Shown here piece after piece: positions 1-64,000 of a stretch of DNA of 64,000 nucleotides. The first letter of the stretch is position 1, and every line of letters begins with the position of its first letter. Source of the stretch: Antedon mediterranea (lineage: Eukaryota > Echinodermata > Crinoidea > Comatulida > Antedonidae). The stretch is from contig NC_092679.1 in NCBI RefSeq assembly GCF_964355755.1, forward strand, positions 12,762,932-12,826,931, given 5' to 3'. The notes beneath the pieces were generated by a model. That model saw only the letters and a list, made by a program, of their open reading frames with translations. It was not told the origin of the DNA and did not search any database. Position numbers and translations under genes: made by a program.

Positions 1-287
1 CAAAATTTGCACGAACATCACGATATTCACTTAGTTGTTTCTTTAGATCTGCAATTTTATCCTCACAGCTCCTTAACTTTCTGCTTAGAGTAGAAGACTG
101 TTCCCATGTTTCACCAGTCTGCGTTACAGCATCAGCAACAGATTCAACAGTTTGACATGAAATAGAATCTGTTTTTGTTGTTGTCAGTCTTGATTTTTAA
201 CCACATCCAACAGTAATAGGAGTAGAGCAAACAGTTGGTACCACTAGAGAAACTTCACTATCAGATTTTAGATATTTATCTAGAAAA
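1..287 (-). pseudogene. Partial coding-like exon, coiled-coil region, in-frame stop
   Basis: Read on the minus strand, one frame is open from a plausible splice acceptor (TTATAG just upstream, at 288-293) to the window edge. It is broken by a single TAA at 197-199. The first part contains SDSEVSLVVPTVCSTPITVG. The later part contains RKLRSCEDKIADLKKQLSEY, a charged heptad-like stretch typical of a short coiled coil. Codons look protein-like, with no low-complexity DNA. The rest of the gene lies beyond the left edge. I do not recognise the family; a transposase- or THAP-type protein would be one guess from the layout, without motif support. With the stop it is probably a decayed copy, unless the TAA is a sequencing or assembly error. 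Confidence 0.45.
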
Positions 288-867
288 CTATAACAGTACG
301 CAGGAAAAAATTTGATTGGTTATAGGTCAAAATTTTGAATGCATGACTTTCATATCTTATTAAGCGTTGTTCACTAATCTTGAACCTTGAATTGTCGTAA
401 CGAACGAAAGATAATTGTCATAAGTAATCTTTTCCTGGTTCAGACCTATGTACGCCGTGCCACGTACACTACAAAAGCATAACTCTGTAGGTCTGAACAG
501 GCCCTTAGATGCTCACATAACTGAGAACACCTGTGAGTTATGTACTATTGAGTTACGGTCGAATAAATGGAATGCAGTTATGTGTGTTTTGTTATTGTAT
601 TGGTGTATTGGTAGCTTTTAGGTTTCATGAATCAGTTTCCTAAACGCCCCGCAAAAAAAATCTTATCAATATTGATTGATAGATAGATAGTTTGGTTTTA
701 GTACGTTTACTTAGCATATAGATAACCATCATAAGTTTGTCTATTACATACATGTTGAAATAACTATGTATGTATGATAATTAAAATGGCTTCATATTTT
801 AATTTGTTGTTTAAAATTTAATTTAAAATAAAAAAAAAAACAGTACAGTCATTCTTTATTAAAATTA
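288..867. other. AT-rich non-coding DNA
   Basis: No coding frame with family resemblance is visible. It contains the small inverted repeat at 433-508, a GATA-type microsatellite near 680-692 and A/T homopolymers near 828-840. Confidence 0.5.
433..508. repeat. Miniature inverted-repeat element, about 75 bp
   Basis: The left arm CCTGGTTCAGACCTATG is complemented by the right arm GTAGGTCTGAACAGGCCC around an unpaired core of about 40 bp. This looks like a tiny MITE or its remnant. No target duplication could be assigned. Confidence 0.4.
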
Positions 868-1108
868 TACACATACTGTATATTCCATTAAATGTTATTT
901 GTTTAATCTAATAATGATTTCCATGTTTTATGGATTGTATTATTTGTATAATAGATTTGTATTACACAAAGTGCTTACAAATGCTAATTTAGAATCAACC
1001 ATTTATGTAGCCCACTTGACTGCTAGGAAACTCCCAGCTGAAAATGATACATAAATAGAGCTGACTGGGGCTACCTTCCAAAAATTGATCACGGCTTTCT
1101 GATACTAA
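868..1108. promoter_or_regulatory. Upstream flank of FReD gene (unit A, left part)
   Basis: This block aligns closely with 48180-48425, directly upstream of the third FReD first exon (shared words include GCTTACAAAT, TAGCCCACTTGACTGCTAGG and GGGGCTACCTTCC). It is the 5' flank of the duplicated gene, now separated from its TATA region by the insertion at 1109-8021. The last three bases (TAA, 1106-1108) are the left target duplication. Confidence 0.65.
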
Positions 1109-1404
1109 AGCCTGGTTTCCTGTCGACGTAAGATTTGGAAATGCTAACGTTTGTTACGATTGTTGCGTTTGTTACGTCTCTTCCGTTAAGTTGAACAAAA
1201 GTGAACGTCGTTTTGATCGTTCTGAACCGCAGGCTCACGAGCCGATAACGACCCTTACGTAAAGTTGACTTTTTTAACTTCAAGCGCTTACGGTCGTCTT
1301 ATGATCGTTACGTAAAGTTGAAATTTTTTCTTACGCTTCTGTGTTTGCTCGATCGATGGTTGCCCATGTCAGGCAATTGTTTTTCAGGTAGGCAGCCTAG
1401 GCTT

Positions 1405-1921
1405 AGAAAGGCACGCCCACATCTCGAATTTTGTGTTCAAGTATGGAATCCGTATCTTCAAAAGGACATAAATGTAATTGAAAGAGTACAACGTCGTGCG
1501 ACTAAATTAGTTCCATGTATCCGTTCATATTCATATGAAGATCGTTTAAAGTTTCTTGGCCTAACAACCTTGTATGACAGAAGAATTCGAGGTGACCTGA
1601 TTGAAGCATATAAAATTGTTAAAGATTTTGAGGGTGTAGCCAAGGATGACTTTTTCCAAATGAGAAGTAACATTAGCAGAATTACTCGAGGGCATCACCT
1701 GAGATTTTTCAAGCCTACTTTCCAGAAAGGATTGAACTGTAGAAGACATACCTTCTCGCAACGAGTAATAAACCATTGGAACAGTTTACCAGCCGACGTT
1801 GTCAATTCTGAGACCGCTAATACCTTCAAGAATCGCATCGACACAATGTAGTTGATATGGGGTTTAAAAAGGCACATCGCCTAAACTTTCCCATTATAAC
1901 TAAACTAAACTAAACTAAGCA
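1405..1921 (+). mobile_element. 5'-truncated LINE, C-terminal end of ORF2 plus 3' tail
   Basis: The frame to the TAG at 1849-1851 encodes the post-polymerase region of a non-LTR retrotransposon ORF2. It reads PHLEFCVQVWNPYLQKD, then IERVQRRATKLV, YEDRLKFLGLTTLYDRRIRGD, and a terminal HWNSLPADVVNSETANTFKN block. These are typical of CR1/L2/Rex-like LINE reverse transcriptases. The fingers and palm (FADD) lie upstream in complete elements and are missing here. The element ends in repeated ACTAA/TAAAC units (about 1898-1919), the short tandem 3' tail typical of such LINEs. It is a dead 5'-truncated insertion inside the TIR element. Confidence 0.75.
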
Positions 1922-1924
1922 TAC

Positions 1925-2330
1925 ATGCTGTGTGGCATATACTGTACATAGGCCTAGCTACATAAAACGGAAAATGCCTAGCTAGGCCCAGGCCCAGTCC
2001 TACATCATAACCACTACTATTTTACTGTAATATAGGCAAGAGGCCTGTACTAAAAATGTCCTAGACCGTAGCCTTCTTGTAGGCCTAGCCTAGGCGTACT
2101 TAGTAATACTAGGCCTAGCCTAGGCTAGCCTACTACTAAAAGCCTTTTTTAGGCCTACCTACTAGGCCTATATAGCCTAGGCCCCTAGTACTTAGTACTA
2201 GTAGGCCTCCTATACTAGCCTACTAGGCTAGGCCCGACAAACAAGTACTAGGCCTATCCCAATTAAGTGGACCACCATCTGTAGGCCTAGGCTAGCTTTG
2301 GAATTAGGCATAAATTCTCTTTTTTTTAGT
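1925..2330. repeat. TAGGCCTA-rich low-complexity DNA
   Basis: Dense self-complementary TAGGCCTAG, CTAGGCC and AGTACTAG words occur over about 400 bp without a clean period. The same word type recurs in short form near 57240-57290. Confidence 0.6.
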
Positions 2331-2940
2331 GTGACTTTATTTTATATGATAGGCCAAATTAAAAAAAAAAACATTTTAACATTTTAATGTATTGGATCTA
2401 CACAATAATTCCAACTTCTAAACTGCAACAAAAATGATCTACAGTGAAACTCTTCTTTTACATGCCCTTTGGTTGGAATGTGTTTAAAAACTAAATGTTT
2501 GTAACTAAAAATGTTATCATACTGTACACATAATTATAACTAATAACAGTAGTTCAGCTGCTTAACAGGAAAATGCTATAAATTAAAATTTGTAGTCATT
2601 AACTTAAGAAAAACCAGTGAAAAACACTTTAAATATGTTTAATTATTTTTCTTTGATTTAAAATAATTATTGAAAAGCTTCAACACACTAGTTTTAAAAT
2701 GTTAAATATTTTTACAGAGCAAATTTTAAACACAAAATGAGGCCTATAATGATTCCAAAGTAAATACTGCCCAGTACATAGGAAATATCACACTTATTTA
2801 TTATTAACATTTTTACATGTGAACAGAAAGTCTGTTTCTAGTACCACTGAAAATTAAACAAAACATTGATATTGACATTGATAATGTATCAACATTGAAA
2901 GTGTATGTGTTGCATTTACAAATTGTTTTGCTTTATTAAA
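2331..2940. other. AT-rich filler inside the TIR element
   Basis: No coding frame, inverted repeat or family resemblance is seen. Confidence 0.4.
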
Positions 2941-2943
2941 TAG

Positions 2944-3022
2944 ATATACAAGAATGACACCAGAAAGATTGAATCAACTTGTGTCCTTAATTCAGCCCCA
3001 TCTGAAAGAGAGAAATTACAGT
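2944..3022 (+). pseudogene. Harbinger-like transposase exon remnant
   Basis: A short frame after a plausible acceptor (AAATAG) reads YTRMTPERLNQLVSLIQPHL followed by KERNYS. It resembles the N-terminal part of PIF/Harbinger DDE transposases, where an F/Y-x-R-M-x-P-E segment is followed by a leucine-rich helix. No catalytic segment is visible downstream. The identification rests on about 25 residues and is tentative, but it agrees with the TAA target duplication of the enclosing element. Confidence 0.4.
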
Positions 3023-3795
3023 ACAGTGTACCACAGTTTCAGAGTTTAAAAATATGTTTATAGTTTTATAGTACTCAACTTTTTAGATTTATTTAAAGGT
3101 TTAATTTCCTGTATCATATATATTGTGTGACACAGTGTATGCAAAGAAAGTTACTGTATATCACTTAAGGTAATCAGTAAACGTGTTTGTGTTTGCTTTT
3201 TAAAAATGTATTTAGTTAATAAGTAAGTAATTATAGTATTTAGTTAGGTTTGATTGTCGGTATTATATATTCTGTATGCCATGGTGTATGCATCTATTGT
3301 TTTTGAGAATTTATATAAATGGCCTAATCCATAAAATAGTATTGTGCAGAATGTATTTGTAAATAAATTTATTTAACAAGTATATTTACTGTATGCTTCT
3401 TATTATTAAGTGTGGAGGGATATTGAATGGCAATATTATTTAATAACTATATTATTATTACTATTATTATCATTATTATTAATTGTTATTAAATATCTTA
3501 CCTTCTGTATTTAATATTACATCTACTGCATCAGAGTCTAATAGCATGCTTCTTATAACAAAAACATTGATTAGAAAAACTCAGATGGAGCAAATAGTGC
3601 CGGTTTAAATTGTTTAAAAACATCGAATCATTTCTCCTAATAAAAGAATAGTTAATGAACTTAATTACCGGAAGGAGAATATGTCAATAAAATAAAGAAA
3701 AGTGTGAATAGAAAGAACTTGAATAATTGTACGTTTTTAATATAGGGCTAATTTTTATCCTTTTTTGGTAAAGAGGTGTTGTAAAAAAGCTGCTT
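3023..3795. other. AT-rich filler inside the TIR element
   Basis: Only simple ATT runs (about 3445-3490) and A/T-rich sequence. No gene or repeat family is recognised. Confidence 0.4.
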
Positions 3796-3797
3796 TA

Positions 3798-6700
3798 TGG
3801 CAAGCCAAGTCCGCCAAAAGTCCTCAATCCATACCATTCAACAACAATACATTCATGTAAACAATCAACGTGAACCTACATCATTCACCGTCCAGCCACA
3901 CCATTTGTTATCATTTCATTCAATTCATTGTCAAGTAAAACCATTCATTGTCAAGCCATGCATTGTCATGTGAAATCATTCATTGTCAAACCAACCCATT
4001 CATCGTGAAGTCACATCGGTCGCCGTCAAGTCAAACGATTCATCAAAAAATCATTCATCGTGAAGTCAGATCGTTCATCGTGAAACCAAACCCTTCACCA
4101 TGAAGTCAAATTGTTCATCGCCAGACCAATCACCTTGAAGCCAAACCAATCATCATGAATCTATTTGTTTCATGACCAAGCCAAACCGTTCGTCTTCAAG
4201 TCATTCATCGTTACGTCATTCATCATTAAGTCGTTCGTCCACGAGTCATTCGTCTCAAAGTCGTTCGCCTTCAAGTCGTTCGTCCTAAAGTCATTCGTCT
4301 TCAAGTCGTTCGTCCTTAAGTTGTTCATCTTCAAGTCGTTCGTCCTCAAGTCATTCATCATTAAGTCAGTCATCAGTAAGTCAGTCATCATTAAGTCATT
4401 CATCATTAAGTCGTTCGTCCTCAAGTCAGTCATCATTAAGTCATTCATCCTCAAGTCGTTCATTCTCAAGTCGTTCGTCCTAAAGTCATTCATCATTAAG
4501 TCATTCATCATTAAATCATTCGTCATTAAGTCGTTCGTCCTCAAGTTGTTCGTCCTCAAGTCATTCATCATTAAGTCGTTCATCATTAAGTCATTCATCA
4601 TTAAGTCGTTCGTCCTCAAGTCGTTCGTCCTCAAGTCATTCATTATTAAGTCATTCATCATTAAGTCGTTCGTCCTCAAGTCGTTCGTTCTCAAGTCGTT
4701 CATCATTAAGTCGTTCATCATTAAGTCATTCATAATTAAGTCGTTCGTCCTAAAGTTGTTCATCATCAAGTCGTTGGTCTTCAAGTTGTTCATCATAAAG
4801 TAGTTTGTCCTCAAGTTGTTCATCATCAAGTCGTTCGTCTTTAAGTCATTCGTCTTCAAGTCGTTCGGCCTAAAGTTGTTCATCATCAAGTCGTTCGTCT
4901 TCAAGTCGTCCGCCCTCAAGTCATTCATCATAAAGTCGTTTGTCCTCAAGTTGTTCATCATAAAGTCGTTTGTCCCCAAGTCGTTCATCGTCATGCACCA
5001 ATGATTGCACTACCGATTTGAAGATTTGGACGATTCCATTATTGATAAGGTAGCGAAAATAATCGTACTGCATTTATTTTTATGTAACTCATTGATGTAT
5101 GTAGCTCTTCACAAAATAATAACAATAATAACTTAAAGCCAGGATCTCAATTTAAGCTACAAAATCGATGAAACACAGAATTTCAATACAAAATGCTTGT
5201 ATTATAGCACAATTGCTTACTTTTAAAACTCAATACTGTACTAACTCCACGTCAGATCTGACTCATCTATCCAATTTTACAGTATTCCTAGATAACACAG
5301 GCTATAAAACTTTCTTATTCCCCACCACAAAACCCACAAAATGGACCATTTGTTATGGAAATCTAGATAAAGGAGGTACAGTCTTAATTAATTAAGATAT
5401 TAATTAATCAACATTGCGCCTATGTGCAATTTTTTTTCGCGACCCAAACAATGTATTATTGATAAAAAGTTTCACCATCGAAGAAGATTTTACGACCCAT
5501 CAATTTTTTGTTGACCCAAACAATGGGTCGCGACCCATAGGTTGCGGAACGGCGCCATAGACCACCACTGTGGATTTCATTTTCATTATATATAGAGACT
5601 CTTCACTCTCAGCGTAGGAGAAAAGAAAAATATCTCCCCTAATAATATTCCATAGAGATAAATGCAACTTTATATCAAAAGACATGGACTTTAAATTTAT
5701 ACAATAAAGGTTTTGTGATAGTCAAGATGTACCTGCATAAATCCTTATTGTGCGTTTTTGCAAATAAATATTACTAATTTGTGTTACAGTACAGCTAATA
5801 ATTACTGCTTCGTTCCCACGCGTAACCTTTCGTAGCCCATGCGTGGGGCATTGTTGAACCTACGATGTATTGTCTTGTCTTCAGGACTTTTCTAGGGAAT
5901 ATGTTAGTTGTATGTTAAAGTGTTATAATGATGGTAAAATATGTTGAGAAAGATAAATACTTTAATTTACTCATACAACAACATAGAAACAATATTAGAA
6001 ATGCTATTCGTTGAGGCTGTCGACATAAGATAATTTAATACTAAAGAAATTTAGTTTTATTTTTACATGTTTAATTAAATTCTTATCAATTTTAATTGTT
6101 AGGGATTTATAAAGTATATTGTTTTAAAATGACAATTAACTTGAACCATGTCGTGTACATATTATTTTCCAATTCATTATTGATAATTTTTGTTGTTATT
6201 TTTTGTATTTGAAACAAAAGGAGAAATTGAGATCATTATTAATAAAAGCATTTTGTATTGGAATTCTGTGTTTCATCGATTTTGTAGTTAAAACTGAAAA
6301 CCTGGGCTTAAGTTATTATTATTTTTTTAAGAGCTACATGCATCAATGAGTTACATAAAAATAAATGCAGTACGATTATTTTCGCTACCCTATCAATAAT
6401 GGAATCTTCAATCGGTAAACAAAGTCGGTAGTGCAATCATTGGTGCATGACGATGAACGACTTGGGGACAAACGACTTGGGGGCAACCGACTTGATGATG
6501 AACAACTTTAGGACGAATGACTTAATGATAAACGACCTTATGATGAATGACTTGAGGGCGATCGACTTGAAGGCGATCGACTTGAGGGTGAACGACTTGA
6601 TGATGAACGACTTGGAGATAAACAACTTCAAGACGAACGAATTAAGTCTGTATTGCAATCATTATGACGATGAACGACTTGGGGACAAACGACTTGACAA

Positions 6701-7678
6701 TGAACAACTTTAGGACAAATGACTTGAGGACAAACGACCTTGATAAATGACTTGAGGGCGAACGACTTGAAGACGAACGACTTGATGATGAACAACTTGA
6801 GGACAAATGACTTGACGATGAACAACTTTAGGACGAACGACTTGGGGACGAACGACTTGATGGTGAACAACTTGAAGACAAACGACTTTATGATGAACAA
6901 CTTGACGACCAACGACTTGATGATGAACAACTTTAGGACGAACGACTTAATGATGAATGACTTGAGGACGAACGACTTCATGATGAATGATTTAATGATG
7001 AACGACTTAATGATGAATGACTTTAGGACGAACGACTTAATGATGAATGACGTAACGATAAATGACTTGAGTACGAACGACTTAATGATGAATGACTTAA
7101 TGATGACTGACTTAATGATGAACGACTTGAGGACGAACGACTTGAAGACGAACGACTTAAGGACGAACGACTTGAAGACGAATGACTTGAGGACGAACGA
7201 CTAGAAGTCGAACGACTTTGAGACGAACGACTCGAGGACAAACGACTTAATGATGAATGACGTAACGACGAATGACTTGAAGACGAACGAGTTGGCTTGG
7301 TCATGAAACAAATAGATTCATGATGATTGGTTTGGCTTCACGGTGATTGGTCTGGCGATGAACAATTTGACTTCGTGGTGAAGGGTTTGGTTTCGCGATG
7401 AACGATCTGGCTTCACGATGAATGATTTTTCGATGAATCGTTTGACTTGACGGTGACCGATGTGACTTCACGATGAATGGGTTGGTTTGACGATGAATGA
7501 TTTCACATGACTATGCATGGCTTGACAATGACTGGTTTTACTTGACAATGAATTGAATGAAATGATAACAAATGGTGTGGCTGGACGGTGAATGATGTAG
7601 ATTCACGTTGATTGTTTACATGAATGTATTGTTGTTGAATGGTATGGATTGAGGAGTTTTGGCGGATTTGGCTTGCCA
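3798..7678. mobile_element. TU-like fold-back element with 15-bp tandem repeats in long inverted arms
   Basis: The left arm (3798-5201) and right arm (6246-7678) are long inverted copies. They begin TGGCAAGCCAAGTCCGCC on the left and the matching complement on the right, and are flanked by TA on both sides (3796-3797, 7679-7680). Each arm has an outer irregular part, then a long array of 15-bp units (AAGTCRTTCRTCMTY, about 4170-4990; complement about 6450-7300), then a unique inner part. The 1.04-kb loop (5202-6245) has no convincing gene. Sea-urchin TU elements, as I recall them, also have long inverted arms made of 15-bp repeats. The long open frames over the arms are a trivial result of a 15-bp period lacking stop codons. 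Confidence 0.75.
5470..5580 (-). mobile_element. hAT-type terminal repeat remnant
   Basis: Read on the minus strand, CACAGTGGTGGTCTATGG leads into CAACCTATGGGTCGCGACCC. This is the pattern of hAT-family ends (CAGTGGTTC... then GGGTCGCGACCC). A second GGGTCG/CGACCC pair lies nearby. The opposite end was not found. It lies in the loop of the fold-back element. Confidence 0.45.
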
Positions 7679-8021
7679 TACTGCTTTTATTAATGAAATT
7701 CGTATTTTCGTATCTATTAAAAATAGGCCTATCCTTTTCCATTGTATATCTTGCGCTTACGACTCTTACGCTTACGTAAAGTTGACTCCAAGTCAACTTT
7801 ACGTAAGAATCGTTAATAACGCAACGCAAGTGATCACAAGCAATAAAATCCCGGTTTCCTGTAAATTCGCGATAAATCGACGTATCAGACGGAGATTCGA
7901 TACCACCAAAATATTGTCGTAAGCGGTTTCCTGTCAAATGTTGGTTTCTTACGTAAAATCGACGTAACAATCGTAACTGACGTTAGAAAAACTGACTCTT
8001 ACGTCGACAGCAAACCAGCCT

Positions 8022-8084
8022 TAAGACACAACTCCCGGCTTATATATCAGACAGGTAGTTTGGTGACTGTGAAGGTAGAAAAGA
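8022..8084 (+). promoter_or_regulatory. TATA region of FReD first exon (unit A)
   Basis: TATATAT at 8041-8047 lies 38 bp upstream of the ATG. The block matches 48426-48484 of unit B almost base for base. It was separated from its upstream flank by the 6.9-kb insertion; TAA at 8022-8024 is the right target duplication. Confidence 0.5.
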
Positions 8085-8182
8085 ATGCTAGGAAGAAGTT
8101 TCCAACTGTCTCTGCTGGTGACTCTGGCACTCAGCTATGCTGAAGAACAGGATGCCCGGTGTTGGTGAGACAAAAGGAACGG
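8085..8182 (+). pseudogene. Orphan FReD first exon (signal peptide), deleted
   Basis: The ATG opens MLGRSFQLSLLVTLALSYAE, a clear signal peptide nearly identical to the first exon at 48485. A deletion of about 38 bp after the signal peptide shifts the frame into a TGA at 8166-8168. The splice donor (GTATGG, from 8183) is retained. Before the insertion upstream and the deletion inside, this was probably the first exon of a FReD gene. The complete FReD first exon at 11860 lies 3.7 kb downstream, so this one could be a second, now dead, first exon of the same gene or the remains of a separate tandem copy. Confidence 0.7.
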
Positions 8183-9420
8183 GTATGGCATTCTTATGGC
8201 ATATTTATACATATATCCTATTGAGTTGTTAAGGGATAAGACTTAAAGTTACTTAGTTCATATTTGTGTCAATATAAGATCATCTCTTATTGTTTGTAAA
8301 ATTTACATGTTCCACAATAGTTTTCATCCTGAAAGATGTGACCTTATTACCTCCACCAAGGAGGTTAGTCGATCGTGTTTGTCTGTTTTTTTTACTAAAA
8401 AGTTATTGCCAGATCTTTACCAAATTGAAAACACAGATAGATATGTGGTCAAGGACCACTCCATTAAATTGTTGAGGCAATCTGGACCAGGATCCCAATT
8501 CTGGACCACTTTTTAGTATTATTTTCAGACCTGCTAATGTTAAAAGATACTAGTGGAACAATTTTAAAAATCTAGCTATAGGTAATGATTTTAGTGCAAG
8601 AAGTAAACTGAAATTGCATTTTCTCAAGAATTACTTCATTTTTGTACAACAGGCAAGATCGAGTTATAATTTGTGATTTGTAATTTTTAAACATAATTTG
8701 ATTTAACTAGAGGGTGAGCTAGCTCCCCCTCTAGGAAGTGTAGACGATGGTTCTCGGAATGATAATGACTCGGGTAAAAAGTTTTAGAAGGAAATTCTGA
8801 CCTGGACGTTTTCGGTCGGTTACCATTATTGAAATGCTTTTTTTGATATTTGTTAAACTAAACCTACTCACTAACCTGTTTCACAGTGTCTTAGATGATA
8901 AATAGCGTTTTACGTATAGTGTTTATTGTAGATATGAAAAGTGGTAAAAAAGAATAACAAATGCTTGATAAATTGTAGATAACAGTCCGATGAAATCTAC
9001 TAAAAATAGTATAATTGTGTTATAAATATAATACAATTACAATATTGTGGTGTTCCAGGCGTTTATTCAAATAAATACCATCCTAATTGGTATAATTAAT
9101 ACATTATTCCACGACACAGTGAGCCGTTTTGGCCTAAGAAGGAAGACGTTTTAGACGGCTTGCAACATGGGCAGAAGTATCCCAGGGTCCTAACGGGACA
9201 CAGATAGCGCACAGTATACATAAAGTCCTGGCAGCTTACTCAACAACTCGGCTATCAGGCTTTCATTCGATTTCAAACAAAAGCTCTTATCATCAGTTCT
9301 CTCGATGTAATTTTATATACTTATTTCCCACAATATACTCCTATGTTTTATGAATATATTGAATTTGATCTTTATGTACTACTATACCTTCACAGGCGCG
9401 GTCCGAAAATAAACAAAAAA
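8183..9420. other. Non-coding, with dispersed-repeat pieces
   Basis: 8183-8300 still aligns with the first intron of unit B. At 8347-8364 a small palindrome (CCTCC...GGAGG) opens a sequence that looks like a common dispersed repeat. 8709-8738 holds another small palindrome (CTAGAGGG...CCCTCTAG). No coding frame is convincing. Confidence 0.4.
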
Positions 9421-9424
9421 CCAA

Positions 9425-9775
9425 AATTGCTATCGCCACCAAGCACCAATGGCCAACTTAGTTGAAACCAACCATGCAGGGAAGTTGCAAGGTGATTGAC
9501 ACACCTTACCGTGAACCCGGAAATTATTTCTACCGCGCATAGAGTTAAAATTTACCGATTGAAATCACAAATTTTATTATAAAACCCTTTATAATATCTT
9601 CCTAAGATAGAAATATGGAACAATATCGTAATAGTGAAAACTACTGTTATCAAATTTACATTTCACGGTACATCTGAGATAGATCAGGTAGGTATCCAAG
9701 GCAGAGATTTGTACCGAAGTTTTTCCATTGTGCTCGCCTATGTCAGAATTAACCATAATTTATAAATAGATGTAC
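9425..9775 (-). repeat. Dispersed repeat, inverted copy of 45890-46175
   Basis: Words such as AGGCGAGCACAATGGAAAAAC, ATCTCAGATGTAC, ATTACGATATTGTTCC and TTCCGGGTT occur in the same order on the other strand at 45890-46175. It is an interspersed element of unknown class with no coding capacity. Confidence 0.5.
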
Positions 9776-10448
9776 AGGATTTTTGATACAAGTAGTTTTT
9801 AAAAACCAATTTCTTAAAACTTGCTTGTTTCTGGCATTTTGTTTAATATTAAAAGAGACAACCAAAGACTGGCACTAGAACAGTCCTAAAGGGTATTTTC
9901 AGACTCAACAGAAATGACAGTTTACATCGTAAAGTTGTTTTTTGTTATTTTTATTTATATAATCTTACCTTCAAATATACTGATTTGTGTTTTTACTACT
10001 TTAAAATAATTTCAAACATAATTATTACACAGACAATTCTCTGATTAATTTATGAAAATATTGGCAACACCAAGTGTACTTTTCTTTAAAATTGAAAAAA
10101 TGAAAATATGTATTTAACGTTTAGCTATTTTGCTGTCATAATTAACCTAGGTATAATTTTGGCCTGCCCGCTAATCATAGCCTTTTCATTGGTTACGGCT
10201 AAAATCACTGAGAAATCACTGGATTAGCATTAATAAATCTACCCCCACCCCCTTGCTAGGTTTAGTGATGATCGGCGAGATCAGCCACCTAGCGCTAATC
10301 CGCGGTTCAGACACAAACATATGTATGCCACTTACATAACGCTACCTTAACGTTGCGAGTCTCAATAATTAACTAAAGGTCAATTGAATAACTGGTTATT
10401 GATGTCCAACAGCCAGGTGGGTGATTTCCTTATTTTAAGAATGTCTTT
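9776..10448. other. AT-rich intergenic DNA
   Basis: No gene, structured RNA or repeat boundary recognised. Confidence 0.35.
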
Positions 10449-11289
10449 GGGCCTGTTTCTGCTGCAACTGCTCAAAATACGGTATAAAACGTGGTATAAA
10501 ACACAGTATTTTTTATACCGTATTTTTTAGTACCCAGTTTCTGCTAACAATACTTCTTGGGTGGTCGTGTTAAATTTCATCCTTTTTACCCACATTGCCA
10601 TTCATTTATTAAATCGATAATTAAAAGTCGCAATAAAGGTTTTAAAGTTTTACGCCACACTTTAACAGCCTAGCCCTATTAGTGATAGAGATGTTGTGAG
10701 AGCACAGAAAACATCGTAATGAAGACAAGTAATTCGTTCTCTCCCCGAGTTATTGTCTTTTGCAATGTTGTACTGCTTTCGCAGGCTCTTCAGCTTTGAG
10801 TTTATACTTGCTCGTACTCCTGCTTTATTTTTTTAGAAATGTCTTTATAAATGTGGTTGCCGCTTTTATTATCTTTTAGTTGGCCGGACATTTTAGCTTC
10901 CCCTCCCCCTTCCTCCCCTCCCCCACACAGATTTATATAGTAAATACTGTGACGTCTTCGCTCCACATTTTCGCCGAATATAGGCTATCTATACACGTGT
11001 GTAAAACAGCTGACAGCGACAGAAAATAAAAACACGATGTTGACCTCATGTCCCAGGTAAAACAAAATAAGGAATTTTTTATTGGCAGCAGAAAAGGGTA
11101 AAAAAAATACGGTATAAATTTGTAAATACCGTATTTTATCCACAAATTTTGTGGGGAAAATACGGTATACAAAATACGGTATTTTTTTTATGAGCACAGT
11201 TTCTGCTGCCAAAAAAAATATGGTATAAATACGGTATTCAAAAAATACTGTATAAAATACGGTATTTTCTTGGCAGCAGAAACAGGGCC
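10449..11289. mobile_element. 840-bp non-autonomous TIR element with repeated TACGGTATAAA words
   Basis: The left end GGGCCTGTTTCTGCTGC is mirrored at the right end by GCAGCAGAAACAGGGCC (11272-11288). Flanking TTT occurs on both sides, a possible short target duplication. Both subterminal regions are packed with AATACGGTATAAA words in both orientations (10478-10530 and 11106-11266), as expected for transposase-binding repeats. No coding sequence inside. Superfamily not assigned. Confidence 0.55.
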
Positions 11290-11859
11290 TTTCTGTTGCC
11301 AAGAAATTTTTGGTATTCCCACAAAATATTAAACAGTGTAAATAACTAGATTCCAGTTACTTATTGCCTCCCCTCTTCCATTGTGTACATTTATTTGTTT
11401 CCTGTATAAACCTCCAAATTTGAAATTCTAAGAAAGAGTAACAATAATTATCATCTGTCAATCATGGAAATTTATATGTTGCTTTATGGCCACCAAATAT
11501 GGTCACATGGACATGGGTTGATTGGAATATTCGATTCAATATATATAAGGTATTTTTTATATTTTAATAAAGAAAAATGTTATCAAAAAAATATTTAAAA
11601 AACTAATGGAACAAATGAAAATGTATTTAAAATTCATTTTAAGTATTAATATTTAGAAATTATTATTATGATGAAAAAGAAACAGTAAAATGCTAAAATG
11701 AGAATTTTGAGATACTCTAAACTGCAATCGCCCATTCCAAAATGATTATATACATACACATGACTTTGGAGCTACAATTCATAATTTTGTTAGTGTTCTG
11801 ATGAGACACAACTACTAGCTTAACTATATCAACCTGACATAGTTTGTAAAGGCAGAAAG
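11290..11859. other. Upstream region of FReD copy 1
   Basis: AT-rich. The last 60 bp (ACACAACTACTAGCTTAACTATATC...) are a diverged relative of the TATA block at 8022-8084, but TATATAT has become CTATATC, so the core promoter may be weakened. Confidence 0.4.
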
Positions 11860-12733
11860 ATGCTGGCAAGATGGTTCTTTGTGTCACTGATGGTGGCTTT
11901 AACCCTCTCAGACAGCTGTGTTGTAGAAACTGAAGAACAGGATGGTGTTTCTAACATACTTGTTGTTATTAAAAAAGAATGTGGTGATGAAGGAAGTGAT
12001 TTTCAAGACACTCAAGTATTAAAAGGTAGTTATTTTAATTGTTGTGATGTTATGTGAACAAAATGCTTTGTATTTATGATGGCATTTTAGATTGCCATAA
12101 TTGCATGCATATTGAATTGTAGGCAAGGTAGAAGAGTGAATTAAGCATCATACACTATGCCTATTTTTGCAACGTCTGAGTACATGATGTAGCTTACTTT
12201 TTTAAAAGCTTTGCCACATTAGAATGGGCAATGGGGGTATCATTCTTGCAAATAGGCTTATAGGCCATTTCACAGAGCTGTTCACATCTGGCAATCATTT
12301 TTTGAAAGTGCATGATTAAACTAATTGATTAATATATTTATGATTGTCAAATGTTATGTTTTTTTTACGACCTGTACTCCTATTGTAGTCTCACACGTTA
12401 GGAATTAGTTTTGGGAACAAGTTGACATGGGAGCAAGTGGAAATGAGACTTTGGATTGAGTTTACTGTAAATTTTTAATTACAATTTATTTACTTATGTA
12501 CATCTCTTTTAAGATTATCCACGAGATTGCACTGACTTACTTGAACGCAACAGTGAAGCAACAAGTGGTGCTTACATGATCAATATTCGTGATGGAGGTA
12601 AACCATTCAGAGTTTACTGCGATATGGACACTGATGGAAGTATTAAAACCAAAATATTATAATACCCGTAATATTTTTCCATAATTATATGAGCATTAAA
12701 ACACAGTGCCTTTAATTTTCAAAATTCACTAAG

Positions 12734-12802
12734 AAACTAGAGAAAATCATTGTGCACATGCGCATGTTTCTTTGCATGTGCAGATTGATTTTCTGTAGTT
12801 TA
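12734..12802. repeat. Hairpin insertion beside broken exon 2
   Basis: Arms CTAGAGAAAATCATTGTGCA and the complement of TGCAGATTGATTTTCTGTAG pair around a short loop (GCGCATGTTTCTTTGCAT region). It lies about 95 bp after the point where exon 2 diverges from its paralogs and may be part of the inserted DNA that broke it. Confidence 0.5.
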
Positions 12803-13469
12803 CAGATTAATTCGTTATTTACTATATGAACATATGAACACATAACTAGACTATGAAATTTAGGAAGTTAAAAACTCCGCTGGACTGGAGGAACTGAACA
12901 ATGATATAAGAAAGTCTAGTTTGAACAGAAGAAACAATTTAGCAACACATTTCTTTTACCTGTAGTAATAGTAAATGTATATCTTGATCTTCCAAAATTC
13001 TTACAAAACGTCAACTTGTAGGTATACTCTACAAATTTACTCGACGAAATTCAACCATTATGAATATGACTTTGTCACAGATCTAAAACTCACTAATTAA
13101 TTATATTTGTAAAGGTTTTTCAAAGACGAGAAGATGGATCCATGAATTTCTATAGAAATTGGCCAACATACAAGGCAGGATTTGGGAATGTTAATAGTGA
13201 GCATTGGCTTGGTAATGATAACATTCATCGCCTTACATCTGATGGTCAGTTTGAATTAAGAGTGGACATGTCCACTTTTGAAGGAGAATCTGCCTATGCT
13301 AACTATGGCAACTTTCGAATAGGTGATGAGGAAAGCAACTACAAACTGATATGTGGTAACTACAGTGGTAATGCAGGTAAGGACTTGTTTTCACACCGTT
13401 TGGCTCATCTACAATACATTACTATAACAAATTAAATATTGTAATGTCAGTATTATGTCTGTCTGGTAA

Positions 13470-13960
13470 TAGTGTTTCTCTGATACTTCTAAATAATAAT
13501 ATAGCACGACCTACGTTGAAATAAAACTGTCTCACAAAGTCACGTTTCATTTGAGATGACGTCATCATGTTAAAAGTTATTTCACCTATGCTACACTGTA
13601 TGTACAGTAGTATGTATACAGTATATAGTGTATACCTGTATAGATACTTTAGACACAAAATAGAGAGCACACCAACAAAAAGTATAATTTATATCATGCA
13701 CTAACTTTCTGTTGAAAAAATGGCATGTTCCACAGAATGTTAAAAATTAAAAATGCAAAAAAATCAATTTCTATGCGTTTCATATCATTTTAAGCATGTA
13801 TAAATTCGCACGTGCGTACAAATGTTTACGCGCGTGGTGTGCAGTGTTATAAAAATCATTTTTTTGCATGAATAACATTTTTCCAGTGTTTCTAGTAATT
13901 TTACTAAATTTGAAACCATATTGACTTAAAATCATAAGCATGTCAAATTAAAGCAGGATT
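13470..13960 (+). mobile_element. Degenerate fragment of the array repeat inside a FReD intron
   Basis: GATGACGTCATCATGTTAAAA and the CTACACTGTATG palindrome zone, followed by TATATCATGCACTAACTTTCTG and GTTTCATATCATTTTAAGCATG, are the same words as in the units of the 16672-38902 array. Here they are shuffled: the unit's 3' part precedes its middle part. No CTAGT end is seen. It shows that the family is dispersed, not confined to the array. Confidence 0.6.
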
Positions 13961-14331
13961 TAATGTAGTAAATTAGGAAGTACTATATACCAAAGTGCAC
14001 ATTATGTCCAATTTACTGAAATTGGCTAGATTGTACTCAAATGATATTCAAATATTATATTATTATCTTTATTTTAGGTGATTCACTGTCATATCATAAC
14101 AATCACCGGTTTTCAACCTTTGACCAAGATCATGATACAGCAGCCTCATCATGTTCTGTGTCATACAAGGGAGCTTGGTGGTACAGGTATGTTGGATGTC
14201 ATGTATCAAATCTGAATGGATTGTACCTGGGTGGTACAACTGATCAGTTTGCCACAGGTGTGGTGTGGAAAAATTGGAAAGATTACTACTATTCCTTGAA
14301 AACAAGCGAGATGAAAATACGTAGAATTTAA

Positions 14332-15645
14332 TGGTAGCATGATATAGTGAAGTTGATAACTTGAGTTAAACTCAGAGTATAATAATTAATTTGAAAATTA
14401 ATAAAATTCAAAGACACCTAAGCTTTTAAAAATTTATGTAAAATTAAATACACTTAATGTGAAAAATAAGTTGATTCTAATAATTCAAGTAGGACGATAC
14501 AAATACTAGCATTCATTCAAGGTTTTTATTCAATAAAACGAAAATTTACAGTGTAGCCAAAGGCTAAATTGTGTACAATTTTACAAAATATTGCACATAT
14601 AAAAAAGTTAAAAAAGTTATCACATAAAAAGAACATCTTATATTGAAATGAATTAGATAAAGTACATAATATGAAAATGAAAAAAACATTGAAAAATCAA
14701 AGAAATTGTTACAAATCATGGCCTAATAAAATATCTGTATTAAAACTTATGTATTATGTATTTCACATTGGTTGATGACGGCAACGTTGGCTAAATGTAA
14801 TTATTCTTTATTATTCAGGTTAATTAGGTATGGCAAAGGGCTATTTTTATATCGTTTAGTTTTACATTTTATTTGTTGATATGGGTTGGTCTTTCTTAAG
14901 TTGTACGGTTTATTTCTAGCCATGATTGAAAATATGCTGACTTTATGCACAGATTGATATTTTCGTTTTTTTCTGTGATGCAATATATCGTGAAGGGAAA
15001 ATATAGAAGGACAGTATTTCCCCGATTTTTAACAGATCCTGTAAAAAAAAGCACAATTCAGGTACAAGAAAACGACACGCTAGGTCTACAGCTAGCATAC
15101 AATGTTCATACGTTACAGCTTGACATAAGCCCCGTCTATTGTCATTCAACACAAGCTATTAGGTAATACTAGCAGGAACCTGTGCTCCGCACGGTCTTTA
15201 TCTGCCTTACTATGTGGTTATAAACTTCACATGGGAGGAGTAAGTATAATAAATAATAATATATGATAAAAGTACTCTGACAATTTGTTAAAATAAAAAA
15301 AAATTGTATCAAGAATAAAATTTGCAAACATTGATTTTTTTTTTACACTATTCCTTGACTTTGAAATATCTGTAAGCTAAAAATTGAAAGCAATACTGGA
15401 TATGGAACTTTAGACTTTACTTTGACTGTTCAGACTTTACAAAAATAGAAGACGCTAAAGAAATATTGTGCTGTGTGAATATTATACTATGGTGCGCATC
15501 AGAAATTGACAATGTGCATGTACATAAGAGGGACATGCAGTTTAAAATATTTCAATGATAAAATTAAAAAAAAATGGTAATTTATAGTGAGATGTATTAA
15601 ATGATACAGCTGCTTACGGACTTAAAATAAACACAAAAAATAACA
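14332..15645. other. 3' flank of FReD copy 1, duplicated in unit B
   Basis: Aligns throughout with 52042-53372 (for example TTTTTATTCAATAAAACGAAAA and GTACAAGAAAACGNCACGCTAGG). No conserved frame with coding character is visible. AATAAA near 14531 could serve as a polyadenylation signal of the gene. Confidence 0.5.
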
Positions 15646-16031
15646 ATATGCTTTATTTAAACGCGAAAACTTGGCTCAACTAGCAGTTGTTTTTCTGCAA
15701 GGCCGCGTATAAAAACAAAAAGTTCATCAGATAAACATTGATAGGTGCTTGTGAAAAAATTACACCTTCATTCTGTGACGCTTCTCTTCAGGCATATGGT
15801 ATTTAGACGGCGATAATAAAATCGTTGGGTTTGTAGCCTCAAAGACTAAATTCTAGTGCAATATTTGGACTTAGGTTAGCGAAAGCTGTGGCAATGGATA
15901 TCAAATGTTCACCAGACTGTGATCAGACTGAACGATACTTTAATGTCCATTCACTTGTTTAACTACACGTGCCGCACATTTGGATATTTCTCAAGTTTTA
16001 TAGATTTTGTAGTAGAAGGGTTGTAGTAGAA
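15646..16031. other. Non-coding between duplication unit A and BEL relic
   Basis: Nothing recognised apart from a short tandem TTGTAGTAGAAGGG near 16005-16035. Confidence 0.35.
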
Positions 16032-16430
16032 GGGGTCAGCCAAAACTTGTACTGTCAGACAATGGTACAAATTTTGTTGGGGGTAAAAGGGAATTAAGTA
16101 AAGTAATGGAAATGTTGGATTTTAGGAAAATTAAAAACTATATGACTCATGAAGGAATTGGACGGAGTTTTAATCCACCTTTAAATCCACATTGCACATG
16201 TCTAAAGAAAGTCTAATTAAATCATCCAAAAAAATCAATGATTGCAATATTAGGCAAGGATAATAGCAAAATTAACCTTAGAAAGAACTTACGAAACATT
16301 TTTGGAATAGATGGGTTAAAGAATGGCTACCTACAATGAATAAAAAAAAATGGAAAGATCACACTCATGACTTTAAAGTTAATGATATTGTTATTGTAAA
16401 AGATAGATTTAATGTGAGAGGACAATTTCC
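16032..16430 (+). pseudogene. BEL/Pao-type integrase relic
   Basis: Two blocks are recognisable in different frames. PKLVLSDNGTNFVGGKRELS with the following RSFNPPLNPH is the second catalytic Asp region and the SFNPP motif of BEL/Pao integrases. FWNRWVKEWLPTMN, then KVNDIVIVKDRFNVRGQFP, is their C-terminal region. Between them the catalytic Glu segment is deleted or scrambled and stop codons occur. A dead fragment; no LTR found nearby. Confidence 0.7.
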
Positions 16431-16671
16431 CAGCGGTGGGAGGCTGCAGGGGCTCTAGCCCCCTCGTTGGAGAGCCAAAGGCAAAAAGAGCCACTAGCTA
16501 GTTTTCTAAATTGTCTTAGCTCAGCCCCACTTTCGAGCTGGTCATAGATACTGTACTTACCGGTATACATTTCGTTTCATATTTCGAAGTATAATACAGT
16601 CAGTGCATTGTATGGGGACCTATAAGCTCTATTTAGGTGATCATTTAGAATAAAATGATCACATTCTTATT
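16431..16671. repeat. Old dispersed repeat flanking the array (left)
   Basis: TTTTCTAAATTGTCTTAGCTC, GGGGACCTATAAGCTCTATTT and related words also occur right of the array (38917-39050) and, inverted in about three tandem copies, at 47075-47400. The array therefore sits in or next to an older repeat of roughly 115-120 bp period. Confidence 0.5.
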
Positions 16672-18274
16672 AGTTATCCGCATTGAGCGGATAACTCCTT
16701 GTAACTGTCCTGTTTCATCATCTTTTTTTTTTTTTTTTTTCCCTGTATTCTTCTTTCTTTCTGTCATTTTTGTGTCTCGCGTAACTCAAAAACGTGTAAA
16801 CATAACATTTCATAACTTTGTCAACATGTGGGCATTTACGTGAAATTGTGCACCTCCTATTTTTGAATGACGTCAGAGTTGCGCAACATGACTTACGCGC
16901 GTTTTTCCGAATTTCGCGTATTTAACATAGATCGAAAACCATATAACTATTTAAATTGAAACTGAAAAAAAGTTTAAGTTATATCTTGCGCTAACTGACT
17001 ATGGGGAAAAAATGGCATGTTTCACACGAAGTTACGCGCGCACGCGCGTTTAAAATTTCAAATTGCGAAAAATCAATTTCTAATCATCTTTCTACGCGTT
17101 TCATGTCATTTTAAGCATGTAAAAAATTCCCACGCGCGCGCTTTTTTTTACGTGCGCGGTGCGAACGTAGCTTTGAAAACAATTTTTCTCCCGTGATTTA
17201 TATTTTCAAGCCTTTTATAGTAATTTTACCAACTTTGAAACAATTTCGACTTCAAATTACGTCATACGGGCACGTCGAATTGGATAATTTATGTGCGTTT
17301 TTGAGGAAAAAGTTCAAAAATTTGTCAAAATTATACCTTTTTTAAACAATCATAGATTCTAAACTACGAGGTGAACTTTGTTTAAATTACATATCCAGGA
17401 AGATGATAAGTTGTAGATAAGGAATCATGCATTGATATGGCAAACCGGACATTGTGACGTCATCGTATGGCCACGCGAATATAAAATATAGGATTTTTGT
17501 ATCTTTCGTCATAGCGCATCTCATTTAATAGAGTGCCTCTCCACTTATCCGTATTCCATTTTAACCCAGATTTTGAAATTTTCTAGGTCAATCAACTATC
17601 TTACGCAAGAGTAAATTTTTTTTAAATTTCTATGACATCATCATGTCTAAAAATGTAAATAACGTGGGTCACTTATATTTATCTTTACAGTAAATTTTAA
17701 TCTGTTATAGCTCATCAGAATAAAATGTGATAATCACGATTAAAACGTTTTCTGGAAGCTATTGGATTGTAGATACGAATTCATGTAAACATTTTGCCAA
17801 TCGGATGTTGTGACGTCATCATATGGCCAGTTGAATAAATAAAGACGTATTTTCATATTTTGCGTAATAGTTCATCACATTTAAAAGGGTGCGCATCTAT
17901 ATTTTACGTATTCAAATTTCTTCTACACGTTAATATGTTGTTCCTGAGATTATTTCCTTCTGAAATTGTTATCTAAGTGTTTCATTTTGATACCGTCGCC
18001 ATGTTAAAAATTGGAATAAATGGCGGGTCCCGTAATTTCACCTATTCTACACTGTATGTAATATGTATACAGATTATACTGTTTGCATGTACCGTATATA
18101 CTATATGACACAAAATTGACAGAATTCAGCACTAACAGCATATCATATTCTTCAGTTCTTGTCATAATTCCATAATCTTTATCTGTGTGCAATATTCCAA
18201 CTTATGACGTGCACGTGGCGTTTTGTCGTGGTGCGGATAACTAACTCGTCAATGTGACGAGTTTCATGTCTAGT
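16672..18274 (+). mobile_element. Array unit 1 (A-type, full 5' end)
   Basis: Begins AGTTATCCGC hairpin and ends CTAGT. The 3' loop differs slightly (AATGT). First unit of the array; preceded by old repeat sequence, so this is the outer left junction. Confidence 0.7.
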
Positions 18275-18275
18275 T

Positions 18276-18346
18276 GGTTATCCGCAACGAAGTTGCAGGA
18301 TAACCTCTTGTGATTGTACGAAATCATCATCATCAACATCTTTTTT
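18276..18346 (+). repeat. Isolated 5'-end stub (B-type)
   Basis: GGTTATCCGCAACGAAGTTG hairpin plus CTCTTGTGATTGTACGAAATC and (CAT)n, with no unit body, wedged between units 1 and 2. Confidence 0.7.
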
Positions 18347-19933
18347 AGTTATCCGCACTCAGCGGATAACTCCTTGTAACTGTCCTGTTTCATCATCTTT
18401 TTTTTTTTTCTGTATTATTCTTTCTTTCTGTCATTTTTGTGCAGAGCATATCTCAAAAACGTGTAAAGTTAACATTTCATAACTTTGTCAACATATGGGT
18501 ATTCACCTGAAGTTGTGCTTTTCTATTTCTGAATGACGTCAGAATTGCACAACATGACTTACGCGCGTTTTAACGAATTTCGCGTATTTAACATACATCG
18601 AAAACCATATAACAATTTAAATTGAAACTTAACAAAAGTTTTAGTTATATCTTGCGCTAACTGACTTTGTAAAAAAAATGGCATGTTTTACACGAAGTTA
18701 CGCGCGCACGCGCGTTTAAAATTTCAAAACGCGAAAAATCAATTTCTAATCCACTTTCTACGCGTTTCATGTCATTTTGAGCAGGTAAAAAATTCCCACG
18801 CGTGCGCATTTTTTTACGCGCGCCGTGCGCACGTAGCGTTGAAAACAATTTTTTTCACGTGATTTATGTTTTTCCAGCCTTTTGTAGTAATTTTACCAAC
18901 TTTAAAAACGATTTAGACTTAAAATTACGTCATACGTGCACGTCGAATTGGATAATTTACGTGGGTTTTTGATGAAAAAGGTAAAAAATTCGTTAAAATT
19001 TGTCAAAATTATGCCTTTTTTTAAATAGTCGTAATTTCTAAACTGGACGGTCAACTTTTTGTGGATGACATATTCTTGAAGTTGATGAGGTGTAGATATC
19101 GGATCATGTAATAATATGGCTAACCGGACATTGTGACGTCATCGTATGGCCACGCGAATATAAAATATAGGATTTTTGTATCTTTCATCATAGCGCATGA
19201 CATTTAATAGAGCGCATCTCCAATTATCTGTTTTCCATTTTTACCCCGATTTTTATATTATCTAGGTCAATCAACTATCTTTCGTATGAGTTAAAAATAT
19301 TTTAATTTTTATGACGTCATCATGTCTAAAAATGTAAATAACGTGGGTCACTTATTTTCGTCTTTACAGTAAATTTCAATCTGTTATAGCTCGTCAGAAT
19401 AAAACGTGATAATCATGATTAAAACGTTTTCTGGAAGCTATTGGATTGTAGATACGAATTTATGTAAACATTTTGCCAATCGGATGTTGTGACGTCATCA
19501 TATGACCAGTTAAATAAAAAAAGTCGTATTTTCATCTTTTGCGTCATAATTCATCACATTTAAAAGAGCGCGCATCAATATTTTACGTATTTAAATTTCT
19601 TCTACACATTAATATGTTGTTGCCGAGATAATTTCCTTCCGAAATTGCTATCTTAGTATTTCATTTTGATACCGTCGCTATGTTAAAAATTGGAATAAAT
19701 GGCGGGTCCAGTCATTTCACCTATTCTACACAGTATGTAATATGTATACAGATTATATTGTATATAATACGACACAAAATAACAGAATTCAGCAATAACA
19801 ACATATCATATTCTTCAGTTCAGGTCATATTGCCACAATCTTTTTCTGTGTGCAATATTCTAACGTATGACGTCTACGTGGCCTTTGTCGTGCGGATAAC
19901 TAACTCGTCAAAGTGACGAGTTACATGTCTAGT
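18347..19933 (+). mobile_element. Array unit 2 (A-type, full 5' end)
   Basis: 1587 bp. It appears identical to unit 8 at a constant offset of 9592 bp wherever compared, with the same length. Contains four TGACGTCA palindromes. Confidence 0.75.
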
Positions 19934-19934
19934 T

Positions 19935-20144
19935 GGTTATCCGCAACGAAGTTGCAGGATAACCTCTTGTGATTGTACGAAATCATCATCTTTTTATTTT
20001 TGGTTATCCGCAACGAAGTTGCAGGATAACCTCTTGTGATTGTACGAAATCATCATCATCATCAACTTTTTATTGGTTATCCGCAACGAAGTTGCAGGAT
20101 AACCTCTTGTGATTGTACGAAATCATCAACATCAACTTTTTATT
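19935..20144 (+). repeat. Three stacked B-type 5'-end stubs ahead of unit 3
   Basis: GGTTATCCGC starts at 19935, 20002 and 20075 (and 20145 for the complete unit). Each stub is 67-73 bp: hairpin, CTCTTGTGATTGTACGAAATC and a variable (CAT)n/T tract, then the next start. Confidence 0.8.
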
Positions 20145-21760
20145 GGTTATCCGCAACGAAGTTGCAGGATAACCTCTTGTGATTGTACGAAATCATCATC
20201 ATCATCATCATCATCAACTTTTTATTCTTCTTCTTTCTTTCTGTATGATTTTTGTGTAACGCTTTTCTCTAAAACTCGCAAACATAACATTTCGGTAACT
20301 ATGTTAACATTTTGACATTTATGTAACGTCGTCAAGCGAAGCTTTTCATGATGTTTACAATTGCGCAACGTGACGTACGCGCGATTTAACGATTTTCTCG
20401 TATCTAACATATGTCGAAAACCAAATAACATTTTAAAGTGAAACTTTGCAAAAGTTTAATTTATATCATGCGCTAACTTTCTGTTGAAAAAAAATTGCGT
20501 GTTTTACACAAAGTTACGCGCGCACGCGTATTTAAAATTTCAAAATGCGCAAATTTAATTTATAATCAACTTTCTACGCGTTTTATGTCGTTTTAAGCAT
20601 GTCAAAAATTCCCACGCGTGCGCACATTTTTACGTGTGCGGTGCGCACGTAGCATTGAAAACGTATTTTTTTCGCGTGATTTATGTTTTTCCAGCCTTTT
20701 CTAGCAATTTTACCAAATTTTAAACAATTTCGACTTAAAGATACGTCATACGAGCACGTCGAATTGGACAATTTGCGCGCGTTTTTTATGAAAAGGTTAA
20801 AAAATTCGTTTAAAATATGCCTTTTTTTAAACAGTCGTAATTTCTAAACTAGACGGTCAACTTTTTGTGGATGACATATTCTGGAAGTAGATGAGTTGTA
20901 GATATCGGATCAGGTATTAATATGGCTAACCGGACATTGTGACGTCATCGTATGGCCACGCGAATATAAAATTTAGGATTTTTGTATCTTTCGTCATAAC
21001 TCATCACATTGAATAGAGCGCATCTCCACCTATTCGTTTTCCATTTTCACCCTGATTTTGATATTGTCTAGGTCAATCAACTATCTTTCGCATGAGTTAA
21101 AAATATTTTAATTTTTTTGACGTCATCATGCCTAAAAATTTAAATCACGTGTGGCATCAATTTCATCTTTACAGTAAATTTTAATCTGTTATAGCTCGTA
21201 AGAATAAAATGTGATAATCACGATTAAAACTTTTTCTGGAAGCTATTGGACTGTAGATACGAAATTATGTAAAAATGTTGCCAATCGGATGTTGTGACGT
21301 CATCATATGGCCAGTTAAATAAAAAAGGTCGTATTTTCATCTTTTGCGTCATAATTCATTACATTTAAAAGAGCGCGCATCAATATTTCACGTATTCAAA
21401 TTTCTTCTACACGCTAATACGTTGTTGCTGAGATAATTTCCTTTCGGAATTGCTACCTTCGCGTTTTATTTTAAAACCGTCAACATGTTAAAAATTGCAA
21501 TAAATAGCAGGTCCCGTAATTTCACCTATTCTACACTGTATGTCACTGTATGTGATATGGATACAGAATATACTGTGTATACTATATATGAATTTAAATA
21601 ATAAAATTCAGCAATAACAACATATCATATTCTTCAGTTCAGATCATAATGCCAACGTGAACACTTCCTTTTGTCCTCAACCTATCCCCTTAATGTTAAT
21701 GTTGCACCACTTGCGCGGCGGATAACCAAACTCGTCAAAGTGACGAGTTACATGTCTAGT
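20145..21760 (+). mobile_element. Array unit 3 (B-type, full 5' end)
   Basis: 5' GGTTATCCGC and 3' GCGGATAACC are exact inverses. Long (CAT)n near 20200. Three TGACGTCA sites, at about 20940, 21118 and 21296. Confidence 0.7.
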
Positions 21761-23283
21761 TTGTCTTCTTTCTTTCTGTATGATTTTTGTGGATCGCTTT
21801 TCTCTAAAACTTGCAAACATAACATTTTGTAACTTTCTCAACATATCGTCATGCACATGAAGATGTGCAGCGAAGCTTTTCATGATGTTTACAATTGCGC
21901 AACGTGACTTACGTGCGATTTAACGATTTTGTCGTATTTAACATAGCTTGACAACCAAATAACATTTCAACTTGAAACTTTGCAAAAGTTTAATTTATAT
22001 CATGCGCTAACTTTCTGTTGAAAAAAAATTGCGAGTTTTACACAAAGTTACGCGCGCACGCGCATTTAAAATTTCAAAATGCGCAAAATTAATTTATAAT
22101 CAACTTTCTACGCGTTTCATGTCGTTTTAAGCATGTCAAAAATTCCCACGCGTGCGCACATTTTTACGTGTGCGGTGCGCACGTAGCATTGAAAACGTAT
22201 TTTTTTCGCGTGATTTATGTTTTTCCAGCCTTTTCTAGTAATTTTACCAAATTTTAAACAATTTCGACTTAAAGATACGTCATACGAGCACGTCGAATTG
22301 GACAATTTGCGCGCGTTTTTTATGAAAAGGTTAAAAAATTCGTTTAAAATATGCCTTTTTTTAAACAGTCGTAATTTCTAAACTAGACGGTCAACTTTTT
22401 GTGGATGACATATTCTGGAATTAGATGAGTTTTAGATATCGGATCAGGTTTTAATATGGCTAACCGGACATTGTGACGTCATCGTCTGGCCACGCGAATA
22501 TAAAATTTAGGATTTTTTTATCTTTTGTCATAGCTCATCACATTGAATAGAGCGCATCTCCACTTCTCCGTTTTCCATTTTCACCCCGATTTTGATATTG
22601 TCTAGGTCAATCAACTATCTTTCGCATGAGTTAAAATTATTTTAATTTTTTTGACGTCATCATGCCTAAAAATTTAAATCACGTGTGGCATCAATTTCAT
22701 CTTTACAGTAAATTTTAATCTGTTATAGCTCGTAAGAATAAAATGTGATAATCACGATTAAAACTTTTTCTGGAAGCTATTGGATTGTAGATACGAAATT
22801 ATGTAAAAATGTTGCCCATTGGATGTTGTGACGTCATCATATGGCCAGTTAAATAAAAAAGGTCGTATTTTCATCTTTTGCGTCATAATTCATTACATGT
22901 AAAAGAGCGCGCATCAATATTTCACGTATTCAAATTTCTTCTACATGCTAATACGTTGTTGCTGAGATAATTTCCTTTCGGAAATGCTACCTTTGCGTTT
23001 CATTTTAAAACCGTCAACATGTTAAAAATTGCAATAAATAGCGGGTCCGTAATTTCACCTATTCTACACTGTATGTGATATGGATACAGATTATACTGTG
23101 TATACTATATATGAATTTAAATAATAAAATTCAGCAATAACAACATATCATATTCTTCAGTTCAGGTCATAATGCCAACGTGAACACTTCCTTTTGTCCT
23201 CAACCTATCCCCTTAATGTTAATGTTGCACCACTTGCGCGGCGGATAACCAAACTCGTCAAAGTGACGAGTTACATGTCTAGT
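21761..23283 (+). mobile_element. Array unit 4 (B-type, no 5' hairpin)
   Basis: Body starts TTGTCTTCTTTC directly after CTAGT of unit 3. 3' end complete. Confidence 0.7.
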
Positions 23284-24808
23284 TCTTCTTCTTTCTTTCT
23301 GTATGATTTTTGTGTAACGCTTTTCTCTGAAACTTGCAAACATAACATTTTGTTAACTATGTTAACATTTTGACATTTATGTAACGTCGTCAAGCGAAGC
23401 TTTTCATGATGTTTACAATTGCGCAAAGTGACGTACGCGCGATTTAACGATTTTCTCGTATTGAACATATGTCGAAAACCAAATAACATTTCAACTTGAA
23501 ACTTTGCAAAAGTTTAATTTATATCATGCGCTAACTTTCTGTTGAAAAAAAATTGCGTGTTTTACACAAAGTTACGCGCGCACGCGCATTTAAAATTTCA
23601 AAATGCGCGAAACTAATTTATAATCAACTTTCTACGCGTTTCATGTCGTTTTAAGCATGTAAAAAATTCCCACGCGTGCGCACATTTTTACGTGTGCGGT
23701 GCGCACGTAGCATTGAAAACGTATTTTTTTCGCGTGATTTATGTTTTTCCAGCCTTTTCATGTAATTTTACCAAATTTTTAACAATTTCGACTTAAAGAT
23801 ACGTCATACGAGCACGTCGAATTGGACAATTTGCGCGCGTTTTTTATGAAAAGGTTAAAAAATTCGTTTAAAATATGCCTTTTTTTAAACAGTCGTAATT
23901 TCTAAACTAAACGGTCAACTTTTTGTGGATGGCATATTCTGGAAGTAGATGAGTTGTAGATATCGGATCAGGTATTAATATGGCTAACCGGACATTGTGA
24001 CGTCATCGTATGGCCACGCGAATATAAAATTTAGGATTTTTGTATCTTTCGTCATAGCTCATCACATTGAATAGAGCGCATCTCCACTTATCCGTTTTCC
24101 ATTTTCACCCCGATTTTGATATTGTCTAGGTCAATCAACTATCTTTCGCATGAGTGAAAAATATTTTAATTTTTATGACGTCATCATGCCTAAAAATTGA
24201 AATCACGTGTGGCATCAATTTCATCTTTACAGTAAATTTTAATCTGTTATAGCTCGTAAGAATAAAATGTGATAATCACGATTAAAACTTTTTCTGGAAG
24301 CTATTGGATTGTAGATACGAAATTATGTTAAAATGTTGCCAATCGGATGTTGTGACGTCATCATATGGCCAGTTAAATAAAAAAGGTCGTATTTTCATCT
24401 TTTGCGTCATAATTCATTACATTTAAAAGAGCGCGCATCAATATTTCACGTATTCAAATTTCTTCTACACGCTAATACGTTGTTGCTGAGATAATTTACT
24501 TTCGGAATTGCTACCTTCGCGTTTCATTTTAAAACCGTCAACATGTTAAAAATTGCAATAAATAGCGGGTCCCGTAATTTCACCTATTCTACACTGTATG
24601 TGATATGGATACAGATTAGACTGTGTATACTATATATGAATTTAAATAATAAAATTCAGCAATAACAACATATCATATTCTTCAGTTCAGGTCATAATGC
24701 CAACGTGAACACTTCCTTTTGTCCTCAACCTATCCCCTTAATGTTAATGTTGCACCACTTGCGCGGCGGATAACCAAACTCGTCAAAGTGACGAGTTACA
24801 TGTCTAGT
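23284..24808 (+). mobile_element. Array unit 5 (B-type, no 5' hairpin)
   Basis: Starts TCTTCTTCTTTC directly after CTAGT. 3' end complete. Confidence 0.7.
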
Positions 24809-24809
24809 T

Positions 24810-26415
24810 GGTTATCCGCAACGAAGTTGCAGGATAACCTCTTGTGATTGTACGAAATCATCATCAACATCTTTTTCTTAATCTTCTTTCTTTCTGTATG
24901 ATTTTTGTGTAACGCTTTTCTCTAAAACTTGCAAACATAACATTTTGTTAACTATGTTAACATTTTGATATTTATGTAACGTCGTCAAGCGAAGCTTTTC
25001 ATGATGTTTACAATTGCGCAACGTGACGTACGCGCGATTTAACGATTTTCTCGTATTTAACATATGTCGAAAACCAAATAACATTTTAAAGTGAATTACT
25101 TTGCAAAAGTTTAATTTATATCATGCGCTAACTTTCTGTTGAAAAAAAATTGCGTGTTTTACACAAAGTTACGCGCGCACGCGCATTTAAAATTTCAAAA
25201 TGCGCAAAATTAATTTATAATCAACTTTCTACGCGTTTCATGTCGTTTTAAGCATGTCAAAAATTCCCACGAGTGCGCACATTTTTACGTGTGCGGTGCG
25301 CACGTAGCATTGAAAACGTATTTTTTTTGCGTGATTTATGTTTTTCCAGCCTTTTCTAGTAATTTTACCAAATTTTAAACAATTTCGACTTAAAGATACG
25401 TCATACGAGCACGTCGAATTGGACAATTTGCGCGCGTTTTTTATGAAAAGGTTAAAAAATTCGTTTAAAATATGCCTTTTTTTAAACAGTCGTAATTTCT
25501 AAACTAGACGGTCAACTTTTTGTGGATGACATATTCTGGAAGTAGATGAGTTGTAGGTATCGGATCAGGTATTAATATGGTTAACCGGACATTGTGACGT
25601 CATCGTATGGCCACGCGAATACAAAATTTAGGATTTTTGTATCTTTCGTCATAGCTCATCACATTGAATAGAGCGCATCTCCACTTATTCGTTTTCCATT
25701 TTCACCCCGATTTTGATATTGTCTAGGTCAATCAACTATCTTTCGCATGAGTTAAAAATATTTTAATTTTTTTGACGTCATCATGCCTAAAAATTTAAAT
25801 CACGTGTGGCATCAATTTCATCTTTACAGTAAATTTTAATCTGTTATAGCTCGTAAGAATAAAATGTGATAATCACGATTAAAACTTTTTCTGGAAGCTA
25901 TTGGATTGTAGATACGAAATTATGTAAAAATGTTGCCCATCGGATGTTGTGACGTCATCATATGGCCAGTTAAATAAAAAAGGTCGTATTTTCATCTTTT
26001 GCGTCATAATTCATTACATTTAAAAGAGCGCGCATCAATATTTCACGTATTCAAATTTCTTCTACACGCTAATACGTTGTTGCTGAGATAATTTCCTTTC
26101 GGAATTGCTACCTTCGCGTTTCATTTTTAAACCGTCAACATGTTAAAAATTGCAATAAATAGCGGGTCCCGTAATTTCACCTATTCTACACTGTATGTCA
26201 CTGTATGTGATATGGATACAGATTATACTGTGTATACTATATATGAATTTAAATAATAAAATTCAGCAATAACAACATATCATATTGTTCAGTTCAGGTC
26301 ATAATGCCAACGTGAACACTTCCTTTTGTCCTCAACCTATCTCCTTAATGTTAATGTTGCACCACTTGCGCGGCGGATAACCAAACTCGTCAAAGTGACG
26401 AGTTACATGTCTAGT
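24810..26415 (+). mobile_element. Array unit 6 (B-type, full 5' end)
   Basis: GGTTATCCGC start and GCGGATAACC near the 3' end. Its post-stub CTTAATCTTCTTTC matches the first bases of unit 9. Confidence 0.7.
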
Positions 26416-27937
26416 TCTTCTTTCTTTCTGTATGATTTTTGTGTAACGCTTTTCTCTAAAACTCGCAAACATAACATTTCGGTAACTATCTTAACATATT
26501 GACATTTACGTAACGTCGTCAAGCGAAGCTTTTCATGATGTTTGCAATTGCGCAACGTGACGTACGCGCGATTTAACGATTTTCTCGTATTTAACATATG
26601 TTGAAAACCAAATAACATTTCAACTTGAAACTTCGCAAAAGTTTAATTTATATCATGCGCTAACTTTATGTTGAAAAAAAATTGCGTGTTTTACACAAAG
26701 TTACGCTCGCACGCGCATTTAAAATTTCAAAATGCGCAAAATTAATTTCTAATCAACTTTCTACGCGTTTCATGTCGTGTTAAGCATGTCAAAAATTCCC
26801 ACGCGTGCGCACATTTTTACGTGTGCGGTGCGCACGTAGCATTGAAAACGTATTTTTTTCGCGTGATTTATGTTTTTCCAGCCTTTTCTAGTAATTTTAA
26901 CCAATTTTAAACAATTTCGACTTAAAGATACGTCATACGAGCACGTCGAATTGGACAATTTGCGCGCGTTTTTTATGAAAAGGTTAAAAAATTCGTTTAA
27001 AATATGCCTTTTTTTAAACAGTCGTAATTTCTAAACTAGACGGTCAAATTTTTGTGGATGACATATTCTAGAAGTAGATGAGTTGTAGATATCGGATCAG
27101 GTATTAATATGGCTAACGGGACATTGTGACGTCATCGTATGGTCACGCGAATATAAAATTTAGGATTTTTGTATCTTTCGTCATAGCTCATCACATTGAA
27201 TAGAGCGCATCTCCACTTATCCGTTTTCCATTTTCACCCCGATTTTGATATTGTGTAGGTCAATCAACTATCTTTCGCATGAGTTAAAAATATTTTAATT
27301 TTTTTGACGTCATCATGCCTAAAAATTTAAATCACATGTGGCATCAATTTCATCTTTACAGTAAATTTTAATCTGTTATAGCTCGTAAGAATAAAATGTG
27401 ATAATCACGATTAAAACTTTTTCTGGAAGCTATTGGATTGTAGATACGAAATTATGTAAAAATGTTGCCAATCGGATGTTGTGACGTCATCATATGGCCA
27501 GTTAAATAAAAAAGGTCGTATTTTCATCTTTTGCGTCATAATTCATTACATTTAAACGAGCGCGCATCAATATTTCACGTATTCAAATTTCTTCTACACG
27601 CTAATACGTTGTTGCTGAGATAATTTCCTTTCGGAATTGCTACCTTCGCGTTTCATTTTAAAACCGTAAACATGTTAAAAATTGCAATAAATAGCGGGTC
27701 CCGTAATTTCACCTATTCTACACTGTATGTGATATGGATACAGATTATACTGTGTATACTATATATGAATTTAAACAATAAAATTCAGCAATAACAACAT
27801 ATCATATTCTTCAGTTCAGGTCATAATGTCAACGTGAACACTTCCTTTTGTCCTCAACCTATCCCCTTAATGTTAATGTTGCACCACTTGCGCGGCGGAT
27901 AACCAAACTCGTCAAAGTGACGAGTTACATGTCTAGT
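26416..27937 (+). mobile_element. Array unit 7 (B-type, no 5' hairpin)
   Basis: Starts TCTTCTTTC directly after CTAGT. 3' end complete. Confidence 0.7.
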
Positions 27938-27938
27938 T

Positions 27939-29525
27939 AGTTATCCGCACTCAGCGGATAACTCCTTGTAACTGTCCTGTTTCATCATCTTTTTTTTTTT
28001 TCTGTATTATTCTTTCTTTCTGTCATTTTTGTGCAGAGCATATCTCAAAAACGTGTAAAGTTAACATTTCATAACTTTGTCAACATATGGGTATTCACCT
28101 GAAGTTGTGCTTTTCTATTTCTGAATGACGTCAGAATTGCACAACATGACTTACGCGCGTTTTAACGAATTTCGCGTATTTAACATACATCGAAAACCAT
28201 ATAACAATTTAAATTGAAACTTAACAAAAGTTTTAGTTATATCTTGCGCTAACTGACTTTGTAAAAAAAATGGCATGTTTTACACGAAGTTACGCGCGCA
28301 CGCGCGTTTAAAATTTCAAAACGCGAAAAATCAATTTCTAATCCACTTTCTACGCGTTTCATGTCATTTTGAGCAGGTAAAAAATTCCCACGCGTGCGCA
28401 TTTTTTTACGCGCGCCGTGCGCACGTAGCGTTGAAAACAATTTTTTTCACGTGATTTATGTTTTTCCAGCCTTTTGTAGTAATTTTACCAACTTTAAAAA
28501 CGATTTAGACTTAAAATTACGTCATACGTGCACGTCGAATTGGATAATTTACGTGGGTTTTTGATGAAAAAGGTAAAAAATTCGTTAAAATTTGTCAAAA
28601 TTATGCCTTTTTTTAAATAGTCGTAATTTCTAAACTGGACGGTCAACTTTTTGTGGATGACATATTCTTGAAGTTGATGAGGTGTAGATATCGGATCATG
28701 TAATAATATGGCTAACCGGACATTGTGACGTCATCGTATGGCCACGCGAATATAAAATATAGGATTTTTGTATCTTTCATCATAGCGCATGACATTTAAT
28801 AGAGCGCATCTCCAATTATCTGTTTTCCATTTTTACCCCGATTTTTATATTATCTAGGTCAATCAACTATCTTTCGTATGAGTTAAAAATATTTTAATTT
28901 TTATGACGTCATCATGTCTAAAAATGTAAATAACGTGGGTCACTTATTTTCGTCTTTACAGTAAATTTCAATCTGTTATAGCTCGTCAGAATAAAACGTG
29001 ATAATCATGATTAAAACGTTTTCTGGAAGCTATTGGATTGTAGATACGAATTTATGTAAACATTTTGCCAATCGGATGTTGTGACGTCATCATATGACCA
29101 GTTAAATAAAAAAAGTCGTATTTTCATCTTTTGCGTCATAATTCATCACATTTAAAAGAGCGCGCATCAATATTTTACGTATTTAAATTTCTTCTACACA
29201 TTAATATGTTGTTGCCGAGATAATTTCCTTCCGAAATTGCTATCTTAGTATTTCATTTTGATACCGTCGCTATGTTAAAAATTGGAATAAATGGCGGGTC
29301 CAGTCATTTCACCTATTCTACACAGTATGTAATATGTATACAGATTATATTGTATATAATACGACACAAAATAACAGAATTCAGCAATAACAACATATCA
29401 TATTCTTCAGTTCAGGTCATATTGCCACAATCTTTTTCTGTGTGCAATATTCTAACGTATGACGTCTACGTGGCCTTTGTCGTGCGGATAACTAACTCGT
29501 CAAAGTGACGAGTTACATGTCTAGT
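27939..29525 (+). mobile_element. Array unit 8 (A-type), apparent exact copy of unit 2
   Basis: Same start, same 1587-bp length and same sequence as 18347-19933 in all segments compared. Both neighbours (units 7 and 9) are B-type. Confidence 0.75.
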
Positions 29526-31051
29526 CTTAATCTTCTTTCTTTCTGTATGATTTTTGTGTAACGCTTTTCTCTAAAACTTGCAAACATAACATTTTGTTAA
29601 CTATGTTAACATTTTGACATTTATGTAACGTCGTCAAGCGAAGCTTTTCATGATGTTTACAATTGCGCAACGTGACGTACGCGCGATTTAACGATTTTCT
29701 TGTATTTAACATATGTCGAAAACCAAATAACATTTTAAAGTGAAACTTTGCAAAAGTTTAATTTATATCATGCGCTAACTTTCTGTTGAAAAAAAATTGC
29801 GTGTTTTACACAAAGTTACGCGCGCACGCGCATTTAAAATTTCAAAATGTGCAAAATTAATTTATAATCAACTTTCTTCGCGTTTCAAGTCGTGTTAAGC
29901 ATGTCAAAAATTCCCACGCGTGCGCAAATTTTTACGTGTGCGGTGCGCACGTAGCATTGAAACGTATTTTTTTCGCGTGATTTATGTTTTTCCAGCCTTT
30001 TCTAGTAATTTTACCAAATTTTAAACAATTTCGACTTAAAGATACGTCATACGAGCACGTCGAATTGGACAATTTGCGCGCGTTTTTTATGAAAAGGTTA
30101 AAAAATTCGTTTAAAATATGCCTTTTTTTAAACAGTCGTAATTTCTAAACTAGACGGTCAAATTTTTGTGGATGACATATTCTAGAAGTAGATGAGTTGT
30201 AGAGATCGGATCAGGTATTAATATGGCTAACCGGACATTGTGACGTCATCGTATGGTCACGCGAATATAAAATTTAGGATTTTTGTATCTTTCGTCATAG
30301 CTCATCACATTGAATAGAGCGCATCTCCATTTATCCGTTTTCCATTTTCACCCCGATTTTGATATTGTGTAGGTCAATCAACTATCTTTCGCATGAGTTA
30401 AAAATATTTTAATTTTTTTGACGTCATCATGCCTAAAAATTTAAATCACGTATGGCATCAATTTCCTCTTTACCGTAAATTTTATTCTGTTATAGCTCGT
30501 AAGAATAAAATGTGATAATCACGATTAAAACTTTTTCTGGAAGCTATTGGATTGTAGATACGAAATTATGTAAAAATGTTGCCCATCGGATGTTGTGACG
30601 TCATCATATGGCCAGTTAAATAAAAAAGGTCGTATTTTCATCTTTTGCGTCATAATTCATTACATTTAAAAGAGCGCGCATCAATATTTCACGTATTCAA
30701 ATTTCTTCTAAACGCTAATACGTTGTTGCTGAGATAATTTCCTTTCGGAATTGCTACCTTCGCGTTTCATTTTAAAACCGTCAACATGTTAAAAATTGCA
30801 ATAAATAGCGGGTCCCGTAATTTCACCTATTCTACACTGTATGTGATATGGATACCGATTATACTGTGTATACTATATATGAATTTAAATAATAAAATTC
30901 AGCAATAACAACATATCATATTCTTCAGTTCAGGTCATAATGCCAACGTGAACACTTCCTTTTGTCCTCAACCTATCCCCTTAATGTTAATGTTGCACCA
31001 CTTGCGCGGCGGATAACCAAACTCGTCAAAGTGACGAGTTACATGTCTAGT
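29526..31051 (+). mobile_element. Array unit 9 (B-type, no 5' hairpin)
   Basis: Starts CTTAATCTTC, the sequence that follows the 5' stub in unit 6. 3' end complete. Confidence 0.7.
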
Positions 31052-31052
31052 T

Positions 31053-31284
31053 AGTTATCCGCACTATGGCGGATAACTCCTTGTAACTGTCCTGTTTCAT
31101 CATCTTTTTTTTTTTTTTTTTCTGTATTATTAGTTATCCGCTTAGTAGCGGATAACTCCTTGTAATCGTCCTGTTTCATCATATTTTTTTTTTTTTCTGT
31201 ATTATACTTATTAGTTATCCGCTTAGTAGCGGATAACTCCTTGTAATCGTCCTGTTTCATCAAATTTTTTTTTTCTGTATTATT
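31053..31284 (+). repeat. Three stacked A-type 5'-end stubs ahead of unit 10
   Basis: AGTTATCCGC starts at 31053, 31132 and 31213 (31285 for the complete unit). Each has hairpin, ATAACTCCTTGTAA and a T-run ending CTGTATTAT. The hairpin loop changes from ACTATG to TTAGTA between stubs while the stems persist. Confidence 0.8.
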
Positions 31285-32875
31285 AGTTATCCGCTTAGTA
31301 GCGGATAACTCCTTGTAACTGTATGAAATCATCTTTTTTTTCTGTATTATTCTTTCTTTCTGTCAATTTTGTGTCTCGCGTATCTCAAAAACTTGTAAAC
31401 AAAACATTTTATAACTTTGTCAACATGTGGGCATTCACGTGAAATTGTGCACCTCCTATTGTGAATGACGTCAGAATTGCGCAACGTGATTTACGCGCGT
31501 TTTAACGAATTTCGCGTATTTAACATAGATCGAAAACCATATAGTAATTTAAATTGAAACTTAACAAAAGTTTAATTTATATCTTGCGCTAATTGACTGT
31601 GGGAAAAAAATGGCATGTTTCACACGAAGTTACGCGCGCAAGGGCGTTTAAAATTTCAAAATGCGAAAAATCAATTTCTAATCAACTTTCTACGCGTTTC
31701 ATGTCATTTTGAGCATGTCAAAAATTCCCACGCGCGCGCATATTTTTACTCGCACGGTGCGCACGTAGCGTTGAAAATAAATTTTTTTCACCTGATTCAT
31801 GTTTTTCCAGCCTTTTCTAGTAATTTTACCAACTTTTGAACAATTTTGACCTAAAACTACGTCATACGGGCACATCCAATTGGATAATTTACGTGCGTTT
31901 TTGATGAAAAAGTTCAAAAATTTGTCAAAATTCGTCAAAATTATGCCTTTTTTTAAACATTCATAGATTCTAAACTACGAGGTGAACTTTTTTTAAATTA
32001 TATATTCTCGAAGTTGATGAGTTGTAGATATGGAATAATGCATTAATATGGCTAATGGGACATTATAACGTCATCGTATGGCCACGCGAATATAAAATAT
32101 AGGATTTTTATATCTTTCGTCATAGCGCAACACATTTAATAGAGCGCATCTCCACTTATCCATTTTTTATTTTCAACCTGATTTTGATATTGTCTTGGTG
32201 AATGAACTATCTTTCGCATGAGTTAAAAATATTTTAATTTTTATGACGTCATCATGTCTAAAAATGTAAATAACGTGGGTCAACTATTTTCATCTTTACA
32301 GTAACTTTCAATCTGTTATAGCTCGTCAGAATAAAACGTGATAATCATGATTAAAACGTTTTCTGGAAGCTATTGAATTGTAGATACGAATTCATGTAAA
32401 CATTTTGCCAATCGGATGTTGTGACGTCATCATATGGCCAGTTGAATAAAAAAAGGCGTATTTTCATATTTTGCGTAATAGTTCATCACATTTAAAAGGG
32501 CGCGCATCTATATTTTACGTATTCAAATTTCTTCTACACGTTAATATGTGGTTGCTGAGATAATGTCCTTCCGAAATTGCTAACTTAGTGTTTCATTTTG
32601 ATACCGTCGCCATGTTAAAAATAAGAATAAATGGGGGGTCTCGTAATTTCACCTATTCTACACTGTATGCAACATGTATACAGAGTATACCGTTTGCACT
32701 GTATACTATACGACACAAAATAGACTGAATTCAGCACTAACAACGTATGATATTCTTCAGTTCAGGTCATAATGCCATAATCTTTATCTGTGTGCAATAT
32801 TCCAACGTATGACGTGCACGTGGCGTTTGTCGTGCGGATAACTAACTCGTCAAAGTGACGAGTTTCATGTCTAGT
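31285..32875 (+). mobile_element. Array unit 10 (A-type, full 5' end)
   Basis: AGTTATCCGC start and GCGGATAACT before the 3' stem. Carries the same TGACGTCA-containing modules as units 1 and 2. Confidence 0.7.
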
Positions 32876-34382
32876 ACTTCTTTCTTTCTGTCATTTTTGT
32901 GCGTCGCGTTTCTCTAAAACGTGTAAACAGAACATATCGTAACTTTGTCAACATATCGACATTTACGTGAACTTGTGCACCTCCTATTTTTGAATGACGT
33001 CAGAGTTGCGCAACGTGACTTACGTGCGATTTTATGAATTTCAATGATTGATCATAGACTAAAAACCAAACATAATTTTGTTTTGAAACTTTGTGAAAAT
33101 TTAAGTCATATCAAGCGCAAACTTTCTATGGATTAAAAATAGCATGTTTCACAAAAAGTTACGCGCGCACGCGCGTTTAAAATTTTAACGTGCGAAATAT
33201 TAACTTCTAATCAACTTTCTATGCGTTTCATGTCATTTTGAGCATGTCAAAAATTCCCACGCGCGCGAACATTTTTACGCACGCGGTGCACACGTAGCGT
33301 TAAAAACATATTTTTTTCGCGTGATTTATGTTTTTTCAGCCTTTTCTAGTAATGTTACCAAATTTTAAACAATTTCGACTTAAAATTACGTCATACGAGC
33401 ACGTCGAATTAGATAATTTGCACGCGTATTTGGTGAAAAAGTTAAAAAATTCGTCAAAATTATGCCTATTTTTAAACAGTCATAGATTCTAAACTACATG
33501 GAGAACTTTTTTTTAATTACATATTCTGGAAGTTGATGAGTTGTAGATATCGGATCATGCATTAATAAGGCTAACCGGACTTTGTGACGTCATCGTATGG
33601 CCACGCGAATATAAAATAGAGGATTTTTGTCTATTTCGTCATAGCTCATCACATTTAATAGAGCGCATCTCCACTTATTCGTTGTCCATTTTCATTCCGA
33701 TTTTAATATATTCTAGATCTATCAACAATCTTTTGCATGAATTAAAAATTTTTTAATTTTGTTAACGTCATCATGCCTAAAAATTTAAATTACGTTGGTC
33801 ATTAATTTCATCTTTACAGTAAATTTTAATCAGTTATGCCTCGTAAGAATAAAATGTGATAATCACAATTAAAACGTTTTCAGGAAGCTATTGTATTGTA
33901 GATACAAAATCATGTGTAAATTGTGCCAATCGAATGTTGTGACGTCATCATATGGCCAGTTAAATAAAAAAAGTCGTATTTTCATCTTTTGCATTATATT
34001 TCATTACATTTAAAAGAGCGCGCATCAATATTTCACGTATTCAAATTTCTTCTACACGTTAATACGTTGTTGCTGAGATAATTTCATTCAGAAATTTCTA
34101 CTTTTACATTTCATTTTGAAACCGTCAAGATGTTAAAAATTACAATAAAATACGGGTCCCGTAATTTCACCTATTTTACACTGTTTGTGATATGTATACA
34201 GATTGTACTGTGTATACTATATGACACAAAATAACAGAATTCAGAAATAACATATCATATTCTTCAGTTCAGGTCATAATGCCTTAATATTTTTCTGTGT
34301 GCAATATTCTAACGTATGACGTGCACGTGGCGTTTGTCGAGCGGATAACTAACTCGTCAAAGTGACGAGTTTCATGTCTAGT
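32876..34382 (+). mobile_element. Array unit 11 (third subtype, no 5' hairpin)
   Basis: Starts ACTTCTTTC. Closest to unit 12; both have GTTTTGACAC/GTTTTGAAAC variants and GAGCGGATAACT at the 3' end. Confidence 0.65.
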
Positions 34383-35890
34383 TTCCTTCCGTCATTTTTG
34401 TGCGTCGCGTTTCTCTAAAACGTGTAAACAGAACATATCGTAACTTTGTCAACATATCGACATTTACGTGAACTTGTGCACCTCCTATTTTTGAATGACG
34501 TCAGAGTTGCGCAACGTGACTTACGCGCGATTTTATGAATTTCAATGATTGATCATAGACTGAAAACCAAACATAATTTTGTTTTGACACTTTGTGAAAA
34601 TTTAAGTCACATCAAGCGCAAACTTTCTATGGATTAAAAATAGCATCTTTCACAAAAAGTTACGCGCGCACGCGCGTTTAAAATTTTAGAGTGCGAAAAA
34701 TCAACTTCTAATCAACTTTCTATGCGTTTCATGTCATTTTGAGCATGTCAAAAATTCCCACGCGCGCGAAACTTTTTACGCACGCGGTGCACACGTAGCG
34801 TTAAAAACATGCTTTTTTCGCGTGATTTATGTTTTTTCAGCCTTTTATAGTAATGTTACCAACTTTTAAACAATTTCGACTTAAAATTACGTCATACGAG
34901 CACGTCGAATTAAATAATTTGCACGCGTTTCTGATGAAAAAGTTTAAAAATTCGTCAAAATTATGCCTATTTTTAAACAGTCATAGATTCTAAACTACAT
35001 GGAGAACTTTTTTTTAATTACATATTCTGGAAGTTGATGAGTTGTAGATATCGAATCATGCATTAATATGGCTAACCGGACATTGTGACGTCATCGTATG
35101 GCCACGCGAATATAAAATATAGGATTTTTGTCTCTTTCGTCATAGCTCATCACATTTAATAGAGCGCATCTCCACTTATTCGTAGTCGATTTTCATCCCA
35201 ATTTTAATATATTCTAGGTCAATCAACTATCTTTTGCATGAATTAAAAAATTTTTAATTTTTTTAACGTCATCATGCCTAAAAATTTAAATTACGTTGGT
35301 CATTAATTTCATCTTTACAGTAAATTTTAATCTGTTATAGCTCGTAAGAATAAAATGTGATAATCACGATTAAAACGTTTTCAGGAAGCTATTGTATTGT
35401 AGATACAAAATCATGTGAAAATTGTGCCAATCGAATGTTGTGACGTCATCATATGGCCAGTTAAATACAAAAAGTCGTATTTTCATCTTTTGCGTTATAT
35501 TTCATTACATTTAAAAGAACGCGCATCAATATTTCACGTATTCAAATTTCTACTACACGTTAATATGTTGTTGCTGAGATAATTTCATTCTGAAATTTCT
35601 ACTTTTGCATTTCATTTTGAAACCGTCAAGATGTTAAAAATTACAATAAAATACGGGTCCCGTAATTTCACCTATTTTACACTGTTTGTGATATGTATAC
35701 AGATTGTACAGTGTATACTATGTATATGACACAAAATAACAGAATTCAGAAATAACAACATATCATATTCTTCAGTTCAGGTCATAATGCCTTAATATTT
35801 TTCTGTGTGCAATATTCTAACGTATGACGTGCACGTGGCGTTTGTCGAGCGGATAACTAACTCGTCAAAGTGACGAGTTTCATGTCTAGT
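34383..35890 (+). mobile_element. Array unit 12 (third subtype, no 5' hairpin)
   Basis: Starts TTCCTTCCG. Near relative of unit 11, suggesting a local tandem duplication. Confidence 0.65.
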
Positions 35891-37390
35891 TCTTCTTTCT
35901 TTCTGTCATTTTTGTGCAGAGCGTATCTCTAAAACGTGTAAAGTTAACATGTTATAACTTTGTCAACATATGGGCAATCACATGAAGTTGTGCTTTCCTA
36001 TAATTGAATGACGTCAGAGTTGCGCAACAAGACTTACGCACGTTTTTATGAATTTCGCGTATTTAACATAGATCGGAAACCATATAACAATTTAAATTGA
36101 AACTTAGCAAAAGTCTAATTTATATCGTGCGCTAACTTTTTATGCACTAAAAATGGCACGTTTTACACGAAGTTATGCGCGCACGCGCGTTTAAAATTTT
36201 ACAATGCGAAAAATCAATTTCTAATCAACTTTCTACGCGTTTCATGTCATTTTGAGCATGTCAAAAATTCCCACACGTGCGCAAATTTTTACGCGCGTGG
36301 TGCACACGTAGCTTTAAAAACGTCATTTTTTCGAGTGATTTATGTTTTTCCAGCCTTTTCTATTAATTTTACCAACTTTTAAACAATTTCGACTTCAAAT
36401 TACGTCATACGAGCACGTAGAATATGATAATTTGCGCGCTTTTTTGATGAAAAACTTCAAAAATTCGTCAAAATTAAGCCTTTTTTTAAACAATCGTAGT
36501 TTCTAAACTAAACGGTAAAAATTATTTTTATTACATATTCTGGAAGTTGATGAGTTGTAGATATCAGATCATGGATTAATATGGCTAACCGGACATTGTG
36601 ACGTCATCGTATGGCCACGCGAATATGAAATTTAGGATTTTTGTATCGTTCGTCATAACTCCTCACATTTAATAGAGCGCATCTCCACTTATCCGTTTTC
36701 CATTTTCACCCCAAATTTGATATTGTCTAGGTCAATCAACTATATTTAGCATGAGTTAAAAATATTTTAATTTTTATGACGTCATCATGCCTAAAAATTT
36801 AAATGACGTGTGGCATTAATTTCATCTTTACAGTAAATTTCAATCTGTTATAGCTCGTAAAAATAAAATGTGATAATCACGATTAAAACGTTTTCTTGAA
36901 GCTATTGGATTGTAGATACAAAATCTTGCCAATCGGATGTGGTGACGTCATCATATGGCCAGTTAAATAAAAAAAGTCGTATTTTCATATTTTGCGTCAT
37001 AGTTCATTACATTTAAAAGAGCGCGCATTAATATTTCACGTATTCAAATTTCTTCTACACGTTAATATGTTGTTGCTGAGATAATTTCCTTCCAAAATTG
37101 CTACCTTCGCGTTTCATTTTAAAACCATCAACATGTTAAAAATTGCAATAAATAGCGGGTCCCGTAATTTCCCCTATTCTACACTGTATGTGATATGTAT
37201 ACAGATTACACTGTGTATACTATATATGAATCAAAATAATAGAATTCAGCAATAACAACATATCATAGTCTTCAGTTCAGGTCATAATTCCATAATCTTT
37301 TTCCGTGTGCAATATTCCAACGTATGGCGTGGACGTGGCGTTTGTCGTGCGGATAACTAACTCGTCAAAGTGACGAGTTTCATGTCTAGT
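35891..37390 (+). mobile_element. Array unit 13 (no 5' hairpin)
   Basis: Starts TCTTCTTTC. Mixed character: A-type first half, more B-like second half. 3' end complete. Confidence 0.65.
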
Positions 37391-38902
37391 TATTTATTTC
37401 TCTCTGTACAGATTTTGTGTAACAAATATCTCAAAAAGTTTAATGTTAATGATTACCATAATTTCACAATGTCTTTCAAATACGTTAACTTAGTCCTAAT
37501 AAGCTTTTCAGCGTGATCACTCATCCGTGACGTCACGTATACGCCATTTTGTGAAATCACATTATCAATCATATCTCCATAATTCATTATCACATATTAA
37601 TGAAAATCACTACACGTAAACTTGAGGTCAAGATAAAAAATATTAGCAAATAAAAACTCGGGCGTTTCAAGGTCATGCGCGTGAAATCGCGCGTTGAAAT
37701 TTTAAAAAGCTCAAAATTTAGTTTTTATCAATTTAGAGCATGAAATAGGCCATTTGCGTGTTTAAAAAAATTACTGCGCAAAAACACATTTTTGCGCACG
37801 CGATTTTTAAAAAGGGTACAAAATAAAATTTGATGTATACATCATATTCTATTCACAATCCTTAGTACATTCTCCGACTTTGAGTCCATTCCGACTTAAA
37901 ATAACGCTATACGAGCACGTTAAAAATGACAAAATGCGCACATTAATTGTACAAAAGTGCTAAAAATGGTAAAAAAATAAGGCCTTTTTAAAATGAATAT
38001 AACTCTACAGAATGGCAGGTGACCCCCAATTTTTTTAACTTATTATGGAAGCCAATAAGTTGTAGATATAAATATATATACATATTAGACGTACAAAATG
38101 GTATGACGTCATCAAATGGCCACTTGAATTTAAAAATTAGTAATTATTATCTTTTTGTGTGGGTTATCACATTCAATAGAGCGCATCTCCGTTATTTGAG
38201 CCCAATTTTTGCACACATTTTAGTATGTGCTTGCTCAATTAATTATCTTTCTCATAAGTTGTCAACATTTTTATTTTGATGACGTCATCACGCGTAAAAA
38301 CTTGAATAACTTAGGTCGTGTAATTTCAGCTACACCATACATTTGAATATCTTATAGCTCCTCAGAATTAAAGGTGACCTTGAAGATTATAATTTATTAT
38401 GAAAGCTGATGAAATGTAGATATGAATTCATATAAAAATTAAGCCTATCGGATGTTGTGATGTTATCATATGGCCAGTTGAAGTTAAAAAGTAGTTTTTA
38501 AATTTCTTTAGTCGAAGTTATACAAATTTCAAAGAGCGCGCATTGCGCTTCTACGTGTCAAATTCTCTTCCAATCCTTATATTTTTTTGCTCAATTCATT
38601 ATCTTTCGAAATTGTCATCTTCGAGTTTATTTTGATAATTCCATCATACCAAAAAATTTTAACTTGATGTGTGTCCCATAATTTCACCTATGCTACACTG
38701 TATATAGATATACAGTATATACTGTACATTGTATATGGCATATAATAGGCATAACTCAGCAATATAAGCGTATAATAGGATGGCATACATCAACATTTTC
38801 CTATCGTATGTTAACGTACGTACATGTTTAAAAAAAATTAATTTCATTAAAATGATAAAAATGATCACCTATAATTCGTCAAAGTGACGAATTAAATTCT
38901 AG
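37391..38902 (+). mobile_element. Array unit 14 (most diverged, right edge)
   Basis: Same order of modules but strongly diverged. The 3' stem is TAATTCGTC/GACGAATTA with the usual AAAGT loop, followed by CTAGT at 38898-38902. The GCGGATAAC subterminal repeat is not recognisable here. Confidence 0.65.
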
Positions 38903-39340
38903 TTTTCAATTGTTTTTGTTTTAGCTCTATTTAACTCTATTTTTCTAAATGTTCTTAGTTCCATCCCAGCCTTGGTGGGCTGGTTCTCTGTAGACTTGTA
39001 ATTTTGTTTCTTATGTATAATTGCAATTTCCGGGGACCTAGCAGCCCATGGGTGTTAGTCTCGCGCATTTATAATTTCCATACCCCTAGGCAGCAACCAA
39101 CCTACGTCTCTTCTATTAACGATATACTATAATGGCTACCCTAAATCTGATTAAAACGGCTTCAAATTACGCTAGAACGCATAGCTTTCGGGGGCCCTTG
39201 GCGGCCCCCAGCATAGTGATGCTTGCATCACTCGCATAGCCCAACGCCCACCCATCGGGGAATTTAGCCCTGCGTCGGGGAATTCAGCCCCGCGTCGGGG
39301 AATTTAGCCCCACGTCGGAAAGATCTTGGCGCCACCACTG
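38903..39340. repeat. Right flank of array: old repeat and 20-bp tandem repeat
   Basis: 38917-39050 is related to 16431-16671. At 39255-39318 a GC-richer unit GTCGGGGAATTTAGCCCC is repeated about four times. No gene. Confidence 0.5.
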
Positions 39341-41146
39341 CAATCGCCATGTAGAATACTTGTTATCCTGGATTAGATAACCATGTTAGAGTTGTTAAAG
39401 TGGTGAATTCTTAAGAAATATTACGAAGATTTGTCATTTAGAAATGCTGCCGAGTTAGATTAAGTTGTTTGAATTGTAGTTATATGTGTTAAATGGAAAA
39501 ATAATATATGCGATATAAAGTGAATATTAATTGAAAGAATAAAATGTTAAAATAAATAAAAGAAACAAGAATTAATTAATCAATGAATTGTACATAGATA
39601 AAATTAATTAAAAGAAACAAGAAATATTCAATGAATTGTACATACATAAAAATAAAATATAAACAAATAAAAAAAAAAATTAATTAAAAAATGAAAAATC
39701 GAAATATTTATTTAAGTTCATTAAAGAAATATATAAATGAGAAGAAATTGAAACAAAATAAACAATGTATGGTAATAGACAAGGAGGGGGACAATGTTCA
39801 GAAGAATAGTTGTATTGTAATTGTTGCATGAATTCTTTCTTAGATGGTTGAACACCTTTCTGTAAATTAGTTACGAACGTGTATGCACGGCGTAGCACGT
39901 GTTCAGTTCAGTTCTTTTTGTTGTTGCAGGCGAAAATTTATTCGATTATTGCAACAGTTTAACAAACTATTGTTCGCTCTTCAATTGTGAAGATTAAATT
40001 TCGGAGTAAACCTGTCACTATCCGACAGGGTTTACTAAATATATTGCATAAAACAAACAATAGGTGTAATTATTTAATTAATATTTTATATCTTGCCCTT
40101 TTATAATACTAAATTCACAAAAAAAAAGTTTTAATTATTTAAAGGTATGGAAGACAGTATGGTAAAAAAATTGTCTTTGAACATATTGTTCCAATTTTCC
40201 TTAGGATAACAATATTTGTAATATTTTTGTTTTGTTTATGGATTATGAAATTTTCAATTTATGACTTACCTTGTAATACTATGTTTGAACACGAACCTTT
40301 TATGACTTTATCTTGTAATACATTAGTACAATACCTTACACTACCTTACGTACACTACCTTTTTATGATTACTATAAGTTCAAACACGAACCTTTCATTA
40401 CTTAACTTATAAGTTCAAACACAAACATTTTCTAACTTACCATGAAATAAGTTAAAACACAAACCTTTCATAACTTAACTTATAAGTTCAAACATGAACA
40501 TTCTATAAATTATTTTGAAATAATTTTGCACAAAATTTATGTTTAATATTGTACTACATTGCACTATTTTAAAGCATGACCCTTTCACAAATTATCTTGC
40601 ATTACATTAACTGTTATGTAATAGGTGCTGAAAAATGACTTGAAATGTTCAAGTATGACAGGAATAATATTATTTTGTAATCTTTATGTTTGTAATAGAT
40701 AGATATGCTTGTCATTTTGTTATGCATTTAAAAAACATACTACAGATTGACAAAATCTAGAAAAACCTACTCAAATCAGATCTACAAAACATTGCACAGG
40801 TGCCCCAACAGTAAAAAATATCTATGTATTTTGTATTATTTGTATAAAAATCTGGGTCTGCTGCTCCAGACTAATAGGGTTGGGATATTTTTAAAATACT
40901 AACTAAAAATCGACACTACTCGCAAAGAGGCAGAATCGCATATATAATGCACTTTATGCACTAAATGAATTAAATTACCATGTACAAGGTGACAGTTTAT
41001 GTTATTTTGTAATATTACAATGTTTACTCACTTTTCAATTTTTTTTAAGGACTCCATAAAACAAAATTCCTACGTTGTCATTTTAAAATGCCAGAAAACA
41101 AGATTTTGCAAATAAAGCTATTTAATGCTAAAACAACTTTTTAAAG
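39341..41146. other. AT-rich non-coding DNA with a minisatellite
   Basis: No exon 1 for the downstream FReD copy was found here. 40225-40560 holds an irregular tandem repeat of about 33-37 bp (GTTCAAACACAAACCTTTCA type), also present inverted at 48830-49030. Confidence 0.45.
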
Positions 41147-43698
41147 ATTATCCACGAGACTGCACTGACATACTTGAAAGCAACAGTGAAGCAACAAGTG
41201 GTGCTTACATGATCAATATTCATGATGGAGGTGAACCATTCAGAGTTTACTGCGATATGGACACTGATGGAGGTGGATGAACGGTAGGTTTAATCAATAA
41301 GACACATAATATTCATGGATGCATATACATAAACTGGAGCAAGTTGGGTGGTCCTGTAATTAAGAGAATCTAAGTAGATCAGAAAATGAAATAATAAGCA
41401 AAACATTTTCTTTACCTCGAAACATTGCAGTATAGGAATAGTAAATTTTCAATATTCTTGCAATAAATGTACTAAATGTTAGCTTTCTATTACAATTATT
41501 ATTATTTTATGAAGGTTTTTCAGAGACGAGAAGATGGATCTATGAATTTCTATAGAAATTGGGCAGCATACAAGGTAGGGTTTCGGAATTTTAATGGTGA
41601 GCACTGGCTTGGTAATGATAACATTTATCGTCTTAGATCTGATGGTCACTTTGAATTGAGAGTGGGCATGTCAACATTTGAAGGAGGATCAGCATACGCT
41701 CACTATGACAACTTTCGAATAGGTGATGAGAGAAGTAACTACATACTGACATTTGGCACTTACAGTGGCAATGCAGGTAGGGTTTAGCTAATTATTGTCT
41801 AATGTTAAAGATGTATTGTCCCTTTGTCAAATTCCAAAAAAAATAAAAATAAAAAGATTTCGAAAAAAAGTGGGTCATTTTGAAGTATCATAATAGTTAT
41901 TAACTTTCACCAAAAATTAGTCGAAAAAAAAATCATTTAACTGAAATACAGACGTTTTTTGGTTAAAAAAATAACTTTGACTTCCAGTCAAAGTTTTCGA
42001 TCAAAACATATCTTATAATACAATGCGCTAATTTGGCTACTCTGTATGCATAATCATAAAACTTCCTCGCGATCTGTGTGAAAACACCTTCTCAACTGTG
42101 ACGAGTTGTAAACAATCCTAATTAGCATCATGCATAATGTATACTCATGGTTTGAAATCTTTGTTTACTTTCGCTCACGACTATTTTCAGACGAAATGTA
42201 ATCAAATTAATTTAGCTGTTAATTACGTAAAATTGTTGTTTTTGGCTCGAATTTTCGACTTAAAGTGAATAACTTTAATATTACTTTGATATGGCCAATT
42301 AAAATTTTTTCATTCATTTTTTTGTGTTTCAAGGGACAATATTATTTAATGTTCCCACCTAACTCTCATACTTCTTTAATCCACACTTTTCAATTATCTG
42401 ATGATCTTTTATCCTACCGTTTCTAGTTCGTTTCATACTTTTATGTGTTTTTATTAATTTCTTGAGTGTGTAGAAAACTGTCCGTTGTTTCACTCCCGCA
42501 CTGCTTGTCAGAAATGTCTTTCATACGCAACATTTTTCTTTGGCATATAATAAAAATTCAGCGCTTCTGGTTCTTTTTCATACATGTCATCTTCTTTTGT
42601 CAATATTTCAAATAATTGCTACACACCTTCTCTTCGCTGTATGTAGTAAAATCATGGAGTACTCCATAGTAAAATAGCCCTGTCTGCTGATTATTTTCTA
42701 CATTCTACCATTATATATAACTCAAATGCCAAGAGCTTGGCTATATCTGTCATTTCGAAACTAGGGATTGAGTTTACTTAAAAAGCCACAATTTATATAT
42801 AATTTTTATATATAAAAAACCTTTTGTAAAGTAATGGTTTTTGCTTCACTTTGATATTTATTTGTTATAATTCAATGTAAACTAATATTTAATTAATTGA
42901 TATTTGTATACCCATTTGTACTGTCTTAGTAGTTAACAATTGTACTGTCAACACAGCCTTGTATAGTAACACCAAATAATAGTGAAACAAACTATTGTGT
43001 TTAAAGAAAGTTATAATAATAATAATAAAAATAAAATAATAATAATAATACCACCAACTTACTATTTATTACTATTTAACATCTATATTCAGTTTACTAA
43101 CAAATTGACTTGATTTCTTTAATATTTCATATAACGACACTTTATCTTCCACACGATTTATATACTATATATATATAACATGTTTTTATTCTTCATAAGG
43201 TAGAGTTACTTTAATTTTATTATTGAGGATATTACGTTATATGAGTGCCATGCACTCCTAAAATGCATGTTTTATGCAGGAGATCCGATCAATAGTCACC
43301 TCTCTAGCTCTAAGGATTGAAATTGCTATACTACATCATCAATAATATTCCTCATTTCAAGTATAGGGCCTATTAATAATTAATTTTCAATGATTGCATA
43401 AAAAAACAAATTTTGTATCAAGGTAATTAAAAAAAATGATTTTATTTTAGGAGACTCATTGGCGGAACATAACAATCAAAAGTTTTCAACATTCGACCAA
43501 GACAATGACTCGTCTTCACGATCATGTGCTGTGGATTTCAAAGGAGCCTGGTGGTATGGTTCCGATCATGATTCAAATCTGAATGGATTGTACTTGGGTG
43601 GTATAAATAGTCAGTCTCACCAAGGTGTGATTTGGGCACATTATAAAGGAGATTACTACTCCTTGAAAACTACTGTGATGAAGATACGTAGAGTTTAA
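41147..43698 (+). pseudogene. FReD copy 2: fibrinogen-related gene without first exon, nonsense in exon 2
   Basis: Exon 2, 41147-41283, encodes DYPRDCTDILESNSEATSG through DMDTDGGG, then TGA (41278-41280) where every related gene has the Trp of GGWT, then ACG and donor GTAGGT. Exon 3, 41515-41776, [20 protein letters not shown] to YSGNAG, is open. Exon 4, 43451-43698, is open with calcium-site [19 protein letters not shown] and KIRRV-stop. Splice sites and phases are kept. In exon 4 the usual Cys after WWY (G-C-H in copies 1 and 3) is Asp (GSDHD), so the second disulfide of the domain could not form. No signal-peptide exon was found in the 1.8 kb upstream. It is more diverged than copies 1 and 3, and most likely a decaying copy. 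Confidence 0.7.
41816..42339. mobile_element. 524-bp TA-flanked TIR element (Tc1/mariner-type MITE) in FReD intron
   Basis: The left end TTGTCCCTTTG and right end CAAGGGACAA are inverted, each flanked by TA. Interior is AT-rich and non-coding. A relative starts at 53650 with the same left end and TTATTCACTTTCGCCGAAAA-like interior words. Confidence 0.6.
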
Positions 43699-44335
43699 TT
43701 CTACTGTTTGAGTATTGACACATGGTATAGAATAAGGTTGAAAGGAATGATATCTCTTTTAATATTATTTTCTTTTATCTAAGTTTAATAACAAATTAGA
43801 AATTGAATATTTAATGAATATATCAATAAACCAAGAAATAAATGTATTCAGACTTGTTAAACTTGTTATAATCTATTGACCTAATTAATTACAGTACTAA
43901 ATTATAATCAAGTGTTATTCTTGGATTTCTGAAATATAAACAAAAGTGCAAAGTATGAAATGTGTTTTATTTCATGGTATGCTTATATGTTGGATGTTTT
44001 TAACAAGCCACAGTAACGAACATTGTGGACGCTACCAATATTTTTTATTCAACTTAAAATTATTCAGAAAATCATGGAGTTATCTATACAGTATTATATA
44101 ATAATAATAGTAGAGTTCAATTTAATATAGCGAAAAATGCAGGGCCTCTAAGAAAATAACAAAAGATAATGATGATAGTGAAAATTAAAAAGGTGGGATT
44201 TGAGAAGCTTTTTTTAATGTGGTGAGGGATTCAGTTTTCCATGATAAGACCCAATTTTAATCTCATGCACAAGTATATAACTTCCGTTTTATCCGAGATA
44301 ATCCTACTGTCAAACGTACAGCTGCTGCAATCCCC
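43699..44335. other. 3' flank of FReD copy 2
   Basis: AT-rich. AATAAA near 43838 could be a polyadenylation signal. Nothing else recognised. Confidence 0.35.
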
Positions 44336-45030
44336 AGGCGCAGATTTAGGCCCCGGCCCCTCTTTGTAATATTTATATATAATACATAGCCTATGTAAAT
44401 ACGTGAACGTGATTGGATGAAACTGCATCAGATGACTACCGCTGCGAGGATCGTAAATCGTATATATACTCGAGTAGGATGATATTGACTGAGTAATTTT
44501 CACGTAATTATCGTGTCCCTGTCATTAAACATATAAAATCCAGAAAATTCTTGTGTACGATGATATTGACTGTGTAATTTTTGCATTTGCCGATAAATAA
44601 ACAAAAGTCATCTACTGGGTCTTGAACTCGCGATGACTTAACTATTTAAACTATGCATACATAGCGCCCTCATTTGTTATTAGTCCTCCCTAGATGTGAT
44701 GAAAGACCGTTTGTGATCGGTTAATACTCACAGTAGTAACCGGTACACGCGTGATTCGGCTCGAAGAAGACGAATTATAATTTATTCGGCCTACCTGATA
44801 ATATTATTATTAATAATGTAGGCTTATTGATGGAAATTCTCCTGTTATTATTTAAACGACCTAGGCTAGTGAATATTTTATTGCCAAGGAATCATTAATT
44901 AGTAATTATCTGTATATTATTCTTCGCAAGGTAAGGTGTCTAGGCAGCTTGTTTACATACAATACAAAAAGGAGGTCTAGCCTAGCTACCCGACCCAGCA
45001 GATATTCTACTTGTTGTTGGCTACGTAATA

Positions 45031-45193
45031 AAACAGATATCGCCTTTTATATTGGTACAATATAAGCTTTAACATCCCCTCGGGATGATATTATGTTCTC
45101 GGGGAATTATATATTTCTTCGAACATAATATTATTCCCTTGGGGATGTCAAATCTTATATTTCACCTCAAACAGGCAATATCTGTATAATATA
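45031..45193. repeat. 163-bp hairpin MITE
   Basis: ACAGATATCGCCT at the left pairs with AGGCAATATCTGT at the right. The inner arms TAACATCCCC...GATATTATGTTC and GAACATAATATTAT...GGGGATGT pair around a loop of about 20 bp. Confidence 0.55.
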
Positions 45194-45269
45194 TTATGCA
45201 CCCATTTACATATGATTTTATCAACGATTTTACAGGAAAAGGGGGTACAAATCAACATTAAAAATCGTT

Positions 45270-45546
45270 AAAATCTTCAATTTTTTGTAAAAGTTGAACC
45301 GAGTTCAACTTCAATGTTACGATCGGTAAAACTGACTGACCAATCAAATAGTTCATACATTACGTCATCATAGTTTGTGGAAAAATTCACGTCCATGTGT
45401 CCCAGCAACGTCGAAAGAACCAAGAAACCATTAACGATCGCGTCAAAAATGTGTAAAAATCTGCGGTCCGACTCGATCATCGTTATCATTTGATTTGAAA
45501 ATTTAACGCAACTAGTCGTAACATTTCGTCGACGGGAAAACAGGCT
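45270..45546 (-). mobile_element. Fragment with an end related to the 6.9-kb TIR element
   Basis: The right edge reads, on the minus strand, AGCCTGTTTTCCCGTCGACG, close to the left end of the element at 1109, and TTA (45547-45549) follows. AGTTGAACCGAGTTCAACTT near 45291-45310 is a palindrome like the AAGTTGACT words of the large element. The opposite end was not found. Confidence 0.45.
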
Positions 45547-45889
45547 TTAGGCTGTTGCCAAAAAAGAAAACAGTTCCGTAGGCCTATATTAAATATGGTC
45601 TATAAAACCCACTATATTCAGATAATTATATGACAAGAATCGACTGGCCAAAACGCCTCAGATGGTATCTCCGTGCGTCTAGAAAAAAGGACCTCTCTAG
45701 GACACCCTTAGACGATTATTTTCCCATATCGGCCCCCTCTTTATCAAAATCCTAGATCCGCCCCTGGTCTTTAGGTAATACAAATTTCTCCATAACCAAC
45801 CCTTTTTAGCCCTGCTTAGCTTTATGACTGAACTGCCAGTGACATTCATGACCATCATTACACCGTAAATTCTGATAAAATTGTGTATC

Positions 45890-46175
45890 TAAATGTATAT
45901 ATAAATTTGCCTAATTTGAAATAGGCGAGCACAATGGAAAAACTGTTGAGAAGATCTCCCCGTTGGATACCTTCCTTATCTATCTCAGATGTACAACAAA
46001 ACGTAGATTTGATAACATTAGTGTTCACTATTACGATATTGTTCCGTATTTCTGTCTTAGGAAGATATAAAGGGTTTTAAAAGATTTTCAACCGTCCGCG
46101 GTAAGTGATTTCTGGGTTGATGTAATCACTTTGCGACTTCCGGGTTTTTTGCTTCCGACCAATTTGACATTGACG
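45890..46175 (+). repeat. Dispersed repeat, inverted copy of 9425-9775
   Basis: Same ordered words as 9425-9775 on the opposite strand. No coding capacity. Confidence 0.5.
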
Positions 46176-46211
46176 GCGACATACACACTTTGCTTTTTCA
46201 TGGGCCACATA

Positions 46212-47054
46212 TGGAACGCCGTTTACGCAACATTTCGATGATATGAATTTTATGACGCGATATGTGAATGAAATGCATCGATATGAATTGAATGGCGTGA
46301 TATATGAATGAAATGTTTTGAATTGAATGCTTTGAATTGAATGTTTTGAATGAAATGTTTTGAATTGAATGTTTTGAATAAAATGTTTTGAATGAAATGT
46401 TTTGAACTGAATGTTTTGAATAAAATGTTTTGAATGAAATGTTTTGAATGAAATTTTTTGAATTAAATGTTTTGAATGAAATGTTTGAATTGAATTGAAA
46501 AGTCAAACTATTGGCGGCGTATGTCATTCCCGCTCGCGATTTTTTTTCAACCTCTTAATAGGCCTAAGCATGGGTACCCTCATCTCCTTTCAACGCTGTC
46601 ATCAATATGAATCCTTTACAGAGACTCCCTAACAGACCTGAAACATTGGAATACATATTTCCGAACCCAGGTCTGTTAGGATTCTCTGTAAAGGCAGCGT
46701 GGAAGAAAGGAGATGAGGGTACCCAGGCTTAGGTCTAAGAGGTTGAGAAAATAATCGCGAGCGATTATGACATAAGCCACCAATAGTTTGACTTTTCAAT
46801 TCAATTCAAACATTTCATTCAAAACATTTCATTCAAAACATTTCATTTAAAACATTTCATTCAAAACATTTCATTCAAAACATTTCATTCAAAACATTTC
46901 ATTCAAAACATTTCATTCAAAATATTCAATTCAAAGCATTCAATTCAAAACATTTCATTCATATATCGCACCATTTAATTCATATCGATGCATTTCATTC
47001 ACATATCGCGTCATAAAATTCATATCATCGAAATGTTGCGTAAACGGCGTTCCA
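46212..47054. mobile_element. 843-bp near-complete palindrome (fold-back element) with 14-bp tandem repeats
   Basis: Starts TGGAACGCCGTTTACGC and ends with its complement, flanked by TA (46210-46211, 47055-47056). Both arms contain tandem TTTTGAATGAAATG units (about 46310-46490 and 46800-46940). Pairing continues to the centre through GGGTACCCTCATCTCCTTTC and the CAGGTCTGTTAGG segments, leaving a loop of a few tens of bases near 46650. It resembles the larger fold-back element at 3798-7678 in TA flanks, TGG start and tandem arms, but the repeat unit differs. Confidence 0.75.
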
Positions 47055-47074
47055 TAGCCACACGTGAAGTTTTT

Positions 47075-47400
47075 AGAATCAGACCACCATGGTTGGGACG
47101 AAGCTAAGACAATTAAAAAAAATAGAGTTGCATATAGGTCTCCGGAAATTGGATTATACTTTGATATATATGAAACGAAATTTTATGTCTACACCATGAT
47201 TGGGGCGGAGCTAAGAAAATGTTGAAAAATAGAGCTGTTAATAGGTCCCCGGAAAATGCACTTATTGTACTTCAAAATATAAAACGAAATTTAAAAGTAT
47301 CCAGGACCAGCTCTCTGGTTAGGGCTGAGCTAAGAACATTTTAAAAACTAGAGCAGGTCTTCATAAATTGCACTTACAGTATACTTAATAACTGGGGCTA
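47075..47400 (-). repeat. About three tandem copies of the 115-120-bp old repeat
   Basis: GAGCTAAGA..., AATAGAGCTG/AATAGAGTTG and ATAGGTCCCCGGAAA words recur with about 115-bp spacing. Inverse orientation to the copies flanking the Helentron-like array. Confidence 0.5.
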
Positions 47401-48179
47401 CCTTAATAAATGTCAGGCTCATGATCAACCATTTGCCTTTTTGGGCCCCCAAGCTGAGACACTTTATCTACCCTCTATAGCTTGTAGGTCGGCAAAAAAT
47501 GCTGGTAAGTGGTACACATGGCATACATCCTCATACCAAGGCTAATCTTTAGATCGAAATTCATGTACCTTTATTTAAGCTTTATGAAACCTTAAGAAAA
47601 TTACAAAAAAAGGACCCCATAGCCTATTGATTCCGTCGTCAAACAAACAATTTTTTGGCCGTTTTACATAATAATATTAATAATGATCATCAGCTAGACA
47701 CCTCCCAGATGATGCTCATGATTCATGTTTGGCTTGTTGTGCCAAATATTTTTGTTTAAATTTTCTCTCACCTCTTCCTACGAGGCATGTTGAGAAGCAA
47801 TGTCGAAAATAGCGCACAAAAAGCTTAAAATGTGCCCTCTGTAGTATCTGAAATGAACTCGATCCTTTACTAGGCCTACCCCTCATGCTGCTACTGAACG
47901 GCCAGCAGATATTTCTATTTATATCCGAAAGGACCACCCAGGATTGACGCGGACAATTGCGGCTTCTGTTGTTTTACATATCGTACACGCGTTTAAAACA
48001 ATATAGTGGTCTTTCGTTATTATGATGCACCAACATCAACTACAATACACTGTTTAAGCAGGGAAGAGTTAACTCTTCCCTGGTTTAAGTATGAAATTCA
48101 TTCTGCACATGCTCAGAAACATGTATACAATACTGACATTTTGTATATATCAACTTGAGACTTGGGATAGGCATACATA
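47401..48179. other. Non-coding DNA before duplication unit B
   Basis: No gene recognised. GAAGAGTTAACTCTTC near 48064-48079 is a perfect short palindrome. Confidence 0.35.
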
Positions 48180-48484
48180 CTGATATACTGAATGATATAT
48201 TCCATTAGATATTATTTGTTTTAATTATTAGTTATTTCCATGTTTTACGGATTGTATTGTTTGTATAATAGATTTGTATTACACAAAGTGCTTACAAATT
48301 CTAATTTGGAATCAACCATCTATGTAGCCCACTTGACTGCTAGGAAACTCCCAGCTGAAAATGATACATGAATAGAGCTGACTGGGGCTACCTTCCATAA
48401 ATTGATTACGGCTTTCTGATATTAAGACAGGACTCCCGGCTTATATATCAGACAGGTAGTTTGGTGACTGTGAAGGTGGAAAAG
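48180..48484 (+). promoter_or_regulatory. Promoter region of FReD copy 3, empty site for the 6.9-kb insertion
   Basis: Contiguous counterpart of 868-1108 plus 8022-8084. TATATAT lies at 48442-48448, 37 bp before the ATG. The single TAA at the point matching 1106-1108/8022-8024 marks the uninterrupted site. Confidence 0.6.
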
Positions 48485-48829
48485 ATGCTAGGAAGATGTT
48501 TCCTACTGTCACTGTTGGTGACTCTGGCACTCAGCTATGTTGTAGAGAATGAAGAACTGGATGGTGTTTCTCAATTAATTGTTATAAAACATGGATGTGG
48601 CGATGAGACAAAAGGAAAGTGTATGGCATTCTTTATAATATATATGTATATCCTAGAGTTGTTGAGGGATATAGATTTATAGTTATATTTAGTTCATATT
48701 TGTGTCATCATCTCATTTTGTATTTAATTTACATGTTCCACAATAGTTTTTATTCAACACTATTTCAAAGAGAAAAATATTAAAGTCATATACTGTAAAG
48801 AAAGTAATAAATGTTAATGTTAAGTCCGT

Positions 48830-49080
48830 GTTTGAACTTATTACAAGTTCAGTCCTAAATGGTAAATTCTAACTTATTACAAGATAAGGCCGACATAAAA
48901 GTTTTGTGTTCAAACTTATTACAAGATAATTCATAAAATGTTTGTGTTCCAACTTATACAAGATAGTCATAGGTCTGTTCAAATGCATTACAAGATAGTC
49001 ATAAGGTTAGTGTTTGAACTTAATATTACAAATTAAGTGTCCAAATATACAAATACATTAGCAAATAAAAAGATTACATA
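48830..49080 (-). repeat. Minisatellite in FReD intron 1, inverted relative of 40225-40560
   Basis: Irregular tandem units of about 35 bp with GTGTTCAAACTTATTACAAG and AGATAGTCATAAGG words. Confidence 0.5.
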
Positions 49081-49163
49081 ATATTGTCGAACACGAACTT
49101 TTATGTTTTTGTATGTGCTAATCCAAATATCAAGTTGATCTGTGTGTTTAAAATATAACAATA

Positions 49164-49669
49164 GAGAGGTTTCGCAACCTTACGAATACGATAACGAAAA
49201 CGGATACGTCACGAACACGTATTCGTTTTCGTAAGCCATAAAAAAATCTGTTTCGCATGGCAACGAAATATTGAGGCGCGTCCAAAATATGACTGCGGTA
49301 AATTTGAGCGAAGCGCAGGTACGTGTTGCTTGGTGCTTGGCTGCCTATGCCTAGCGTAACATCAAAGCGAGTGAGGACTTTAAAAACTGCTATTTATCAA
49401 AATTGACTTGGCATTTTAGTAAATTACTTTAGTAAATTACTTTCAATAAATCTATAATTATATTATAATCATGAATCATTCCTCATTCAAATGCAAAATG
49501 TGCAAAATAGATCAAAAACTATACTCGTTTTGTAGTTACGAATATGACTGGTGATATTTGTCAACACGAATACGCTTTACGAATGTGAAATGGGGATCAG
49601 CTCAAAAGTTTCACAAATGTATGACGTATCCGTTTTCGTTATCGTATTCGTAAGGTTGCGAAACCTCCC
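49164..49669. mobile_element. 506-bp TA-flanked MITE with 45-bp terminal inverted repeats
   Basis: AGGTTTCGCAACCTTACGAA at the left is exactly complemented at the right, and pairing continues for about 45 bp through ACGATAACGAAAACGGATAC. TA on both sides (49162-49163, 49670-49671). Non-coding interior. The near-perfect ends suggest a recent insertion into intron 1 of FReD copy 3. Confidence 0.7.
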
Positions 49670-52041
49670 TATTAACAATATAATCACTGATCTGTATCTT
49701 TAACCAGGTGGTAGTTTATGCAAATTAGAACCTACTATGATGTATGCTTGTGGAGTGATTAGTTCACTTGTGATATGTAGCTTGTTGGGTAAAACACAAG
49801 CACAACTTAGCCTGAAGTTAGACTGAGATTTACAAAGTTAGAGTGAGACCTAGTTTAAGGCTTACTTTAGAAGCTTAAAGTTAGACTGAAATAGTGAAAT
49901 ATCTCTATGGACTAAATTATATAGTTTTAGAGGCTTCACTTAGCAGCCTAAAGTTTTTAGCGAGGTCTGGAGTTTTAGTTTAGTCGTAGGCCTAAACTAG
50001 TGAGACACTGGCATATTTATTTATTTTATTTATTTATTAAAGATCCAACAATATCTATTATGTAGACTATTATTTTTTTGTAAATCTTTTCAAAGGTTAT
50101 GCATAAGCCAAAAGTGGTGCTTACATGATCAATATTCATGATGGAGGTGAACCATTCCGTGTTTACTGCGATATTGACACTGATGGAGGTGGATGGACAG
50201 TAAGGCTAAACCGGTATAATACATTAATAAACTGGGGCTATTTAGGGTTAATTTATGAGTATCAAGTAGATTAAAATAAACATTTCATTGACACCTAGGC
50301 CTACAGTGCAATTGATACGAATACTATTAAACATAATTTCAGTCTTCCAAAATCCTGCCATTAACATGTCAGCATTTTATTACATTACAGTTTCTTTTGT
50401 TTTAATCTTGATTATGTTTGCAAAGGTCTTTCAAAGACGAGAAGATGGATCCATGAATTTCTATAGAAATTGGGCAACATACAAGGCAGGGTTTGGGAAT
50501 GTTAATAGTGAGCATTGGCTTGGTAATGATAATATTCATCGCCTTACATCTGATGGTCACTTTGAAATGAGGGTGGACATGTCCACCTTTGAGGGTTAAT
50601 CGGCCTACGCTCACTACGGCAACTTCCGAATAGGTGATGAGGGAAGTAACTACAAACTGATATGTGGTGGCTATAGTGGTAATGCAGGTAAGGACTTGTT
50701 TACACACCTTTGGCTCATACAGTATTTTTGGTTCAATACTTTAAATACTGTATGTACAGTGGAATATAGTAATAATAATCAAACCTATATAGCACCAATT
50801 TCAAAACGATGATCAAAGACGCACATTCTGAAATTGTCTAAATAAATGAGTTTTTAAATTAATTTTAAATGAGTCAAAAGTGGGTGAAAGTTTAAATGTA
50901 TAGAGTAAAAAAAATTAGTAAAATAATGAAAATTATAAGAGTTTGGTTAAAGAAAGCAGAACTAATTACTCTAGAGTGAAATATACAATTTACTATGAAA
51001 TAAAGAATTAAAGAATAAATGTGGGACACACCCACTGAAAAAAAAGACATAATAACAATTATTTAAATTTTTCTTTATTTCATAAAAACAGTTGCGTGTC
51101 ACAAATATGATATGCCAAATTGTGCATGAAAAAGTGATAATAAACATCAAAAACACAGAGAAAAAAAACACTCAGGAGAGGGAAACACTGAGAAAAAAAG
51201 GAAATTAAGAATTACGGAGCTCAATATAAAAATCATTGGACTACAAGCAACAAATCTAAAATTGTTAACATGGGAAAAATTTCAGACATCGATTTTAGGG
51301 GGACTAATAAAGGGATTTGCAAAATTCAATATTTATATGCATATTAAGTCACAGAAACAAATGGGACAAAAAAACAATTCTGCATAATATTAATCACTTC
51401 ACAATCACAAAACTGGAAGATATATTGGAATATTCCTTTATCAATCAATACATTTGAATAAACATTTTACAACTTTTGTTTATTGGTCAACATTACAGGT
51501 TGTAGTCAATTTGTGTACCGAATTTCAGCAATTAAAAACGTATAAATGAATAATTTATAAATAAATAATTATTATATATTGAGATTACTTGGGGCAACTG
51601 TTTAACATAAATTTGTAATTGTTAATAACTAATACTGTATCTATAACTCAACTTAACTATTAATAAGCAGGATTTCATTAGGTAGTAAATTAGGACGTAC
51701 TATATACCAAAGTGCACATTATGTCCAATTTACTGAAATTAGGCTAGATTGTACTCAAGTGATATTTAAATATAATTATTATCTTTATTTTAGGTGATTC
51801 ACTGACAGCACATAACAATCTCCAGTTTTCGACGTTTGACCAAGATCATGACACATCAGCCTCATCATGTTCTGTGTCATTAAAAGCAGCTTGGTGGTAT
51901 GGTGGCTGTCATAGTTCAAATCTGAATGGATTGTACCTGGGTGGTACAACTGATCAGAATGCAAAAGGTGTGGTGTAGGGAAATTGGAAAGGGCACTACT
52001 ATTCCTTGAAAACGACTGAGATGAAAATACGTAGAATATAA

Positions 52042-53372
52042 TGGTAGCATGATATAGTGAAGTTAAACTCAGAGTATAATAATTAATTTGAAAATTAATC
52101 AAATTCAAAGACACCAAGCTTTTAAAAATGTATGTAAAATTAAATACACTTAATGTGAAAAATAAGTTGATTCTAATAATTCAAGCAGGACGCTATAAAT
52201 ACTAGCATTTATTCAAGGTTTTTATTCAATAAAACGAAAATTTACATTCTAGCCAAAGGCTAAATTTTGTACAATTTTACAAAATATTGCACATATAAAA
52301 AAGTTATCACATAAAAAGAACATATTATATTAAAATGAATTAGATAAAGTACATAATATGAAAATGAAAAAAACATTGAAAAATCAAAGAAATTGTTACG
52401 AATCACGGTCTAATAAAATATCTATATTAAAACTTATGTATTATTTGTTTATTATTTCACATTGGTTGATGACGGCAACGTTTGCTAAATGTAATTATTC
52501 TTTATTATTCAACAGGTTAATTAGGTATGGCAAAGGGCTATTTTTATATCATTTAGTTTTACATTTTATTTGTTGATATGGGTTGGTCTTTCTTAAGTTG
52601 TACGGTTTATTTCTAGGCTGTAGCCATGATTGAAAATATGCTGATTTATTATCCACAGATTGATATTTTCATTTTTTTCTGTGATGCAATATATCGTGAA
52701 GGGAAAATATAAAAGAACAGTATTTCCCCGATTTTTAACAGATCCTGTAAAAAAAAGCACAATTCAGGTACAAGAAAACGCCACGCTAGGTCTACAGCTA
52801 GCATACAATGTTCATACGTTACAGCTTGACATAAGCCCTGTCTACTAGGTCATTCAACACAAGCTATTAGGTAATACTAGCAGGGAACCTGTGTCTTTAT
52901 CTGCCTTACTATGTGGTTCCAAACTTCACATTGGAGGAATAAGTATAATAATAGTGAACACTGATAAAAGTACTCTGACAATTTGTCGATATAAAAAAAA
53001 TTGTATCAAGAATCAAATTTGGAACTGTTTACGGACATTGATTTTTTTTTTACACTATTCCTTAACGTTGAAATATCTGTAAGCTAAAAAATAAAAGCAA
53101 TACTGGATATGGAACTTTAAACTTTACTTTGACTGTTCGGACTGTACAAAAATAGAAGACGCTGAAGAAATATTGTGTTGTGTGAATTATTCTATGGTGC
53201 GCATCAGAAAGTGACAACGTGCATGTTCATAATAGAGACATGTTGAACTCTGCAAATCAGTCAGCAGTTAAAAAATTTCAATGATAAAATTTAAAAAAAA
53301 TGGTAATTTATAGTGAGATGTATTGAATGGATACTGCTGCTTTGGACTTAAAATCAACACAAAAAAATGCAC
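52042..53372. other. 3' flank of FReD copy 3, duplicated with 14332-15645
   Basis: Collinear with the flank of copy 1. No convincing gene. Confidence 0.5.
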
Positions 53373-53544
53373 ATGGTGGTAGTAGTTGACATTAGATACG
53401 CGCAGCAGCAGACATTAACGAAAGTAAAATACCAAGCTTATTTTGGGTGTTTTTCGTTTATTGTGTATTATTAGATAGCTATAGATAAAATAAAAAAGTG
53501 GACATAAATCGAATCAGAATACTAATACTTATCATTTACACATT

Positions 53545-53620
53545 TTGCAGATTCAAACTTGAACTTACTAAGCATTACTATCAATGGCCCCAGTGTTTTA
53601 CTCACTGAGCTAGCCATGAT
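53545..53620 (-). repeat. tRNA-like sequence (SINE head or tRNA pseudogene)
   Basis: The minus strand reads ATGGCTAGCTCAGTGAGTAA (box A) and, at tRNA spacing, GTTTGAATCTGC (box B). The anticodon arm does not pair well. No CCA or long tail recognised. Confidence 0.4.
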
Positions 53621-53649
53621 TTACAAAATTCATTCTGTTTAAAGTTGTA

Positions 53650-54045
53650 TTGTCCCCCAAAACATGAAAAATAAAGATGAAAAAAATCAAATTTTGAATA
53701 GACCATTTTGTAGTTATAATAAAGTTATTCACTTTCGCCGAAAAAAATATTGATTTCGCTTATAAAAAATCAAAATAAGTTTACCATTTTTTCGAACTCA
53801 TAAGCTCAGAAATTCCTAAATAACGATGGTTAGCTAACAGCTCATAAATATGCATGATATGTTAATGAGTATCCAAACAGGGGAGATCCGATCGGTTCAC
53901 CACGTAAACAAACATGTGCAAAAAACAGAAGAAAGTGCTGGGGTTTCCCTGATCGTATGATGTAAAAAGCTGCCGTTAATTTGCTGGTAAGTAGAATTCT
54001 ATTTTAGATGAATGACACATCCTCCTATAATAGTTTTTGGCGTAT
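53650..54045. mobile_element. Relative of the 41816-42339 MITE, right end not found
   Basis: Starts TTGTCCCCCAAAACATG after TA and shares interior words (AAAGTTATTCACTTTCGCC, ATGCATGATATGTTAATGAG). GGGAGATCCGATCGGTTCAC at 53880-53899 recalls 43276-43290. The end is not clear before 54045. Confidence 0.4.
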
Positions 54046-54332
54046 AGTTATAGGGTTTGTAGAAAGCGACGACCTCGAATTGGACGTCCCCAACGACCCG
54101 AGCGACCTCGCATTGGACGACCTAGAATTGGACGACCCATAACACGAAACCGACGACCCCTAATTATTAGGGGTAATAGCCTAGGCCTAAGCGTGGTATA
54201 ACATCCCGAAGCCGAACATAGCCAAACATCTTTAAACCATACCTTAATACTCGCAAGCAAGCAATTGATTGAAAAAATACAGAACTATCGCCTTTTGATA
54301 CTGAATGTGTCGACACGAACAAACGAACAGAT
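54046..54332. repeat. GC-richer short tandem repeat and junction of truncated Gypsy element
   Basis: CGACCTCGCATTGGACGAC-type units recur about five times to 54160. The following 170 bp contain no recognisable Gypsy gag or protease, so the retroelement is truncated at about 54330. Confidence 0.45.
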
Positions 54333-56879
54333 ATGGAATGCCAAGAGTGCATCATTAAAACTGCAGTACGAATTTGCTTAGACCCTCGCGAACTAAATAA
54401 GGCTATACGCCGTCAGCACTACCCAATGAATACGCTAGAATCGGTAATCGCAAAAATGCCAAATGCTAAAGTTTTTTCGAAATTTGACGCGACATCTGGC
54501 TACTGGCAGTTAATGCTAAGTGAGAAAAGCTCTAAGCTAACCACATTTAACACCCCTTGGGGTAGATATAGATTTAAACGCATGCCCTTTGGTATAAACT
54601 CCGCAGGTGAAATTTGGCAACGTGCAATGGAAGAGGAGTTTGATAATATACCAGGCATTGGCATAATAGTTGACGACATGCTAATAGTCGGAGATAACGA
54701 TGCGCAACACGATGAAAGGTTGCAAATATTTTTTGACAAAGTTCGTGCATCTGGTCTGAAACTAAATCGCCCTAAATCTGAAGTAACTGTAGATCACGTT
54801 GAATATTCAGGACATCTACTTACAGCCCAAGGCCTAAAACCGAGCCCTAACAGGATTAGAGCCCTAACAGAAATGCCCAGACCCAAAACAAAAAACGAAT
54901 TGGAAACCTTTTTGGGAATTATGGTATATCTTGCCAAGTTCGTCCCTAATTTATCCAACGTGACAGCCCCACTCCGTGCACTTCTTGCAAAAGGAGTTGA
55001 TTGGTCATGGGAATCCCAACATGAGGAAACATAGAAACTCATAGATATCTCCACAACAGCGCCGACATTAAAATACTATGATGCTAGCCAGCCAGTAAGA
55101 GTGGCAACAGACGCAAGCAACCAAGGTTTTGGTTCTATGATTAGTCAAGTAGGGCAACCGGTAGCCTATGCATCCCGTAGATTAAACCAGGCTGAAACTA
55201 ATTACGCGCCTATCGAGAAAAAAATGGCCGCCATCCAGTTTGGATGTGCACGATTTCATGATTATATTTATGGAGCAAAAACAATCATGGAAACCGACCA
55301 CAAGCCCCTAGTGGGAATATTTCAAAAACCACTCCATAAATTAAGCCCCAGGCTACAGAGAATGCGATTAGCACTGCTTAGATATGACCTTGAAGTTGTG
55401 TGGGTACCTGGTAAGGAAAACCTTATCCCAGACACGCTAAGCCGTGCTACCCTTAGGGATGACCCCCCACAAATTGAGAACGATGAATACATAGTATCAA
55501 GTATTATAAACCAACTACCAATAACGGACGAAAAATTGGTAGAATTACGCAGAGCATCCAAAAGAGACCCGACACTCACATTAGTACGTCAATTCGCAGA
55601 GTCCAAATGGCCAGAAAAAACAGCAATTCCATTAGAAGCTAGGCCATACTTTAATTTGAAAGACGAAATTGTGTCGTGTAATAACTTATTGTTTCGTGGA
55701 AACCAAATCTTAATTCCTAAAGTTATGCAACCAGAAATGTTAAAAAAGTTGCATGAGAGCCACCAAGGCATAGTAAAATCGAAACAACGAGCGAAAACAA
55801 TTATGTTCTGGCCCGGCATGAATGCTCAAATAGTGGACATAATCTCAAAATGTTCAACTTGCATGGAATTTCGCTGTAAACGCGCAGCAGAACCGATGCA
55901 ACCACACGAAATACCAGACCGCCCCTGGGCAAAAGTCGGTACAGATTTATTCGAAATCGGACCGAAAGATTATATTATTATAACAGATTATTACTCAAAG
56001 TTTCCAGAAGTAATAGAGATCACAGATAAAACCGCACAAACAGTAGTAGACGCTACCAAATCCGTATTTAGTAGATCAGGAACCCCACTAATAGTCATCA
56101 GCGATAACGGTCCTTGCTATGACAGCGATGTATATCACAAATTCGCAACCGACTGGAGATTCCAACACATAACAACAAGTCCAGGATTTCCCCAATCTAA
56201 TGGACAAGTAGAAAATTCAGTCAAATCTGTTAAAAAGCTCTTAAAGAAAGCGATAAAGACGGGTAATGACCCATACAATTCACTCCTAGAATTTAGAAAC
56301 ACCCCCATTGATGGTACAGATGGATATTCACCGAGTGAATTACTAAACAGTAGACTCTTAAGATCCAAATTGCCAACAACAGAGGCACTTTTAAAACCAC
56401 ACATTGCACCCCCTATGAAAAATAAACTATAAGACAGACAACAAAAACAAAAATCATATTATGACCAAAAGGCAAGAAGTTTAATCAAACAGCCAACCAT
56501 AGGCAAACCTGTCAGATTCAGGAATGCAAAAGGGGAATGAGAATATGGTATTGTGAAGGCTAAATTAAATCAGCCTCGAAGTGTATTAGTACAGAATGAT
56601 TATGGAAAGGTATTTAAGAGGAACCGTAGACACATGTATGATACGAAGGAAAACCATATTCCGCAACAGACACAACATGATTCTGATGTTAATTTACCTG
56701 AACAAGATATGTCTGATCACAATGACATACCACAAAATGATCATAATAATCCTATTGTCCACAACCCAACCCATCAGGCTACATATGAATCAGTTCAAAT
56801 TAAACCAAATGTAACAACACGTAGTGGCAGAATATCTAAGGGAGCAACTAAGCTCAATATGAAAGTCGACAAAGTATAA
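54333..56879 (+). pseudogene. Ty3/Gypsy pol, 5'-truncated, three stop codons
   Basis: One reading frame runs through. Reverse transcriptase (54333-55034) starts inside the domain (ICLDPRELNKAI) and has FSKFDA (Asp about residue 52) and the catalytic box as IVDD (about 112-115). After TAG at 55032-55034 the same frame gives RNase H (TDAS; ETDHKPL), integrase zinc finger (H218, H221, C251, C254 of the second segment) and the DDE triad D282, D335, E371, with the usual 35 residues between the last two. TAA at 56430-56432 and TGA at 56538-56540 interrupt the C-terminal tail, which ends at 56879. Gag, protease and the RT N-terminus are missing. In sequence style it is nearest to Mag-like Gypsy elements. 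Catalytic residues are all kept, so it died fairly recently. Confidence 0.85.
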
Positions 56880-57106
56880 ATCAAAGATTGAGTAAATTGT
56901 GTTAAAGAGTTATTTAGTGTTAATTATGAGTTATTGTTTTAAGGTTAATAGAAATAACTATATGTACGCATTATTCACGTTTCAGATATACTTTATTGTA
57001 AGAAATCCATGTACAGTACAACATGTTAAGTCATAAGAAAAATCACTATTTGTATTACTGCTAAAAGCATCATCTACTCAGTATTGTAATAATATTAAAG
57101 GGAGCA

Positions 57107-57222
57107 TGTAATGTATGTTAACAATAACTACATACTCCAACATATGATGTTGTCGCCCTCTATAGGGATAATAAAAAAACAGTCGTACACAAACATGGCT
57201 CCTGTCATTATTAAACATCACA
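57107..57222 (+). repeat. Candidate 3' LTR of the Gypsy element
   Basis: A purine run AAAGGGAGCA abuts TGTAATGTATG, and the block ends ...AAACATCACA, giving TG...CA termini and about 116 bp. No 5' LTR exists in the window to confirm it. 56880-57106 is the untranslated stretch between pol and LTR. Confidence 0.5.
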
Positions 57223-57451
57223 ATCTAAGCTAGGGCTATAATATAAGCCTACTTCTACTATCTAGTAGGGCCTAGGCCTAGTTAGTACTGTAGTTTACTA
57301 CTGTGTAGTGTAGTGTAGCAGCAGCTGTAGGCAGGCAGATAATCGGGTCAGAAAAGTAGACGGGAACCCACTTTGAGGCCTAGCTAGCTGGTCCTATATA
57401 TCGTACTCGCCTAGCTAAGCCATCACTCCACAACTAGCTACAGGAAATAGG
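57223..57451. other. Non-coding with short TAGGCCTA stretch
   Basis: TAGGGCCTAGGCCTAG near 57265. Nothing else. Confidence 0.35.
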
Positions 57452-57461
57452 CCTACTATGT

Positions 57462-58518
57462 GGGTGTCACGAAACTTAAGACCACGAAAGCTAAGACCCC
57501 CTAAGACCTAAGATCACGAAAGCTAAGACCCAAGACGTCCTAAGAATAAGATTACAAATATTTATCTTTCGCACCTGCCTTGTATTTTAACTCCCAGCAT
57601 TTATTCTTAATACCACACCTTAGAATTGGCACTTTCATGAAAAAGAATCACATAAATAGTAACAAATACATTTTTAAATTGATGATTGATGATTTTACAG
57701 ACGTTTTTCTTGCAAACAAAATACAGTAGGCCTACCCACGTTCAATGTTTTTGTTTCTATGGAACGTCAAAAGAGCAAAAATTATATATAGAGGGCTGAA
57801 AACTCTGTGGAGTCCATCTACAGTGTGGATGGAACAATGTAAAATTAAAATTGTAATGATATTATAATAGTATAATCATGCAAGTACGAAGAAATAAATA
57901 CTGGCAAATAAATTTTAATTTAAAAATCATGATAAGTTTTTTTGTTTCGTTTTCTTTCTGTTTTTATACTTGTACTATTATTGTTGCTCTTTTGGCGCTC
58001 CATAGAAACAAAAACATTGAGCATGGGGAGCTCGAGGAGTTACAGTATACAGTACAAAGAAACACGTCTGTAAAATCATCAATTTAAAGGATTTATTTAT
58101 TTGTTTTTATGTGTTTCTCCTTCTAAAAGTGTGGTATTCAGGATAAAGTTAGTCAATAAATTTGGAGTCAAAATACAAGAAATGTAGGTGCGTAAGAAAA
58201 ACATCCTCTGAACCAACACAATGGAGTAAATATATACCAACAAACAACCCGTCAAGTTTGTTTGTTGTAAAGAAAAAATATACATTTACTCAACGGTCGA
58301 AAATAATGCGAGTTTATCTATGTTTTGCGGTAGTATTAAATTATATTTATTGTAATAAATTAAACCTACTGTGTTTAAAATTATGTATGGATGAACAAGT
58401 ATTGTTTTTAAGCTGTAGTATATCTTAGAATTTGTAATCTTAGGTCTTGGGTCTTAGCTTTCGTGATCTTAGGTCTTAGGGGGTCTTAGCTTTCGTGGTC
58501 TTAGGTTTCGTGACACCC
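57462..58518. mobile_element. 1.06-kb fold-back TIR element with perfect 10-bp target duplication
   Basis: The termini GGGTGTCACGAAACTTAAGA and the complement at 58499-58518 match. CCTACTATGT occurs immediately outside both ends (57452-57461, 58519-58528). The arms pair for about 300 bp, including repeated ACGAAAGCTAAGACC words, AATACCACAC, GATGATTTTACAGACG and CAATGTTTTTGTTTCTATGG, and leave an AT-rich loop of about 190 bp. Long TIRs with a 9-10-bp duplication fit Mutator-like (MULE) elements. Non-coding, hence non-autonomous. Confidence 0.75.
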
Positions 58519-58528
58519 CCTACTATGT

Positions 58529-60343
58529 TGATGTACCATTGATATACATTTGGAGCTCGAATTAATTTTAAAGTCCAAAAAAAGACTAACTGATGACAAA
58601 AAACGAACATTTGGAAAATGATCAGCATACAGTACCAAAGAAGTTGACGGTAGAATAGATTGTTGTTGACAGCAACCAAAACGAAAACACTAGTAATTAG
58701 ACTAGGCCTTTTTGAGGGAGGAGATGCACTTTTCAGGGATTCCTTACTGTACATTAGTACCCCAAATTGAAAACTTCAGATTTATGTACAGAAATAATAA
58801 TTATATGTATGCAATAAATTGTGAAATATTTAACTTTTCTATTTGACTTTTGTATTTATACATCATTGTTTTTCAATTTATAGACTTAAGCTAATGAAGA
58901 CTGGAACAGAAGTTACACCCATACAGCATTTTAAAGGCAACTGGCAGTAGACTCGGTAGTGGAACACAAGATAAATATTGGATGACTATCATAAAGCATT
59001 AGGCAAATGTGTTGGTTGTTTTCCAGCTTTTAAAATGTTGTATAGTTTTCATAATTCGAGCAATAACATTTGTATACAGCATTATATAAATAAAAAATAC
59101 TACTACAGTACATGAGATAAAATCACCATAATTTTAATGTGTGAAGATTTACAGTACAGTACAGTAAAAAATGAGTTAATTACTAGTACTAGATGGCACG
59201 CTCGCTTCGCTCGCGTACCATCTAGGGGTGCTCACAGATGGTTCTCGAATACAGTAGAATCCACGGACGGGGACTTTTTTGGGACACTAAACAAAAACGG
59301 AAGTGTCCCCCTAATTGGGGTATTCAGAAATAGAGACAACAAAACAAATACTGGATTCCATAAAGGACAATTAATTTATGTGGATTAAAGAAATTAGGGA
59401 GAAATGGAAATGTATGTACGGGAATTGGGCGGCACGTGGTGGTGGTGATGGAACCGCAGTAATAAAGTTGATTGTATTTATATATTATAAGAACCAAACT
59501 AAATAAATAGACCTAGACATTCTGCGAAATGGAAATCGGAAATTCAAGCTCCTATTCAGTGAAAAATTAAACTGTAGTCTACCTAAATATTTAGGGCAAA
59601 TCATCGGTTGTGGTGTTGAAATTCCTGTAAACATTTGTGTGAACCAAACTGGGTCGAATTTCTGTCATGAGTACTGATTTGTTGGCCTGTGATTTATGAC
59701 GCCTAAGGGATCTATCTAGACTTATTTTTTAGAATAATGTACGTACCTGTCAGATACAATTGTCTTGTGTCGTATAATAAATAAGTACTGTAATAGTTAC
59801 TGAAGTTACTATTACAATCTCGTCAATGAAAACACGAAAATGTATATGCACTTACTTATGAAAACGTATACAGTATTATACTCAGTTATTGAAACAGTAG
59901 GTTTAAAAAAGTTTCGTTTGTCTGTAAAATGATGTAATCAAGCTGTTTACATGAGTCTTAATGTATAAGCACATCAATAATAAAATAGTTTTTCTATCCT
60001 GTAATTGGCGAGATTATGGTCGCTGTTGAATGAAATAAAGCCAATCGGTATCATATTTGTACAGAAACGTTTTCGCGGCCGAAGGGTGTAACCTAAATTC
60101 GTTGTATTATCGTCAAGAACTAACTGTAACTAAACTTACATAGAAAGTAGGGTATCATAAATTTGGCCTTAGCACTCGGGGGAGTGGCTAAGATGAAGTC
60201 CGTGGGACTACTAAATATAAATTGTAATGAACCTCGAGGGACATAAATAGGAATATTTCATGTTTCATTATCAATGTATAATAAATGGAAACTGTTTACC
60301 GATTCAAATAATAGAAATTGGTTTTTAACATTTTCCGAACCTA
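58529..60343. other. Non-coding DNA with a palindromic scrap
   Basis: 59191-59224 is a palindrome (AGATGGCACGCTCGC...GCGTACCATCT). No gene recognised. Elsewhere AT-rich. Confidence 0.4.
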
Positions 60344-60690
60344 TTGCAAGTTTATTCTCAAAGGGCCCATATATTTACCTACCGTATGTGTTAAACCAAG
60401 GGCTCATAAATTTACCTACAGTACTTGTGTTAAACCAAACTCTGGCAGACTGAGAGATTGGGATGTTCCATTCATCGCAAATCAATACATTTGTATAATC
60501 GTATATTAAATCTATCAAAATAGTATTTTTTAAAGAAAATCGGCCTGTCTTCAACATTATGATGGTGTACTCTAGCAATCTATCAAAATAGTATTTTTTA
60601 AAGAAAATCGGCCTGTCTTCAACATTATGATGGTGTACTCTAGCTGTTCAACCGGTTTTCAGCTATTAAAAACAATTATCGTAGGAGGAG
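60344..60690 (+). repeat. Direct repeat copy 1 with internal 68-bp tandem duplication
   Basis: TTGCAAGTTTATTCTCAAAG through GGAGGAGATAGGAAAATGCG matches 61167-61465. AATCTATCAAAATAGTATTT begins at 60509 and again at 60577. Confidence 0.65.
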
Positions 60691-61166
60691 ATAGGAAAAT
60701 GCGAAGCCTCCTCGCTATGTAACATTAGGGTTGAGGGATGGGAAAGCGGATAGGTACAAAGAGGAACAATTTTTAAATATATTCTTTATCCACTGAGTAA
60801 CGAAATATTTTGTTCATGTTTTATAGGCCTATAAATAATATACCTCTAAATACAGTAGGCCTAAAACATTTGCGATTTAATACTTTGTTAAAACTGTCAC
60901 TGTCATAATCGATTGAAATATTAAAGTACATGTCACGATACACCACTACGACGTTTATATTTTTGGTAATTATTAATTAATACAAACGTTGAGAAGGAAC
61001 TGTCAGTATAAAGTTTATTTGTATATCTAACAGTAGAGCCTATCCACAGTCTCAGTAATAAAGTTTATATTTTTATATTACATCTAACAGTAGGAACATT
61101 CACAATAAGAAATGTTCGATTCAAATTAAAAATAGTTAATAGGTATTTACAGTATTGTCAAAGTAT
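60691..61166. other. AT-rich spacer between direct repeats
   Basis: Short AAAGTTTAT...ATCTAACAGTAG words repeat at 61010-61095. No gene. Confidence 0.35.
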
Positions 61167-61465
61167 TGCAAGTTTATTCTCAAAGGGCCCATATATTTAC
61201 CTACCGTATGTGTTAAACCAAGGGCTCATAAATTTACCTACAGTACTTGTGTTAAACCAAACTTGGGAGAGAGATTGGGATGTTCCATTCATCGCAAATC
61301 AATACATTTGTATAATCGTATATTAAATCTATCAAAATAGTATTTTTTAAAGAAAATCGGCCTGTCTTCAACATTATGATGGTGTACTCTAGCCGTTCAA
61401 CCGGTTTTCAGCTATTAAAAACAATTATCGTAGGAGGAGATAGAAAAATGCGAAGCCTCCTCGCA
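61167..61465 (+). repeat. Direct repeat copy 2
   Basis: Same as 60344-60690 but without the 68-bp duplication. Ends in a GCGAAGCCTCCTCGC hairpin-like tail. Confidence 0.65.
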
Positions 61466-61717
61466 TTTTTTTGGCGGGTATTTTTCAAGATGGACATCCA
61501 TTAGACAGTGTATACCATGATCGGAAAACACCCCTATTTGGGGCAAATCGTTGAACCTAAATTCGTTTTAATCGTCAATAACTAATTATCTAACTCAATT
61601 TAATTAGTAAACAGGGTTACATCAGGCGGTTAAAATCAGTACCGAAAGTACGAACCAACTTTACATACCATCGAGTGAAAATTCTAGAAGTAAGGCGCGA
61701 TTTACCGAATTTTGCCC

Positions 61718-61957
61718 TTACGTAAATTTATATATAGATATTTCATTGAATTTCTGCATTATTGTTGACAATTTATTTTCAAATATTAATTGATGTGTTG
61801 ATTGTGGCATTACAGCAATAGCTTGTCTTCTGTGATTGTTCATCCATTTTAAAGTGTCATAGTAAGAAACGTTCAAATAAATATTGTGAATGTTGCTACC
61901 ACATTTTGTGTTGATTTCTTCACCATTTTCCACTACTTGCTCATCGCCAGTAGGGCA
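61718..61957 (-). CDS. Possible exon of unknown gene next to LTR
   Basis: Minus strand: from about 61957 a frame with protein-like codon choice runs VVENGEEINTKCGSNIHNIY, then YYDTLKWMNNHRRQAIAVMP, and meets a good donor (GTAAGG, about 61720) after KFT. It is not low-complexity and has no internal stop. I do not recognise the family. Only one exon-sized piece is visible, and the LTR of the downstream retroelement abuts its 5' side, so it may be an interrupted gene or chance. Confidence 0.25.
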   Translation of the reverse strand, partial: CPTGDEQVVENGEEINTKCGSNIHNIYLNVSYYDTLKWMNNHRRQAIAVMPQSTHQLIFENKLSTIMQKFNEISIYKFT

Positions 61958-61969
61958 AAAGGCACACCA

Positions 61970-62113
61970 CAATAAAGACGACCGGACACGTAAGACTCAA
62001 GTAGAATAAGATCTTTATTCGTCAAAACCAAATATCACAACAATAACATAACAACCAGCGGCTATGATATATATGAGTCAACCCAGATAGGGGGCGCTAG
62101 ACTGGCGTAATCA
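61970..62113 (-). repeat. Candidate 3' LTR of the minus-strand retrotransposon
   Basis: Minus strand: polypurine tract GAGAAGAGAAAAAAAAAA (62131-62114) abuts TGATTACGCC (LTR start at 62113). AATAAAGATC lies inside. The end is near 61970 but not fixed, because the 5' LTR is outside the window. Confidence 0.5.
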
Positions 62114-62228
62114 TTTTTTTTTTCTCTTCTCATAAAACACAAAAAGTCAAGAACAAAACAAAGCAAGCAAAAGCAATCAAAATCTAAATTGAATGGTCGA
62201 AATTTAACTATATAATACGAATGAAACA

Positions 62229-64000
62229 TTATAAATCAAGAACGTAGTCAGAGAGATGTCTAGGAAATCTGCGTGAACGTGTGGATGTGCGATGAGACAA
62301 CTGTGCTGGAACTTCCATAGGTGATTCTTCCGGGGTCTGTATGGATGATGACTTGTCATTCACCTCATCAGGAGCGGCAGAAAGAGTTGACGGTACCTCG
62401 GGTGGAGGAAATGGAGACGGATCAACTGTAAAATCAGGTTCTTCATCAGAGGTGTCGCAGTGGCGTTGTGAGGTTGGTGTGGGAGAATGATGAACGTCAG
62501 TCGGTACAGTAAAACACTCTGATTTCTTTACACGATAAGTAGCGCTTCTCAATTGTGAGTGCGTAAACTTTCGGATGTTGCACCACTTTCCATCTACAGA
62601 AACAACGAGATAGCGATCTCGTGCACAGGTCTTGCGACGATCTGTCCACAGGTAGACTAAATCACCAACCGTAATAGAAACGTCAGGTGCTGCACACGCG
62701 ACGGGTGCCTTAGACTTTTCGCTGTGCGCGTGATTAGAGGCTCTGAGGTGCTGTTGGCTGATAATCAACTTGCGGTCAGAAATAGGGATTTGGTCATGAG
62801 TGAACTGATCTCGCTGTGTCCACATTTGGCGAGACGACAATCCTCGTGTTCGGATACGGGAGTTAAGACGAGAAGTGGCGACAGCAAGCAAGGTGAGATG
62901 GGACCACCACCAGGCTCTTGCCGAAGTAACTCTTCTGACAATTCGCGTACAGCTTTCTCTCCAACCGGGTTTTTGTTGATGTTCTTAACTCTGCCAATTT
63001 CGATCGAAATCCTATGTTTCAGTAAGACGGGATCGTGGACGAGTGCTATGAAGCCCGGGGCAGGGTCTGTGCGGATGTTTGCTGAGGGGCCCTCCACGGG
63101 GCACATGCCAATGCATAAGCGAATTAAGGTATCACGTAGAGTATCGTGCTTCTCATCGCTGATTAAACACGAAAGGGTGTAAGACGTCACCGTCTCTCTG
63201 ACAACAAGAATAAGTTGACGCTCGCGTTTTAGGACATCGGCGGCAAAGGTGATTCCGAGCTTCGACGGAGGATCATCAGTGGACTGCTCAATTGCAGTGG
63301 TGGGTACAGTACGGATCGAGGCACAGTGATGACACGATTCTGACACCTGTTCGATGGTTTTGTCCAAGTCAAGCGCAAAGAAGTGGCGGCGAACGGATAA
63401 CTTAAGTTGGTGACTAGTTGGGTGATCTAGCCGGACGTGAAGTGATGTCAGCAGTCCGTTTAATATGGGGCGAGGGACAATGATACATTCATGCTTAAGT
63501 GAGAGTGGTTCAGTGCGGTTGACTACAAGGAGACCATCTCTTCCAATGGAACAACAGTTAAGGTACCGTTTAATGTCCCTGACATTGGTTAACTTTTTAG
63601 ATGGACGCGTTCCTTGAATAAGATGAGCTTTTACACGCCGAAGGTCTGGACACTCGGATTGGATGGCTAGCCAAGCTGGCCGACTGGTGAACGGGAGTTT
63701 GGCGTCTCCAGTAATGAAATCACGTATCGATGAACGTAGTACCGTTGACTCTATTGCGCCGTTGACAAATGAGCAAACCTGACAGTTGTTAACTGAGCAT
63801 GGTGGAGCATTGCGACTAGCAAAGTCGGATGGGACGTTGGCTGAGCCTGCCAGGTGCCGAATAGAAATCTGGTACCTGCTAGCGGTGGACAGGAAGGTGG
63901 ACACACGGGGACTGACTGAGAATTCTCCCCTGCATAGCTTTTCAAGCGCTTGGACGCATGGCTTACTGTCAGTTAGGTCGAGACTGGATAATAAAAGGAC
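62229..64000 (-). pseudogene. LTR retrotransposon pol 3' half: RNase H tail, integrase, C-terminal domain, one frameshift
   Basis: Minus strand. From the right edge the frame gives the end of RNase H (ISIRHLAGSANVPSDFASRN) and a Cys-rich link (PPCSVNNCQVC). An integrase zinc finger follows (H156, H161, C191, C194 counted from the Met at 63904), then the DDE core with D223, D280 and E316 (35 residues between the last two). Near 62885 a frameshift moves the reading to a second frame holding LSSRQMWTQRDQFTHDQ and the basic C-terminal VGDLVYLWTDRRKTCARDRY domain, with an acidic/Pro-rich tail to 62229. RNase H before integrase fits Ty3/Gypsy-type order; I cannot place the clade with certainty. The 5' half lies beyond the window. 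Confidence 0.75.

Follow-up and report, generated by a model that had tools for sequence, protein, structure and literature searches.

Helentrons and their HINE/DINE-1 relatives have been described as carrying subterminal inverted repeats and palindromes at both ends, inserting at T-rich or TT sites and having a Rep-helicase-endonuclease partner, and in one Drosophila Helentron the ORF is known to have the opposite orientation (PMC4067079). In the Helitron2 group, the front repeat lies within the 5' hairpin and the back repeat shortly before the 3' hairpin, Helitron-1N1_CRe inserts after TTTT without target duplication, and some members have opposite ORF orientation (PMC3627910). FoHeli of Fusarium targets TNAT, carries multiple short 5' termini (the first 31-85 nt repeated) and includes a putative autonomous copy that contains one non-autonomous copy; the repeated termini were explained by self-insertion, which has therefore already been proposed for Helitron2-type elements in that genus (PMC5148889). 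The same work reports one triple tandem in Metarhizium, ascribed either to 5'-end insertion or to rolling-circle replication. Authors usually deduce from array structure how Helitron-type arrays arose, and attribute them to termination bypass or rolling-circle amplification. For bat and silkworm, bypass of the termination signal is the suggested origin of the Helitron arrays (PMC4067079), and plant centromeric Helitrons form tandem arrays with several 5' ends, many of which have one 3' end and come from truncated circles (Xiong et al. 2016, cited in PMC12628747). In Drosophila, transposon dimers arise when separate insertions hit a preferred site, so that tandem copies form without amplification (McGurk and Barbash, cited in PMC12628747).

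Many of these features recur in the crinoid Antedon mediterranea. In the window analysed here, a stretch of 64,000 nucleotides of contig NC_092679.1, a block at 16634-38903 on the forward strand consists, with a probability of about 0.92, of a stack of 14 non-autonomous Helentrons of the HINE type built by repeated self-insertion. A nested stack is not described in the parts of the Helentron account consulted (PMC4067079). The evidence presented for FoHeli is mostly several front ends with one back end, whereas here both ends of every stack element are present, the arrays comprise 14 and 13 elements and empty sites exist, which allows self-insertion and rolling-circle replication to be told apart. 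The arrays also differ from those of plant centromeres in having as many front as back ends, in nested order, and from the Drosophila dimers in that they involve rolling-circle elements, reach six levels and cross families. In the literature searched, largely titles and abstract openings, we recognised no nested array of this depth with an empty site.

The block contains, on the same strand, 14 3' ends (hairpin plus CTAGT) and 14 5' hairpin ends, 8 of which are detached from their own bodies. End mapping thus bears out the original prediction of 14 same-strand units of 1.50-1.62 kb that end in a hairpin and CTAGT, lack spacer DNA and are accompanied by short 5' stubs; the array is where it was placed, but its real span is slightly longer than had been stated. 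The terminal hairpins are more stable than expected by chance (DNA-fold z from -4.9 to -6.5 in five terminal stretches, with 0 of 200 shuffles folding equally well in each). Elements start with TAGG, TAGT or TGGT and a 5' hairpin, followed in type A by (ATC)n and T runs and in type B by T runs. They carry the subterminal inverted repeats TAGTTATCCGC / GCGGATAACTA and TGGTTATCC / GGATAACCA and then the hairpin 5' of CTAGT. No stop-to-stop frame longer than 180 residues occurs in 16634-38903.

Read in sequence, the ends form balanced brackets, C{B1, A1{B2, A2{A3{A4{A5}}, A6}, B3}, B4{B5{B6{B7}}}}, and terminal types agree in all 14 pairs, the type C end pattern having been added after inspection of the window. 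The outermost element, C, is divergent. Its front end (LTS, 5' hairpin; 16634-16670), overlooked in the original prediction, is severed by the nested elements from its body and 3' end (37391-38903), which carry the subterminal repeat AATGATCACCTA, a hairpin and CTAGT; both parts are placed by the brackets and the adjoining empty site, and the front end also by its hairpin fold. All other elements, likewise on the forward strand, are placed by the brackets, together with stub-body rejoining for the bodies of A1, A2 and A3. Within C lie uninterrupted B1 (16671-18274), A1 (front stub 18275-18345, body 29526-31051) and B4 (stub 31052-31130, body 35891-37390). When rejoined, the stub and body of A1 read ATCTTTTT followed across the join by CTTAATC, the same as in uninterrupted A6. 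A1 encloses two uninterrupted B copies, B2 (18346-19933) and B3 (27938-29525), whose bodies are 100% identical, and between them A2 (stub 19934-20000, body 26416-27937). A2 has received A3 (stub 20001-20073, body 23284-24808), whose rejoined 22-mer is present in six uninterrupted copies, and, as a second insertion, A6 (24809-26415). A3 is split by A4 (stub 20074-20143, body 21761-23283), the rejoined 22-mer of which has no exact match in any uninterrupted copy, and A4 by uninterrupted A5 (20144-21760), the innermost element at level 6. In the B stack, B4 encloses B5 (stub 31131-31211, body 34383-35890), B5 encloses B6 (stub 31212-31283, body 32876-34382), and uninterrupted B7 (31284-32875) is innermost. 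The short 5' stubs are front ends severed from their own bodies by later insertions, and the block is not a plain tandem or satellite array.

The same organisation holds when the window and the fetched loci are taken together, in which 67 bracket pairs were found, 27 interrupted and 40 uninterrupted; in these pairings, in the neighbour and branch-length tests and in the motif counts, the label A also covers D-type front ends. Types match in 39 of the 40 uninterrupted pairs and in 26 of the 27 interrupted ones, against a permuted mean of 15.7 for the latter, and 26 was reached in 0 of 100,000 shuffles. Of the 27 rejoined stub-body 22-mers, 13 are found exactly in an uninterrupted copy and 14 are not; the 13 all come from the 25 same-type A/B pairs, where 5,000 permuted pairings averaged 4.2 exact matches and never exceeded 11. 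Comparison of the rejoined junctions also showed that break points differ from one insertion to another. Bracket parsing left 44 front ends and 9 back ends unpaired. Seven of these front ends represent opposite-strand readings of the C hairpin, and two, at C1:919000, were paired once the adjoining DNA was examined; most of the remaining unpaired ends are taken to be pieces cut at locus edges or copies with ends outside the known patterns. Among the 62 copies placed in trees, a sparse sample, host copies did not have longer terminal branches than the copies nested in them: the host branch was longer in 8 same-type pairs, shorter in 13 and tied in 1, and across all pairs it was longer in 16 and shorter in 14. 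This test of age lends the proposed order of insertion no support; we think that it is uninformative, because nested copies derive from a diverse donor pool and the sample is small.

Empty sites delimit the block. Two nearby flank copies, at C10:12733852 and C10:12862829, lack the whole 22,270-bp insertion, with a gap of 0, no target duplication and 1 and 2 substitutions, and one T at the insertion junction can be assigned to either element or target. Around the first of these copies, the flank duplication extends at least 2.4 kb to the left and at least 2.5 kb to the right at 99% identity. A second array, at C1:919601-939900, is also balanced, with 13 front and 13 back ends; bracket parsing had left two front ends open there, and the adjoining stretch supplied exactly two closing ends, both of type A, whose positions, although not their types, had been listed beforehand. 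Among seven arrays for which both outer flanks were read and gave no element match, five balance. The others are C10:229001, with 5 front and 6 back ends, and C10:20855001, which has 5 and 7, is rearranged and contains a 4.34-kb tandem repeat. A 1,977-bp tandem duplication is also present at C2:22859500. Exact-pattern totals for the genome are similar, with 1404 front and 1529 back ends, and of the first 100 exact front ends of contig C1, 47 follow another front end and 32 begin no more than 80 nt past a back end. One locus with three front ends and one back end (L022) was considered as a composite element moving as a unit. We dropped this reading in favour of nesting because its two outer front ends are of type D, as at autonomous copies on contigs C7 and C8, and the DNA following the inner copy begins with a similar T-rich tract.

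The class of these elements is defined by both their termini and their partner. An autonomous copy of 20.5 kb with B-type ends, the one copy read end to end, is present on contig C10, and its 3064-aa frame contains Helitron_like_N (5e-36), PIF1 (7e-28), Exo_endo_phos (9e-10) and OTU (8e-10) domains, among them the Rep, PIF1 helicase and C-terminal endonuclease expected of a Helentron partner. The endonuclease domain, which differs from what is described for the Helitron2 group (PMC3627910), places the elements with Helentrons. They also have the subterminal inverted repeats and 3' hairpin of Helentrons, an internal microsatellite, and T-rich insertion without target duplication, as seen at the two empty sites and in the target motif. 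As expected of HINEs, type B is a deletion derivative, positions 1-1421 of B3 matching the left end of the autonomous copy at 91% and positions 1400-1581 its right end at 88%, and the elements within 16634-38903 lack coding capacity. A canonical Helitron1, with a 5'-TC end, no 5' hairpin and an A^T target, is excluded by the TAGG/TAGT/TGGT starts, the 5' hairpin and the TNAT/TTTT target. The proposed Helitron/Helentron class is therefore upheld by subterminal inverted repeats, hairpins at both ends, CTAGT, the precise empty site and the autonomous copy; the Rep-helicase partner with shared termini that was to be sought exists, and the combination of TIRs and target duplication that would speak against the class was not found. 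The claim that the family has become a satellite-like array is not supported, given the bracket nesting and the empty site for the whole block. Satellite DNA, in the sense of local recombinational amplification of one unit, does not fit the bracket order, the mixed types and the lack of within-array enrichment of type A (nearest neighbours in the same array in 5 of 27 cases, against a permuted mean of 4.25), with type B as an exception (7 of 21 against 2.2) to which the identical pair B2/B3 contributes.

Three other explanations of the array itself can be weighed against serial self-insertion. If one or two insertions had been followed by unequal crossing-over or slippage, the type B excess and the secondary tandem duplications at C10:20855001 and C2:22859500 would fit, but there would be no reason to expect as many stubs as LTS-less bodies or agreement of types in every bracket pair of the block. 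The absence of a type A excess, the balance of five of seven fully read arrays and the differing break points also argue against this satellite-like growth; we regard it as very unlikely. In the usual reading of Helitron arrays, the transposase overruns the back end and deposits several head-to-tail copies in one event. The common orientation and CTAGT end of every unit fit such a concatemer, rolling-circle amplification of truncated Helitrons has been described (PMC12628747), and tandem arrays have been counted as support for rolling-circle transposition (PMC5876387). A concatemer would, however, consist of near-identical neighbours, each with a complete front end, whereas families A, B and C alternate here, stubs are parted from bodies in bracket order, and 22 of 27 type A copies have their nearest neighbour in another array, making this origin extremely unlikely. 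On the evidence of the brackets, rejoined junctions, neighbour test and empty site, we reject both processes as the main cause. An assembly artefact, in which the repeat was laid out wrongly, has a nearly negligible probability, since mis-assembly would not be expected to yield brackets that balance and match in type, junctions that complement each other and an empty site that is exact.

Serial self-insertion would have begun with the entry of C into host DNA. Copies of the A and B families, made by the enzyme of autonomous Helentrons, would then have inserted one at a time, each as a single precise unit. The site used would have been a T preceded by TNAT or TTTT within the T-rich tract that follows a resident copy's front end by some 40-90 nt, and each insertion would have left the front end of its host upstream as a stub and the LTS-less body downstream. 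The nesting, the matching of types, the precision of the junctions, the target motif, the empty site and the existence of an autonomous copy sharing these ends are observed; that the Helentron transposase made the insertions is what we infer from them. The common orientation of all copies follows from the position of the target motif, which is on one and the same strand of each tract. Front ends that lie behind another front end are preceded by TTAT, TTTT, TCAT or TAAT in 50 of 50 cases, at a spacing of 37-88 nt (median 70). All 13 nested copies of the window are in front tracts according to the brackets, 8 directly behind a front end and 5 beside an earlier copy.

What directs copies to these tracts is less certain. 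New copies may simply go wherever TNAT or TTTT occurs, the front tract being merely T-rich and the resident copy unrecognised; this concerns the targeting step only and is compatible with nesting. It is favoured by isolated copies, which are inserted into host DNA at this same motif: TAAT or TTAT precedes the outermost front end at 7 of 7 loci (L013, L015 and L018-L022), these being the loci without an upstream C tract, and of the 10 isolated loci fetched, the remaining 3 (L014, L016 and L017) are located in C tracts. The class of 26 front ends labelled 'host' in the motif survey is mixed, at least 3 following back ends of another type, 1 lying inside a body and several lying in tracts with an unrecognised or unreached front end. 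Against plain target preference, a unit offers 95-111 TNAT/TTTT sites on its top strand, only 4-15 of them at positions 40-95 (three units tested), yet every nested copy of the window lies in a front tract, and pattern search across all fetched loci detected a single front end inside a body (C10:20860204). We give this explanation roughly one chance in three. Alternatively, and still at somewhat less than even odds, transposase bound to the resident front end, or hairpin DNA extruded there, may favour the front tract by exposing or tethering the adjacent T-rich site. We tentatively propose, with a similar degree of doubt, that the front hairpin and the T-rich tract 40-90 nt behind it form a built-in landing pad, which may recruit transposase carrying new copies within and across families. 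Copies would thereby be drawn to one another and away from the remainder of the genome, stacks would grow by single insertions, and most genomic copies would have homed.

The block allows the order of events to be read from the sequence and gives a direct view of array building by serial self-insertion. Other Helitron arrays can be re-examined in a simple manner, by counting their front and back ends and matching them. Should the front tract prove to be a homing site, this choice of target would hold a rolling-circle transposon within the population of its own copies.

Our data show that the insertions in the window array were serial, precise and located in the front tract, the T-rich stretch about 40–90 nt behind an element's front end. 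A front end is a hairpin on a repeat, an inverted copy of which lies directly upstream of the back hairpin (DNA folds). Fourteen back ends, each a hairpin plus CTAGT, lie on the plus strand of the window between 18270 and 38903, as expected from the 14 same-strand units, each closed by a stem-loop and CTAGT, of the original prediction, and the 14 front ends of the block pair with them in number. Three types can be separated at front and back independently: type A opens with TGGTTATCC... and closes with ...GGATAACCAA, type B with TAGTTATCC... and ...GGATAACTAA, and type C with TAGGTGATCATT... and ...AATGATCACCTA. The predicted array is real, but its start had been set too late because the C front end at 16634 was overlooked, so the block spans 16634–38903. 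Directly to its left, a frame at 16300–16470 resembles by eye what we take to be a BEL/Pao integrase end. Elsewhere in the window are a foldback-like structure at 3796–7680 (two inverted arms of ~1.4 kb, 85% identical, that contain long stretches of 15-bp tandem repeats and enclose a 1-kb middle), two smaller structures of similar plan at 46240–47030 and 57462–58518, in which short tandem repeats (14-bp and 15-bp units) are paired in inverted orientation, and LTR retrotransposon frames for reverse transcriptase, RNase H and integrase at 54273–56429.

When each front end is parsed as an opening bracket and each back end as a closing one, the window order is C( B( )B A( B( )B A( A( A( A( )A )A )A A( )A )A B( )B )A B( B( B( B( )B )B )B )B )C, which balances, with types agreeing in 14/14 pairs and a deepest chain of six levels (C > A1 > A2 > A3 > A4 > A5). 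Eight of these pairs are interrupted (four A, three B, one C), for which a random closing order would give a full type match with a calculated chance of 1/280. Across the window and the loci retrieved at that stage, the parsing gave 67 pairs, with types matching in 26 of 27 interrupted pairs (permuted mean 15.7; 26 reached in 0/100,000 shuffles) and 39 of 40 uninterrupted ones, both mismatches being located in the rearranged array C10:20855001. Unpaired ends (44 front, 9 back, many of them in cut pieces) were counted against the model.

A search of the host genome with the left and right host flanks of the block fused returned two empty copies on the contig of the block, one ~46 kb upstream and the other ~61 kb downstream; in both, the flanks meet at gap 0 with no added base, and across 194 letters they carry 1 and 2 substitutions. 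This makes the 22,270 bp one insertion unit, bounded by C's own ends; a target duplication, which would have spoken against the Helitron class, was absent at both empty sites, where at most one T is ambiguous between element and target. Around the first empty copy, ~99% similarity continues for at least 2.44 kb on the left and at least 2.56 kb on the right, where the piece read stops; the second was read across 301 letters. With a divergence of only ~1% between the flanking copies, the stack may be young, but the flank duplicates may instead derive from an older uninserted allele.

If a body is the remainder of the element whose front end was cut off as a stub, the two should read through. For 13 of the 27 rejoined 22-mers an uninterrupted copy held an exact match, and for the other 14 none did; all 13 matches fell within the 25 same-type A/B pairs (permuted pairings: mean 4.2, maximum 11 in 5,000). 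Break points differ (ATCTTTT|TCTTAATC, ATCTTTTT|CTTAATC, CTTAAT|CTTC, CTTTTTAT|TCTTC, CTTTT|TATTC), and at these five the body begins where the stub ends, which argues against a single ancestral junction copied by recombination. Recombination does act on some stacks, given their tandem duplications and unequal end counts. Five of the seven arrays with both outer flanks read (no element match up to 1 kb either side) balance, namely the window array (14 front/14 back), C1:919601-939900 (13/13), C6:15643000 (4/4), C7:26107000 (3/3) and C6:28026500 (3/3); C10:229001 (5/6) and C10:20855001 (5/7, with a 4.34-kb tandem repeat) are unbalanced. The part of the C1 array first fetched left two front ends open, so the model needed two further back ends downstream and zero new front ends; exactly two back ends, both type A, and none besides closed the array, both having appeared in an earlier listing before that stretch was fetched. 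Against serial nesting, type B nearest neighbours lie in their own array in 7/21 cases versus 2.2 permuted, and B2 (18346–19933) and B3 (27938–29525), both inside A1, have 100% identical bodies with differing upstream flanks. In the age test, host copies did not appear older: the host branch was longer in 8, shorter in 13 and tied in 1 of the same-type pairs, and longer in 16 and shorter in 14 of all pairs. Among the matches listed, B2 has a 100% identical counterpart at C6:28028027.

The front-tract bias is strong. By brackets, 13/13 nested window copies have a front tract as their site: 8 come immediately after a front end, and the other 5 adjoin the back end of a copy that had entered the tract before them. 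In those 5, a second use of the tract site would look the same as insertion at the edge of the neighbour. A scripted survey of 97 A, B and D front ends (D being the type seen at the autonomous copies on C7 and C8) from the window and fetched loci placed 50 behind another front end at a distance of 37–88 nt (median 70), 21 within 10 nt after a back end and 26 in a 'host' class that is mixed. The four upstream letters were TNAT or TTTT in 50/50 of the first group and 20/26 of the mixed class, the six exceptions comprising three after an other-type back end, two TATT (duplication halves) and one AAAT (mid-body insertion). The motif was TAAT or TTAT at 7/7 isolated loci without a C tract upstream (L013, L015, L018–L022), and at C7:12098000 (D-type) a second front end follows only ~25 nt after a first that the pattern missed. 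In a sample drawn without regard to arrays, namely contig C1 up to its hundredth exact front end, 47 lay behind another front end, 21 abutted a back end, 11 came within 80 nt after one and 21 were near neither; 9 were isolated. The likeliest reading, at a probability of about 0.4, is guidance of new copies to the front tract, whether by the enzyme or by the front hairpin once extruded. Only slightly less probable is the alternative that exposed T-rich tracts are simply preferred as targets, without such guidance; TNAT/TTTT motifs number 95–111 per unit, with just 4–15 at positions 40–95 (three units tested). From what is known of the family, a Helentron enzyme would make the insertions via a single-strand intermediate.

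The predicted Rep-helicase partner with the same termini was found in an autonomous copy of 20.46 kb with B-type ends (C10:20860204-20880667), whose 3064-aa frame, directed against front-to-back, matches Herpes_teg_N, OTU, DUF6570, Helitron_like_N, PIF1 and Exo_endo_phos. Its domain matches identify it as a Helentron, and Helentron/HINE membership of the array held on the features tested. Positions 1–1421 of B3 align to its left end and 1400–1581 to its right, and type B is a deletion derivative of this element or of a close relative. The Helentron protein at L002:504-9695 (C10:20865504-20874695) contains a match to the herpesvirus tegument N-terminal conserved region as well as an OTU domain. 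Helitron_like_N matches 87 places in the host genome, 36 in open frames of more than 3,000 residues. Domains of autonomous Helentrons occur repeatedly on a single strand, ~22–72 kb apart (C8:799805-936734, C1:23049359-23175497, C4:19884407-20017998 and others), as though clustering or stacking extended to the 20-kb elements; in the two pieces of C8 that were read, front ends of type D come after another copy's back end.

Opposite ORF orientation is described for a few Helentrons and Helitron2 elements in three reports (PMC3627910, PMC4067079, PMC5148889). The last proposes self-insertion of FoHelis from extra front ends and leaves it undecided whether a Metarhizium triple tandem arose by insertion into the 5' end or by rolling-circle replication; arrays elsewhere are ascribed to termination bypass (PMC4067079) or rolling-circle amplification (PMC12628747). 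As far as the literature searched shows, the depth, completeness, cross-family order, empty site and strong front-tract bias are new, and the first four together decide among these array mechanisms for the window array.
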